Source of the DNA: Zygnema cylindricum
Lineage: Eukaryota; Streptophyta; Zygnematophyceae; Zygnematales; Zygnemataceae
Assembly: GCA_037447655.1 (NCBI GenBank)
Contig: JBBHKE010001564.1
Location: 116,183-180,182, forward strand
Length of the DNA: 64,000 nucleotides
Direction of reading: 5' to 3'
Shown here: piece after piece, positions 1 to 64,000 of the stretch
Numbering within the stretch: position 1 is the stretch's first letter
How the letters are laid out: each line of letters starts with the position of its first letter
The notes under the pieces: model-generated
Seen by the model: only the letters and a program-made list of their open reading frames with translations
Told to the model about the DNA's origin: nothing
The model's database searches: none
Made by a program: the position numbers and the translations under genes

Positions 1-1070
1 TTGGAGGTTCACGCGTTTACATGTAGATAGGAAGGGTTTTAATCCGTAGGTCATAGATTTTGTAACGTAGGACATAGGATTTCTGCCTCTTATTAGTTGA
101 ATCCAAACTAGACTCAAATATTTACATAGCACGCTATACTGTAGACGCGCTAGACGTAGTTTTGGTTACTTAGTTCATTTTAGATTATTTCGTGGTCACA
201 ATTTTCAAGTGCAGGAATTATTCATTTTATTTATTTTCAGTATTGAGGATTTTATGCAGCCATCTTTTTATTTGTAAAATTGTCCTTACAGCTTAGAGGC
301 GATTTCTTTTGCGTGAAGCGTCTAGTTTTTTATTTCATTATCAATATCTTGTAAAACCTTACATATTAATCTATACGGCTTCGGCGAAGACCTACACAGT
401 TTCCCTTCACTTTCCTCGTCCTTTTGAGTGGATTTTGACTGCGATCTCACAACACAAACTTCTTTTCTCGGCTGTGGCTCGATTTTAACTAGTGTGGAAG
501 TTGCGTGTAGGGATTATTGATTTGTTGTGTTTATTTCTTGTAATTTTGTATTTATTTCTTTTTGGCTTTTGCGCATCTTTTGAGTTTGATTATCTTAAAC
601 CTCATAAGTGTCGGGCATATTGTCATTTTCAGTTTTTATTTATCTTTCTCAGTTGTTTATGTTTTGATTCATTTTATTCAAGTATAAATTCAGATTATTC
701 TCGATAAAGATAACTCTTGCAAGGGATATAAAAAGTCTGTGGGGCCTAGTGGTCATCCATCGGCTTAGTCCTAACCATAACCAGCTAAGTCGTTGACCTT
801 TCTATTTCTTCCACCTTGCCTGTTATTGTATTTACCCATTTTTCACTTTTATGTTTTATTCCATTCACCATAGCTTGTTATCATTTGAGTTAAGTGGTGC
901 ACAACTGATGATATTGCATGCATCTTCACATTGTTTGACACATGCACGACTAGTCCGTACGCACTGGAAAACTGCGTAAGCATAGATCTATAGACGTGAG
1001 TCCGTGACGTATTCTATTTCATTTAATAAGTATAGTACAGTACTGTACTGTACTGGACCTGTACAATAAA
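1..1070. other. AT-rich stretch without a recognisable gene
   Basis: I see no convincing gene. The only open frame of note (492-707) encodes a Phe/Leu/Tyr-rich peptide typical of translated AT-rich DNA. The right end contains short GTAC/AGTAC palindromic runs, which recur beside many mobile elements in this window. Confidence 0.5.
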
Positions 1071-1163
1071 CTGTACCATTCATCGTATCCTTGACCTAAT
1101 GAATATTCAACAGCTTCTGTACCATTCATCGTATCCTTGACCTAATGAATATTCAACAGCTTC
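1071..1163. repeat. Tandem duplication, two 46-bp copies
   Basis: Two essentially identical 46-bp copies, each beginning CTGTACCATTCATCG, lie head to tail. No coding role is apparent. Confidence 0.9.
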
Positions 1164-1253
1164 TTGTCACTACAGTACAGACTAGGTTTCTTAAATTTTG
1201 GTAGGCGGTGTGGACCGTGTGGACATATTGACACATATTAAAAAAACGTGTTA

Positions 1254-1990
1254 GGGTGAAGTTCCATCAGGCGAAAAGTGGCGTAGTTTACAGAAATTCT
1301 CGACTCTTTGTACCAAATTGTACCACCTATTTTGTTTTTATACGAAAAAAAACATTACAGAAAATCTTGCCGATACTCTTTGAAAGTCTTAGAGGTAATA
1401 CTGGCCGTTGGATGTTCATCTGCAAGGAGTTCGCTTCATTTTTCTTTGTAATTGTCAACCCACCTCCTCGAGGTGGGTTGGCAATTACAAAAAAAAAAGT
1501 TCGTGACACGCTGGGCCATTAAGCTACGTGTCATGATGGAAAACCAACAAAAAATCTTAAGATTTGCACATGACACGCGCTTTTCAAAATACAACCGAAA
1601 ATAAAAACGAAATTTCGTAACATTCCTTCGTCACGCTATTTTCGAAAACTTTTGTTCGTCACACTATTTCTCTCAAAGGACTTTAGTTGTGTTCGAAAAC
1701 AAAAACCCTAAAAAATGAGCTGGCGTACAGATTAGCGTTTGCAAAAAGTATAAATGTTTTGTCGTATGATGATTTCGTACGCAGGTACATGGTACGCAAG
1801 TGAAGATTTGGAGTTAAGTTTGTCGGTGCTTAAAATATGAAAGATATTCACTATCGGATCGTAGCTTGCGTGGCGCCACTCAATGTATAACACGTGTATT
1901 ACAGACTCTACGTGATGGAACTTCGACTCAATCAACCCGGTGTGTAGAGTTAGCCGTACGATTACAGAAACGTCTGATGGAACTTCACCC
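1254..1990. mobile_element. Harbinger/Tourist-like non-autonomous element (copy 1)
   Basis: Terminal inverted repeats GGGTGAAGTTCCATC and its complement bound a 737-bp element, flanked on both sides by the 3-bp target duplication TTA. A TIR beginning GGG with a TTA/TAA duplication is the PIF/Harbinger (Tourist MITE) pattern. There is no transposase. A near-perfect palindrome at 1447-1488 with a CACCTC/GAGGTG core sits inside. The best relative here is 52445-53140, in the same orientation. Confidence 0.9.
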
Positions 1991-2013
1991 TTATTCCCAC
2001 ACTTTGCAAAGTA

Positions 2014-2612
2014 CGTCGCGAATCGTAATTAGAGTAAAAATCCAAAAAAAAACAATTAGAGTAATGAACTCTAATTTATGTGATAGAACTTTTTCATTCA
2101 GGAAGTTTACTCTAATTTATTTAAGTAATATATATTGGGTTATGTCGGCAATAATTATCCGCGCTGAAATTATGAACACTAAATTACGTAGATGTATAAA
2201 ATATGTCAGTCCGTATAGTTTTGACGTCATTATGACGTTAGAACTATTTGTCGCGCTGAATGTCAGTTAATGTTCACATTGACGACAATGCTGTCAACGG
2301 ACGAGAGTTATGCAAACGAATTTTCTTCGATGTCACTGATTTTTCGTTTAGTGCGATTTCACGTGCGAGCGCGATTCCATTAAATCATTATTTGCACCTT
2401 TTTACTTAAAAAAATACAATTTTGCACGGTCGAATGTCGTCCGTACTCTACACTATTTAAAACGAACCTATATTACAAATTTTTACGCTAATTAAATCTT
2501 ACCTAAATTAGAATAATGAAATAATTAGAATCGTTTACTCTATTTGATGCCACAGAGTCGAAATTTCGAGCGACCGAATTAGAGTAATTTACTCTAGTTA
2601 CGATTTGCGGTG
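2014..2612. mobile_element. TA-flanked MITE, about 600-bp family (copy 1)
   Basis: The right end reads GATTTGCGGTG and is followed by TA. The left end is a decayed version (CGTCGCGAATCG) preceded by TA. The interior matches 60085-60690 in inverted orientation, including the runs of ATTAGAGTAA/TTACTCTAAT. TA target sites suggest a Tc1/mariner-type (Stowaway-like) element. Short open frames shared with the other copy come from copy identity, not from a gene. Confidence 0.8.
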
Positions 2613-2948
2613 TACTGTATTGTACTGCCCGGGTACCATGCATTTTTGGGTCATACGGTTATTGGGTTGTGTTTTTTTTTTAATAAAAAAAAACACAAAT
2701 GAGAAAAAATCCCTAAACATATTTATACACACGAAGTCCGCGCGGCGCGGCGCATCTTAATACGAAATGAGTGTGGACGTCTTCCGTAAAAGTCCCACAC
2801 GTTGTCAGTAGCGCGAAAATCGCAAGGTTCAGTCCAATACACCGTGAATCGTTATTATCGTTGATAAATTATTAGTGTTGAAAAATAATTAGCGTTATTA
2901 ACACTAACTACGATTTTCATTTTTTTTGAAAAAAATATTTAATACAAA

Positions 2949-4672
2949 GGGTGAAGTTCCATTAGGACATTATGTTATTGTACGGCCAACATTACAGAAT
3001 GCTACAATTTGAACGAAATTCCATCACGGAGAGTCTGTAATCCACGTGGTAACAAATGAGTGGTTCCACGTAGCTATAGATTTGAAATCATAGTTCAAAA
3101 GTAGGCTTTTTTATGGTAGGCCTTTGGTAGGCGCACAAAACTTTGCACAAAACTCGCGCAACGTAGGCATACTGTAGATGTGTGCGTCGTGCACACTCCT
3201 ATACGAAAGTCCGAATCTGACGCAAGATCAAAGTACAGCGCACGCCGCCGGACGGAATTTTTTAGCGAACTGACACGGCGTAGGATGACATTCCGTGGGA
3301 AAAAAAACCGGGAAAAAAAAAACCGGGAAAATTCTCAAATAGCGTAGTTTATTCTATATTTTTCATTACTCTAATTAGGGCTATTTTCCAAGTACCGTAA
3401 AAAATGAAAGTACGTTGTCTCTTAAATAGAGTGGTGTTCGATCAGTGTCAGACCGTACATAAATGAATCTTTTTAAGTTAAAAAGTACAATAAATTAGTT
3501 TTAGTAACCGCGGACGGATGAGAATGTGCGTCCTAAAAAGGGAAAAAAACCATGTCGTAAAAAATCCCGTTCACACATATTCGTATGACAGCCGCGTTTC
3601 GACCGTGTGAACACCAACAGGATTGGTCAGTAGGTTTTACTATTTTTTTTGGTAGTGTGGTATTTTTTTTTTTTATCGTCCCATACTGCCTGGTTGGTCA
3701 ATTTGAGGCTTTATTTAGTGTGGCCCTCAAAATTGCAGACGCTAATATGACAGATTGTCCTTTCGTAAGTTGTGTTATGGGCTTTTCATGTGATCTTCTT
3801 AAATCACCTACTTTGATCAACGACCGTCCAATCGTCCAAATCAGACGGTATAAATAAAAAGTCCCTCAAAACTCACAGAAATTTTTTCTTTTGTCTGATT
3901 TTTTTTCAAAATTTAGACATGTCGTTTAATTCTCTATCGATCGATGTGCAACTCAACCCTGTTCCTATTTTATTTCATTTTGCGGCCAATACAATGTGGG
4001 TCTTAAGGGCATATTGTATGTTTTGCGTACAATAGGCATATTGTATGGGCATACGGTCACCTACTTTTGAACTATGTTTGAAATTGAAAATCGTCAAAGA
4101 TTTTTACACCAACCAAATATCTTCATTTGTGTTCCATGTACGTGCGTACCAAGTCATTGTTCAACACAGGTTTTGTACTTTTTGTAGACGCCTTGTCAGA
4201 TGCCACCTCATTTTTTAGGGTTCCTGTTTTTACGCGTTACGAATGAGCGCTGCCAGAAATAGTGTGACGAATGGGCGACAACAAAAATAGCGTGACAAAA
4301 GTGCGTTACAAGATTTCGTTTGTATTTTTTGCTGGATTCTTGAATGCGTATATCGTGTGCGAAATTTTCTGATTTACGTTGGTTGCCATCATAACACGTA
4401 TGCTCATTATCCAACGTGTCGGGGCTCAATTTTTTTTTGTAATTGGTGATATACCTCGCGAGGTACATCACCAATTACAAAAACGTTCGCAGCGAATGCT
4501 TCGCGAAAAAATATCCAACGGTCGCTCTTAACTCCCAGACTTTTGGAGAATATCAGCAAGATTCTCTGTAATGTTGTTTTCCGCATAAAAACAAAATAAG
4601 ACGTACGGCGTAGTAGGGAGAGGTCCAAATTTCTATAAACAACCTCACTTTTCGTCTAATGGAACTTCACCC
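2949..4672. mobile_element. Harbinger-like element (copy 2) with an inner insertion
   Basis: It begins GGGTGAAGTTCCATTAG and ends with the complement (CTAATGGAACTTCACCC). The flanks are AAA and TAA, an imperfect 3-bp duplication. Without the inner element at 3093-4072 it is about 740 bp, like its relative at 29825-30582. A central palindrome lies at 4439-4478 (GTAATTGGTGATATACCTCG, then its complement). Confidence 0.85.
3093..4072. mobile_element. TA-flanked element, GTTCAAAAGTAGG family (full copy)
   Basis: TIRs GTTCAAAAGTAGG and CCTACTTTTGAAC are flanked by TA on both sides, giving a 980-bp element inserted inside the Harbinger-like copy 2. It has no transposase. Related but damaged copies start at 11131 and 58739. 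The open frame at 3585-3857 falls wholly inside and is not supported as a gene. Confidence 0.85.
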
Positions 4673-5032
4673 TAATTGATCATTAATTCTAATTTTGTTA
4701 CAACAGATCTGCCATCAAGATCTTCACAGTAAAATAGGCAAAAGTACAAAATCTAACAAATCGTACACTGTCGCGTCCTTTGACTCTAGTTTTCTCATAG
4801 CTCTAATTTGGGTGTTCGCGCGAATAATTAGTATGTCACAACATATACTTACACTAAAATATGTACGATCTTATTATGTCTCTTATTCTAAGCGTAATTT
4901 TACATACGATCACGATTATTTAAATCCATGTTTCGTATTTTTTTACTTAATAAAGTACCGTTTTGTAAGGACTGATACGTTCATACACCACACTATTCAA
5001 TAATATCATAAATTAGATTATGAACGCTAATT

Positions 5033-5276
5033 CCCTAGAACCGTAATTAATGTAAAGGAAAATTTAGTATTATCAATTCTATTTCGGGTTTTGGAATCAA
5101 AATTTGGAGGCGCCGATATAGAGTTCATAACGCTAATAAAGATTCGCGGTGTACATCGTGAATCGTTATTAGCCTTATGCACGCTATATCGGCACCCCAA
5201 AAATTTGACATTGATACCCAAAATACAGTGATTGAATCTAATTTAACTTTGACATTAATTACGGTTCTAGTAAAAT
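5033..5276. repeat. Long inverted repeat formed by two abutting MITE ends
   Basis: The last ~120 bp of the MITE ending at 5151 is matched in inverted orientation by the ~120 bp that follows. Arms begin and end with CTAGAACCGTAATTAAT and ATTAATTACGGTTCTAG, and the centre is at about 5152. The right arm starts like another TIR (CATCGTGAATCG). I infer two related elements inserted head to head; the far end of the second is not clear. Confidence 0.7.
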
Positions 5277-5279
5277 AGC

Positions 5280-6130
5280 GTCAATGGAATGACCGTACTA
5301 TATTCATTAATAGTGTGGTGTACAGAAAATGTTTGTTCGTACAGCAGTGTACTTCTTTATCGACATCCGTACGGAAATATTGGTTAACTTATGTCGGTCA
5401 CATACAAAGCTGCGTTTAGAAAAATAGCGGAATCCAGTTTCCAAAATAGGCGTTCGCATACATTTAGAAGTTCGTTTTTGTGTGTGTCAGTGTGAACTGA
5501 TAATGTGTGCACATGCTAAAAACTGTCCATGTTACATAAACGCAGTGTTGCACACTTACACATGTTGATAGTTGAAGAAAGCTAAGTCTAATACGGTGCC
5601 CCTTTACTCTATTTCCGATCCTGCGAGATTAATAGTATATATGTTTACATTATTAAAGGGTTTTTGAGGGTACATAATGGTAATACCAGACCTTTAAACG
5701 AACGAGACGCATATTAGAGTTATGTTTTATTCTAAAATGGGTTATGTTTCAAAAAACAACAACAAATTAGTGTCATATTGTGTACATATTAGAGTGAATT
5801 TACAAAATTTAGAATTCAAAAAACGCGGCGCCTTGAAAACGAGAATTGGTACAAACTAGCGGCATATGCGGACAGAACACAAAAAATAGATTTTGTGGTC
5901 AGCCAAATCTCAACCACATCCTCATTTTTTGACGGCATGCTTTGCAATCTCGCATATGCATTTTTACACGACGTCGCCATTTTTTTGGCAGGATGCGTGT
6001 CATCGCCACGCCGCCTCCTTTAATCTAGCGACATCCAGTAGACTATGGCTCCCTCTATAGTTTACAGCGGCAAGCGTTTGGAACGTAATATGGAGGAACA
6101 ACAATATAGGTCGAGCCAACATCGTCGCTA
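5280..6130. other. Non-coding AT-rich stretch
   Basis: No gene, RNA or complete mobile element is recognisable. Fragments resembling interiors of the TA-MITE family occur (runs such as TTAGAGTGAA near 5793), so this is probably old repeat debris. Confidence 0.4.
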
Positions 6131-7783
6131 TGTATTTCCGGGATTATTATGAAATCATTGGTAAGTGCGCAGCCCAGCATGTGGAATCATCTCTCTTGCG
6201 CTCTCTGCCTCTTTCTTCTTCCCCCTTCATTTTCTCTTCCTCTCTATCCTTTAATCTCTCTCTCTACGAATTCTCCATCTCCCATATTTCTTCCCATTAA
6301 CCCTCCCTACCCTTTTCTCTTGTTCACTTCTTTCCAGTTTCTCTCTCTCTCCCTTTTTCTGTCTCATATCCTTTCTCTGCTTTTCTTTGAGAGTGGTTTT
6401 TTTCCTATGTTATTCTCTTTTTCGTTCTGTGTCACTCTCTGTTCTTCTTCTTTTTCACGTAATATTTTTCAAATCCACCTACCCCGTACTAATCTGTTAT
6501 ATATTTTTTTTCTTATGTATTATGAATTGTCATCGATGATGAGGATATATCCGACGGCCGGTTGTATTGTACAGCAGCCCACGGAAACATGCAATATAGG
6601 GAAGAATAAAACATCATGTTGGTGGTATTCGACCGTACGAAGGCGCATGGAGTATACCGTTAGGAGCTTTCTATGGATCTATATTTGTTATCACGGATGG
6701 GGGATACTTAGTTAGTGTGTGTAAAATATGAGGGTTTTTAAAATTATTTTTAGAGGATTTCCTACTTACAAGCAGAAACGTTAATACTTCATGACTATTT
6801 AGACCTTTGTTGACTACTGCAGATTAATAGGCCTTAGTTAGTTATATATTGTAATATTGTAAACAGAGTTTACCATGAAAAATAAAATTGATGTATTTCT
6901 TTTCCCATTGTTTTAATGAATGCTCGTGTTTGTGTCACCTTTTGGTGTATTTTCTATTCATTGTGTGTTTTATAATTGCTTTCATGTTGTTTCGTTGATA
7001 TTATCGCATTAAAATATATTTTCATCTAACTTGCATTTTTTTTGTTGTGGACATCTGTATATGCTCGAAATATGATTTTTATTTGTATTTTTTTACTTCA
7101 GACCGCGTATTTTTCTTCATCTTTGATTTTTGTGCATGAAATATTTTGGTTTGATTTTCACTACTGTATTAATGGTTTCAATCTAGCGAAAAAAGAGATT
7201 CTCGACATAGGATTAAGGATGTTATTTGATCACAATAAAATTAATATCCATGTAATTTAAAAACTCAAACTGTCTGAATCAGCGACGAAACAACCTTGGC
7301 GCTGAAAGGTTTCCACAAATGGTTCCATGATTGAATTCAGCGACGACAAACTCTGCTTTGTCGGAGATGGTGAGAACGTTGTTTTGTCGCTGAAATTCCT
7401 TCTAGCGACAAAACATACTTTACTTTCTCAAATATTATAACGATGTTGTGTAGTCGCTAAATTCCAGTTAGCGACGACATAGCCTCTGCTTTGTCAACTA
7501 TGATAATAATGTTTTTTCGTCGCTATACTAGGGTCTGTCGCTGAAATTCCTTCTAGCGACAAAACATATTTTTATTTCTGAAATATGATGACGATGTTCT
7601 GTCGTCGCTAAATTCCATTTAGCGACGACATAGCCTTTGCTTTTTGAGCTATGATAATAATGTTTTTTCGCCGCAAAATTAATGTCATGCGACGACAAAT
7701 TATCGTCGCTGCAAGAGCAACCATTATTTAGTTCGAAGAATATGGTGTTTATAAAAATGAGCACTAAAAAAATTTCGAGAAAG
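6131..7783. repeat. 1.65-kb duplicated segment, copy 1
   Basis: This segment is nearly identical to 12505-14149 in the same orientation. Homology starts at ATGTATTTCCGGGATTATTATG and stops just after TTTCGAGAA. It contains a CT-rich tract (about 6190-6450) and a cluster of AGCGACGAC/GTCGTCGCT hairpins (about 7290-7720). Copy 2 lies directly downstream (minus strand) of a pogo-like transposase, so copy 1 is probably the end of another member of that transposon family. The open frame at 6149-6715 is a translation of the CT tract, not a gene. Confidence 0.85.
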
Positions 7784-8430
7784 AGGCAAGTCAATCCTCG
7801 GAAAGAAAATAATCGATCTACATCAACCAAAGGTCAAAGAAAATAACATGAGTTCAGAGATAGATGTAGAATGTTAGCCTACTTCCATACAAACTTTTCT
7901 ACACACGCAATATGATAACAACCAGGGCATTCTTGTCGTAAACGTAATCTGAACTGGCTTCTTATATAGAAACAATAAGATAATTACAACATTCAAAATA
8001 ACACGACAACTGGAAACCATATTTCGTGTCCTTAAACAAAATCGGTAGAATCATATTCTGGTTACACTTTCAAAGAAATCTCACATTATGTGAGAAACAG
8101 TACCCACGATTCCTCATGTTTTCCTCACAGAGGGTGAGCAACTTTCCACCAGACTCTTAACAAATCAGAAGCATGTTTACATATGATTTCTACTTCCAGC
8201 AACATCAAAACGCCCATGCAGCTCAACAGAAGTAAACAGGACCGTTAGTTCATGCAACAAGAAACGTCAAGGCCAAGCATTTTTAATCAGCGGCAGTCTC
8301 AGCCTGTAACCAACACAGTGTCGACTCGCATGAACCGACTTTCCTCAAAATCTGAGCTGTGTGCACACGCATACTTGGCGAAACGTGCTGAATTCCTGCC
8401 GAGAAATCAGGAGAGGCCGGCCTTAAGCAG
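7784..8430. other. Unassigned stretch after duplicated segment
   Basis: No gene recognised. It lacks similarity to the sequence that follows the second 1.65-kb copy, so the duplication ends here. Confidence 0.4.
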
Positions 8431-8433
8431 CGA

Positions 8434-8640
8434 GACAGCTGTCAGCTGATTCCGTCGAGACAGCTGGAGCAGCTTGCGGCGAGACAGCTGTCAGCAGATT
8501 GAGTCGAGACATTGAGTCGAGACAGCTGTCAGCTGATTCCGTCGAGACAGCTGGAGCAGCTTGCGGCGAGACAGCTGTCAGCAGATTGAGTCGAGACATT
8601 GAGTCGCGACAGCTGTCAGCTGATTGCGGCGAGGAGTAGT
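8434..8640. repeat. 87-bp tandem repeat, about 2.3 copies
   Basis: The motif GACAGCTGTCAGCTGATT recurs at 8434, 8521 and 8608, giving an 87-bp period. Each unit contains the palindrome CAGCTG several times. Because 87 is divisible by three, frames stay open across it on both strands, but nothing else suggests coding. Confidence 0.85.
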
Positions 8641-8759
8641 TGCGACCTCTCTCCCAGTTTGCAGTCCTGACTGGCTCGGCTGCCGTCACTGTGCAGGAGC
8701 AGCGGGAGGACTGGGAGGGACGAGGCGGACAGGCTGTAGCCTTGGAAACGGAGAGGCAA

Positions 8760-8940
8760 CTCGGGAAGGGGAGAGAGAGAGAGGGAGAGGGAGAGGGAGA
8801 AGAAGAAACGTTTCAGTTTCACGGGAGAGGGAGAGGGAAATGGGAAGGAGAGGGAGAGGGAGAAAGAGAGGAAGGATGGATATGCTTCAGTTCCACTGGA
8901 GAGGGAAGGAGGGAAGTGGGAGGGAGGGGGAGAGGGGGCC
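8760..8940. repeat. Purine-rich (GGGAGA)n tract
   Basis: A roughly 180-bp strand-asymmetric GA-rich tract. Apparent open frames (Arg/Gly/Glu-rich on plus, Pro/Ser/Leu-rich on minus) result from the composition. Confidence 0.85.
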
Positions 8941-8949
8941 TTTTATAAA

Positions 8950-9757
8950 AATCGAAAAAACAAAGATACGTTGGAGTGGGACGTCGACAAGAAAACGACA
9001 ACTAAAGCGTGCAAACGGCGGAACGAAAACGATAAAAGTAAGAGGTCCGTTGGGATTGTGAGTCATAAAAAATGACAAAACAAACATACGGACATGACAA
9101 CAAAATCGACAAAATAAAGGAACGTTGGAACCGTACGTCGACTTGGAAACGACAAAGCATCCTGGATGAATCGACAAACATATATAACTTTGTCACATAA
9201 TACGTCAAAAGAGCAGAAACGATAAAAGGTAAAAGGGCCGTTAGAATTGTAAGTCATAAAAACGACAGAAAATACATATGTACAGAACTAATAGATCGAC
9301 AAAAAAAAAGGTACGTTACAACGGTAACTTAGAATAAAAACGACAAATCACACATGCATGTTGTATATAAAGTCGACAAAGAAAGAAGGTTCAGTACAAT
9401 GATACGATAAAATAAAAAGAGTTACGTTGGATACAAAAGAGAATGAGTTTAAAAAAGTACAGTGACATCAAAACGACAAATAAAAAATAAACGTTAGAAA
9501 GCAAATCGACAAAGCAAAAATAGATCCGTTGAAAACACACGTTCCAAAAGGGACGTTATGCTATACGACATAGCAAAAAAGAACAAGCGGCAAAACCAAA
9601 AAGACAAAACCAAAAAGATACGTTGAGATTATTGAAAGGTACAGGTAAGGTACAGTGACACCGAAACGACAAACAAAAAATAAACGCTTGAACACAATCG
9701 ACAAATCAAAAATAAATCCGTTGGGAAAGTTACGTTGCAAAGGGGCGTTAAACTATA
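8950..9757. repeat. Degenerate array of CGACAAA/ACGTTG units
   Basis: Fragments of the form CGACAAA..., A-rich spacer, then ACGTTGGA or CCGTTG recur every ~50-75 bp. A clearer direct repeat of about 110 bp starts with GTACAGTGACA at about 9458 and again at about 9651. The second copy ends where the MITE at 9761 begins. No coding role is visible. Confidence 0.6.
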
Positions 9758-9760
9758 CTA

Positions 9761-9957
9761 CACCGCCAATCGCTATTAGAGTCAAGGATTAAATAGCGTC
9801 AAAAAAAAATTAGCGTTATTGATTCTAATTTAGTACCTGAGACGTGGCAGATTATGGTCCACCTACTTAAATAGCGTTATTAGTTGTATTTCAGGTTTTT
9901 TTTTTTGAAAAAAGGGCACCGAATTGGCGTTATATACTCTAATAGCGATTGGCGGTG
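9761..9957. mobile_element. 197-bp TA-flanked MITE (copy 1)
   Basis: TIRs CACCGCCAATCGCTATTAG and its complement are flanked by TA at 9759-9760 and 9958-9959. The element has exactly the same length as, and is nearly identical to, 59881-60077, which suggests recent activity of this subfamily. Confidence 0.9.
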
Positions 9958-9959
9958 TA

Positions 9960-10365
9960 CACAGCAAAACAACAAAAAATGATGCGAAGTATAGATTGTT
10001 CGAATTGAAAACTTGTTTACGTGCGGATTAAGAGGTTTAGGTGCGACCGGAGAAAAAGTACGAACGTTAGAGAAGAAAACGTTTGGTGTACGGGAAAAAA
10101 TCAAATGACGTTGGTGTGTACCATAGTTGTTCACGGCGATTAGTGCGAACGTACCGTCCGCGACGAACTATACGTAACAAACGCATTGAACCTTTTGATC
10201 AAATCGCAAAAAATCGTTAATGAATTTCCTTCGGTACTAAACCGTACATAAAAAAAACAAAAAACTATTACATATAACGCAGTTTGCAAGTTTTTCCCGT
10301 TAAATGAGCGGTAAAACAATAAACTCTTTATGTTTTTATCACACTCTTTGCTTGTGTCAGAACTT
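9960..10365. other. Non-coding AT-rich stretch
   Basis: I see no gene, RNA or bounded repeat here. Confidence 0.4.
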
Positions 10366-10367
10366 CT

Positions 10368-10437
10368 TCACCAACTGGTAGTCCAGTTGGTGAAGAATAC
10401 GGTAAGCTACGCACTTGACGTACCCGGGTTCGATGTC
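10368..10437 (+). repeat. tRNA-like sequence with A and B boxes (SINE head candidate)
   Basis: TAGTCCAGTTGG at 10379-10390 fits an RNA polymerase III A box and GGTTCGATGTC at 10427-10437 fits a B box, 48 bp apart (start to start). A 12-bp inverted repeat (CTTCACCAACTG / CAGTTGGTGAAG, 10368-10397) overlaps the A box. A full tRNA cloverleaf does not fold by eye, so this is a tRNA-derived SINE head or tRNA pseudogene rather than a working tRNA. Confidence 0.4.
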
Positions 10438-10439
10438 AT

Positions 10440-11128
10440 GAAGGTAAAATTTTATGAAATTTTGTCTGTCCGAGCATATCTGACAGACAGACATGGCCGC
10501 CTTCTGTCTGCCTTCTTTCTCTATCTCGCAGACAGCGCATTACTCCAAAAAAATAAAATACAGACCAAGAACAAATGGCATTTTTCACATTCAACAATTT
10601 GCACGACATAGAAATTTGCACGATTTCTAGGCATGATTGCTTTTGTCGAAGTTTAGAGGCGAGGATAGGAAAAAGCTTGGGAGGGAGGAGGGTAGGATAT
10701 GGGAAAGCGGCTTCCTCGCGGTTTCGTTTTCAATGTTCCATGACGTCTTCTTTCAAAAAAAATTGAAGAAGACGCCCGTACAAATTTCAAACTGAACGCG
10801 CAAATTATTGTGATGTTCAACGTCTCTTTTCGAAAATGTCCGTACATTTTCGATTATATAACGTACAACTTTCGTGGTATTTCTGTTCAGTTCACTGAAC
10901 AGAAGGTACCAATAAATACGACGCATATTTCCCGTTTTATTCAGTACATATCCGTAAAAAAATGTACAGTTACGGTAATTTTTTTACAGGTTTCCGTAAA
11001 TTTTCAGTTTCAATTTACAGTACACGTTTTTTTACGATTTTTTTCCAAAGTCACGAATTATACGTTTCAATCGGAAAAAAGGAAAAAATCGCGCGATTTG
11101 AACAACTATGGTGTGTACATACTACACA
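10440..11128. other. Unassigned stretch with short inverted repeats
   Basis: It contains self-complementary bits such as GAAGACG around AAAAAA near 10745-10775 and CAGTTCACTGAAC near 10887. No gene is recognised. Confidence 0.4.
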
Positions 11129-11130
11129 TA

Positions 11131-11570
11131 GTTCAAAAGTAGGCGTTTTTATGGTAGGCCTTTGGTAGGCGCACAAAACTTAACACAAAACTCGCGCAGA
11201 GTAGGCATACTGTATGTGTGTGCGTTGTGCACACTCTTGTACGAACGTACGAATCTGACGTATCATCATAGTACAGCGCACGCCGCCGAACGAATTTTTT
11301 TAGCGAACTGGCACGGCGAAGGATGACATTCCGCGGGGTAAAAAACCTGGAAAAAAAAACGCGGACTTAAGTCCTATCGTAAGTTGTGTTATGGGCTTTT
11401 CATGTGATCTTCTTAGATCGCTACTTTGATCAGCGACCGTCCGATCGTTCAAATCTGACGGTTTAAATAAAAATACCCCAAAACTCACGGAAAAATAAAA
11501 ATTTGTCCGAATGATTTTTAAAATTTAGACATGACGTTTAATTCTCTATCGAGCGATGTGCAACTCAACC
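11131..11570. mobile_element. Truncated GTTCAAAAGTAGG-family element
   Basis: Starts with GTTCAAAAGTAGGCG after TA, and its interior matches 3093-4072 (for example GTAAGTTGTGTTATGGGC). Homology fades after about 11570 and no right TIR is found, so the right end is deleted or replaced. Confidence 0.75.
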
Positions 11571-12504
11571 CGATTGACTCAACCCGAATAACGATTGATT
11601 CCAAGTTATAAAGGCGAAGGAAAATCACAAAAACCTGTTCGCACATGTTCAAATGTCGAATATGCAAATGCATACTATAGGTTTTGTAGAAATAGCGTTA
11701 ATTGCTCCAATTTCGATTTTTTGTAATATTTAAATAGTGTAGTATAAATAATGAATCAGCTGGTACGAAAAACTACTCATTATTTTCTACAGCCGTACAG
11801 AATAAGCGTAAGTTTATGGCGTCGACACGGGAAATTGAGTGCGTCGCCATGAAAAAGCGCACGCGGATTTGAATCCCAGTCATAAAGAGGAGGGAGAATT
11901 GCGAGAACCTCTTCTCACATGTTCAAGAGTCAAACATGTGAACATAGACTATCGTGGCTACAGGTGTGTATAAATTAGCGTTAGTTTTTGACTTTTTGTT
12001 GACCTTAGGCTTTTAACCCAAAATAGAGTCAAGCTTTAATAGCGATTCACGGTTTACGTTCAACCCTTAATTTGAATATTTCCGTACATTTTTATCGTAC
12101 ATATTCGTACGAATGTATACGCATTTTACGAAAGGTTCAAAATCTAAAAAAAAATAACGAAATTTCGAAAATATGTCAAAATCCGTACGAATGAGACATT
12201 CATGATTTAAACACCAACTCCTTTGGGGGATTGGTCACCAACATTTAGATATTGGCGCATTTATTCCATCCACTCACTGCCATTGTAACCCCAAGGAACA
12301 TAAGTTGCCCTAGGGTTCAACACGTGTAAGAAGAAAATTTAGTTGCCGTCGTTCAGAAAATGTCGCTGGAATAATAGACTGTTTGGATTGTCTCCTCGAA
12401 TCACGGAGGTGATTCAGTTTGAATCGAACTGCGGAAATTACATATGTTTATTCGAACGGAATTACTCACTTTGTACTTATGACATAATTTGGCGTTTTTG
12501 GAAT
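11571..12504. other. Repeat debris, no gene
   Basis: Fragments of TA-MITE ends (for example TTAATAGCGATTCACGG near 12038) occur, but no complete element or gene. Confidence 0.4.
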
Positions 12505-14149
12505 GTATTTCCGGGATTATTATGAAATCATTGGTAAGTGCGCAGCCCTGCATGTCCAGTCATCTCTCTTGCGCTCTCTACCTCATTGCTCTTCCCCTTT
12601 CATTTCTCTTCCTCTCTATCCTTTAATCTCTCTCTCTACGAATTCTCCATCTCCCATATTTCTTCCTATTAACCCTCCCTACCCTTTTCTCTTGTTCATT
12701 TTTTTCCAGTTTCTCTCTCTCCCTTTTTCTGTCTCAAATCCTTTCTTTGCTTTTCTTTGAGAGTGGTTTTTTTCCTATGTTATTCTCTTTTTTGTTCCGT
12801 GTCACTCTCTGTTCTTCTTCTTTTTCACGTAATATTCTTTAAATCCACCTACCCCGTACTAATCTGTTATATATGTTTTTTCTTATGTATTATGAATTGT
12901 CGTCGATGATGAGGATATATACGACGGCCGGTTGTATTGTACAGCACCCCACGGAAACATGCGATATAAGGAAGAATAAAATATCATGTTAATGGTATTG
13001 GACCGTACGAAGGCGCACGGAGTATACCGTTAGGAGCTTTCTATGGATCTATATTTGTTATCACGGATGGGGGATACTTAGTTAGTGTGTGTAAAATATG
13101 AGGGTTTTTAAAATTATTTTTAGAGGATTTCCTACTTACAAGCAGAAACGTTAATACTTCATGACTATTTAGACCTTTGTTGACTACTGCAGATTAATAG
13201 GCCTTAGTTAGTTATATATTGTAATATTGTAAACAGAGTTTACCATGAAAAATAAAATTGATGTATTTCTTTTCCCATTGTTTTAATGAATGCTCGTGTT
13301 TGTGTCACCTTTTGGTGTATTTTCTATTCATTGTGTGTTTTATAATTGCTTTCATGTTGTTTCGTTGATATTATCGCATTAAAATATATTTTCATCTAAC
13401 TTGCATTTTTTTTGTTGTGGACATCTGTATATGCTCGAAATATGATTTTTATTTGTATTTTTTTACTTCAGACCGCGTATTTTTCTTCATCTTTGATTTT
13501 TGTGCATGAAATATTTTGGTTTGATTTTCACTACTGTATTAATGGTTTCAATCTAGCGAAAAAAGAGATTCTCGACATAGGATTAAGGATGTTATTTGAT
13601 CACAATAAAATTAATATCCATGTAATTTAAAAACTCAAACTGTCTGAATCAGCGACGAAACAACCTTGGCGCTGAAAGGTTTCCACAAATGGTTCCATGA
13701 TTGAATTCAGCGACGACAAACTCTGCTTTGTCGGAGATGGTGAGAACGTTGTTTTGTCGCTGAAATTCCTTCTAGCGACAAAACATACTTTACTTTCTCA
13801 AATATTATAACGATGTTGTGTCGTCGCTAAATTCCAGTTAGCGACGACATAGCCTCTGCTTTGTCAGCTATGATAATAATGTTTTTTCGTCGCTATATTA
13901 GTGTCTGTCGCTGAAATTCCTTCTAGCGACAAAACATATTTTTTTTTCTGAAATATGATGACGATGTTGTGTCGTCGCTAAATTCCATTTAGCGACGACA
14001 TAGCCTTTGCTTTGTCAGCTATGATAATAATGTTTTTTCGCCGCTAAATTAATGTCATGCGACGACAAATTATCGTCGCTGCAAGAGCAACCATTATTCA
14101 GTTCGAAGAATATGGTGTTTATAAAAATAAGCACTAAAAAAATTTCGAG
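12505..14149. repeat. 1.65-kb duplicated segment, copy 2 (transposon end region)
   Basis: Near-identical to 6131-7783. Inside, about 13757-14055, a ~150-bp unit is itself duplicated. Each unit carries hairpins built from GTCGTCGCTAA and TTAGCGACGAC separated by a 6-7 base loop, and from GTCGCT/AGCGAC. The segment lies immediately beyond the stop codon of the minus-strand pogo-like transposase, so it is probably the 3' end region of that element, with hairpins as candidate transposase-binding sites (inference). Confidence 0.8.
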
Positions 14150-16954
14150 AAGGAGGATCAACAAACCACGAAGCATAGTCGTCGCTGATTAGGGTATGTT
14201 GTAAATTGCGACAAAATATAAATTTCCATAATACAAGCACACTGGAATGTTCAACACCACAATAACAACAGATGAAGGTAAATACATGACAATTTTGTAA
14301 CATATATCGAATTCCACGACATACAAGGGTTTTTTACTTCATAAAAAATAAAATCATATTTTCCCATATAAAAGACCATACACACATACGAAATCTGCTC
14401 TATCCTAAGAAGTCAAATAATACTGGACTCCTTGAACTGTCTACATTTATCTGGCACCAGTTTAACTACTATTCCTTCACTATAATTAAACTACCAACCC
14501 CAAACTAATATATATTAAAAAAAAAAACGCAATCAAGTATTATGTTTAAAACTCGTTGCCGCTCATCCCTCCCTCATTGAAAATGTTGTCTTGTTGACTG
14601 TCGGCATCTTCAATATTTTGGAGGAATTCCCTTGCCCTCGGGCATGGAGGTTCCACAGCTTCGCCTTCGAAGTGGTTGCGATATTTGCTGATTATGCCTT
14701 GCAGTTGTTGTGTGAGCATGTCTTCATCCCACTTTCCGTCGCGTAGAGACAAGCCACATTGAATCATGGCTTTTCTCGCATAACTCATTCTGTTTTTGTC
14801 TCTCATCGCATTGACCTCTCGGATGGAGTCCCTCGCCAATTTTGAAAAAACGCTTTACCGGGTCCAACCAATTTACCGGACCATCCACGGCTAGAAGGTT
14901 TAGCCCATTGACCGTTCTCAATTCCTTTCGCCTTCCAATTATCCCAAATGCGACTCCACACGTCCTTGATTTTAGAAATCACGAAGGAGTCGGCCGGTTG
15001 AACAAGATGTGTTGCATTAGGTGGAAAATAGTGTAACACGCTGTTCTTGGCCTCTAAAACTCGCTCCAACTCGTCGGACGTGTTGTGACCACCGCAGTTG
15101 TCCAGAAATATACTTTTTTGACATCCATCTCGATCCCCTTGGTAAGACCTTGCCTCTTCGACCCATTGTGGGAACACCTTTTTATCATTCCACCCCTTCG
15201 GACCGGTTCGGTAACAAACGCCTGCAAATATATATAATACACAAACAAAGGGAAAAAAAATATCATTTTGAAATGCTTGCTTACATATGCATTACAAGGA
15301 AAGTAAGCTACGTGTACCATAGAAACCTTAAAATATGAGTCATTACTTTAGATAAGAGAAATCAGAGTGTTAAAGAAGAAAAAAACCCTTGTTTTGTAGT
15401 AGGAGAAGGGGAGAGGAGGTATGCGAGAGCTAGGTAAAGAGATATACACAAAAAAATTAAACACAAAAACATGGTTAGAGATAAATGGATAAATCTCCGT
15501 TAAAGCCAAGAAGACATAATAGATATAATGAAAACATTAGACGAGGGAGAAAAAACACACCGGGGACGTTGTCCGGTAAACCTTGTATCGGGTAACTTCT
15601 TGCTCGATTTGCAAAAATTATCATTGGGTTCTCGATACGAGCGTTCATCCCTCCACTTAGTCGCACCATGAGAGTCATGGACTCGCCTCCTGCGGCAACA
15701 TCAGCGTATTTCACCACTTCGTCCCCTCTAAACCCCAAAGTTTTTCCATTATTGGTGTTGACTATCATGTGAGTTTCATCCATGTTTTCCATGAGGTATT
15801 TGTTCAAAAGTTCTGTTATACATTCGCCGCCAAGCCAAAACAAATGTAGTTATTTTGGGTTTACGCCGTCAAGTATGGAATAAAACGAAAACAATACACT
15901 AAAAAAAGGAAACGTCATTAAACTATATTTGTAAAGAAACTCACCGGATTCAAACCCCCGATTTAGAACGCCCATGTGGAAGACTACGGTACGCTCAATG
16001 TATTCCTCTTTCTCGGGACTACATTGTAGTTTCCCCTTTTGTGCACGCACAACGATGTTGTGCTTCTCTTGACAACTCTGCACCCACCTTTTATTTATAA
16101 TTGGATGTATTTCCAACTCGTCCTTGTTGAACCATTCCGGGCCGTACTCTTTCCTCCTTTCTCTTATTATGTCCCTAGCGATGTCCTTGAGAATTGTGGT
16201 GGACATCTTCATACCCGCTTTCTTAAAACGTTCGAAATCCGAAAGTAACTCCTCGTGTATAATTGTGACCCAAGCGGCTTCCTTCCTTCTTCGTCCCGGC
16301 AAAGCCTTGGTAACCGCCACCGATCTCGTCCCAAAACTAGAAGTAGAGAACGTCTGGGTTGTCTCTCGTATTCCGTCAAGCGTGGACCTCCTCTCTACCC
16401 ACCATGGCTTAGCCTTTTGGTACCCTGTAAACAATTAAAAATGTCAAAAGTATTAATGAGTTTCTTGAATGGAAAGTCGTATAAATAAATGAGACGACTA
16501 TAAGAGGAAACGACAATTTTCAGCGACAAAAATTTGCTGTCGCAGATTCAGCGACGAAAGAAACTCGTCATTATATCTGCAAAATTACATTTTTATTTAA
16601 CAACATCGTTGATACGTAGTAATCTGCCGACTGCCAATGAGAATTCCTCACTTCGCCGACGAACCAGCGACGACCTTGTGTCGTTGTTAAGCCGAGAAAG
16701 ATGAATAGCAAACACAATGGCGATATCAAAAATACCAAATGGACGACTAAAAGTCGAATTTAAATTCATTTTGTGAAAAAAAAAAAGAGAAATATTAAAT
16801 TCACACTTGCATGAATAAAAATAAAAAAAAATAACAAAACATTGTGGCACCCAATGTAGGCTGAGTGCTAAATCGGGGTACCTCTCCTTCGAATGAAGTA
16901 CACGAAATTGACCCTCGTCATCTCCCATCAACGTCGCCTAATGGCAGCAAGCTC

Positions 16955-18287
16955 TCAAGTTAAATTATTAATTAAGCGACGAACCGTTATCATCGCTATT
17001 TCTTGCGCCTCCAAACGGCGATGGAGATTTTGAACCTTATTCCTCAATTGGTCTACTTCCGGTGGTGGAGGGGGCTCATCAACATGTGGGACCCTCGGAA
17101 TTTCTCAAAGATACGTACGCCTCACTTGCACATTTCGAAAGCGTTGTAAGACCGCACTTCGAGCATCTAAAAACTCGTTTAGCTCCGGAGTACGAATTGC
17201 ACGACGTAGAATGGTAAATAGCCGTGGGTCCCAAGGGTGATAATGTCGGATTAATTCCGAGACATCTATTTCAAATCTTATCGGTCGGCGTACAATCCAT
17301 GTGAAACGTTCGTCATTAGGCTGAAAATGCCTAATGTATGGGAAATTTGACGCATGGTTGTATGATGCGATGTACAGCCATGTTAAGTGGGCAGGGACAT
17401 CCGGATGGATGTCGAGAATTTCCAGGACGAGGTTCAACCACTGGTCAATAGGCCTCGCCTCCCCGTAACGCCAATAGTCCGGCCATTCCTCGACTAGGAT
17501 GTAATGGGCAGCCGTTGGTCGGAAGCCTTCCATGGCCTCATCTCCGACTGGAGGCGGGAAAAACCAAGCGGGTTCTTCCTCTCAAATTACCACATCACGC
17601 TCGGTCGAAATTTGAGGTCCTTGTACCGCCACAATAGCTCTATCACGATTCGGTGATGGTGGAAAAGCAACAACCTCGTCGTCGTCTCCATATTCTTCTT
17701 CCATGCGTCTCTCCGAGCTCTCCGAAGTTTGTCGATCCGAGGTTGAGGGATCGTCGTCGTATCTTGCGACCGGAATGTCCGACGATTCGGTTTCTTCCGG
17801 TTCTCCCTCCACTTCCGTAAGCTCTTCCCCTTCCTCAATAGGCTCGTCCGACGCAGTTCTTGAGGTTCGTATTCCTCGTCTACCTCCTTACCCTCTTCTA
17901 CTTCGCGGACACCTTCTTCGTTCGCTCTAATCCCTTCATTTGGTAAATCCCCTTCCGACACCCTTCCCTTTACTACCCTCTCCGTCCCCTTACTACCCTC
18001 TCCGTGCCCGTCCCTTCCCTCCCCACCGCCTCAGTTTCCTCCATATCATCTATGTCAACACTCGATTCTTCCCCCTCCCTCAAAACCAACTCAATTCCAA
18101 CCCTTTCCCTATCGCCCTCTTGCCGTTCCACCCTATTCCCTAACACTCCTCTGGTTGCACCCCTTTCCCTCTCTAAGTTCTCCCCTCCACGTATGTCACC
18201 CCCCATCGCGGTTGACGTTGGTAGTGGACAAAATCGCCTCGGAATGGCAGAGCGCGCTCGTTTGAATAGTCGTTGGTTGCCCTCCAT
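16955..18287 (-). pseudogene. Decayed accessory gene nested in transposase intron 1
   Basis: I do not recognise the family. Reading minus strand from 18287 there is a basic start, long acidic Glu/Asp/Ser-rich sections in more than one frame (two probable frameshifts, near 17970 and 17860), then a globular region of about 140 residues rich in Trp, Tyr, Arg and Pro (17533-17105; includes EEWPDYWRYGEARP). A short proline stretch and a heptad-like helix (EVDQLRNKVQNLHRRLEAQE) follow, ending at TGA 16957-16955. Two in-frame TGA codons interrupt the last frame (17584-17582 and just after 17105); both sit where CGA would give Arg before Glu. The gene lies on the same strand as the transposase and wholly inside its first intron. 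It could be the element's second protein or a captured host gene. Confidence 0.55.
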
Positions 18288-18471
18288 TTAAAAAAAAACT
18301 ATTGTTTAAGCGAAAAAATTGAAAAAACACAATTGTGGGAGTCTAACACAACCTAAAAGACGCTCTTTTATTCAGACCTTAACCTAGACAGTCCAACTGT
18401 AAAAATAGTCCCATATTCACAGTTAGAAAATTGAACCGTTGGCCCTACGACTTATAAACTGACATTCGAGC

Positions 18472-18492
18472 GACGACAGATTGTCGTCGCGC
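18472..18492. repeat. GCGACGACA/TGTCGTCGC hairpin
   Basis: A near-perfect palindrome with 9-bp arms lies in transposase intron 1. The same AGCGACGAC word recurs near 16520-16560, 16665-16690 and in both 1.65-kb segments, so it is spread through this transposon family. Confidence 0.7.
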
Positions 18493-19459
18493 GTTCGACT
18501 TTATTCGAGTTTCCCGATTTTGGTTCGACGAAACAACGTCGTCGTCCGCGAATTACATTCGAGGATACCAACGTTGGATAATTTGAACTAATGCCGTCGC
18601 TCGTTTGGTCTAAACGACGAACCACTCTCGTCCGTCATTTGCACTTTCGACCTAATGAGGTATCCTCATCCATTCAATTATGTTTGTCGTATCCATCATT
18701 GAAGTGCCGACATGGTGTCGTCGCGGCCACCGCGACAAAGACACGTCATCGCTAGTACGCTGTCGCCATAAAAAAATCGCAAGACACTCGGAAAATAATA
18801 CTAAAAAACAAACTAACAATGCAAAGTAGTCGACAACATAGAAAAACTCGCACTAATGGAGAGTTAGTGAGAAGTCAGTATGGAGTTTGAGAGAGAAAGG
18901 CGACGTTCAAAAATAATACTGTACAAATAATTTAAAAGCACAACAAATTTAAAATATAACAACACATTGTGAATGACAATAATAACATAAAAGGAAGGAG
19001 GAAACGAAATCAATTAATAAATGGGAGAAAGTTTGCTTGAAAGGGCTTACTTGTACCGTACACTCCGGTAAAATGCTCGGGAAACTTTCTTATGGTCCTT
19101 GGAATGAGTTCAACTTAGTCGTTATTTTCACAGTCCTTCAACATCCAGTGTACTACTCGCATCCGAGTTACCTTTGTGGACACGTGTTGAACTTTACGGT
19201 GGGAGACACGTCCTCTGGTATTGGCCGAAGACGGAAAAAAACCTTCCACAATGGCCGCCGGGTCTACCGACGTTTCGATTTCCGCCTCACTCTCATCCTC
19301 GTTCGGAAGTGCGTTTTCCTCGTCGTTCCTCTCATTTTCCTCATCTTGTTCAACCTGAGCGTTATGGGGATTGTTGTTGTTATTGCTCGGGTTGGCGCCC
19401 CAAATTCTATTAAGGGTCCACATACTCTCAAACACTTAATATCACCTAAAAAATAAGAA

Positions 19460-20856
19460 GTAGGAGCAGCCGAAAAGAAAGGAAATGGCAACCCAAGCAA
19501 ATGAGGAAGAAGGAGCGATAGTGTTGTTGCCATTATCAACATTTATATAATACACGAAATGCAAATGAAAATGATTTTGCGCGGTAATAATGGAGGGATT
19601 TGCCATTTTAAAATTTTCGTTTAAAATCCAAAATTTGAATTTTAGCACGGCTTTCAATTTAATCATATTTCAAAACGCGGGAATAGAAGCGGGATCTCGT
19701 AAAAATTTGCTTCAAAATTGCCAAAATATTTCAAAACTTACGTCGTCGGTGTAATGTTCATAGCGCCATGGAAACACCTTCAGTTTACATGTTGTACGGC
19801 AAAAAGATGATTGGAAAAAATGCGGCGTCGTTACCCCGGCAATCGGTTGTTCTAACGTCATCTATGAAACGCGACCAACTTTGGGAATGCGTGGATGATG
19901 AACATGCCACGTGTTTTCGGCAACAACCAATGATAATCTTACGACGGCGCATGATCAGCTTTCGTCGCTGGATTACCGCCAATTAGAATTAACATGTATC
20001 CTAATATGTGTTTTTTGGTCGTTTTACGTTCAATTAGAATTAACAGTGATACTAATAAGAGGTTGGTTTGACGTTTGATCTAAGTAAACGCATCCTTATT
20101 AGTCTTAAGACCCAATATTACAATGCATTGATTCTAATAGAGCAACCCACCGGGCACCTAATTAAGATTAAGGGTCCTCATTTAACGTCACACAACGTTC
20201 ATTCTCTCCGCGAACGACAAGGAAATGAAAATCAATCACTGAGTTCAATGTACGTTATGTGGAACGAAACGTACACATATAATACCTCCCGTTATAGTTT
20301 CGTTCATTGTACAATACAAATCTAACTGAATGAACATATTGAAATTGTACGGTTTCATAGCGTTGTAACGTAACTGCGTTTTACAGCCCGATGCATAGAT
20401 TCGACTATACGACGTGACAATGAACGTTTCGCATACGTTGTACTCGCACCTATTATACTGCAATCATATTCACCGCGCGCGAAACAAACGCTTATTAGAG
20501 TCACGAATGAACTTAGGTGAAAGTACACATACCCGTACATTTTGACAATTTATACTCGTACCTATTTTAGTGTATAACTATGCACGGTGTAATGATTGTA
20601 TATTCGCAAACCCAAAATAGAATTATGGAATTTTATAGGGGACGAACGCCACGTCGTACGGAATGTCAGTTTTTGTACTTCTACCTATTTTACCGTATAT
20701 GCTACGAAGGCGGATCATGTATACCCAAATCAGCGTTATGGAGAAATTACAATTAAACATTTTTTTGAAAATGGTATTGATACACAAATTAGAGTACATG
20801 ACACTAATTCATTATATACACTAATAATTTCTATACGCTAATAACGATTCACGGTG
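19460..20856. other. Probable 5' flank of the pogo-like element plus MITE remnants
   Basis: No gene is supported. Remnants include ATTAGAATTAACA repeats near 19982 and 20035, and a TA-family right end (ATAACGATTCACGGTG, followed by TA) at 20856 whose left end I could not place. The transposase promoter should lie in the first part. Confidence 0.45.
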
Positions 20857-21350
20857 TACTGTACTGTCTATCTGCTGCACCAAAGGAAGTGATTGAAAGT
20901 GAAAGTGATAGGATAATTGCCTTCACAGCTTTTGATTTGATGATGTCTTTGCATCTCGCCATGACCTTCACTTCTCTCCCATCTTCTTTCTTGCCAGCGT
21001 CGACTTAGTGTCTGAAAATTCGCCTCCAGCTGTGGATGTCTTCAACAACAAATTTGTGTTTTTTCCGTTCTATACTTGTGAATGTAGTCAACTAAACTTT
21101 ATTGTAAGCATTACTGAATTCTTATTCTCTTCCAGAAATTTCCATCCTTCGTCTCGTTTATGCCTTGCCGACATATCTGCAGTTTGTCTCCTTCAGTTTC
21201 CACCAGTCTCCTCCTTTTAACAGTCTTTTTATGTGGAACCGAACTTGTGAATAATCCTATGGCCTGCTATCCGGGTTGCAGAAGAGACTGACAGGGTGCT
21301 GACGTGGCACTTCAACCTTTGCCGTACCTCCGCCAGACCTGAGAGGCGGA
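20857..21350 (+). promoter_or_regulatory. Upstream region and likely 5' UTR of the E3 ligase gene
   Basis: This is the stretch between the last MITE end and the start codon of the CHY/RING gene. I could not assign a TATA box or transcription start. A CT-rich part near 20960-21000 resembles plant leader sequence. An upstream non-coding exon is possible. Confidence 0.35.
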
Positions 21351-24300
21351 ATGGATTTAACTTCGGACACAGAAATCCTTACCACTGAATATGAAAAAGA
21401 TGGAATGTTGACTCCTGTATTAGCAGATGACCTTTTGAAAGCTGCTAAAGTCCTGAACAGAGGAAATAAAGACTTTGGGTAAGGATGTTCTCATAACTGC
21501 TTAATTATTGCTTTTAACATTAAGATTTTTCGTAACCAACAAGCTTGCTGGTAAATGAGTAAATTAAACAGAGTAATTCGGCATAAGAATAAAGCCAAAT
21601 TCTCGGAATCTTCCATATCATTGTTGATTTCTATGCTGGTCAATCAAATTTTATGGTCGAAGGTTTGCAGTTGTTGTTGACTCTCAAGATTCAGTCGGTT
21701 TCAGTTCAATTAAGCTGCCCGAATCCAATTCAAAGCTCAATTGTGCGAAAACAATTGGAAACCATGTTACCCTTCCGTTTTAGTACCCGTATTTGTTCTG
21801 TAAAATACACGTATTGTATGGGAACGCATTTAGCGGTACCAATTTTATGCTCCAATTTCACTTTTTTTAGCCTACACTTTAATTAATCATATAAAAACAG
21901 AAAAATCCTAAGTATTGCACGAAGAAAAAACACGTGTGAGAGTCGTAATCACCTGCTTTTCATAATGACTGGTTTCTCAAAATAAATAACATTGCATGTT
22001 ATTTTCTCGCAGTTGCAAGCACTACAGACGTCGTTGTAAAATTAGGGCTCCCTGCTGCAATGATGTGTTTGACTGTAGACACTGCCATAATGAAGCGAAG
22101 GTATGCTGACCAATCTCGGGCTTGCTTTCAGGGAGGGAGGGAGGGAGAGGGATTGTTGAAACTGTCATAAGGAAGCAAATGTATGCTCTTCTCGGTAATT
22201 CGAGGGAGGGAGGTGGGGGGGGGGCAAAGGGGGAAAGGGAGAGGGAGCTATTATCATTTAGGTGTGGGAATTTTCCAAGTTACTCAGTCTGATTTCTGTT
22301 ATTTTTTTATCTGTTCAACTCCGTTGTTTGTAAAAATTGATTTCAAGTTGTTGTTGGAATATGTCCAGAATGCTGAAGAACCTGATCCATGGAAACGGCA
22401 TGACATCCCACGGCATAAAGTGGAGTCGGTAAGTCTCCCTTCAATTCACGAGTATGCATCTCATTCATAGGTTTAATGTGGGAAAACAATTGGAAACATT
22501 ATGCATAGTTACCCCGTGTGAAATGGCCTTATAGTACGCGTACTGTACAGGGAAATCATGTATAGCGTTTCCAATTGTTCTCGTTATCAAACCTATGATC
22601 TCATTGGCTCTTCATGTTTGGTGTCCCAACCTACTGAAGCAAACAGTGACGTTTTCTGCATTACCGTAGCAATTAAGAGATGAGGGCTATGTTCCTGCAT
22701 ATGAAACCAGTTGGGGTATGCAGCCTCTGGTAACCTTAGTAAATTTTAACAAGGACCCTCCTAAGGTTTGGTGAGACATTATTGGTGCCAATATTATGTA
22801 CAATTACATATTATGCAGGCCTTTGGTATTATTGTATTATTATGTAAATTACATTTTAGGTCGTGATGCTGTGACTTGTGTGGATCAAGTTAAAGCTCTC
22901 AAAAAATCTGTGCTATTTGTAGAGACCCTGGTAGAATCTGTCAATGTTAGTTTTGGTTTAAGTGCAAATGGTTTAACTGATTACAGAGGCGGATGAGTCT
23001 CTAGAAGGATTTGTGAAGAGCCTTTCTCAGGGACTGGAGAATTAATTGAAGTTGTTTACTCCCTCCCCCCCCAGTCTGTACCTTGATGTAAAAATGCATT
23101 AACTTGAAACTGTGTATAACACCTCTTAACTTCAAGTTCCGTGTTCTGCGACGTTACCTGCCATCCAATATTCAATTTTTTTTTTTGTCTTTTTTTTTTG
23201 TGCGTGTATGTGTGTGCCTGCAGGTTATATGCTCCCTTTGCGACACTGAACAAGAGGTACATCTTACATCGCTATAAGATTTAGTGAATTCTTAGCTCTA
23301 ACAAGTTGTTAAAATTAATTATATTAAATTTTGTAGCAGAGTTAAGGTATTATAGGGTTAACACTTTATTAGAATAAACTACCCTATATTATGTTCTTTC
23401 TCGAGGCTGATTATGAGCCATTTAACTAACTAGTGTTATGAACACTACTCCATGAATCGCTGTTAGCATTAATAACACTATCGATGCCCTTAAATTCTGG
23501 CCCTTGAACCTAAAAAATATTTATAATCTTTTTTACTTAACACTTGTTCTTTAAACGGTTCAAGGGCAGCCACGTTATTTGGAACTGAATTAGAATTAAT
23601 AGCACTGAATTAAGAACACTCATATAAACCCCACAGTAGTAATTTTTATAATCTAACGGTGATCCAAAGTGTGGGTCAAAAAAACACTTCTTCGTGTTAG
23701 ATTGAGTAAAGATGGGCGTGTGCGTCTATCTGCATTGCACTTCGCATTCTGCAATAAATATCTGAGCTCCACATGCTGTGAGTGGTATATGGGGAGTTGG
23801 AGTTTTTACTCTCCCTCGTCTGGTTCCAGGCTTGTGAGTGGTATATATGGGGCATTGGAGTTTTTACTATCTCCTTCCTGGTTCATGTTTCTATTACTCT
23901 GATGCATGTTGTATTATCTGCGCTTGCAGGTTCAGCAGATTTGCAAGAACTGTGGGGTTTGCATGGGAAACTATTTTTGCGAAACTTGCAAGTTTTATGA
24001 CGATGAAGTAAGTATGACATCACTAATGAGACTGCTCATCGCTGTTTGTGTAAAGGAAATATTTGTGTAAATTGGGGATTTGAATGTATTATACTTATTT
24101 AGTGTAAGGAGATGTGGCGATTTATAGTCTTAATGATTAAAGTCGCGACCAAGTTGGTGTTAGTAACACTAAAAGCGCTGGACAATGTACTATGCCGCCT
24201 GGCAGTGCAAAGTGTGCTTTTTTTGTTTCCTGAATCTTTGCTGGTCAGGAAATTGGTTTAGTTCGCATGCGTTTTTTTTCTGCTCTAGGTTGGGTTGGAG

Positions 24301-27300
24301 CATCCTCATGTTTGGACCTGGATCTCATAAATGCTTGCGACCATTTTTGCAGACATCAAAACAGCAGTTTCACTGCGATTCGTGTGGAATTTGCAGAATA
24401 GGAGGCCGGAATAATTTTTTTCACTGCAATAGATGTGGTAAGCTGCTCATGTTTTGCTCATTGTGGTAATAATAGTTACATTATATGAAGGTTATACCAT
24501 GGCGTCCGGTTTAAAATCCCCAGAAAATGCTTCTTCCGTTTGAAGTAACAATAGCTAGCCTACCTAAGGCTTCTTTAATATGAAAGCAAACAGATGAGGT
24601 CATGCGGACCTTTATTATGGATGAATCTCTCCATTTTACGTTGGGAGGTTGATCCATGTGGATGTTTCTTCTGGTTGGCATAAAGAGTTTTTTTAAACAT
24701 TGAAAATTTTACATGTCGTCAATTTTTTGGTTTCTAGATAGTCATCCCTTTTAGAGTGCCCAATTGAACAGGGACGTGAATCCTTTTACACAATTTTCCT
24801 GGACACCGAAGTCATAAGATTATAAGCCAATTTGTTTTCTATCTTTTTTTATGTACGGAAGAGCAAAAGCCTTTTAAAGCTACCTCAATAGGGAATATTC
24901 CTCCACTCTCTCTGAAGATGTTTCCATCTTCAGGACCTGGTGATCTTTATCCACTGTCCTGCTCATCATACATTTGAAAATTCGCCGGACACTTTTTGTG
25001 AAAGGTTTTTTATTCCTCTGTAGTATATTCATGTATGCTAGTTTTTTTTTTCCCTCTTTATTAGGTCACGTAGTTTTTCAAGTACTTAGGTTCTTAAACT
25101 CTTTTAGCCCCATCTTTTAGTCCCCTCTTTTAGCCCTTGGTACTTGTCTTACGATCCAAAGTACAGCTACCTGTGTTGTAAGTAGTTGTACTTATGTTTT
25201 TCTCTCCTTCATGATCATGCCATAGTTTGGAATTGCCGGTTTCCTGCCTTTAGGACGCATACCTTCTCTGGTTTCTCGGATTCTCTTCTTCGTTGACAAT
25301 TTGTATGCTACACTGCCCATTGCTATTGCAGTGAGTGAATTATTTGCGGTAACAGTTTTTTGGAATTAACTGCACTAAATTATGTTTTGCAACGTGGCTT
25401 ATTGTGGGTCACCTACTTAAAGAGTGTTGTTAACACGCTATTTTGGGTAAAAAAACAGTCACTCAAGTTAGAGTGATGAACTCTAGTAGTGACAGACTGT
25501 ACCATGGGCTTGTGTAGTTTGTCTTCTGTCCTTTGTTTACTCTTAAGGTAATGTGGCACATGGGCAGAAGTTAATGTGCTAACTTGAGTCTATTGAATCA
25601 CAGCTTCTTTACTTTGTCCTTAATTCAGTACGCTGGGTATCCTTCTCAGCTTGGAGGTTTTGATGGGTATCCATATGAATCCATTTACGTGAATAGATTG
25701 TAAAAATGATGAGCATGTACAATCTCAATATATAATATGCAATATAATCTCTGCAGCAAGTTTTTGTAAGAGGAACTTGCTATTAAAGTGTACCGCATTG
25801 CTGTACGTGAAAAAGAAATTTCTCCATTATTCTGCATTTTTAAGAGAAGTATGTGAACATTGAAAAATCCCTTAGAAGGTGACACTTTTAAGCGGTATGA
25901 CGAGTAGAAAGTTTTTGTGCTTTATTATGATTCACGTATATGTTGTTTACAGGTTGCTGTTATGCCATGGCACTGAAGACGGAAGGTCATCCATGTGTGG
26001 AGAAGTCCATGCACCATAACTGCCCTGTGTGTTTTGAGGTGCTATTTCTCTCAGCCTCTAATCCTGCGTGTTAGTTTTTACAGCAGAAGGCATGGAATAT
26101 ATATTTTGAGACAACTTTTACAATGCATGTTATGTTTTTGGTAATTTTTAAGCCTTGAAGTCTCCTGACCAATAGGACCCTTGCTTGATGTAGTGATTCT
26201 GTATTCTACAATTTATTCACTGGCATTGGCATGTGTGATTTGCCGTTCCTTCTTTGGTTGGATTTACCCTCAAGGTCATGTGGCACATGTCAGTAGTTAC
26301 TGTGCTAACTTCAGTTTATTGGAATCACATTTTTTTTTAGTTTGTCCTTAATTCAGCATATAGGCTGTCCAGAATTTGTAATCTGGATGGCTGTTATGAA
26401 AGTTGCGTGTCAAAGACGATTTTGGTGTTTTTTTTTTGCAGTACTTGTTCGACTCCATCCGAGATATTACGGTGATGCCATGTGGGCATACAATGCATTT
26501 AGAGTGCTGTCGGGAGATGCAAGCCCATGGGCAGTAAGGCTCAACCCTCCAGCTTTATCTTGTTGACTTCACATTGACAAGTTAGATCTTTTCTTCTTGT
26601 TGATCTCAAGTTAATCCTTTTTCCTTGTTGACTTCACGTTGACAAGTTGACCTTTAAACAGTAAAAGGAAGATCATTTTTTTAATAATGTCCTAAGATAG
26701 GCATATTGTCACTTACATTTTTTGGGTCATGTTTTGGTCATCTTTTGTCATGTTACCCAATGTTTGACCAGACGTTGAGTAACGTGACCAAAAGATGACC
26801 AGAACATGACCAGAAACTTATAAGTGAGAATATGCCTAAGTCAACTTTTGGATCCCTATGTTACACTTACTTTTGTAAGCAATTTGGGGTGGTTAATAAG
26901 AAAGCAGGCCATTTCCATGTATATTTTGACTGTTGACGCTGTCGGTTTCTGTCCGATGACAGGTATTCTTGCCCCATCTGTTCGAAATCAGTTTGTGATA
27001 TGTCGAAGTTGTGGAAAGAACTCGATGAAGAGGTGATTGCCTCACTCCACCTGTGTGCAAATTGAGGTTCATTGGCTGGGATGAGATGGCAACTTTGTCC
27101 TCTTTTGTTGTTGTTTCACTTACTTTCTATGCTAAAATTGTGAGCTAAATTTAAGGTTTCTACGTTTTAGACTTTGGAACCGTAGTGGTGATGGAACCCG
27201 AATTTTTATTTGATGGGCGAAGTGGGGCATGATAACGTGGTAAATAGAATATGAAATGTCAAATGAAAGTGACAAACTGACTTCAGCCTGGTTGTGATCA

Positions 27301-28920
27301 TGATGAAAGACCTTACCATGTTTTCAGACTTGTTTGTACTTTAGCTTCCTTAAAAGACTTTTCTTGATTCTCTTTACTTTTTTCGTTTTAAATCCTCCAA
27401 AATACTACTTATCACCTAACCTTGAAAGAACAGCATGCTGTTGATAGTGGAGACTTACAGATAGCGAGAAAATGTATTTGTTAGTGTTGCATCTCTACCG
27501 GTTTTGCCGATAATCAGTATGTACCTGTTTTAGTAGTCTCGATTTTCTCGACATTTTGATGCAATATATCTAATGGCTGATAGTCACAATATATCGATAT
27601 CAGAATACCTTAATTCATGAAAATTATATGGTTGCTTTTCGGCGACTAGCGCAATACTGATGTTTATTGGCTTTATTTGCTGAAAAATATCGAATTTTGA
27701 ACTTACCAAACTTGCGATATGCCGAAATCGCAATCGGACAATGCAAAAATTTATAACTGCGGGGTTTTTGTTTCTCATTTTGCAATTGCATAAATGATTC
27801 CTTGCCGGCCTTTTATTTCTCTTTTTAATGTGGCCTTGTAAACAATTCTTCATTACCTACTTGATAGTTGTGTACTGCAAACTTGTCCTTGTGAATATCC
27901 TACTTCATTTGCTTTACTAGCAAGACACATTATTAAAAAAAAAGCAAAGAATACTATAAGGTTTCGTTTGGTTTTCTTAGTTTTTTTTTCCGTAAGAAAA
28001 TTAAAAATAAATATCCTGTTCTTACTTTCACTCCTTTTTCTGGTGCAGGTGGCGTCTACTCCTATGCCGGATGATTATAGAGACAAGAAGGTAAGAAAAC
28101 AGTCTCTGTGATTTTATTTTAAAAAGCGAGGGAGGTCTGGCGGTTCACCAACCGTTCCTTCCCTCTCATTTTTTGTCAGGCTCAATTTTTGGAAAGATTC
28201 TTTTTCCATTACTTTGATTTTTAATTTTCTCAGAGCTTTTTGGTCGGTTTTGCCTGTGTATTGAAGGCCGGTGAGGTTGAGGTCCTATACTTTGCGATGT
28301 CACCTTTGTCCTTTTTGCTTGTCGTTGGGTATCCGCAGTATTCTTGGTTTTTGTTGTTCGATTTTTTGTGACAATTGTCACCATTTGTCTTTTTATTCCT
28401 TTCATGGACTCGGGTGGTTTGCCATCTCGCTTCTTTGTCTTGTCATTAGGCAAAGGCTTAAAATCGGTCAGGTATTAGTAGTTCGTGCAATCTATTTAAT
28501 CCGTACCCTGATAGTAAATATATTTAAGGTTTTGGGCGTTTTTTATGTTAAAATGTTTTTTGGTCCTGGGCGTTCGCAGATTATTTTTCAACTTTCTACG
28601 CAATTTTTTTGATAAGAGCGTTTACTTTTGGCAACTTTGTTTTTGGCTACTTTTTGATGTTGTATTTGATAAGAGCTTGTGTACTTTTTGGCAACTTTTT
28701 TTTTGTGAACTTTTCTATGTGAACTTTTTCATGTGATCGTTTTATCTGAACTTTTTTTATTTTATGTAAACTTGTTTGTGTGCAGGTTTGGATTCTTTGC
28801 AACGATTGCCAGACAACGAGTCAGGTGTACTACCACGTGGTCGCTCTCAAGTGCCTCAATTGCAAGTCATACAATACCAGAGTCACGAGGGGAGCTGCCG
28901 ATGGGTCCTCCAATGATTGA
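21351..28920 (+). CDS. CHY zinc-finger and RING-type E3 ubiquitin ligase (RCHY1/MIEL1/CHYR class)
   Basis: Eleven exons: 21351-21478, 22013-22100, 22369-22428, 23224-23256, 23930-24007, 24353-24437, 25953-26038, 26442-26533, 26963-27032, 28049-28090 and 28786-28920. All have GT/AG borders and matching phases and give 298 residues, the usual plant length. Order: short N-terminus; CHY zinc finger starting [15 protein letters not shown] and [14 protein letters not shown] finger ([20 protein letters not shown]); RING-H2 finger ([28 protein letters not shown]); C-terminal zinc ribbon ([18 protein letters not shown]). Proteins of this class pick up ubiquitin-charged E2 through the RING and send targets such as MYB factors to the proteasome, in nucleus and cytosol. 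No zinc ligand is missing and no lesion is seen, so the gene looks functional. Introns carry MITE remnants, a G-rich tract and a long hairpin. Confidence 0.93.
22130..22245 (+). repeat. G-run tract in intron 2 (possible G-quadruplex)
   Basis: Runs of three or more G (GGGAGGGAGGGAGGG at about 22131 and GGGAGGGAGG followed by a run of nine G near 22204-22225) lie on the coding strand of the E3 ligase gene between exons 2 and 3. The pattern meets the simple G3+N1-7 rule for quadruplex formation. Confidence 0.6.
23778..23886. repeat. 56-bp imperfect tandem duplication in intron 4
   Basis: Two copies beginning GTGAGTGGTATAT and sharing TTGGAGTTTTTACT lie 56 bp apart just before exon 5 of the E3 ligase gene. 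Each copy starts with a GTGAGT word that resembles a 5' splice site. Confidence 0.75.
25320..25505. mobile_element. Degenerate TA-family MITE in intron 6
   Basis: It shares the motifs GTGGCTTATTGTGGGTCACCTACTTAAA and TAGAGTGATGAACTCTA with 43406-43603 and, more weakly, with 9761-9957. The TIRs have decayed, so the borders are approximate. Confidence 0.5.
26698..26838. repeat. 141-bp foldback in intron 8 of the E3 ligase gene
   Basis: Arms of about 60 bp, beginning TAGGCATATTGTCACTTA and ending TAAGTGAGAATATGCCTA, pair with few mismatches around a short loop near 26760-26775. The outermost TA on both sides fits a TA-flanked foldback MITE. On the transcript it would form a miRNA-precursor-like stem. 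Confidence 0.8.
27478..27760. mobile_element. Degenerate hAT MITE fragment in intron 9
   Basis: TAGTGTTG followed by TTTTGCCGATAATC and repeated ATATCGATAT resemble the hAT MITEs at 33865-34263 and 61730-62551. The right end is not clear. Confidence 0.4.
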
Positions 28921-29000
28921 ACCAAAAAAATAAAATGGGTCCTCAAATGGTCGAGCCAAAAAAAAATGGATCCTCCAATGATTGTGCCAAAAAAAAGAAA
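28901..29000. repeat. Three ~33-bp tandem copies overlapping the E3 ligase stop codon
   Basis: The unit ATGGGTCCTCCAATGATTGA plus a CCAAAAAAA tail occurs three times with small changes (28901, about 28934, about 28967). The first copy supplies the last codons and TGA stop of the E3 ligase. Confidence 0.85.
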
Positions 29001-29821
29001 AAACAACGTATCGGTTTCATCACATGTAGTCACGGTTTTAAAACTCGCTTCCCCGACGTAATGCTTTTTCTTTAGGCTTCTACTTTGGTGTGTTTCGTCT
29101 TATTATCTATTTCGACGGACTTCCGTATTTTCCGAGAAAAATTTGATTTGATTTGATTCGTTGGGGAGGTACAACAAGAGGAGAGGAGTTTGTTTGAAAA
29201 TGATTTAATTGCTAGTTTCAGCGCCAGGCTGGCAGTGACATTTGAATGCGTACAACTGTCGCGGCCAATGTAGAAACAAAAAAGGTAGTTAATTTTCGAA
29301 GTGTGCATTTTTTTTTTTAATTTTTTTTTTCGTTTTTTTTTTTTTCGTTTTAGTTTTACGTTTCAACATATGTATTAGGGAATAGGCTTGTGATGCAAGC
29401 CTGGTCTGGACATCATGGGAAAATATAATCGTGGTATATTTGGGGGGTGGAGTTAAGTTCTGGAGCCTCTTTTAGAAAGTTTGGGGTTGAGAGAGAGAGA
29501 GATAGGGAGATGTGGGAGGGCAGTATTTTAAGATGTACACAATCAGTTATTAAATGTCATTCTTATAGATTTAAGCAAAGTTGAGAAAAATATGAAATGA
29601 GGCAATGCTCATTTAGAATGTCGGTACTGCTCATTCAACCACAAAAAACTGACAAAGTCTAAAATAACCATAAAAAACAATAAGTAAACCAGATTTTTTT
29701 TTTTTAACCACCTTAAAACTGTAAATAGAATTGGGCTAATGTAATCTGTAATTGAAGTGGATTGCTGTTTGTGTGACATTTGGAGCAAAGGCTGTGACTC
29801 TGTTAACTGGCTAGAAGTGAC
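28921..29821. other. 3' flank of the E3 ligase gene
   Basis: Probable 3' UTR and intergenic sequence with T/A homopolymers (29309-29346, 29693-29706). No open gene. No canonical AATAAA could be assigned with confidence. Confidence 0.5.
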
Positions 29822-29824
29822 TTA

Positions 29825-30582
29825 GGGTGAAGGTCCATTAGGACATTCTGTAATTGTACGGCCAACATTACAGAATGCTACAATTTGAACGAAATTCCAT
29901 TGCGCAGAGTCTGTAATCCACGTGTTAGCAAAATAATGGTACCATGTAACTAAAGATTTGATATTGAAAATAGTGAAGTATCTTTCACACCGACCAGCTT
30001 TAACTTGAAATATTCATATGTGCACCGTGTACGCGCGGACCATGTCATCGTTCAACACAATATCTGTACTCTTTGCCGGCGCCCTTTGCAGACGCCTAGA
30101 CGCCTTGTCAGAGAACAGCTCTTTTTTTAGGGTTCCTGTTTTTTCGCGTGACGAATGAGCATTGCCAGAAATAGTGTTGCGAATGGGCTTAAACAAACAT
30201 AGCGTGACGAAAGTGCGTTACGAGATTTCGTTTGTACTTTTTGTTGGATTTTTGAATGCGTATATCGTGAGCGAATTTTTTTGATTTCTGTTGGTCATCA
30301 TATTGACACGTATACTCATTATCCAGCGTGTCGCGGCTCAAATTTTTCTGTAATTGGTGATGTACCTCGCGAGGTACATCACCAATTACAGAAACTTTGG
30401 AAGCGAATGCTTCGCAAATAAATATCCAAGGCGATTGTTAACTCCCAAACCTTTGGAGAATATTGGCAAGATTCTCTGTAATGTTGTTTTCCGTATAAAA
30501 ACAAAATAAGAGGTACGGCGTAGTACGGAGAGGTCCGAATCTCTGTAAACAACCTCACTTTTCGTCTAATGGAACTTCACCC
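29825..30582. mobile_element. Harbinger/Tourist-like element (copy 3)
   Basis: A 758-bp element with TIRs GGGTGAAGGTCCATTAG and its complement, and TTA target duplications on both sides (29822-29824, 30583-30585). A perfect central palindrome lies at about 30350-30389 (GTAATTGGTGATGTACCTCG, then its complement). It sits between the 3' ends of the two convergent host genes. Confidence 0.92.
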
Positions 30583-31588
30583 TTAACCAAAAGAAGAAAA
30601 AAACGAATTGAGAAAGACATCGAAAAAAAGAAAAAAAGAAGAAAAGGTGTAAGAACAAAAGAAATAGAGAGACTGAGAATACTGACTGACTATGAGTAGA
30701 CTTGGTGGAAACGCACAGAAATGCAAATTAAGGAAGATTTCTGTGTTGTTGCCTGTCTCATAAGTGACGTCAAAAAACAAAGATGAAACTTCTGGAAGGC
30801 TTGCAGTAGGCTGGATTTTTAGCAACCAAGGAAAGAAAAACATATATTCATACATTTCGTTATGTCATTCTTAGTAGTGCAATGGTGTACAAGGTGTACA
30901 ATTTTGTTTCCTTAGATTAATAATATTTGTGAAATCGTCACTTTTCCCTTGCTTCTCCCTTTTGCTGCTTCCCTCCACATGTATTTTTTCAGATTCAGCA
31001 TTGCTGCCTCTTTTTGTTCCCTTGGTCTCAGATGGTTTACCATCGTCTCTTTTAATCAGGTCGATTGTTACAGTTAAAAAATACTACAAGTACCGTAACA
31101 ACACCTGAACCGAAGTTGGCGATTCTAAAATTATTTTTGTGTCCGGTTATTGAACTTAAGTGGCGATCATTTGTTCAGGAAAAGAATATACATACGGATA
31201 CATTTAAGTACACGCGAATACATGTTGAACAGAAATAATGCCAGTTCAGTAAGTCACGAGTACATGCAAAGAACATACATTTTTTTGTGAACGGTATTAA
31301 ATTACCGCCGACGTTCAAAATTCTCGATCATTTGCACCACTTGTTTTGTAATTTTAGTTCAAACTGTCCTCAAAAATATATGCTGTACTTTTCAAGAGGT
31401 AACTTATTCAAGCTCAAAACAGTGAGTTACTACATTATCCGCAGATATGACTTTGCATGCTGGCAAGATAATTACAAAAGCGATCAAGACCCCCCAGCAT
31501 TATTCATATATAAGGCAAATAAAGTATGATTTTGATTAAATGTATGATTGAGGCGAATAAAGAATAATTAAGTTACGGAAGCAGGTAA
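30583..31588. other. Intergenic region between two convergent genes
   Basis: No further gene or bounded repeat is recognised. It should contain the 3' UTR of the minus-strand GT47 gene that stops at 31589. Confidence 0.45.
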
Positions 31589-34500
31589 CTAACCCGTTTT
31601 GACCTTTTTCTTTTTCCAAACTGACTTGAATGGATTCTTCTCTCGTTGTTGAACTCGTTTTCCCAAAATGTACATTAAAGACGCAAATGCATCTTTCTCC
31701 GCCAAAATGGGTGCCCATTTGTCCTTAACTTCTTGGGAATACGATGCCATAGGGTTGAGGGAGGAGCTCGCCCATACAAATCTCGTCCATACTTCGGCAC
31801 AAGCTTTTTGTTTTCTTCTTATGACATCCGGAGGGATGGCCCTCAGTATCTCGGCAATTCGAGGAATATCGTCTTTAGTGAGGACAACGGCAAACTCGTC
31901 CCAGTTGAGAAGATCGATTTCCAAGGCCTGAAACACATTGGGCTAAAAAAAGAAAGGCAAGCGTACACTACATATGCATATAAATTTTCCATATTATCGC
32001 GAAATCAACAGTGTCTTATACAGCACGAAAAGAAAGAATCAGACGACTCAACGATTGGAAGAGAGATAAAATTTGCCGTAACATGTGATGAGCCAAAAAA
32101 GAGGAGGATTACTTTGTATACAAAGCAATCACCTGTACATAATCATGTTCAAAAAAAGAAAAAAATACGATAGACAAAAGATAACCAAAAAGAGAAAGAG
32201 AAATGAACAGAAAAAGTGGAGAGTATTGTTTTACAGAGAAAGTACTTTGTCTTACCTGTATGACCACAGGAATGCACCCCAAAATGACCGACTGTGTGGC
32301 TCTCATGCCCCATCCCCATCCAGCCGGAGCAAAACAAAAAACGGCTTGCCGCATTTCGGTCTTAAAGTCTTGAATTGCAAACCCATCTGCGCCTATTAAA
32401 CGAATTCCCGTCTCATTCTCTCGATTCTCGTAGAGAGTAAACATCTTTTGTCGAACACCAAGACTCCAACTAAAACCCTCATCAGGTGACTCGGGCCTCG
32501 AAAGAGCAGAAAAGCCCTTGAAATAAAGCAAAGTTGTACGCTGGTCTTGTCCTGTAGGAGAGGCCTCTGTCCCGTCGTTTATAATCTCCTTTAAAAAAGG
32601 GACGTGTTGGTAAACATCGGGTGGCATACAAGGAGGCATAACTATATCGTTCCCAACTATGAAACACGGGTCCTCATCTTTTATCGCCATATTTTTCGTA
32701 TGACCCCACAATGTAATGGTCAACATATTGCCCAAGTGAGATCCCCGAACCCCAAACACTCCAACCTCACAATTTCCCCAATCGCCATTCGTCAACACAA
32801 AGTGATCTGAACCGTCGGATTCATTCCAGTATGGCCAATGTTCTTTCACATAAGATATGGCCCAACCAAGAGTAGCTTGCACTTTGCCTACACGAGACCT
32901 GTCAGATGTCCATATATAGAAAATAATCATGTACATAAACAGATCGATGTTAACCATAGACATATATCTGGTGATAGACATATGATCTATTACCTTACAT
33001 TTATCCTCTTGTTGTAAACAATAATCCTCAAATTGAAGCCCAAATCAAGGAAACCCATCCAAAAGCAAAAAGAGGTTATTACCTTAAAATAAGTGGTATG
33101 TAGAAATAGTCTGCCTCATTTGGATCAGCTGTGCGGTGGTGGCTTGTTAAAATCCTCTCCAGAAAATAAATCTGCTCTTGATAGTTCAAATACCCGAAAT
33201 GCTGGATATACCAAGTATTGAAATATCCGGGCAGTTCATAAACATATATTTTGGGTGTGACCTCCTCCGTAGGATTCCATATATGTTCGGGGACAGCGTT
33301 CGACCATGAGAACAAAGGTTTCACTATCACCCTGCAATGGTAAAAGTTATAACAATTTTAAAAATCATAAACAATAGAGGAACGAAAATAAACATTGGCA
33401 ATGACAGGTAAATCAATTGCTGGCCGTAAATTCTCCATCCCATGTGCTTTACTTTTTTAAGTACAGTAACATATCCTATTTGAAATACAAACCCTCGAAG
33501 TTTTGGTTCCATTAAGGGCGGACTAAAAGCCATGTTTTAACCATTTTTCTTTCATTGACTTTATCGCGATATCCAACATGGACAACCCCACATGGATAAA
33601 ATCCCAATACCCAAAAATCCTCCCCGATTAGCATCACTAAATGAACTGAAAGTTAGAAATGAAAATGCACAAATGGATGAAAGACCCAAATCACCCAATT
33701 TCATAGCTCTTGCTATATAAAAAAATTGACTATCAAAAACCCGTCCGTCTCCATTATGGAGTAAGGTACTCAAACATTAGAGGGGGTTAAGACTAACTAG
33801 ATATTGAGATGTACACATCAAAATAGTCAATTATCTCCAAAATCTCCATCCTATGTAGATAAACTAATGTTGTGTATCGGCAGGGTTTTGCCGATAATCG
33901 ATATGTACCTTTTTTTGGCTTGCCGATAATCGATATATTGAAACTGGTGTTATCGCTGATAAAAAACCGATTCACCGGTACCGATTACTATCGGCAATAA
34001 TTGTACGGTTTATCCTGTCGTACTGAACCGCCGTTATTCCGTTACACAGATTACGGAACAGATTTTTACACGTGGCGTGCCACGCTATATACAGTGAAAA
34101 ATACAATACAGTATATTATAAAGTACTATAATATAGTGTACTATACTTTTCACACCTATCGCCGATAAGGAATTAGTTGGTCTCGGACCCCTGACCGTTC
34201 GATAACCGATAACTATCGGTATCGGTGTTATCGCGATAAAGTTCTTGCCGATACACAACACTAAAATATACACACATTCACACATACACACGAAACACGC
34301 ACACACACACACACACACACACATATAACTCTTACACCACATTGATGTCAAAAAGCACCTGGTCTTGAACCCAATGTTTGAGGCAACAAAACACATAGTC
34401 TAGCCCCATTGGGAAGCGTATATGTACATCTGTCTGTACCACAAAATCAGGGATTTTGATTTGGGAACTTTTGCACACAAGTTGAAATCTCCCACAAAAG

Positions 34501-37500
34501 TAAGGAAACAAAACAAACAATACCTAGGACAGAACCTTACTCTGTACGGCCATCAGGGCCAATGGAGAGAGCGCAATCGAGCCCGAAAAATCCCTTATTG
34601 CATTTGCAGATACCATAAAAACATTCTCCGCGGCCGTTGCAGTCATTGTAACAGTTGAACGGAACGTTTCCGACTTGGCTGCATCCGTAACTGTTGTAAG
34701 CCCACGTACACCTGACAGAGAGCCAGAGAAGGTCATCTTCAAATTCTCAGTAAGAGGTAATGCAAGGCTCAGACCTATACGGGAAGGAGAGGGCCAAAGG
34801 AGGTCACCTTCCTCTTTTCCCAAAAAGAGATAGTACAACAAATCCTCCACGGGACACAGCTGAACAACTGCCATAAGGGACAGAGAGCAGGAGAAAAGGG
34901 ATAGGGTATTGCAAGATAAAGAGAGAGATCAAACCAGCACCCAGCATCCTTGGTGCCTTGTCTCAATAAGAAATTGAAAAATAGAAAGGACATACCAATT
35001 TCATTTAAGTCCCAGCCCATTCTTACGAGCAATAATTATCATTTTTGAAGCAGACGCCACGGCCTGAACAGTTCAATGGACAGTCAAAGGGGCTTGCTAT
35101 GTCATGCCTCCATTCATTCTCCGGAATCTTCTTTCTTGGTTCAATTTCATTTCCCAAGTCATCCGTAGCGAAATACACTTCTGGATGGTTCAACAGTTTG
35201 CGTATATCAGTCTCAACGGTTCCATCCTCTCGCTTTTCATCAAAGCAACGATCATCTGTAAATAAACGGTAACTGGCACATTGCAGTTTACATGCACAGG
35301 AGGACATATAGAAACAAGGAGTGTAGTGTCCAGGCTCAAAGTGGCAGGCAGGAAACGCCAAATCTTCACATGTCGGACCAGCGTAACTTCCTTTACATTC
35401 ACATAGACCTGTTTCTTCGTTACAAGTTCCGTGGTCCAAGCATCCGACAGGACAAGTTGTGTGCGCTTCATTCATAGCTTCTTTAAGCTCCGCATCTTTC
35501 GCTTCCCCAGTCTCCTTCCTAAATCTGCGAGGTAAAGTGATTGCATGCATATACTGCTCCTGCTTCTCCACAGAGGCTTTTTTCACCCAAAGAGATGCAG
35601 TGTCTCTCAGTCTCAAACGATTCCCGAGAATCTCCATCACTGACGACACCACATCCTCCGATGCCAATTTGGGTGCCCAAACGTTTTGCACATCTTTCGA
35701 GTAGGTCTTTAGAGGATTCAGAGAAGGGCTAGTCCACACAAATCTGGTCCATATTTTAGCACATGCTGATTGTTTTTCTGCAACGGTTTTTGTTGTGACT
35801 GCTCGCAAAACTGAATCGATGTGAGGGACGTCCTCTGGCTGGAGAATCACAGCAAAGTCCTTCCACTCCAGGTCCCCCTCAAAAGTCTGCACCACTGAAG
35901 GCTGTCCCTCTCTCCTCCCCAAAATCAGTATTGGGTCTCACACTTGGCATTTGACAAGTGACTTTGATATGGTTATTGACAATGAAACAGACAGCAAGCT
36001 GAAAGTGACAAAGAGATGAGCATTTGAAATTTTGTATTGACATTAACATTGACAGTTGACATTTTTATTCTGAATGGCATTGACACTGGCATGATCGAGG
36101 ATGTTAGTATTTAAAATATAAAAATTAGCATCCGGATTATAAGTTTGGCACTTGACAATTGACGGTCAGTATTTAAATTAACATTTGATGCATGAACGTG
36201 ACATTTACCACTTTAACACCGAAGAAAACACACTTGAAATCGACATTTACATCATGTTGTCTAATTTCAAACTAAAGCGGCTTCAAAACCCATCTCTCAC
36301 TTACTATGACGTTATCCCACTCTTTTGAAAAAACATTCCATATAAGCAGACACACTACTATCCTTGCCAAGAAAACATAAAAGACGTTGAACACATTTGT
36401 TGAAATATTGACCCTCCCTCCTAACCACGTTACAACATCACAAAAAAAACCTCAAATCGTTAAACCACGTCAGAACCATAACCGAGCTCACCTGTATGAT
36501 AACAGGGATACAACCCAGAATGACTGCTTGTGTAGCATGCTCACTCCATCCCCACCCACTTGGAGCGAGGCAAAAAGTTGAGCGCCTCATTTGGAGAAAA
36601 CTATCATTAATATCCAGAACTCCCTCATTGGTTTCCAAGTAAATGCCAGTCTCATTCTCACGGCCGCCGTAAAGTTGAAACATTTTTTGTCGCACTCCAA
36701 AGCTGAACTCATATGGCCCAAAAGGATCAGCTCCCGTTCCATCTGAGCCCCTGAAATAGAGTAACCATCTCCCTCTCTCTACGTCCTCGGACTCTTGTAA
36801 GTAAGGCACATGTTTATACAAATCTTCCCTCATTACTGGGGGAATTACAATATCTTTTCCAGGCTTGAAACATGGTCTATCATCTTGAAGCTTCATATTA
36901 CGAAGGTGGCCCCACAGTGTCAGTACGATCACGTTATCCAGAAGTGGCTCAGAAAATCCATATTCTCCAACTTCACAGGCTCCCCAATCTCCATTCTCCA
37001 CAATGATGTGGTCCCTTCCCTCATGTCGTTCCCAAAATTTGGGCCATGTTCCTTTCACATACTCGATAGCAGCTAGAAGTGCAGATTTTGCACCGCCCCC
37101 TCGATTTCTGAAAGGAAACAAAATTTAAAATAAATAAACTTCAAGACGCCTACAAGTAAACGTACACTTCAAAAAAACCATTGAAAGCCAAAATCGACTA
37201 CGGTTAATCGTGATGCAAAAGGCCGTGAGTTCGACTTACCTGTGAATAAGTGGAATGAAGAAGAAATGAGCTTCTTCTGGATCCGAAGTTCGGTACCCAC
37301 TGGCCAGGAGGCGTTCTATGAAGTAAAACTGTTCCAACCAGTCCATTGTTAGCGAATGTTGGAATTGCCAAGTATTGAAATACTGTGGAATATCATACAC
37401 ATAAATTTTTGGATAGAACACGCCTTCTGAAGGGGAAGGTTGTAAGGCATTTGCCCATGGTAAGGGTGGTCGCTTGATTAACCTGAAATCACAAAAAGAA

Positions 37501-40500
37501 GCAAAAACAGCAATAGTTACCAACTTTCCTCGCAACTTGGTGCCAAAATCATGCACAAGATAGTTCTAGATGTAAGCCACTATGCTGGGGTTTATTCACA
37601 AAAAATTCAAGAGAGTTTGCATATGTAAGACACCGAGCAACACCGGTTCCAGATTTTGCAATTTGATAACAGTTAAAACGCTCTCACTGGAGCAGTGACT
37701 CTAACGTCTGCATGTAAACACACCTGGGGCATTTGTCTTTGCCAAAATACAATGCGCAATCAATCCCAAAAAAATCCTGATTGCATTTGCAAGTTCCAGT
37801 AAAACACTTCCCATGGCCACTGCAATCGTTGAAGCACGAAAATGGGACAACTGTCGATCCTCGAAAATCAGCAAATTCTGTTCCGATTTGGCAGCTGTCA
37901 ACCAGAGAGGACACACAAACTAACGTTGGTACTTTCGTGTTAAATCATAGAAATGGAAAATTCTAAATACTTCGTAGAAAGAAAAAATACTCAAATACAA
38001 CAAAAATAGGCTCTTCAAATACTTTTGCCACAAATTCCAATCTGTGCGGATGTGTTATCATAGATAACAGATAAAATTGGAGCGCATGTTAACAGAAGAT
38101 GACAGGTAAGAATCATATAAAAAGACAACCACTAAAACTGTGCGTAACTTGAACCACAGACAAGCAGCAGCAGAACATTGAAAGGAAACGCGACTTGTGG
38201 ACAAGTAGCCCGGATACTTTTAAGTAAATGTGAATGTTGTTTGCAAGGGATTTCAGAACATGGGAACTATACATGGGAACATGGGAACGGCAAAAGATAT
38301 CTAATCATTTCAACCGCCTTTCATTTACTCAAAATGACAGTATTGAGCGACGTACTTCAAGCTTTGTTGATCTCCCAACCGTATCAAACAGTCGGCATTG
38401 ACAAAACCTGGATGGCGATCACACTTTTTAGAACAAGAGTCGACATTGGAGGGTCCAGTAGAATCAGCGTTTGCAAAGTGTTCTCTTCCATAATCCCACA
38501 GACACCTGTCATTTTAGATCAATTAACACACTTGAATATTAGTGTTTTACCCATCAAGCATCAGTCTAACATTTTCTTATTCTGTTACAGTGCAGTTCAA
38601 AGTAGGACAAGTTCCTCATTTAGCAATCGGATTGCCAGATGTAAATGCAACCTGTTAATGACTACCAATCCCTGCAAATTTTTCGCAAGCCCTGATAAAA
38701 TGCATAAAAAATGGCAGAGGAACAACTCACGTACACCATCCTGCCTCCTGATGGGAACAGTTTCCTTTACAGTCTTTTGACTGCAATTTGAAGACCTCGT
38801 TGATGATTGACACACGTTCTACTTCCTGGCCATTTTCGTCAAACTTGATTCTTGCCTGTGGTCCTTCATACAACTGTTGTACATCTGTTTTTATGCTGCC
38901 ACCTGCTCGCTGCTCGTTAAAGCAAACATCCTCGTGTAGAAAATGGTAAGCTTCGCATTCTGCCACACAGGCACAAGATGTCGGCAAATGACAGGGAGTG
39001 TGGTGACCTTTACTTAAATGGCAAGAAGGCATGGCTAGTTCTGCGCACATGAGACCTTTGTAGCCTCCCAAACACTGACAGACGCCCAGTTCCTCGTTAC
39101 AAGATCCATGGACACACACTTGCAGGCATTTGTTATTCCGTTCCTTTAACTTGTGTTTTAACCGTCCACCAAGAATTAACGTGAGAGTAGCATGAACATC
39201 CTTGACTGCAAGAAGCGGTACCAAGTTCCTTTGTACATCTTTGGCCAGCTTGGCAAAAGGATTGTACTGAGGAGAGGACCAAACAAAATGCATCCAAATT
39301 TTGGACAAATTTTCGCGTATCTGCTCAACTTCCATAGCGGGAATAGGTCCCAAAATATCTTTAATTCGCGGTAAATCATCAAATACAATTTGTATGGAGA
39401 GCTTTGACCAGGGAAGAAGATCGCCTTCAAATGGCTGGACAAGTCCTTGCTGCATCAGACAGGAAAACAAGTTGAAAATCAGGTCCGGCAATAGTGATTA
39501 TAATTCTAGAACATATATCAAAAATGAAATGTGGATGGAAATTTAGATCGAACGATACCACATTAGTAAAAAGAATACAAGAATTCAAAGAGTGGAATAA
39601 CGCTGGCAAAGTTTTCTAATGTGTTCCTATTGAATTGAAAAATTCTCATTTCAAACTGTCTTGCTGAAAAAGTACTAAACTAAACAGCTCACAGCTGCCG
39701 GCTTGATAAAAAATTGGCTAACTGCTGGATTGCTGAAACGTTCGGACTTGAACAAGCGAGCAGTTGTATGGAGTTGAACTTCTGAATTGCTGAAATTGCT
39801 CAACTTGCTGAAAAAGTTATCTCTGCAATACTGACATATCCGGTCGACAATGTGATGTGACAGCTACAAGAACTGATGTCATCTGTCCTTTGACATGTCA
39901 CTACCAGCTGACTCAGCTACCAATCAACAGTGACACCCGTACGCCCCCGATGCAACGCCAGGGACGACACATAACAGAAGAGTTCAACGGCCAGGATTGA
40001 GCGAGGACAGGTGTTGCAATCTCCATGCCAAATCCACGTGAGTCAGGAAAGCTTTTTATGTTAATTTTCAATCTTTACATCACTTCAGAATAGGAGCTCG
40101 AATTTCATGGTTGTGACACATACAGGCTGGACGTTACTACCCTTAACTTTTACATGATTGAGACAAATCCTTTTGCATGTTTACTGCATGAGGGTTCACA
40201 TCAGTTTGAACCTCCTGTCCAGAAACTAAAAGTTTGTAAGGTCATACTCCACATGATTATGCCTATTTTCCTTCCATAGGTTGCGTGATCGTGGAAATTA
40301 CCTTCTTTAGTCAAAGTTTCATGTCACTTCCATGTGCTAAGCAATATTCGTTAAGTTATTAGTATTCATGCCTTTAATTGTTTTTTTACTTTCAACTAAC
40401 CTGGATCACTACTGGAATACAGCCCAAGGACGCCGCCTCTGTTGTCCGAATTTCCCAATTCCATCCACCTGGTATCAAACAGAATATAGATCTTGACATT

Positions 40501-43500
40501 TCCTTCAGATGACCGTTTCCATTGTCCTCCTTTTCTTCTTCCGTTACCTGTATTCCCGTCTCCCTTTCTTTTCCATCATACAACTCGACCATTCTCTCGT
40601 GCACTTTCATACTCCATGTGAACGGCTCAGAACTGTCATGTCCCCTGCCTCTTCTCCCTCTATGATACAAGAGAATAGTCCGAGCAGAAACTTGCCGAGA
40701 TAACCCTGCAATCCATGGTGAGAAGGAATATAGTTCTGGATCCAGAATTGGAGGCATAACTATATCCTGGCCTTTTATGAAGCATGGTTGCATCCCCATC
40801 TCCTCAGGCGTGTTTTCATTTTCCATTCTCCCCCTCAAAGTAATGGTTATGCTTCTGGTCAACAAGGAGTCTACCTTCGTTTCCCCAGAAACTCCACACT
40901 CTGCCCATTCTCTTTCAGCTAAAAAAATGTGGTCGGCGCCGTCAAACTGATTGTAATATGGCCACATGGAACTGATATACTCAATGGCCCATTTCAACAG
41001 CGCTTCCTTCTTTCCTTGCCGGTTTCTGCCAAGGTGGACATCTTAAGCGGAGTCAAGAAGAGTCAAGAAAAATCAAGCTGAGACAAACGGAACAAAATAG
41101 TTGGAGTTCAAGGGAACATAATCAGTTACACTATTTTATTCACATTTGGAATCTTACTAGAATCCAGTTTCTGATACCCAAGCATCTGGCTTTCTCTATC
41201 TTTAGGATCATCAATTACAAGTCAAAATTCGTACCCCTTACCAACTATAATTCATATTGTCAGTCCTCACAGTTTTCTCTATATGCGTCATCAACCGACA
41301 ACGGCATTCACCCGATTGCATTCTCAAGGCTTACCTTAGAATAAGGGGCACATAAAAATAATCAGCCTCCTCTCCTTTCAGAGTACGATATGGACTCGCC
41401 AACATTCGCTCCACAAATAAGAGTTCCTCCGGCCCATCTAAGGAAGGTGAATGGGCAAACTGCCACGTGTTGAATTCTCCTGGCAGTTCATACAATAAAT
41501 TCGTGGCTCGAACACGCGGCTCCCTTTATAGGAGGAGGGAATGATATCCGACCAGAGATATGGTGGGCTAGAGATTCTTCTGCATAATTAGCCAGTAAAG
41601 TAAAGACAGGTGTCACATCTAACGAGACATTCCAAATGAAAAATTCCAGAATTGGGGACCTTCCTGTTTAACAAATGTAAGAATCTTGCATATTTGCAAC
41701 TTATTTCAACAAACATCTACAAGGTCATGGACACGACAGTTGATTCATGGTTTTGTTCGCAATAATCTTACGCGACTTCATATCCGATCAAGCTCGAATA
41801 GAAAGATAAACACTACCACACCATCACCATCAAGCTTTGGAACAGGAAATTCACAACTTATTTTATTTTAGGTGGATGATTTGAACCATTGGAAGTACTT
41901 TACAATTGAAGAAAATAAATAGTGACGAATATTCGATTAATCTCCATGTGATTGCCTTTCGCATCACTTTTACAGACTTATTGCCTTAACAACATGTCTT
42001 CATCAAAAATACAAAACAAAGTAAAGCTCCGTCATTTGTAAATGAGCTTTAAATATAATTTGTACTAGAGTAGGACAAGGGAATTCTTTAGAAAAGAGTC
42101 CATGAAAGACTTAAGTAAAAAAAGAGCATTGATGTCTAAGCAAAGGAAGGATCGATAAGGGTGAAACCTTACTTCCAATCTCCATGCACATAAGCTTCGA
42201 TAACAAGCTCATAATGGTCCATATTTGTACCACATATGAAATGACTAGAAGTCATTTTCTGGTTACTTGTACAATCTCTGTTGAATTGGTAAGAGATTTG
42301 GAGTTCCCAATCAATATATATATTGGAGTACTTCTGAACCGATCATTCAAAGCGTAAGTGCTTGGCTGTTACAGTGACTTGCGTTGTTCTCTAAAACTAA
42401 AGAGCATTCGTAAAAACACCCATAAGCGTCAAAGCTAAATATCCGCCTACATGACAGCCCCAAAAGACGTGCTTTAATACAGATAATGCTTTAATGCCCC
42501 AACCAGGATGCTAACTAAAGAAGAATGATTCTATATTCCCATACTTTGTCATATACATCTGTTGCATTGTATGATGAATATACCAGGTGTGATTTGACTT
42601 ACTCAGTTAAACCATCCTGACCCTTGAAAAGAGAACAATCAGCTCCAAAGTAGCCTCGATGACATCGACACACGAATCCTTCACAGTCTCCATGGTTACT
42701 GCAGTTACTTAGGCAATGGAACAATACTGGACGGGATCCAATTTCGCAAGAATCGCCTCTCCATTCTGGTGCACACCTGTTCAAGCAAACAAGAGAAGGT
42801 TGGGTAACATAAGCCTACTATGTCCTTGTTTCGTCTCCATCCGCTGCTTTGCCAAGCATACAAAAAGCTTTTGCACAGCGTACGAAATGGTAAATTTATC
42901 GCTTGTCTTTCCTCGTAAAAAAAATGTGCCATAGGAAAAGTTCTTCTAGAAGTGAAGATTCAAAAAGTTCGCTCCGACAACATGAGGATGTTACCAGGTT
43001 TAGCCTAAGGCATACCACTATTTTAGTGGATTTCTTCGGATGTTTGTCTGCTTGCTAATGATGCTAATCCAACAGTGTCGCTATGCCGCCACCCAGTTTC
43101 ATGTGCCAAAGTCCAACTCATGTGAAAGCTAAAAGTGTTTCACAAAAATTAGCTTCAAAACCATCATATGGACTTGATTTTTATTTAGTTTAAATCATGC
43201 AATAAATGGTGATAAGCGCATGCAACGCACTTGTAAATCATTTTTTTCCGTCTGCAGCATGCTGGACAAAATAATCAGCCGACAACATAGTTTTGGTCGG
43301 AATTGTTAATTTCACCCAGCAATGACATTTGGTTTATCCTCGGTGCACGTGTGGATCGTCGTTAGTGCTAACAATAACTGTCGGCTTTCAGGGTAAGGTC
43401 TAGCACACCGCCCTGTAGTTTTAAGAGTTAATGAATTAATGCGTTAACACTTCATTATAAGTAACTCGAGTAAATTATGATTAGCAATGTGGCTCATTTT

Positions 43501-45679
43501 AGGCCACTTAACAAAATAGTGGTATTACCATTAATTTATGATTTTGGGTAAAAAAAACACTCACTCGAACTAGAGCGATGAACTCTAATAGCAATGGGCA
43601 GTGTAGCGTTTGTTGGGATTTTGATCAAAACAGGGCAATCAATGGCTAACAATCTTACCTTTTGCTTGCCAAAACCAGTCAAACGTCTGGCCATTGTAAA
43701 ATGTAATGAATAAAAAAATCTGATGATGACGAACAAGAACACTTTTCAAGTACCCATTTCACGACACCAATAGCGAAGATGAGTGTAATTGTCTTGGAAA
43801 TCCTGTTTTTTAAGTATAATTATTTCAAATTTTTGGCGCCCAACATCGACATGCGACATATCAATGTATTGCAATGCAGTGTCAAAATTTGGCAGTGATG
43901 ACATTCGCAAAAAATGGTGAAGCTCGATGTGCGAAGAACATCCAATGTGAAAACTTCGAAAGACTTTCAACATCAACCGCCAAAATTTTGTTAGCACATA
44001 TGTTTACATGATGACAATCCAATCCACACATTATTGTGTGGTCATTTCCGAAACAAGTATACTTCAAATTGACTACTTGAGCGGAAAAATCTAACAATTT
44101 CCTTCTGAAAGCAAAAGAATAAACTCAAATTAATCATACTAAAGAGTGTTGCAGGGCTATAACACTATTTTAGTGAAGTGGCCCGTAGGGAGCCACATGG
44201 CAAAACATGAATTAGTGTGGTTAATTGTGACAAAAGTGTGAACTCTAAAAATTCACATACTCTTATACAGGATTTAGTGTGGTTGGTGCTAACAATGTGT
44301 AAATGCTAAATGTACCATGTTGCCTCAAATCCAGCAGGAGACTTAGAACTTGCTACATGGGATGACCTTAAGTTTTTTAACAACAAGCTCATACCAGAAA
44401 CTAAGGCATATTCTTTGGAGGCATTGAAACATACAAGATCCAATCAAAGTGGTAATTTGAACAAATCCACATTGGAGCATCACTTACTTAGCTTTCAATC
44501 ACATTCATTCTGACAACAGATGGTCACATTGTGCTTCACAAATTCAGTGACATCAGTGACATCACTGAATGTTAATGTAACCTTAGAATAACACAGCTTT
44601 TCATGTGATTTCCTCATTGTTATACTATAACAATAAATGTAAAATAATCAAAAATTCTTAGCACTTCCTTGTTGTTCAACTTTAATCATTCTTACAAAAT
44701 GCAAGTTCCTTGCAATTGACATGCAATTCAAATTAGATCATGGCTCAAATGAGCGAAACAAATCGGGAACGCTGTAAGTGGTTACACTTTACGCGTTATG
44801 AATACGGTGCAATAGAAATTTCAATTGTTTTCTCACATTTGAACTATGTTCTGATTCATTACTAGCCAATCTTCATTCAAACAAAAGTGACTCTTTTTTC
44901 AACCTCATTTCATGTCACAATCAATGTTTCAATGTTTCAATCACAATGCAGAATGTTCTCAGCTTAGTTATTTCCAGCTCATCTATCTAATGGAAGTTGC
45001 TGCAATCAACATAAAACCATGTAAGGGATATCCAGCATGCAGTATCAAAGACAAATTTGGAATTATCGAAGCTCTTACGCGCAAGTACGGCTCTCCGCCA
45101 AACAAAGTCCGCGGCCGCGACACATGTGTGGACACTCCGTCGGATTGGTGTACGGCCTCTCCATGCGCTCCGTTCCGTTTACAATCTCCCGCTCTCGCGT
45201 TACCTTGCCGCGACCGTCCGTGTGAATCCGAACCTGAGGCCGTCCGTACAGCTTCGTGACATCCGACTCGGTCTGCCCGTCCTCGGTTCTCTCGTCGAAA
45301 CACACGGCGCTGTACGGAAGGCGGTACTTGTCGCATTCCAGACTGCAGGCACAAGACGACGCCGCGGGACAGACTGCCACGTATCCAGGCGCCACGTGGC
45401 AGGCGGGCATCGCCACGTCAGCACATGCTGTGACCAGTGAGGACCAGTGAATCCACTGATGCAATTGCAATGTCCGTTTTCCTCGTCACACGTGCCGTGG
45501 CCGCCTTCCCAGCATCCTTCCGTACACTTCGTCTCCAAAATAGGCATCGAGAGTGCCTCATTTTGGCGAAGGTTCGCCGCGTCAATGTCTGCCAGAGTGG
45601 TAAGAGAGCTCCACCAGAAGTACGAATAGGCGAACGCAGCGAGTGCAAAGACGGAGAGGCAGGGGATCGCCCAGTACAG
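31589..45679 (-). CDS. Three-module EGF-GT47 (exostosin-family, ExAD-like) glycosyltransferase
   Basis: Fourteen exons (minus strand): 45679-45079, 42776-42603, 41579-41335, 41025-40401, 39449-38731, 38505-38380, 37894-37724, 37482-37240, 37107-36492, 35901-35027, 34711-34541, 33331-33083, 32898-32256, 31942-31589. Splice phases match throughout. The product is about 1,940 residues. Order: hydrophobic signal-anchor (ALAAFAYSYFWW), then three repeats of cysteine-rich EGF region followed by a GT47 domain with PKIYVYELPG, ADYFYIPL, NGDWG.CEVG, E.ETGI and G.G.(A/S)..LGCIPV(V/I)IQ. Land-plant ExAD has one such unit and arabinosylates extensin in the Golgi; the substrate here is unknown. Exons 5 and 10 join the end of one GT47 domain to the next EGF region without a stop. 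Exon 6 end (38380) is the least certain. Module 1 carries two frameshifts (about 45440 and 41495). No in-frame ATG was found at the start, where a MITE is inserted; the first in-frame ATG is 45547. Confidence 0.82.
33865..34263. mobile_element. hAT-type MITE in intron 11 of the GT47 gene
   Basis: TIRs TAATGTTGTGTATCGGCA and TTGCCGATACACAACACTA bound 399 bp. Flanking 8-bp sites AGATAAAC and AAATATAC match at 6 of 8 positions, a decayed hAT target duplication. The family matches 61730-62551. Confidence 0.8.
34298..34322. repeat. (CA)n microsatellite in a GT47 intron
   Basis: About twelve CA repeats directly follow the hAT MITE. Confidence 0.95.
35601..39142 (-). other. GT47 gene, module 2 (EGF, GT47), intact
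   Basis: Rest of exon 5, exons 6-9 and the first ~100 codons of exon 10. It begins CVHGSCNEELGVCQC without any signal peptide or start codon. It has one exon more than the other modules (exon 6, encoding CLWDYGREH... and CSKKCD), followed by an EGF (CSGHGKCFTGTCKC). The GT47 core (exons 8-9) has KIYVYDIPQYFNTW, AHFFFIPLIH, NGDWGACEVG, NETGIYL and LGCIPVIIQ. No stop or frameshift seen. Confidence 0.85.
39143..45679 (-). other. GT47 gene, module 1 (signal anchor, EGF, GT47)
   Basis: Exons 1-4 and the first ~102 codons of exon 5. The anchor (45679-45600) precedes a CTEGCWEGGHGTC-type EGF and a cysteine-rich segment. Exon 2 holds a second EGF (CSNHGDCEGFVCRC); exons 3-4 the GT47 core (GEFNTWQFAHSP, ADYFYVPLIL, LGCIPVVIQ). 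Two indels break the frame: a 2-nt surplus where two GACCAGTGA copies sit side by side (45431-45450), and a 1-nt loss at 41493-41500. Exon 1 is visibly richer in CpG and GC than the other exons. This module may be inactive. Confidence 0.75.
43406..43603. mobile_element. Degenerate TA-family MITE in intron 1 of the GT47 gene
   Basis: Starts CACCGCCCTG and ends AATGGGCAGTG followed by TA. The interior matches 25320-25505 and the 197-bp subfamily (TAGAGCGATGAACTCTAATAG). Confidence 0.6.
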
Positions 45680-45681
45680 TA

Positions 45682-45897
45682 CACCGCCAATCGCTATTAG
45701 CGTGTAGGTTTGATTAGCGTATACTATTATTTAGCGTGGTGTACGCTAATTGGGAATTTGGAAATTTTGGAAGAAATCGATTACTCTAATTAGGAATTAG
45801 GGCTTTTTTAAATAGTGTGGATAACTCTATTTGAGAATAAAAACAAAAAAAAGCGGGACGGGATTAGCGTACACAACGCTAATAGCGATTGGCGGTG
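45682..45897. mobile_element. TA-flanked MITE at the 5' end of the GT47 gene
   Basis: A 216-bp element with TIRs CACCGCCAATCGCTATTAG and its complement, and TA at 45680-45681 and 45898-45899. On the minus strand it ends one codon before the Leu that opens the GT47 signal-anchor. Reading upstream through it meets a TAA and no ATG. Confidence 0.9.
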
Positions 45898-45983
45898 TAG
45901 TGGCGTCCGGACCGCGCCATATGACAGGAAGTTCGGGAGATCTAAAGGAGGCCGCAAACATTACATTACTGTACAGTGCTGTA

Positions 45984-46484
45984 CACCGCGCATCGTAATT
46001 AGAGTAATGAAAAAATTAGAGTATAAAAACTGAAAAAAACAATTAGAGTAATTTACGCTAATTTATGTGATAGAGCCTTTTCAACGATGAAGTTTACTCT
46101 AATTTATTTAAGTACTCTAATTTGGCACACTAATATCATCTACTGTAAATAGGGTATTCGTACAGAATTTGGCAAAACGTACAGTTTATCGTCACTATGA
46201 CGTTTGCACTACGCGGTTTGTTATAACGCAGATACATGATAACGGCCTGTATTTCATCATTATTTGTACTTTTTTACTTAATAAAGTACAATTTTGCACG
46301 GTCTGACACCGTCCGTACTCCACACTATTTAAATCGAACCTATAATAGAATGAAAAACGCTAATTAAACTTTACCTTAAATAGAATAATGAAAAAATTAG
46401 AATCATTTACTCTATTTCATGTGAAAGAGTCGAAATTTCGAGCGACCGAATTAGAGTAATTTACTCTAATTACGATGCGCGGTG
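45984..46484. mobile_element. TA-flanked MITE, about 500-600-bp family
   Basis: TIRs CACCGCGCATCGTAATTAG and its complement with TA on both sides (45982-45983, 46485-46486). The interior matches 2014-2612 and 60085-60690. Confidence 0.9.
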
Positions 46485-46486
46485 TA

Positions 46487-46650
46487 GCGTGACTTGTGCG
46501 ACGACAATCGTCGCCCGATGCGTGACTTGTGCGACGTCAATCGTCGCCCGATGCGTGACTTGTGCGACGGCGATGGTCGCCCGATGCGTGACTTGTGCGA
46601 CGGCAATGGTCGCCCGATGCGTGACTTGTGCGACGGCAATCGTCGCCCGA
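46487..46650. repeat. 33-bp minisatellite, five copies
   Basis: The unit starts GCGTGACTTGTGCGACG and ends TCGTCGCCCGAT. It is repeated five times with variation confined to a few bases in the middle. Each unit can fold around CGACGNCAATCGTCG. The array begins directly after the MITE at 45984-46484 and is GC-rich against AT-rich surroundings. Confidence 0.95.
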
Positions 46651-46739
46651 AAGGGGCCAGAACTGAGCGACTCTCGCGTCCACACTCTCGTCCAGCAAGG
46701 GGAAGGAAGTAAGGGTGCGTCTCCATGTGCCTAAGTAAA

Positions 46740-47620
46740 GGTTTTTTTTGTCGTTTTCCTGTAAAACTTAGAGCCGTACCGCGTAAGTTTCAACCGTACA
46801 AAAAAATAGAGAAAATGAGAAGTACATTTTGCGTCATCATCGAGTTTAAGATGTACTACATGTTGTCGTTTTGTATTCTTCGACCCACGGCCACGCCAAA
46901 AAACGTCATCTTCAAACTTTTCTTTAAAACGCATGGAATATGTGTTTTAAAACAAAGAATTTTCGAAAAACAAATAGAAACACGTAGTCGCACGTGTAAC
47001 AAATTTTCAATAAATTTCAAAAGAATTCAAGCGACGACGAAAAGTGCACGATCCGCCATGTTTTGTCCGTATGCGTTCAGGTACGACAAAGCAAAGTACA
47101 CAAATAGTTTGGTTTTGTCCGTTTGCGCCTGGTAAGGATTTTATTTCGCCAGGGGTCTCATTTCCGATGCCATTTCACGTCGAGCGGACAAGAGACGCAA
47201 AGGCAAATTGCATCTTCTTCAACCGTGAAACGGCACAGGCTGGATGGCGGTACGTCTACAATTGCGTGGTTCACACTTGAAAAACGGGAAAACGGTATGA
47301 TATGAAAACGGTACTTTTCTTTGTCCGCCGTGAACTGGCACGTGACGTTAACCTACGTCAACTAACGTGTCGTGACACGAACCCACTTTTCCGTATGAAA
47401 AGGAAGTGCTTTGCGGACGCGCTTTGCGGACATGATATGTACTTCCAAACCAAAATGTACTGCCACGCTGAAAGGATCGACAACACAATCGGAATGCGCA
47501 AAGAATTGACAAATTACAATGCGGAAGCGAATTTAACTCACATCAAATATCAACCAGCTCTCATACATTAAATCCTCATGAACATAGATAGAGACATATG
47601 TAATTCAGAAGAGGATATTC
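46740..47620. other. Left interior of the large TAA-flanked element
   Basis: Several short open frames exist (for example 46725-47135), rich in Phe, Lys and Arg, but no conserved domain is visible and I call no gene. Confidence 0.4.
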
Positions 47621-48047
47621 CAATTAATTATCACACATTAATATTACAATAATTTCTTAGTGGTTTTTTTTTTTAATTCCCTCACTGGCTGGCATTTTAA
47701 CTTGGCCGCAGATTACATCAAGAAATCTAATACTAGAAGCGTCACATGTACTTAGACGCAAAAAGAGTATGACGCAAACTGAAAATTCGCGAAACGAAAT
47801 ATCTAGAAGCACAATACTTAGAGTACAACTTAACCTACGTGAAACGAAACTGCTAGAAGTACGCACGAACCGAAAGTACTAGAAGTCCCGTATGAAGAAG
47901 ACCAAACCGTTCACACCTAATCAAACGAAACTGAAAAGTACAAAAGTATTAATGAAACGAAACATAATGCGCGACGTGACGCGCGTCAAAACCGACCCAC
48001 ACTAAATATGAACCTACATTGAAAAAATCTCACATTGCAATCCTAAC
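47621..48047 (-). other. Probable 3' LTR region of the Copia element
   Basis: On the minus strand a polypurine tract (TTGAGAGGGGGA, about 48059-48048) is followed by TGTTAGGATTGCAATG, as expected at the start of a 3' LTR. I could not match this to sequence upstream of the primer-binding site, so the LTR length is open. Confidence 0.45.
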
Positions 48048-48057
48048 ATTCCCCCTC

Positions 48058-51000
48058 TCAATGTGAGGATTTATCACTAGGTTTCATTTGAAGACTTAAT
48101 CTCTCAGGTGCTTTTCCCTTATTCTCTCGATTACTCCTCCTAACAACCACTTCTTCTTCCATTACATTCTTTTCACTCTTTTCAGAAATTGATGGCAAAC
48201 TCTTTTCACTATTTTGACTTTTAAGATAATTTTGAACTCTCAGATTTATCATCGCTCAAATTGGATTCCAAATTAATTTTATCAGAATTTGAAACTTCAC
48301 CAAATTTCGGTTTTCGTTTTGGAGTCTCATAATAATCGTTTCCCTCATCCGACGAATCCGCCACTTTGAACTCCTCCAAACTATTTTCTTCTTCAAAATC
48401 CAAGCTTCGCTCCTTATCTTCCGAATATTCCATGGCCGCCTTTAAATTCTCGTGGAAGTCAACATTCCGTGACTCCACTACGTTTCGCGTCACAGGATTG
48501 AAGATCCGATACTGATTCGAATTCGCACTATATCCGACAAAAAATCCACTCCAACTTCGTGGACTAAACTTGCCGGTCCGTTTGTTTCGGTCAATATATA
48601 CGGTCGCACGACAACCCCAAATTCTTAAATGTCGTACGGACGGAACCCGTCCACTCCAAAGTTCTTGAGGCGTCTTTTTGCCAGATATCGAAGTCAATCT
48701 TCGATTACACACATAGTTTGCCGTGACTATGGCTTCTCCCCAAAACGAAGCATTTTGATTCGTGCTATGAAACATCGCACGCACCATTTCCTGCAACGTC
48801 CTGTTTTTCCATTCGGCCACTCCATTAGATTCGGATGAATAAGCGGCAGTAAATTGTTGTTTAATTCCTCGCTCCTCACAAAACTCCTTAAATGCGATAA
48901 ATTCTCCACCATTATCCGACCTCACGGCTTTCAATTTTCTGTCCGTTTCCCTTTCAGCCATCACAACAAACTTCTTAAAATAATCCAAAGTCTTTGACTT
49001 CCTTTTCAAAAGATACACCCAACTCTTACGAGAAAAGTCATCAACAATCACAAAAATATATCTATTTCCCCCAAGACTCCTCGGCTTAATAGGTCCACAT
49101 AGATCCACATGAATAAGTTCCAAAGGTTGACTCGCTCGAAATTTTACATTTTTGACAGGATGAGGTTTCTTCTTTTGCTTCCCTTTGCTACAACCATTAC
49201 ATCCATTCACCTTTTCTCCGGTCGCCAATTCCAAACCTCTCACCGAAGAATTCTTAATCATCCTTTTAATGTTTTCCTCCGAAGTGTGGCATAACCGATG
49301 ATGCCAAAGGCTAAGGTCGCCTTTCTCCATCTCCACTGAAAACATAGAAGGTTCCTCTTTAACCGGCCGTTTCCAAATAAACTTACTAACCAAATTATTC
49401 GACACAAATCCTTCCCCAATTTGAATTCCTTCCTTACTTTTAATCATGATTCTAAAATCCTCCAAAGAAATAACTCTACCTCCGGCCTTTTTAATTTGAG
49501 GAACACTAACCAAATTCACCACTCCATTAGGAATAAACAAAGCGTCATTCAACTTAGCTTTATGCACTCTAACATTTCCAAATTTATCTCTCACCGGTAA
49601 ATCAATTCGGACCGTTCCAACCGTGTCCACCGGAATCACATGTCCACTCGCAACCGTGACATTCTTTGGAACCATAAGCTTCCTTGTATCCGAAAATAAA
49701 CTTAAATCCGTACACACGTGATGAGTTGCGCCGGTATCAATAATCCAATCTTTTACACAATGATAACTAGAAGCCGAATTCAAAATTGCTCCGGTTTTTT
49801 CGTCCAATAAAATAGTCAAATTGTAAAATCGCTCCTCAATATCTTTTTCAAATTCCGTATAATTTCCTTGATATCCGGATCCTCTTAATTAGCCACGACC
49901 GCGTCCGCGTCCTCGGCCACGTCCTCGTCCATGTCCTCGATTGTCATAAAAGGAAGAATTTTTGCCTTCTCGTTGGAAACAATGAGAACTCACATGTCCC
50001 CACTTATGACAAATATTGCACCTCTTCTCCTTATCCGGGCACTCGGCTGCAAAATGCCCAACCTTATCACATTTGAAACAAGTCACGTTAGAGGTGTTAG
50101 ATTTATCAAATTGACCTCTACTAAATCCAACATTTTGACTTTTTCCTCTACCTCTTCCTCTAAAATTTCCTCTAATACCCCCTCTTCCTCGGAACAAATT
50201 TAAATCCGGGGAATCCAAGGTATTTACATTATGGATTCCACTACTTTCAAAACCTCTACCTATACTCTCTCTAGACTTCTCAATGGACTTCAAATAATTC
50301 ACCGCATACTCAAGTGTAGCCTTCCGTTTAGATTGAATTATTTCACTAGACATAGAATATCTTTCCGGTAATCCCTCTAAAAACACTTGTAACTTTTCAT
50401 TTTCAGGTACAATTTTACCAAGACTACTCAATTGCTCCAACAAAATATAAAATCTTTTGACTCCATCATCTATTGACTCATTATGCTTAAACTTAAACTT
50501 AATGAAATCTTTGAACACATAATTTGCCTTATCTTTGACTCCTTTCTCAAAATGATTTTCTAACGCTTGCCAACATTTATGTGCGGTATCATGAATAAGA
50601 AAATAATCATGAACCGATCCGGTACAACTTTGAATCAATCCATTCATGGCCGCCTTATCTTTCAATCTCCACATATTTTGTGTCTTGGGATCTTTTGGCA
50701 TTTTCTCCTTGCCGTTGACGATCTTCCACAACTTCTTCAAGATGAGACTCGCTCTCATGTTCTTTTTCCAAATAGCGTAGTTTGATCCATCAAAGATAAC
50801 CGGCTTGCCTCCCATTCGAAAATCTTCTTCTCCTTCCAACTCACTATCAAAATCAAAATCCTCTTCTATCTTTTTCTTTTTCTTTTTTTTACATTTTTCA
50901 TCATCATCCGAATTATCTGAGCTGCTACTAGAACTAGAGCTAAAGCTGCCCTCCAATTCCTCTTTCACCAAAACATTTTCCTTTTTCACCTTTTTATCCT

Positions 51001-51265
51001 TTTCCTTCATAAATTTCTCCCACTCCTTATAAGTGTCTCTATCTAACCGAATGTCATAACTTTCCTTCTCTTTAGGTTGATCCAATCCGAAGGGTTTAGC
51101 TGGCAATGACTCATCGGACTTTGGCGCAATTCCTTCACCGAAAATGAATTCTCGTTCGCTTGGACCCCGAAGAGATGGCTCGGGAGTCGGCGGAGTTCCC
51201 GAGGTCCCCATAGGCATCCTCGGTCCGGATGGAAAGGGTGTGTTCTTCTTTTTCTTCCCTCCCAT
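48058..51265 (-). pseudogene. Ty1/Copia retrotransposon gag-protease-integrase, no reverse transcriptase
   Basis: Minus strand from 51265: a gag polyprotein of 458 residues with a UBN2/retrotran_gag-like capsid region (FRMGGKPVIFDGSNYAIWKK) and two CCHC zinc knuckles near the end (CFKCDKVGHFAAEC, CNICHKWGHVSSHC). After an in-frame TAA (49891-49889) the same frame continues into an aspartic protease (WIIDTGATHHVC) and an integrase with the HHCC motif (LWHHRLCH, CNGCSKGK), the D-D-E core (HVDLCGP, VRSDNGGEF) and the GKPR-like SGKKTPQELW region. The frame ends at 48221; an overlapping frame (48252-48058) supplies the linker RRSNRENKGKAPERL and stops at the polypurine tract. Reverse transcriptase and RNase H, which normally come next, are absent, so the copy cannot replicate on its own. 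Confidence 0.9.
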
Positions 51266-51294
51266 ACCTAACTCACTCGATCCTCAATGTGGAG

Positions 51295-51316
51295 CTAACC
51301 TGCTCCGATACCACAC
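51295..51316 (-). promoter_or_regulatory. Copia primer-binding site (initiator Met tRNA)
   Basis: On the minus strand TGGTATCGGAGCAGG lies just upstream of gag. It is one base away from the canonical plant Copia site TGGTATCAGAGC. This marks the inner edge of where a 5' LTR should end, but the sequence beyond is a minisatellite. Confidence 0.85.
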
Positions 51317-51359
51317 GCAAACGTGACTTTTACCACACGCAAGCGTGACTTCAAAAGAC

Positions 51360-52345
51360 AGTAATACAAAATATATAGATTAAGCACTTCACTAATACGA
51401 GATATGCAGGTTAAGCACTGTATTAATACTAATTATACAAACTAACAACTGTTCAAATTAATAATCACACAGACTGATAACTGTACTTATACTAGATATT
51501 CATGCTAATTATTTGTGTATTATCTGTATCAGTCCAGCTATTAGTACGTATAATCAGTATTAGTAAAGCTATTAGTATGTGAGTACAGTTATGAGTTTGT
51601 ATCATCAGTTTTGGTACAATTATTATTCTGTAAAATTATAATTAGTACAATTATGAATTTGTATAATAATTATTAGTACAGTTTTTAGTATGTATAATTA
51701 GTGTTTTATAGTTAGTAGTTTGTATAACCAGTATTGGTTGAGTTATTAGTTTGTATAATTAGTATTAAAACAATTAAAAGTCTGTATAATTAGTATTGAT
51801 ACAGTTATTAGTCTCAATAATTAGGGCTGGTACAGTTATTAATAGTGTTTAATTAGTATTAACACGGTTATTACCTTGTATAATTAGTCTTAACACAGTT
51901 CTAGTTTGTATAACTAGTGTTTTTACAGCTATAAGTTTGCATAATTAGTACGAGTATAGTTATTAGTCTATACAATGAGTGTCAGTGCAGTCATTAGTAT
52001 TGTATAATTAGTATTATGACAAATATTATATAATCAGTATTTGTAAAGTTATTTGTATGAATATATTGATTCAGTTTTTTGTATGTATAATTAGTAGTAC
52101 TATTAGTATAGTTTTTAGCATGTATAGGTAGTGTTAGTACAGTAATTAGTTTGTATAATCAATATTACTACTATAATTAGTCTCTATAATGAGTTTTAGT
52201 ACAGTTATTAGTCTGTATAATTAGAACAGATATTATTATGTATAACTAGTGCAGACACAGCTCTGTACCAGTACAGTTGAACCAGTACAGTTCTTTGTCT
52301 GTGTAATTAGCATTATGACATTTTTAGTTCGTGCAATACTAACCA
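51360..52345. repeat. ~1-kb AT-rich degenerate minisatellite
   Basis: Variants of ACAGTTATTAGTTTGTATAA and TTAGTATTAGTAC recur about every 30-45 bp for nearly 1 kb, directly upstream of the Copia primer-binding site. Stops occur in all frames. Confidence 0.8.
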
Positions 52346-52444
52346 TTACAAAAGAGTTGCAATACTAAAGGGTTTTTTACCACACCTAATTTGGTGAGTT
52401 TCCTTGCTCTCAAATATAAAACAAAGAACCGAAAACATAACTTA

Positions 52445-53140
52445 GGGTGAAGTTCCATCGAGCGAAAAGTGGCGTTTCTAACAGAAATCCGCGACTCTCC
52501 GTACCAGATCGTACCGCCTATTTTGTTTTTATACGAAAACCAACATTACAGAGAATCTTGCCGATACTATCCGGAGGTCTGCGATGAGATCTCTTCAAAT
52601 TTTTCTGTTAGACTCAACCCACCTCGACGAGGTGGGTTGGCATACACAAAAAAAAAAAAGTTGTGACACGGTGGACAATTAAGCTACGTGTCATGATGGA
52701 AAACCAACGAAAAATCTTAAGATTTCCACATGACACGCGGTTTCCAAAATATAAACGAAACTAAAAATGAAATTTCGTAACATTCCCTCGTCACGCTATT
52801 TTCGGTAACTTTTTTCGTCACACTATTTCTGTCGAAGGACTTTCGCTATGTTCGAAAACTGAAACCCTAAAAAATGAGATGGCGTCATCTGCAAAATGTA
52901 AAAAACTTTTGTCGTATGGTCACGTCGTACGAAGGTACATGGTACGTAAGTCAAGATTTGAAGTTAAGTTTGTCGGTGCTTAAAATCTGAAAGATATTCA
53001 ATATCGGATCGTAGCTTGCGTGGCGCCAGTCAATTTATAACACGTGGCTTACAGACTCTACATGATGGAACTTCGACTCAATCGACCCGGTCTGTATAGT
53101 TGGCCGTACAATTACAGAAACGTATGATGGAACTTCACCC
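52445..53140. mobile_element. Harbinger/Tourist-like element (copy 4)
   Basis: A 696-bp element with TIRs GGGTGAAGTTCCATC and its complement and TTA duplications (52442-52444, 53141-53143). The palindrome at about 52613-52640 reads CAACCCACCTCG then its complement, as in copy 1. Confidence 0.92.
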
Positions 53141-54130
53141 TTAGTCAAAATTTAGCCAACAAAGCCACACTGAAACGGTATTAAAACTCTTTCCTTTTTT
53201 AATGTGTCATTTTTCCTTTCTCTTCTTACCACATCTAACTGGTGAAAAAGAAAACCAAAACCACAGTAAAACTATTTGTTATGTAAGCTTTACTAAGCTT
53301 TACTTGCGAACCGAGATAGACAGAGACCACCCGGACTTAGAGAAATAATGGAAAAATTTAGCTTAACTACTAACCACGAATATTATGGAAAAGGAAGATT
53401 CCTTTAGGGAATCGAAAGTACAATTAACTTTCTACGTAAAAATCGGGATCCAAAAACGATTTGCTTTGCAGTATAGGAAGAGAGGAAGAGAGGAGCAGAG
53501 GAAAAGAGGAGCAGTACCAACAAAGAGTGGGAAAAATGTTTTTTTTTTCCATTGGTGTTTTTTTTTTTTTTACATTACATGTTCTCTTACCTGATTGGTC
53601 GTCTAGTTGTAATAATATCTTGTACGGTTCACGTCCGTGCGCTTGGTTTTGTAATTCTTCAAAAACGAAAAAGTGCATTCCGAACATGATGTCCGATGGC
53701 GGACGGCAGTTGCTGTTCAGTATTCGCAACTGTCAAGTTTTGACGCTTAAACTGCATTTTTATTACGCCGCTACGCTCCAAAACGGTCGAAACCTACCCT
53801 CCCAACCGTCACCGCCGCGTTTTTTGTCATTTTATGAAATTTGGCGTACGGATCCCAAAATTTATGACATCGTTTTCCCATTTTTCCAAGTGTGAACCAC
53901 GCAAATGTCATGAAAAGTCATGTGACGTCACAAGCAGTTACAAAATAATGAAATGTAACGTGCGTCATCATAGATTGTACACTGTCGACAGCCGTCATGG
54001 GCATTGTCGACGTATACAGTTGTCACGCCCTTAAGTGACAACTTTCGTTTGGTACACATAGGGACACCCGAAATATGAAATCCGGGTCCGCCGAATCTGC
54101 GCGAAAAAACAAAGTAAATTCTCCAAGTTT
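53141..54130. other. Right interior of the large TAA-flanked element
   Basis: No gene recognised; short frames here are translations of T-rich and A/G-rich sequence. Confidence 0.4.
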
Positions 54131-54628
54131 CAAGTACATGGAGACGCACCCTAAGCTTTATTTCAAAAAGTGCGATGGCAAAATCCATCAAGGTACAAAG
54201 GGGTTCAAAAAAAGGAAATAGACGCTTAATGTTAATTATTAGCCAAAGGAAACCAAGGTAAAAAAAACATGTGAAGACACCAAATCTAACTAACACAACT
54301 GCCAAAACTAAGCAAATTTACTAAAGATGACACTAAACAAAGGGGAAAACTACACAACCCTAAGAAACTAAACTCCACACCCCCAAAAATCGTGGATGTG
54401 GATTGGATCCCTTGGTGGAAGATATGGGAGGCCTCGCCGGTCATCCGCCACCGTGCTCGGCCGTAGAAGGGCCGCGGCTTGCGCTTGTTGAAGAGCCATT
54501 GATACTAGTTGACGGCAAAAGGCAACAAGAAGGCTCGGGGGAGGGCTTCCTGGACCCTGGGTCTCAAAGGTTTTTTTCGCACAGTCACGGAGGAAATCAT
54601 CGAAGGACTTGTCCAGAGTACCAAAAAT

Positions 54629-55095
54629 TTATGCGGCAAATGGCACAAATTGGTCCGCCGGGTCTTGATGAGCGAAATCTCTTTCCTTAGAAGTTTCTGC
54701 ATCCCGAGCCGCCACGCCCGTATGTACCGCCGCGCGAGAAGAAGCATGGGTTCCAGTCGGATCCGTTAGGACCACATCACCCAAAGTCCTCCCAACCCCA
54801 TGGAGGAAAACCAAGTCAACCCGATGACTTTGAAGGTCGTTAGACTGGGAGTGAGGAGGTATTATATGAGAAACCTCGCGCCTCACGGTGTAGCCCGCGT
54901 CGGTGCCGATTGCACCAATTGAGTCGCATACCAAATCATGTGCAATAGTACATTCATCGCCCCTAGAGCAACGGAGTAGATGAATCCCTTCCGAGTCGAT
55001 AGGTTGATTACAAACACAATGCAGTCGCCCAAGAAGCGCGGGGTGAGGCAAACCCAAACGAAGACGTAAGGCAAGTGTGAATTAGTTTGACGTTA
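54629..55095 (-). pseudogene. Fragment of a non-LTR retrotransposon C-terminus (zinc knuckle and restriction-like endonuclease)
   Basis: The frame reads LALRLRLGLPHP, then a C-x-C...H...C knuckle (CVCNQP, GIHLLRC) and a PD-(D/E)XK-like pattern: AGYTVRREVSH, RVDLVF, LGDVVLTDPT. This order of knuckle and endonuclease is found at the end of R2/CRE-type LINE polyproteins. No reverse transcriptase is present and the frame is closed at both sides, so it is a broken fragment. Confidence 0.5.
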
Positions 55096-55412
55096 GACGA
55101 AGGGTCGAAAAAAACGAAGGATCCATGAGCATATACTTGTAACATGGTCATTTGCCAACAAGTACAAGGGTTATTGCCTAAGGATGTAAATTTAGTGTAG
55201 CTATACTAATACGTACATATACGTACAACAAATAATTCATTAACGCGCCCATAACTGGAGGTCCGAAAAAGAGAACCAAGACCGAATGCAAAAATCAGAA
55301 AATATCATCGGTTGTATACAAGAGTATTTCTGCTTCATGGTTCATGTATACTGCAGCAATCGGCGGTTAAAAGGCCGGTACGGTAGACTATACTGTACGT
55401 TACAGTACAGTA

Positions 55413-55618
55413 CACCGCGAATCGTTGATGGCGTAGAAGTTTTTTTATCGTATAAAAATAATTACTGTTATCAACGCTAATTGGCAATTTGATTTTTTTT
55501 AAAGAAATCATTTACTTTCATTAGAAATTAAGGTGTTGTTTTAAATAGTATGAATAATTATATTTGATATTTTGGTAAAAAATTGGGGGAGCCGAATTAG
55601 CGTTCAATATGCTAACAA
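55413..55618. mobile_element. TA-family MITE truncated on the right
   Basis: Begins CACCGCGAATCGTTG after TA at 55411-55412. Its right end is missing, and the Harbinger-like copy 5 starts directly after. Confidence 0.6.
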
Positions 55619-56184
55619 GGGTGACGTTCTATCAGGATTTTCTGTAATTGTACGGCCAACATTACAGGATGTCACATTTTGAACGATATTCTTTCGCGCA
55701 AGGTTTGTAATCCACGTGCTCAGAAAATGAGTGGTACCACGTAAGATAAGATCTTATATTGAAAATCGTCAAATAGTTTTTACACCGACCAACTTCAACT
55801 CGAAATCTTCATTTGCATACCATGTATGTGGGGACTAGGTCATCGTACCACACAAATTTTGTACTCTTTGCAGGCGCTTGTCAGATGCCAGGTCAATTTT
55901 TTTGGGTTTCAGCGTGTCGCAGCTCAAATATTTATGTAAATGGTGATGTACCTCGAGGAGGTACATCACCATTCTGCATATCACCGTTTACAAAACTTTT
56001 GAAGCGAATGTTCTCGCGAAAAAGTATCAACGGTCATTGTTACCTCCCAGACCTTTTGGATAATATTGGCAAGATTCTCTATAAGGCTGTTCGCGGATAA
56101 AAACAAAATAAAAGGTACGGCGTAGTACGGGGAGGTCCGGATTTTTGTAAACAACCTCATTTTTCGTTTGATGAAACGCCGCCC
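55619..56184. mobile_element. Degenerate Harbinger-like element (copy 5)
   Basis: Starts GGGTGACGTTCTATCAGG, ends ATGAAACGCCGCCC followed by TAA, and keeps a palindrome (GGTGATGTACCTCGAGGAGGT..., 55938-55973). The interior matches copies 2 and 3. Confidence 0.75.
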
Positions 56185-56187
56185 TAA

Positions 56188-56465
56188 GGGTAACATTCCA
56201 TTAGACGAAAAATGGTGTTCGTTATTGGACGTCGTATGTTTTCGTACATCTTCGTACAGAGCTGGGAGTGTACTCGCAATTTTTTTCTTGCCCGTCACGT
56301 GCATGTACGGAAAATACGAGCATGTACGGAAAAAAAGTTGCAAGGGTCTCGGACCTCCACTTTCATTCATGGGTCCTTCACAGAATTTTGCGTCATCGTC
56401 GCCTCTCCCTCTCACATTATCGCTTTTATCTCACACTTTTTTAGAATGAGGCACGACAATAATGA
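56188..56465. mobile_element. Partial TAA-flanked element abutting copy 5
   Basis: Starts GGGTAACATTCCATTAGACG directly after the TAA that ends copy 5. Part of it (about 56335-56465) is matched in inverted orientation by 63057-63210 inside another TAA-flanked element. No right TIR found. Confidence 0.5.
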
Positions 56466-56469
56466 AATA

Positions 56470-58735
56470 AAAGACATTTGAAAAATAATTCTTTTGACCA
56501 CTTCAAATAAATTATGTTGACTCTCTCATGACGCATATCAGATCAGTACAGTACAGTTAAGTACAGTACAGTACGTGCGCAGCCCCATGTCGTGCAAGAC
56601 AGTACAACTGTGAATGGCATGCATCACATCTTGCGTGGGTCGCCGATAAACACCAGAAAATGAATGACTATTACATATGTACAGTATTTGTGACCACACA
56701 CGAAGTACTAAGCATATATACTGCAAGAAATAATAAATGAATCTGCCCGAAAAATAAGCAAATTATTTCGGACACCTGGACTTAGCAAGGAAATAAAAGA
56801 CAAAACAAGATCAGGTAAGTAAGGATGAAGCACTGCCAGATCATGTCAGACGCAAAGCCAGTCCCCGGTAAAATCTTTAATCCTCTAAACGAGTACGCTT
56901 GATAACCTTTATCGCGCCTGCGCCCACAAGGATCGATTACTCACCTAAAGCGATAGCATCCAGTAGGATACTGTAAATATCTCCCTACGATGCTCCAGTT
57001 CCAAGTTATCGTAATCACACCACAGCTCAATGCCAAAGTAGTTAGTAGCTTGTTATTGTACGCATATCAACTTTAAGCCACGCTCTACCCAACTATTAAA
57101 GCAGTTGTAATTTTAGGTGATAATTCGTGCAACCTAATTTATATATTTAGATGTACATATATATATCTTTTTCTTGGTTTTTTGATATGGATTTTTTTTT
57201 TTATAAGTTTTTAGGTTTGTTAGGTTTTCTGAGTGAGTTAATCCGGTAGGTAGACAGAAAGATGACACTATACCGGATTTACAGATAAAATCAGAAATAT
57301 CTAACTCAAAGCCCACTAGCAACGAAACCCTAAAGATTGAAAATAAAAACAGATTAAAGAATCCAAAGAAAACCACTAGACGGGAAAAAGAAACAAATTA
57401 CAATAACTAGATAGCAAGAAAACAATTGACACAAGGAATGATAAAAATTATAAATGAAACAAAATTAAAATAAACTAGAAATAAAGAAACTAATTGACCC
57501 AAGGAATAAAGAAAATTAGAAATAAAAACAAATTAAGTACGGGAATATTTGCGACGGTAGCCACTAGGCTCTGAAGTCTTTTAATATTCCCTATAGGTGT
57601 CCAACCAGCAAACCTGAACCGTTCCCTAACCAGTTGAAGGAGCTGAGATAGCCGGTAATCCCACAAAGCCGGACAGGACTGGAACCAGACCGCCAAGTCG
57701 GCGCTCTGACAGCAAGAAAACACCAAATCCGCACAACACAATTCGTACACCACGACAAGTAGAACACACTCTGGAGGGAAACTTGCAGGCTGGCTTGCGC
57801 CGGTAGATTAGGTAAGGTCTTAATACAAAGAAAAGGAGAAGCTCAGAGACAATTAGTAGCATGAAACTATGGGTCTGAAAAAGGAAAAACCCTAACTCAG
57901 AAACTAGCCTGTCACTAAATATTTAGGTGAAACCCTAACAGTAGAGTTCGACAAATCCCGAGAATAATGCTTGTCAAAAAACGACAACCTTCCAATGTTG
58001 GATTCCCGTACTTAATTTGCAAACGTTACTATCTCGCCAAATGGCATTTATCCTATGCTTTCACTAATCCGTACGGCTACACTAATTCCTACATGTCTGT
58101 GAGCAGGCAGGTTTCTATGTTAAAACGCTGCCAGTTTTAAGAGACGACCGCTGCGTGGCCGCCTCAGACTGCCTTACATCTACACCTCGAGGATGAAAAC
58201 CCTCCCTAAGCTAAGCAAAAATGATGCATGAACCTCTAAGGGTTCATGACTGCAGACTCCTGTCAGGTTAGTAGCCGTTTGAATTCCTGACGTCTGATGC
58301 CGTACCCTGGTCCAGTTCCACGCTGATTTCACATCGTGTTCATGTGGTGCCGTACAAGAGTATATTTCGACTTTTGTCTTGTACGAAGCTCTAGTTGTAC
58401 TCTCGGATATGTACCTGTCACGTCACTGAAACTTCAATTAGTACACGATTTAATCATAATACCCGCTGACGTCTTACGGCATGACAGCTATACCATATAT
58501 AGTCACCAAAGTTTGGGTCATCGTTTTGACTTTTTGTCTTTTTCCTTCCTTTTTTTTCTTTCGTATTTTTTTTCATTTTTCCTTTCCGAGAGCGTGCGAC
58601 GTGACATGGACCACAACGGACATTTTTTATGTATGCCGACTACGTGCTAAAACTTTTTTTGTCGCCTAACGAAAAAGCGAGGCCGAATTTTCTGTTTGGG
58701 AGAAAACGTTCTCGCGAGGCCTTTGACTTTATTTC
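56470..58735. other. Non-coding region with simple repeats
   Basis: Contains a CAGTACAGTACA run (56540-56575), an A-rich ~62-bp near-duplicate (about 57410-57535, words CAATTGACACAAGGAAT and TAATTGACCCAAGGAAT), and T-rich tracts. No gene recognised. Confidence 0.45.
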
Positions 58736-58738
58736 AGA

Positions 58739-59188
58739 GTTCAAAAGTAGGCGTTTTTTGGTAGGCCTTTTGTAGGCCGCCTTTAGCGTAAGTTGTGTTA
58801 CGGGCTTTCCATGTGATCTTCTTAGATCGCTACTTTCATCAGCGACCGTCCGATTGTTCGAATCTGACGATAGTCCTATCGTAAGTTGTGTTATGGGCTT
58901 TTCATGTGATCTTCTTAGATCGTTACTTTCATCAACGACCGTCAGATTGTCTGAATCTGACGGTTTAAATAAAAAAGTCGCTCAAAACTCACAAAAAAAG
59001 ATTTTTTTGTCCGATTTTTTTTTCAAATTTAGACATGACGTTTAATTCTCTATCGATCCATGTGCAACTCAACCCTGTTACTATTTTATTTCATTTTGCG
59101 GCCAATACAATGAGGGTCTTAAGGCCATATTGTATGTTTTGCATACAATAGGCATATTGTATGGGCGTACGGTCACCTCCTTTTTAAC
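58739..59188. mobile_element. Shortened GTTCAAAAGTAGG-family element
   Basis: Left GTTCAAAAGTAGGCG, right CCTTTTTAACTA with TA. Compared with 3093-4072 it has lost about half its length and carries an internal ~80-bp tandem duplication (GTAAGTTGTGTTA...AATCTGACG at about 58788 and 58880). Confidence 0.75.
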
Positions 59189-59189
59189 T

Positions 59190-59690
59190 ATGCTTTATTT
59201 CGGTAACGAAGGCTCTTCGTTACAACTGGACATTTTCGCTTAGATCATGCCATCGTTCACACCGACAAAGTAAAAAGTGAAAAACCCAGATTTTTTGTCT
59301 TTTTCGTTGAGGCTGCGTACGGAGACCGGCAGTTTCCAATGTTCGGTTTTGACTTTTGAAAGTTTGCACCTCTTGTTTTTTAGCGTACGAACGCATGTGA
59401 AGTTACGGATACAAAAGGTCACATAAAGGCGAATACACTGTACTATACTGTAGCTCCCGCCTAAACTCTACATGCAATGCAATTTCCAACCACACTGGTT
59501 AGGGTTTCCTACAATCGTACGGACGCGAATAATGAATTATAATAGTTGTCCGTACACTAAAACCTCGCAGAACTCTTCCGTAAACGTGTGAATGGGCCAA
59601 TGGCGGCGACTCATGGTGGTCAGAAGTCCAGATTGTCGAAAAGCTGACATTTAGTTTCGTATCTTCAAGAGATAACCGTGTCAGATTGTT
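59190..59690. other. Non-coding stretch
   Basis: No gene or bounded repeat seen. Confidence 0.4.
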
Positions 59691-59691
59691 A

Positions 59692-59833
59692 GACACGTGG
59701 CGTTTCTGGACTCAGCACATGATGCACACTTAAAACACCACATGATCCAGGAAGTACAGTTGGACACGTGGCGTTTCTGGACTCAGCACATGATGCACAC
59801 TTAAAACACCACATGATCCAGGAAGTACAGTAC
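59692..59833. repeat. 71-bp perfect tandem duplication
   Basis: Two copies from GACACGTGGCGTTTCTGG to AGGAAGTACAGT, without visible differences, so the duplication is recent. Confidence 0.95.
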
Positions 59834-59880
59834 ATTCCAGTAAAGTACAGTAATGACGCAAAGATCCAAACTGTACGTTA

Positions 59881-60077
59881 CACCGCCAATCGCTATTAGA
59901 GTCAAGGATTAAATAGCGTCAAAAAAAAAATAGCGTTATTGATTCTAATTTAGTGCCTGAGACGTGGCAGATTATGGTCCACTTACTTAAATAGCGTTAT
60001 TAATTCTATTTCAGGTTTGGGGTCAAAATTTAGGGGCACCGAATTGGCGTTATATACTCTAATAGCGATTGGCGGTG
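59881..60077. mobile_element. 197-bp TA-flanked MITE (copy 2)
   Basis: Same length, TIRs and near-identical sequence as 9761-9957. TA at 59879-59880 and 60078-60079. Confidence 0.92.
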
Positions 60078-60084
60078 TACTGTA

Positions 60085-60690
60085 CACCGCGAATCGTAAT
60101 TAGAGTAAATTACTCTAATTCGGTCGCTCGAAATTTCGACTCTATGACATCAAATAGAGTAAACGATTCTAATTTTTTCATTATTCTAATTTAGGTAAGT
60201 TTAATTAGCGTAACAGAATTGTAATATAGGTTTGTTTTAAATAGTGTGGATTACGGACGACCTTCGACCGTGCAAAACTGTACTTTTTTAAGTAAAAAGG
60301 TACAAATAATGATTTAATTCAATCGCGCTCGCACGTGAAATCGGACTAAACGAAAAATCAGTCATATCGAAAAAAAGCCGTTCGCATAACTCTCGTCCGT
60401 CAACAGCATCGTCGTCAGTGTAAACATTAACTGACATTCAACGCGACAAATAATACTAGCGTCATAATGAGGTCAAAACTATACGGACTGACAGATTTTG
60501 TACGTCTACGTAATTTAGTGTTCATAATTTCAGCGCGGATAATTATAGCCGACATAACCCAATATAGAGTACTTAAATAAATTAGAGTAAACTTCGACTG
60601 TGAAAAAATTCTATCACATAAATTAGAGTTCATTACTCTAATTGTTTTTTTACTCTAATTTTTTCATTACTCTAATTACGATTCGCGGTG
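60085..60690. mobile_element. 606-bp TA-flanked MITE
   Basis: TIRs CACCGCGAATCGTAATTAGAG and its complement; TA at 60083-60084 and 60691-60692. Only seven bases separate it from the 197-bp MITE. Interior matches 2014-2612 (inverted). Confidence 0.92.
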
Positions 60691-60692
60691 TA

Positions 60693-61111
60693 GTATATTG
60701 GCGCTTCCCTTTGTCAATTTTGACTTTCTTGGCCTCCTTATTGATAGCCTATTCCCACCAGAAAAAAAATCACTTCCGCAACAGACGGACGTTCGAATAA
60801 TGTACGGCTTTCTGAGCACTGACTTTGTAGATTTCGGAAGTTTTCGGAAAACCGTACAAACGAACTTCCTCAAAATATTGCCGGATATAGAAGTAGGGTA
60901 AAAGTTGCGTCTTTCTGTGAAACTGGGCAACGGTAACCCGAAAAGCTAACGTAGGAAAAAAACATCCGAACGGCTACATTTGACATTTTGTCGTCACCTA
61001 GAAGAGTACAGTAGCAAGGAAGTAAACGGACGGACTTGTAAAAAAAAAGTACTTTCCATTTTTGCGCGTGCGATCCCATCTGATCATGCCACTATCCGTA
61101 CACTACACCGC
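60693..61111. other. Non-coding stretch between MITEs
   Basis: No gene recognised. Confidence 0.4.
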
Positions 61112-61113
61112 TA

Positions 61114-61656
61114 CACCGCGCATCGTTATTAGTGTCACGGTCACTAATTTGGGTTCTTAAAATTTTGATTTTTTTCCAAAAATAGTATACGTGATTTTAA
61201 TTTTTCCTTGACGTTAATTGAGGTTCCGTACAAATTAGCGTACAGAACGAAAGTACATTAATATGTAAATAGTGTGGTGTACGATCGATGTCAGACCGTA
61301 CATAAATGTACCTTTTTAGTTGAAAATTTTACAAAAAATGAATTAAATCGGACGCGTTCGCATAGGAACGTGCGCTAAAAAAAACGGGATTGGTCTGACA
61401 TTTAAATAAGTCTGACATGTACGGATATTTAAATTTCACTACGGTGTACGATTTTTTATATTTTGTACGGATACATATAATAATGTATATAATCGTACAG
61501 AAAATTTTCCATTTTTGCTGTTCCAAATTAGCGTGAACACTGAAATTAGAATAAACCTATTTTTTTTTTTTTTTTTTCAAATTCTTAATTAGCGTCAATG
61601 ACGGTAAATCTACTTACACACTATTTAAACTTTGACACTAATAACGATGCGCGGTG
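61114..61656. mobile_element. 543-bp TA-flanked MITE
   Basis: TIRs CACCGCGCATCGTTATTAG and its complement, TA on both sides (61112-61113, 61657-61658). Contains a run of about twenty T near 61558-61578. Confidence 0.88.
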
Positions 61657-61729
61657 TACTTCATTGTACTCGCGCGAAAAAGGTGCAGGACTTTCGAACC
61701 ACCGTCGTTGTCCTTCTAAGGGTAATTTC

Positions 61730-62551
61730 TAGTGTTGTGTATCGGTAAAAAACTTATCGCGATAACACCGATACCGATAGTTATCGTTATCGAACGGTCA
61801 GCGGTCCCGATATATTTGTACTTTCTGTACTTTCTGTCCGGAATGCTTTCTGTCCGGTAAACTGAACGGATATTTACGTGAAATGTACGGCTTTTTACGG
61901 GAAATGTACGGAATTTGACGAAAAAATACGTTGCACTTTGTAGTACTTTTTGGGCGGTTAACTCTACATAAATTTGACGGGAATGTACGGAATTGTACCG
62001 ATAAACTGATTATCATGAAACGGTAAAAAGACGGCGGACTCAAAGTACAACGGATGCAGAATAACATAATGCGCGCGGCTAGAATCGAACGGACGACATT
62101 CAATGATAAAATAAGAGCGGACGGTCATAGTGAGCGCCGACATCTCAGAATGGCTTTTTTGGCGGCTTTGGCCAAAAAAGTCGACGGATTGACACGTGGC
62201 AGGTTTGTAGTGGATCTCAAAAAAGAAAGGGACAAAGCCACGGCGTCGGATGTGGAAGGTACATCGCTTTAACTGGAGCCGTACTAAAGCCGTACATATA
62301 TTATGCCGGCTACTGTCGGGGGAATATGACGTACATATGAGTGTACAGGCCGTACATTTATCTGTACGGTTCGTACAGCTATCGCCGATAGTTATCGTTA
62401 TTGGCATTATCGCCGATAAATAGCCGATATTATCGGCTACTTATCGGCGATAGGACCGATAGCGATATATTGTACCAATATATCGATTATCGGGTCCCCG
62501 AAAAATGGCCCATATCGGTTATCGGAAAATCCTTACCGATACACAACACTA
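61730..62551. mobile_element. hAT MITE with a perfect 8-bp target duplication
   Basis: TIRs TAGTGTTGTGTATCGGTAA and its complement bound 822 bp. GTAATTTC is duplicated exactly at 61722-61729 and 62552-62559. Short TIRs with an 8-bp duplication define hAT elements. No transposase inside; subterminal GATAGTTATCG/CGATAACTATC words repeat. Confidence 0.95.
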
Positions 62552-62639
62552 GTAATTTCGCATGTAACTGAACTTAGTCTTGTTACTTTGTTTTTTAGCG
62601 AAGATTTTCCGTACAGCTTTCAGAGCATTCGGATGTAAG

Positions 62640-63586
62640 GGGGTGTCCCCATGTAATCGGTACTTTGATAAAGTATTTTGGACTGTAGTGAAGATTCTCC
62701 GTACTACTTTGAAGAGCGACCCAATGTGCGAAAATGAAATCGGAACTTTGACACGTGACGGTTGTAGACGTAGGTACAAATTGTGACGATTGAAGGCGAC
62801 TACGAAACTTCCGACGAATAGTGACGCCAACAAAAACAGCGACGGTTGTAGACGTCTAGATTTTTGTGAAATTGTAGACATTTAGGGTTTAGTGACATAG
62901 TGACGTCACGCTCATTTGTGACAACGTCGACGTCACGCATTCAAGAACTTTCCGCCATGGTTTTCCGAATTCGTTTTTTCTACTTTTCTCACTCGACCTG
63001 CCATTAAAAAAAACCTAAAAATTGTAAAAATAAATATTTTTAAAACATCTTTCATTTTATACCAATGTTGTCGTGTCTCATTTCGAAAAGTGTGAGATAT
63101 AATCGATGGTGTGAGAGGGAGAGAGGAGAGGCGACGATGGCGAAATTTTTTGCAAAGGACCCATGATTGAAAGTGGAGGTCCGAGACCCCTGGAATTTTT
63201 TTTCCGTACATAGCGCGTGACGGGGACGGAGAAAAATAGCGAGGACTCTCCTTCGTCCTAAAATTTTCCCACTCGTGTGGCGCGCGCGTTGGTCGTTTTT
63301 CATTCGCTGTCTGGGCTGTACTTTAACTAAAATCACCTCCTCAAGGTGATTTTAAATGAAGTTTTTTTTTGGGCTGGATTCTCTTGCCCGGGGGTCGAAA
63401 AGGGGAAAACGCCAAAATGCGTTCACATGACGACAAACACGCCGTACATTCAAAGTATGAATTCACGTTCACTGTACTTTGGTAAAAACGATTTTCTCGT
63501 ACGGCTAAAGTTTTTGTCAAAGTTCCCTGAATTTTAGGGCAAAAAGACAGAGAAAAGTATGTACTTTAAAACATGGGGACACCCCC
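62640..63586. mobile_element. TAA-flanked Harbinger-like element, GGGGGTGTCCCCATGT family
   Basis: TIRs GGGGGTGTCCCCATGT and its complement, TAA at 62637-62639 and 63587-63589, 947 bp. Contains a palindrome at 63327-63353 (AAAATCACCTC/GAGGTGATTTT type) and a block shared with 56335-56465. Confidence 0.85.
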
Positions 63587-64000
63587 TAAACCCAAATAAC
63601 GTGTTACTTTAAAATTGTGACTCACGTAAACTTTAACGAAACAATGTGACAGGTGATGTGGTACCCAAAATGATGCGAAACTTCAACTCGGCTTCAAATT
63701 GAGACGTCCAACCGCACATTGTACAATCTTTGTGACTTCGGGACATTGTCGACGTGGAGGCTTTCAACACACTGTACGGAATACGGTACGTACAGGCCGA
63801 AAACGTGCAGTTGGTTTTTTTTTTGGTACTCCGCGCTTGGGAATTGTTAAAAACCTCTGGCACGTGTTACAGCATTTGCCTATTCGCTCGCATCCTGGAA
63901 CTTTATTTAAAATCACCTCGCGAGGTGATTTGAAATATAGTTTGAAGATGAGCTGGAAGGACGCAAAAGTGGCTCGAAATGCGCTAGACGACAAACTGCA
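63587..64000. other. End of window, non-coding
   Basis: Contains another CACCTCGCGAGGTG palindrome at about 63906-63935, like those inside the Harbinger-like elements; an element probably runs past the window edge. No gene recognised. Confidence 0.5.

Follow-up and report, generated by a model that had tools for sequence, protein, structure and literature searches.

Three EGF and GT47 modules lie in series at one locus

Does a locus of the conjugating green alga Zygnema cylindricum, at which three EGF-like and GT47 exostosin units follow one another on the same strand, encode a single intact glycosyltransferase chain? The window (the whole 64-kb stretch of DNA that was analysed) contains 14 exons on the minus strand that make up three EGF+GT47 modules in series, and the GT/AG introns match in position and phase between the modules, as a preliminary description of this DNA had proposed. 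Module 1 comprises exon 1 (45079..45676), which carries an anchor segment (hydropathy 1.6 over 19 residues) and the first EGF-like region, exon 2 (42603..42776) with the second EGF-like region, exon 3 (41335..41579) with the start of GT47, and exon 4 (40401..41025), which holds the remainder of this domain and is open with degenerate conserved positions. Exon 5 (38731..39449) is the first of two fusion exons and joins the C-terminus of the module 1 GT47 to the start of the EGF-like part of module 2. This module continues with an extra cysteine-bearing segment that is confined to it (exon 6, 38356..38505) and is kept in the paralogues C953 and C1796, an EGF-like region (exon 7, 37724..37894), the GT47 start (exon 8, 37240..37482) and the remainder of GT47 (exon 9, 36492..37107). 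The second fusion exon, exon 10 (35027..35901), links the GT47 C-terminus of module 2 to the EGF-like start of module 3, which is completed by exon 11 (34541..34711; EGF-like region), exon 12 (33083..33331; GT47 start), exon 13 (32256..32898; remainder of GT47) and exon 14 (31589..31942), encoding the C-terminus and the stop codon. When spliced, exons 4-14 give 1,604 residues free of stops.

Comparison of the modules with each other by BLASTP (E = 1.9e-142, 8.4e-162 and 0.0) identifies them as mutually homologous, and all three match the GT47 exostosin model PF03016 (2.8e-25 for module 1, exons 4-5; 7.4e-37 for module 2; 4.9e-39 for module 3). Two cysteine-rich parts per module, N-terminal to GT47, were recognised by alignment. 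In module 3, PF07974 scores 38.1 bits, over its cut-off of 22.1, and in module 2 EGF-like models fall just below their cut-offs (21.7 of 22.1 and 22.4 of 24.3 bits); the EGF-like regions of module 1 were judged by alignment only. No GT64 model was present among the Pfam matches up to E 0.001.

Both fusion exons (39449-38731 and 35901-35027) are stop-free from the final part of a GT47 domain through to the EGF region of the following module, in agreement with the preliminary description, and from base composition alone the chance of such a reading is ~6e-7 for exon 5 and ~3e-8 for exon 10. Modules 2 and 3 had also been said to lack a start and anchor of their own; this holds in that neither has an anchored start, but in-frame ATG codons do occur inside the exons. 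In introns 4 and 9, neither a start nor an anchor was found in the frame immediately preceding exons 5 and 10, which is open for just 16 and 12 residues, respectively. A moderately hydrophobic stretch in exon 5 (1.55 over 19 residues, compared with 1.61 for the anchor of the window) is more likely a core helix, since in an alignment with the other modules it coincides with the C-terminal part of GT47.

Module 1 of the window copy is disrupted

Judged from its sequence, module 1 of the window copy is broken in three ways, by an inserted element and by frame breaks in exons 1 and 3. The element (45677..45902) is MITE-like, with 27-nt terminal inverted repeats (arms 45677-45703 and 45876-45902, 96% complementary), and lies inside exon 1 between the start codon and the anchor. 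A 221-nt query from it recovered, with 40 of 2,969 candidates scored, the window itself and at least 39 other full-length places in the genome at 98-100%; it is absent from C953. Comparison with exon 1 of C953 locates the ATG homologous to the C953 start codon at 45918..45920 on the minus strand, separated from the anchor segment, and reading from this ATG at 45920 reaches a stop at codon 14, within the element. Position 45679, which had been taken as the gene start, is not the start; it falls within an arm of the element, with the homologous ATG upstream.

The frame of exon 1 shifts at ~45426-45439, apparently through an imperfect tandem duplication of ~11 nt. By eye, GT...AG is present here, but a 17-nt intron that would account for this shift was set aside as implausibly short. 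Exon 3 shifts at ~41493-41494, its length of 245 violating the phase-2/phase-2 pattern. C953 is open at the places that match both frame breaks, which could be assembly errors. A chain of 1,941 residues is obtained only when both breaks are read through, with an X at each; given the lesions of module 1, the ~1,940-residue protein previously envisaged is not encoded by the window as assembled, and these lesions led us to reject module 1 of this copy as an intact enzyme. The element insertion together with the two frame breaks indicates that the window copy, as judged from one assembly, is probably a pseudogene. That its splice sites are preserved and exons 4-14 remain in frame counts against the pseudogene reading, and an alternative promoter past the MITE-like element may exist.

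Paralogues and relatives share the multi-module layout

A search with PF03016, on which the locus count in this genome is based, revealed three further loci with three consecutive GT47 matches, C953, C1796 and C2410. C953 and C1796 are likewise broken, at places other than those in the window copy, and most of the unusual exon 4 residues of the window copy recur in both. C2410 is open over 12 exons (1,763 residues) across both module boundaries; its exon 1 was not found in a similarity search of C2410:1-24000. In exon 1 of C953 the ATG is directly followed by a hydrophobic segment (1.86 over 19 residues), a predicted anchor that, like that of the window, is recognised by hydropathy.

Outside this genome, multi-GT47 EGF proteins, for which the preliminary description had suggested a search, are predicted in Closterium and Mesotaenium. 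One search gave 14 matches, four of them already known; of the others, P0016 was read and P0017 aligned. These uncharacterised gene models include two from Closterium with three modules, CLOP_g9376 (2,517 aa) and one from Naga37s-1 (2,041 aa), and ME000147S01071 from Mesotaenium (1,631 aa) with two. cDNA-like contigs of relatives span the module boundaries. P0003, P0008 and P0011 each have a GT47 end, EGF sequence and the following GT47 within a single ORF. On the evidence of these predicted proteins, the multi-module GT47 layout recurs in other conjugating green algae. The earlier statement that no protein of such architecture had been described stands for the open-access papers searched but not for the sequence databases, where predicted homologues are present. 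Our literature search, which covered open-access full text and for this reason provides weak evidence of absence, found no publication dealing with proteins that carry more than one GT47 domain.

Conservation differs between modules

At 68 conserved GT47 positions, module 1 of the window deviates at 9, module 2 at 3 and module 3 at none. Four of the five fully covered multi-module proteins have one module with all conserved GT47 positions and another that is degenerate; in the multi-module protein of Closterium NIES-53 every module has deviations, and for Closterium NIES-67 the deviating positions number 13 of 68 in module 1 and 14 of 68 in module 3. P0004 (Closterium Naga37s-1) was aligned over its three modules and excluded from the tree and these counts, and P0005 is in neither. 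The dN/dS ratio is well below 1 for all modules, which shows past purifying selection on each of them, and does not date any loss. The pattern of deviations argues against several active sites acting processively, as had been suggested, and we favour one or two active modules with pseudo-GT47 scaffolding over a processive enzyme with three sites.

Origin and function of the family

We consider it likely that the locus belongs to a zygnematophyte multi-module family of ExAD-like GT47 proteins and is in decay, with a disrupted module 1 and degenerate modules that would serve as a scaffold. The repeated unit is a cassette of exons flanked by phase-0 introns and comprises the GT47 C-terminus with EGF1, then EGF2, GT47a and GT47b. 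The family probably arose when this cassette was duplicated in frame; because phase-0 introns bound it, each added copy would fuse with those on either side and introduce no further start or stop. Intact members are predicted to be type-II proteins of the Golgi lumen that have a single anchor at the N-terminus followed by two or three successive modules, in which the one or two modules with conserved GT47 residues may transfer sugar. ExAD proper transfers alpha-Araf to Hyp-Araf3 and is located in the Golgi. By analogy, the sugar would most likely be L-arabinofuranose or a related one, added to wall glycoproteins, a substrate suggested by distant homology to an ExAD-like protein and by that only. 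Animal exostosins include GT47 domains that probably bind no donor, and the degenerate modules may similarly be scaffold or acceptor-holding domains. The window copy itself would probably be a pseudogene or, at most, the source of an unanchored fragment of modules 2-3.

Other explanations account for part of these data. An intact Golgi enzyme of ~1,940 residues with three active sites, building or extending a glycan processively and with the lesions being assembly errors or bypassed, would fit the open exons 4-14 with their kept splice sites, the reality of the multi-module architecture in the family and the past selection on each module. We nevertheless regard it as decidedly improbable, since an element with dozens of near-identical copies between the ATG and the anchor is not a base-calling error, and module 1 has two more frame breaks as well as deviations at 9/68 conserved positions. 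Slightly better, but still unlikely, is a shortened functional protein of modules 2-3 expressed from an internal promoter: the 1,604 open residues, the lack of deviations in module 3 and the in-frame ATG codons and hydrophobic stretch (1.55) of exon 5 are in its favour, yet the reading frame that precedes exon 5 is open for no more than 16 residues and that before exon 10 for 12, neither with an anchor, and that hydrophobic stretch is better explained as a GT47 core helix. Tandem gene duplicates are common in plants, so three ordinary, separate ExAD-like genes that only appear fused might have been expected; this has next to no chance of being correct, as both boundary exons are stop-free, modules 2 and 3 have no anchored start and C2410 has the same open boundaries, and it is largely refuted by the open fusion exons together with the boundary-crossing contigs and the ORFs of P0003, P0008 and P0011.

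Returning to the decaying family member, a more far-reaching proposal is that zygnematophytes have a class of Golgi proteins in which two or three ExAD-like GT47 modules of one chain act successively on the same wall glycoprotein, with sugar transfer by some modules and acceptor holding by others. Cassette duplication would have created a covalent, multi-step glycosyltransferase assembly line, and the window would contain a decaying copy of it; we offer this tentatively and think it rather doubtful. Such a multi-module family in zygnematophytes would represent a new organisation of wall-glycoprotein glycosylation. It would also illustrate clearly how symmetric phase-0 exon cassettes can add domains repeatedly, with some of the copies later evolving into pseudo-enzymes. 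Because its copy is broken, the window is less important than first thought.

Comparison with known systems

Identity to the wheat relative, which we take to be ExAD-like from its EGF+GT47 layout, is 24-25%; our tree has wheat as its single land-plant ExAD-like row and no row from another GT47 clade, and its deep forks are provisional. According to Moller et al. (2017; PMC5371791), ExAD (At3g57630), of GT47 clade E, has a single type-II anchor, behind which an EGF-like region is followed by GT47. The order of an EGF-like region preceding the GT47 exostosin domain is common to both systems, whereas ExAD, on that account, has one EGF+GT47 module per protein and the window locus has three fused modules in a broken copy. 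With three modules rather than one, the locus is classed as an ExAD-like variant and not as ExAD, and by its sequence features the three-module EGF+GT47 chain would be a variant undescribed in the open-access papers searched. The predicted proteins of Closterium and Mesotaenium likewise carry two or three consecutive EGF+GT47 modules per chain, with 32-45% identity in the best local alignment, and modules 1 and 3 of Closterium NIES-67 are more degenerate than those of the window. The animal exostosins EXT1, EXT2 and EXTL3 combine GT47 with GT64 (for EXT1/EXT2 structure, see PMC9178029), in contrast to the window locus, in which GT47 is repeated together with EGF-like parts.

Three GT47 modules are joined in one gene

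We rebuilt the gene model of the locus described at 31589–45679 via its splice sites, which gave 14 exons and 13 introns on the minus strand, all with GT/AG borders. Once spliced, exons 4–14 form an uninterrupted reading frame of 1,604 residues. Every module gives a Pfam match to the GT47 exostosin domain (PF03016; 2.8e-25, 7.4e-37 and 4.9e-39 for modules 1, 2 and 3), while the EGF-like match lies above the curated cut-off in module 3 and just below it in module 2; the module 1 piece submitted to Pfam started in exon 4. Pairwise identities among the modules are 37%, 39% and 43%, with BLASTP E-values of 1.9e-142 or lower, and the modules are therefore homologous. Exon 5 (39449–38731) is stop-free from the GT47 end of module 1 into the EGF part of module 2, as is exon 10 (35901–35027) from the GT47 end of module 2 into the EGF part of module 3, for which the chances from base composition are ~6e-7 and ~3e-8, respectively. 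The exon reconstruction, Pfam matches and BLASTP homology thus agree with the preliminary description of three consecutive EGF and GT47 units whose borders are read through by exons 5 and 10.

Intron positions and phases are common to the modules, with one exception: module 2 alone contains an extra, cysteine-bearing exon (exon 6, 38356–38505), which is kept in both close paralogues. The repeated unit is bounded by two phase-0 introns, and exons 5–9 (1,899 nt) and exons 10–13 (1,938 nt) are both divisible by three. Duplication of such a phase-0 cassette would retain the reading frame and form the fusion exon automatically. In a tree built from 23 modules, modules 1 and 2 cluster with modules 1 and 2 of the related protein P0003 (96/93 and 97/93, respectively), and module 3 groups weakly with P0008 (80/55). 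Since 11 of the 20 inner branches are open, the tree does not fix the order of the older duplications.

Module 1 of the window copy is disrupted

Module 1 is disrupted at three sites. The ATG and the membrane anchor are separated by an element (45677–45902) whose ends are 27-nt terminal inverted repeats. A 221-nt query from this element matched the window itself and, elsewhere in the genome, at least 39 further full-length sites, all at 98–100% identity (40 of 2,969 candidates scored), indicating a young, numerous family. The ATG at 45920 corresponds to the start codon of the paralogue C953, and translation from it meets a stop at codon 14. Exon 1 changes frame within the first EGF (~45426–45439, minus strand), apparently through an imperfect tandem duplication of ~11 nt, and exon 3 changes frame at ~41493–41494 (minus strand). 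The ~1,940-residue protein proposed previously is not encoded by the DNA as it stands, since a read-through of 1,941 residues is reached only when both frame breaks are bridged with X.

Upstream of the gene, a 33-nt tandem repeat occurs in five copies with 95% matches (46487–46650), and several further inverted repeats lie between it and the ATG. Two long open frames just upstream (48221–51283, minus strand), read by eye, resemble the gag and integrase genes of a retrotransposon of the Copia type. For the Zygnema cf. cylindricum SAG 698-1a_XF genome (359.8 Mb, 3,587 scaffolds), 29.8% Copia and 11.6% MITE are reported (PMC11096116). The window also contains an A-T-rich array (51571–52224; period 31 nt, ~21 copies, 67% matches), two separate tandem dimers (7385–7674 and 13755–14056) of a 151-nt unit that seems to be shared by both, and a 194-residue open frame of no assigned kind (15850–16434, minus strand).

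Paralogues and selection

A PF03016 search of the genome that contains the window (352.8 Mb in 2,689 contigs) returned 56 matches and revealed three further loci with three consecutive GT47 domains. C1796 is 84–95% identical to the window over longer stretches and 74–79% over two shorter ones; its contig breaks off in exon 4 (module 1), and frame-shifting indels are present in exon 10. In C953 (76–93% identity, varying by stretch) the first exon is intact, ATG and anchor included, and exons 1 and 3 are without a frame break; a single nonsense codon interrupts exon 5, where module 1 ends, and another interrupts exon 8, within module 2. The distant paralogue C2410 comprises 12 exons and 1,763 stop-free residues with three GT47 domains and both fusion exons intact; a similarity search of C2410:1–24000 did not find its first exon. 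Over their readable parts, the three close copies (window, C1796 and C953) carry damage at sites that differ from copy to copy, and the one distant copy is open over its readable part.

Pairwise Nei-Gojobori comparison of the close copies gave dN/dS values for exons 4–14 of 0.36 (window–C1796), 0.40 (window–C953) and 0.36 (C1796–C953). Exon 4, which holds the degenerate GT47 sequence of module 1, gave 0.40, 0.24 and 0.28 in the same order; these values indicate that module 1 was constrained even though its conserved motifs had already changed. All of these ratios average the whole period since duplication and are no measure of the present-day function of any copy.

Relatives in other species

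A first protein search, with the 1,604-residue reading as query and words taken from residues 210–1604, matched seven proteins. A second used an alignment as query and scored the 7,993 candidates with the largest number of shared words, returning at least 11 proteins, three of them already known from the first; a third returned 14, of which four were already known, six were additional GT47 proteins and four had EGF domains but no GT47. The same layout is found in a Mesotaenium endlicherianum gene model (1,631 residues) with two modules and in two Closterium gene models (2,517 and 2,041 residues) with three each. Modules were counted via EGF starts because one domain may be divided among several PF03016 stretches (two, four and three stretches here, respectively), which happens in P0006, a protein with a single module. 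P0003 has 1,026 residues, encoded on a contig of 3,211 nt and hence intron-free over that span; it runs from inside one GT47 through an EGF region until the next GT47 is complete, and then meets a stop.

P0008 and P0011, both TRINITY transcript assemblies in EukProt, start partway through the GT47 of the module before, whereas P0009 starts in the C-terminal tail of such a domain; in all three, an EGF region and a full GT47 follow. These provide cDNA-like evidence suggesting that transcripts cross module boundaries in other species. The multi-GT47 gene models P0005 (Closterium NIES-54) and P0010 (Closterium NIES-53) run on into DHHC or LRR domains, and these fusions may be artefacts of mis-joined gene models.

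Interpretation

The three-module architecture originally proposed stands, but the intact processive enzyme does not hold for the window gene, which is best read as a pseudogene or a remnant lacking its anchor. The architecture itself is of interest. Among open-access papers on ExAD or GT47 in streptophyte algae or on repeated GT47/exostosin domains, judged by title and the start of the abstract, none describes multi-module GT47 proteins, and the words GT47, exostosin and glycosyltransferase are absent from the main text of the Zygnema genome paper (PMC11096116). We infer that intact family members are Golgi type-II proteins, in which one or two modules would transfer sugar and the remaining modules would act as a scaffold. 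By analogy with ExAD, the land-plant protein with a single EGF+GT47 module per chain, whose substrate is reported to be a wall glycoprotein (PMC5371791), the substrate of the multi-module proteins would likewise be a wall glycoprotein.
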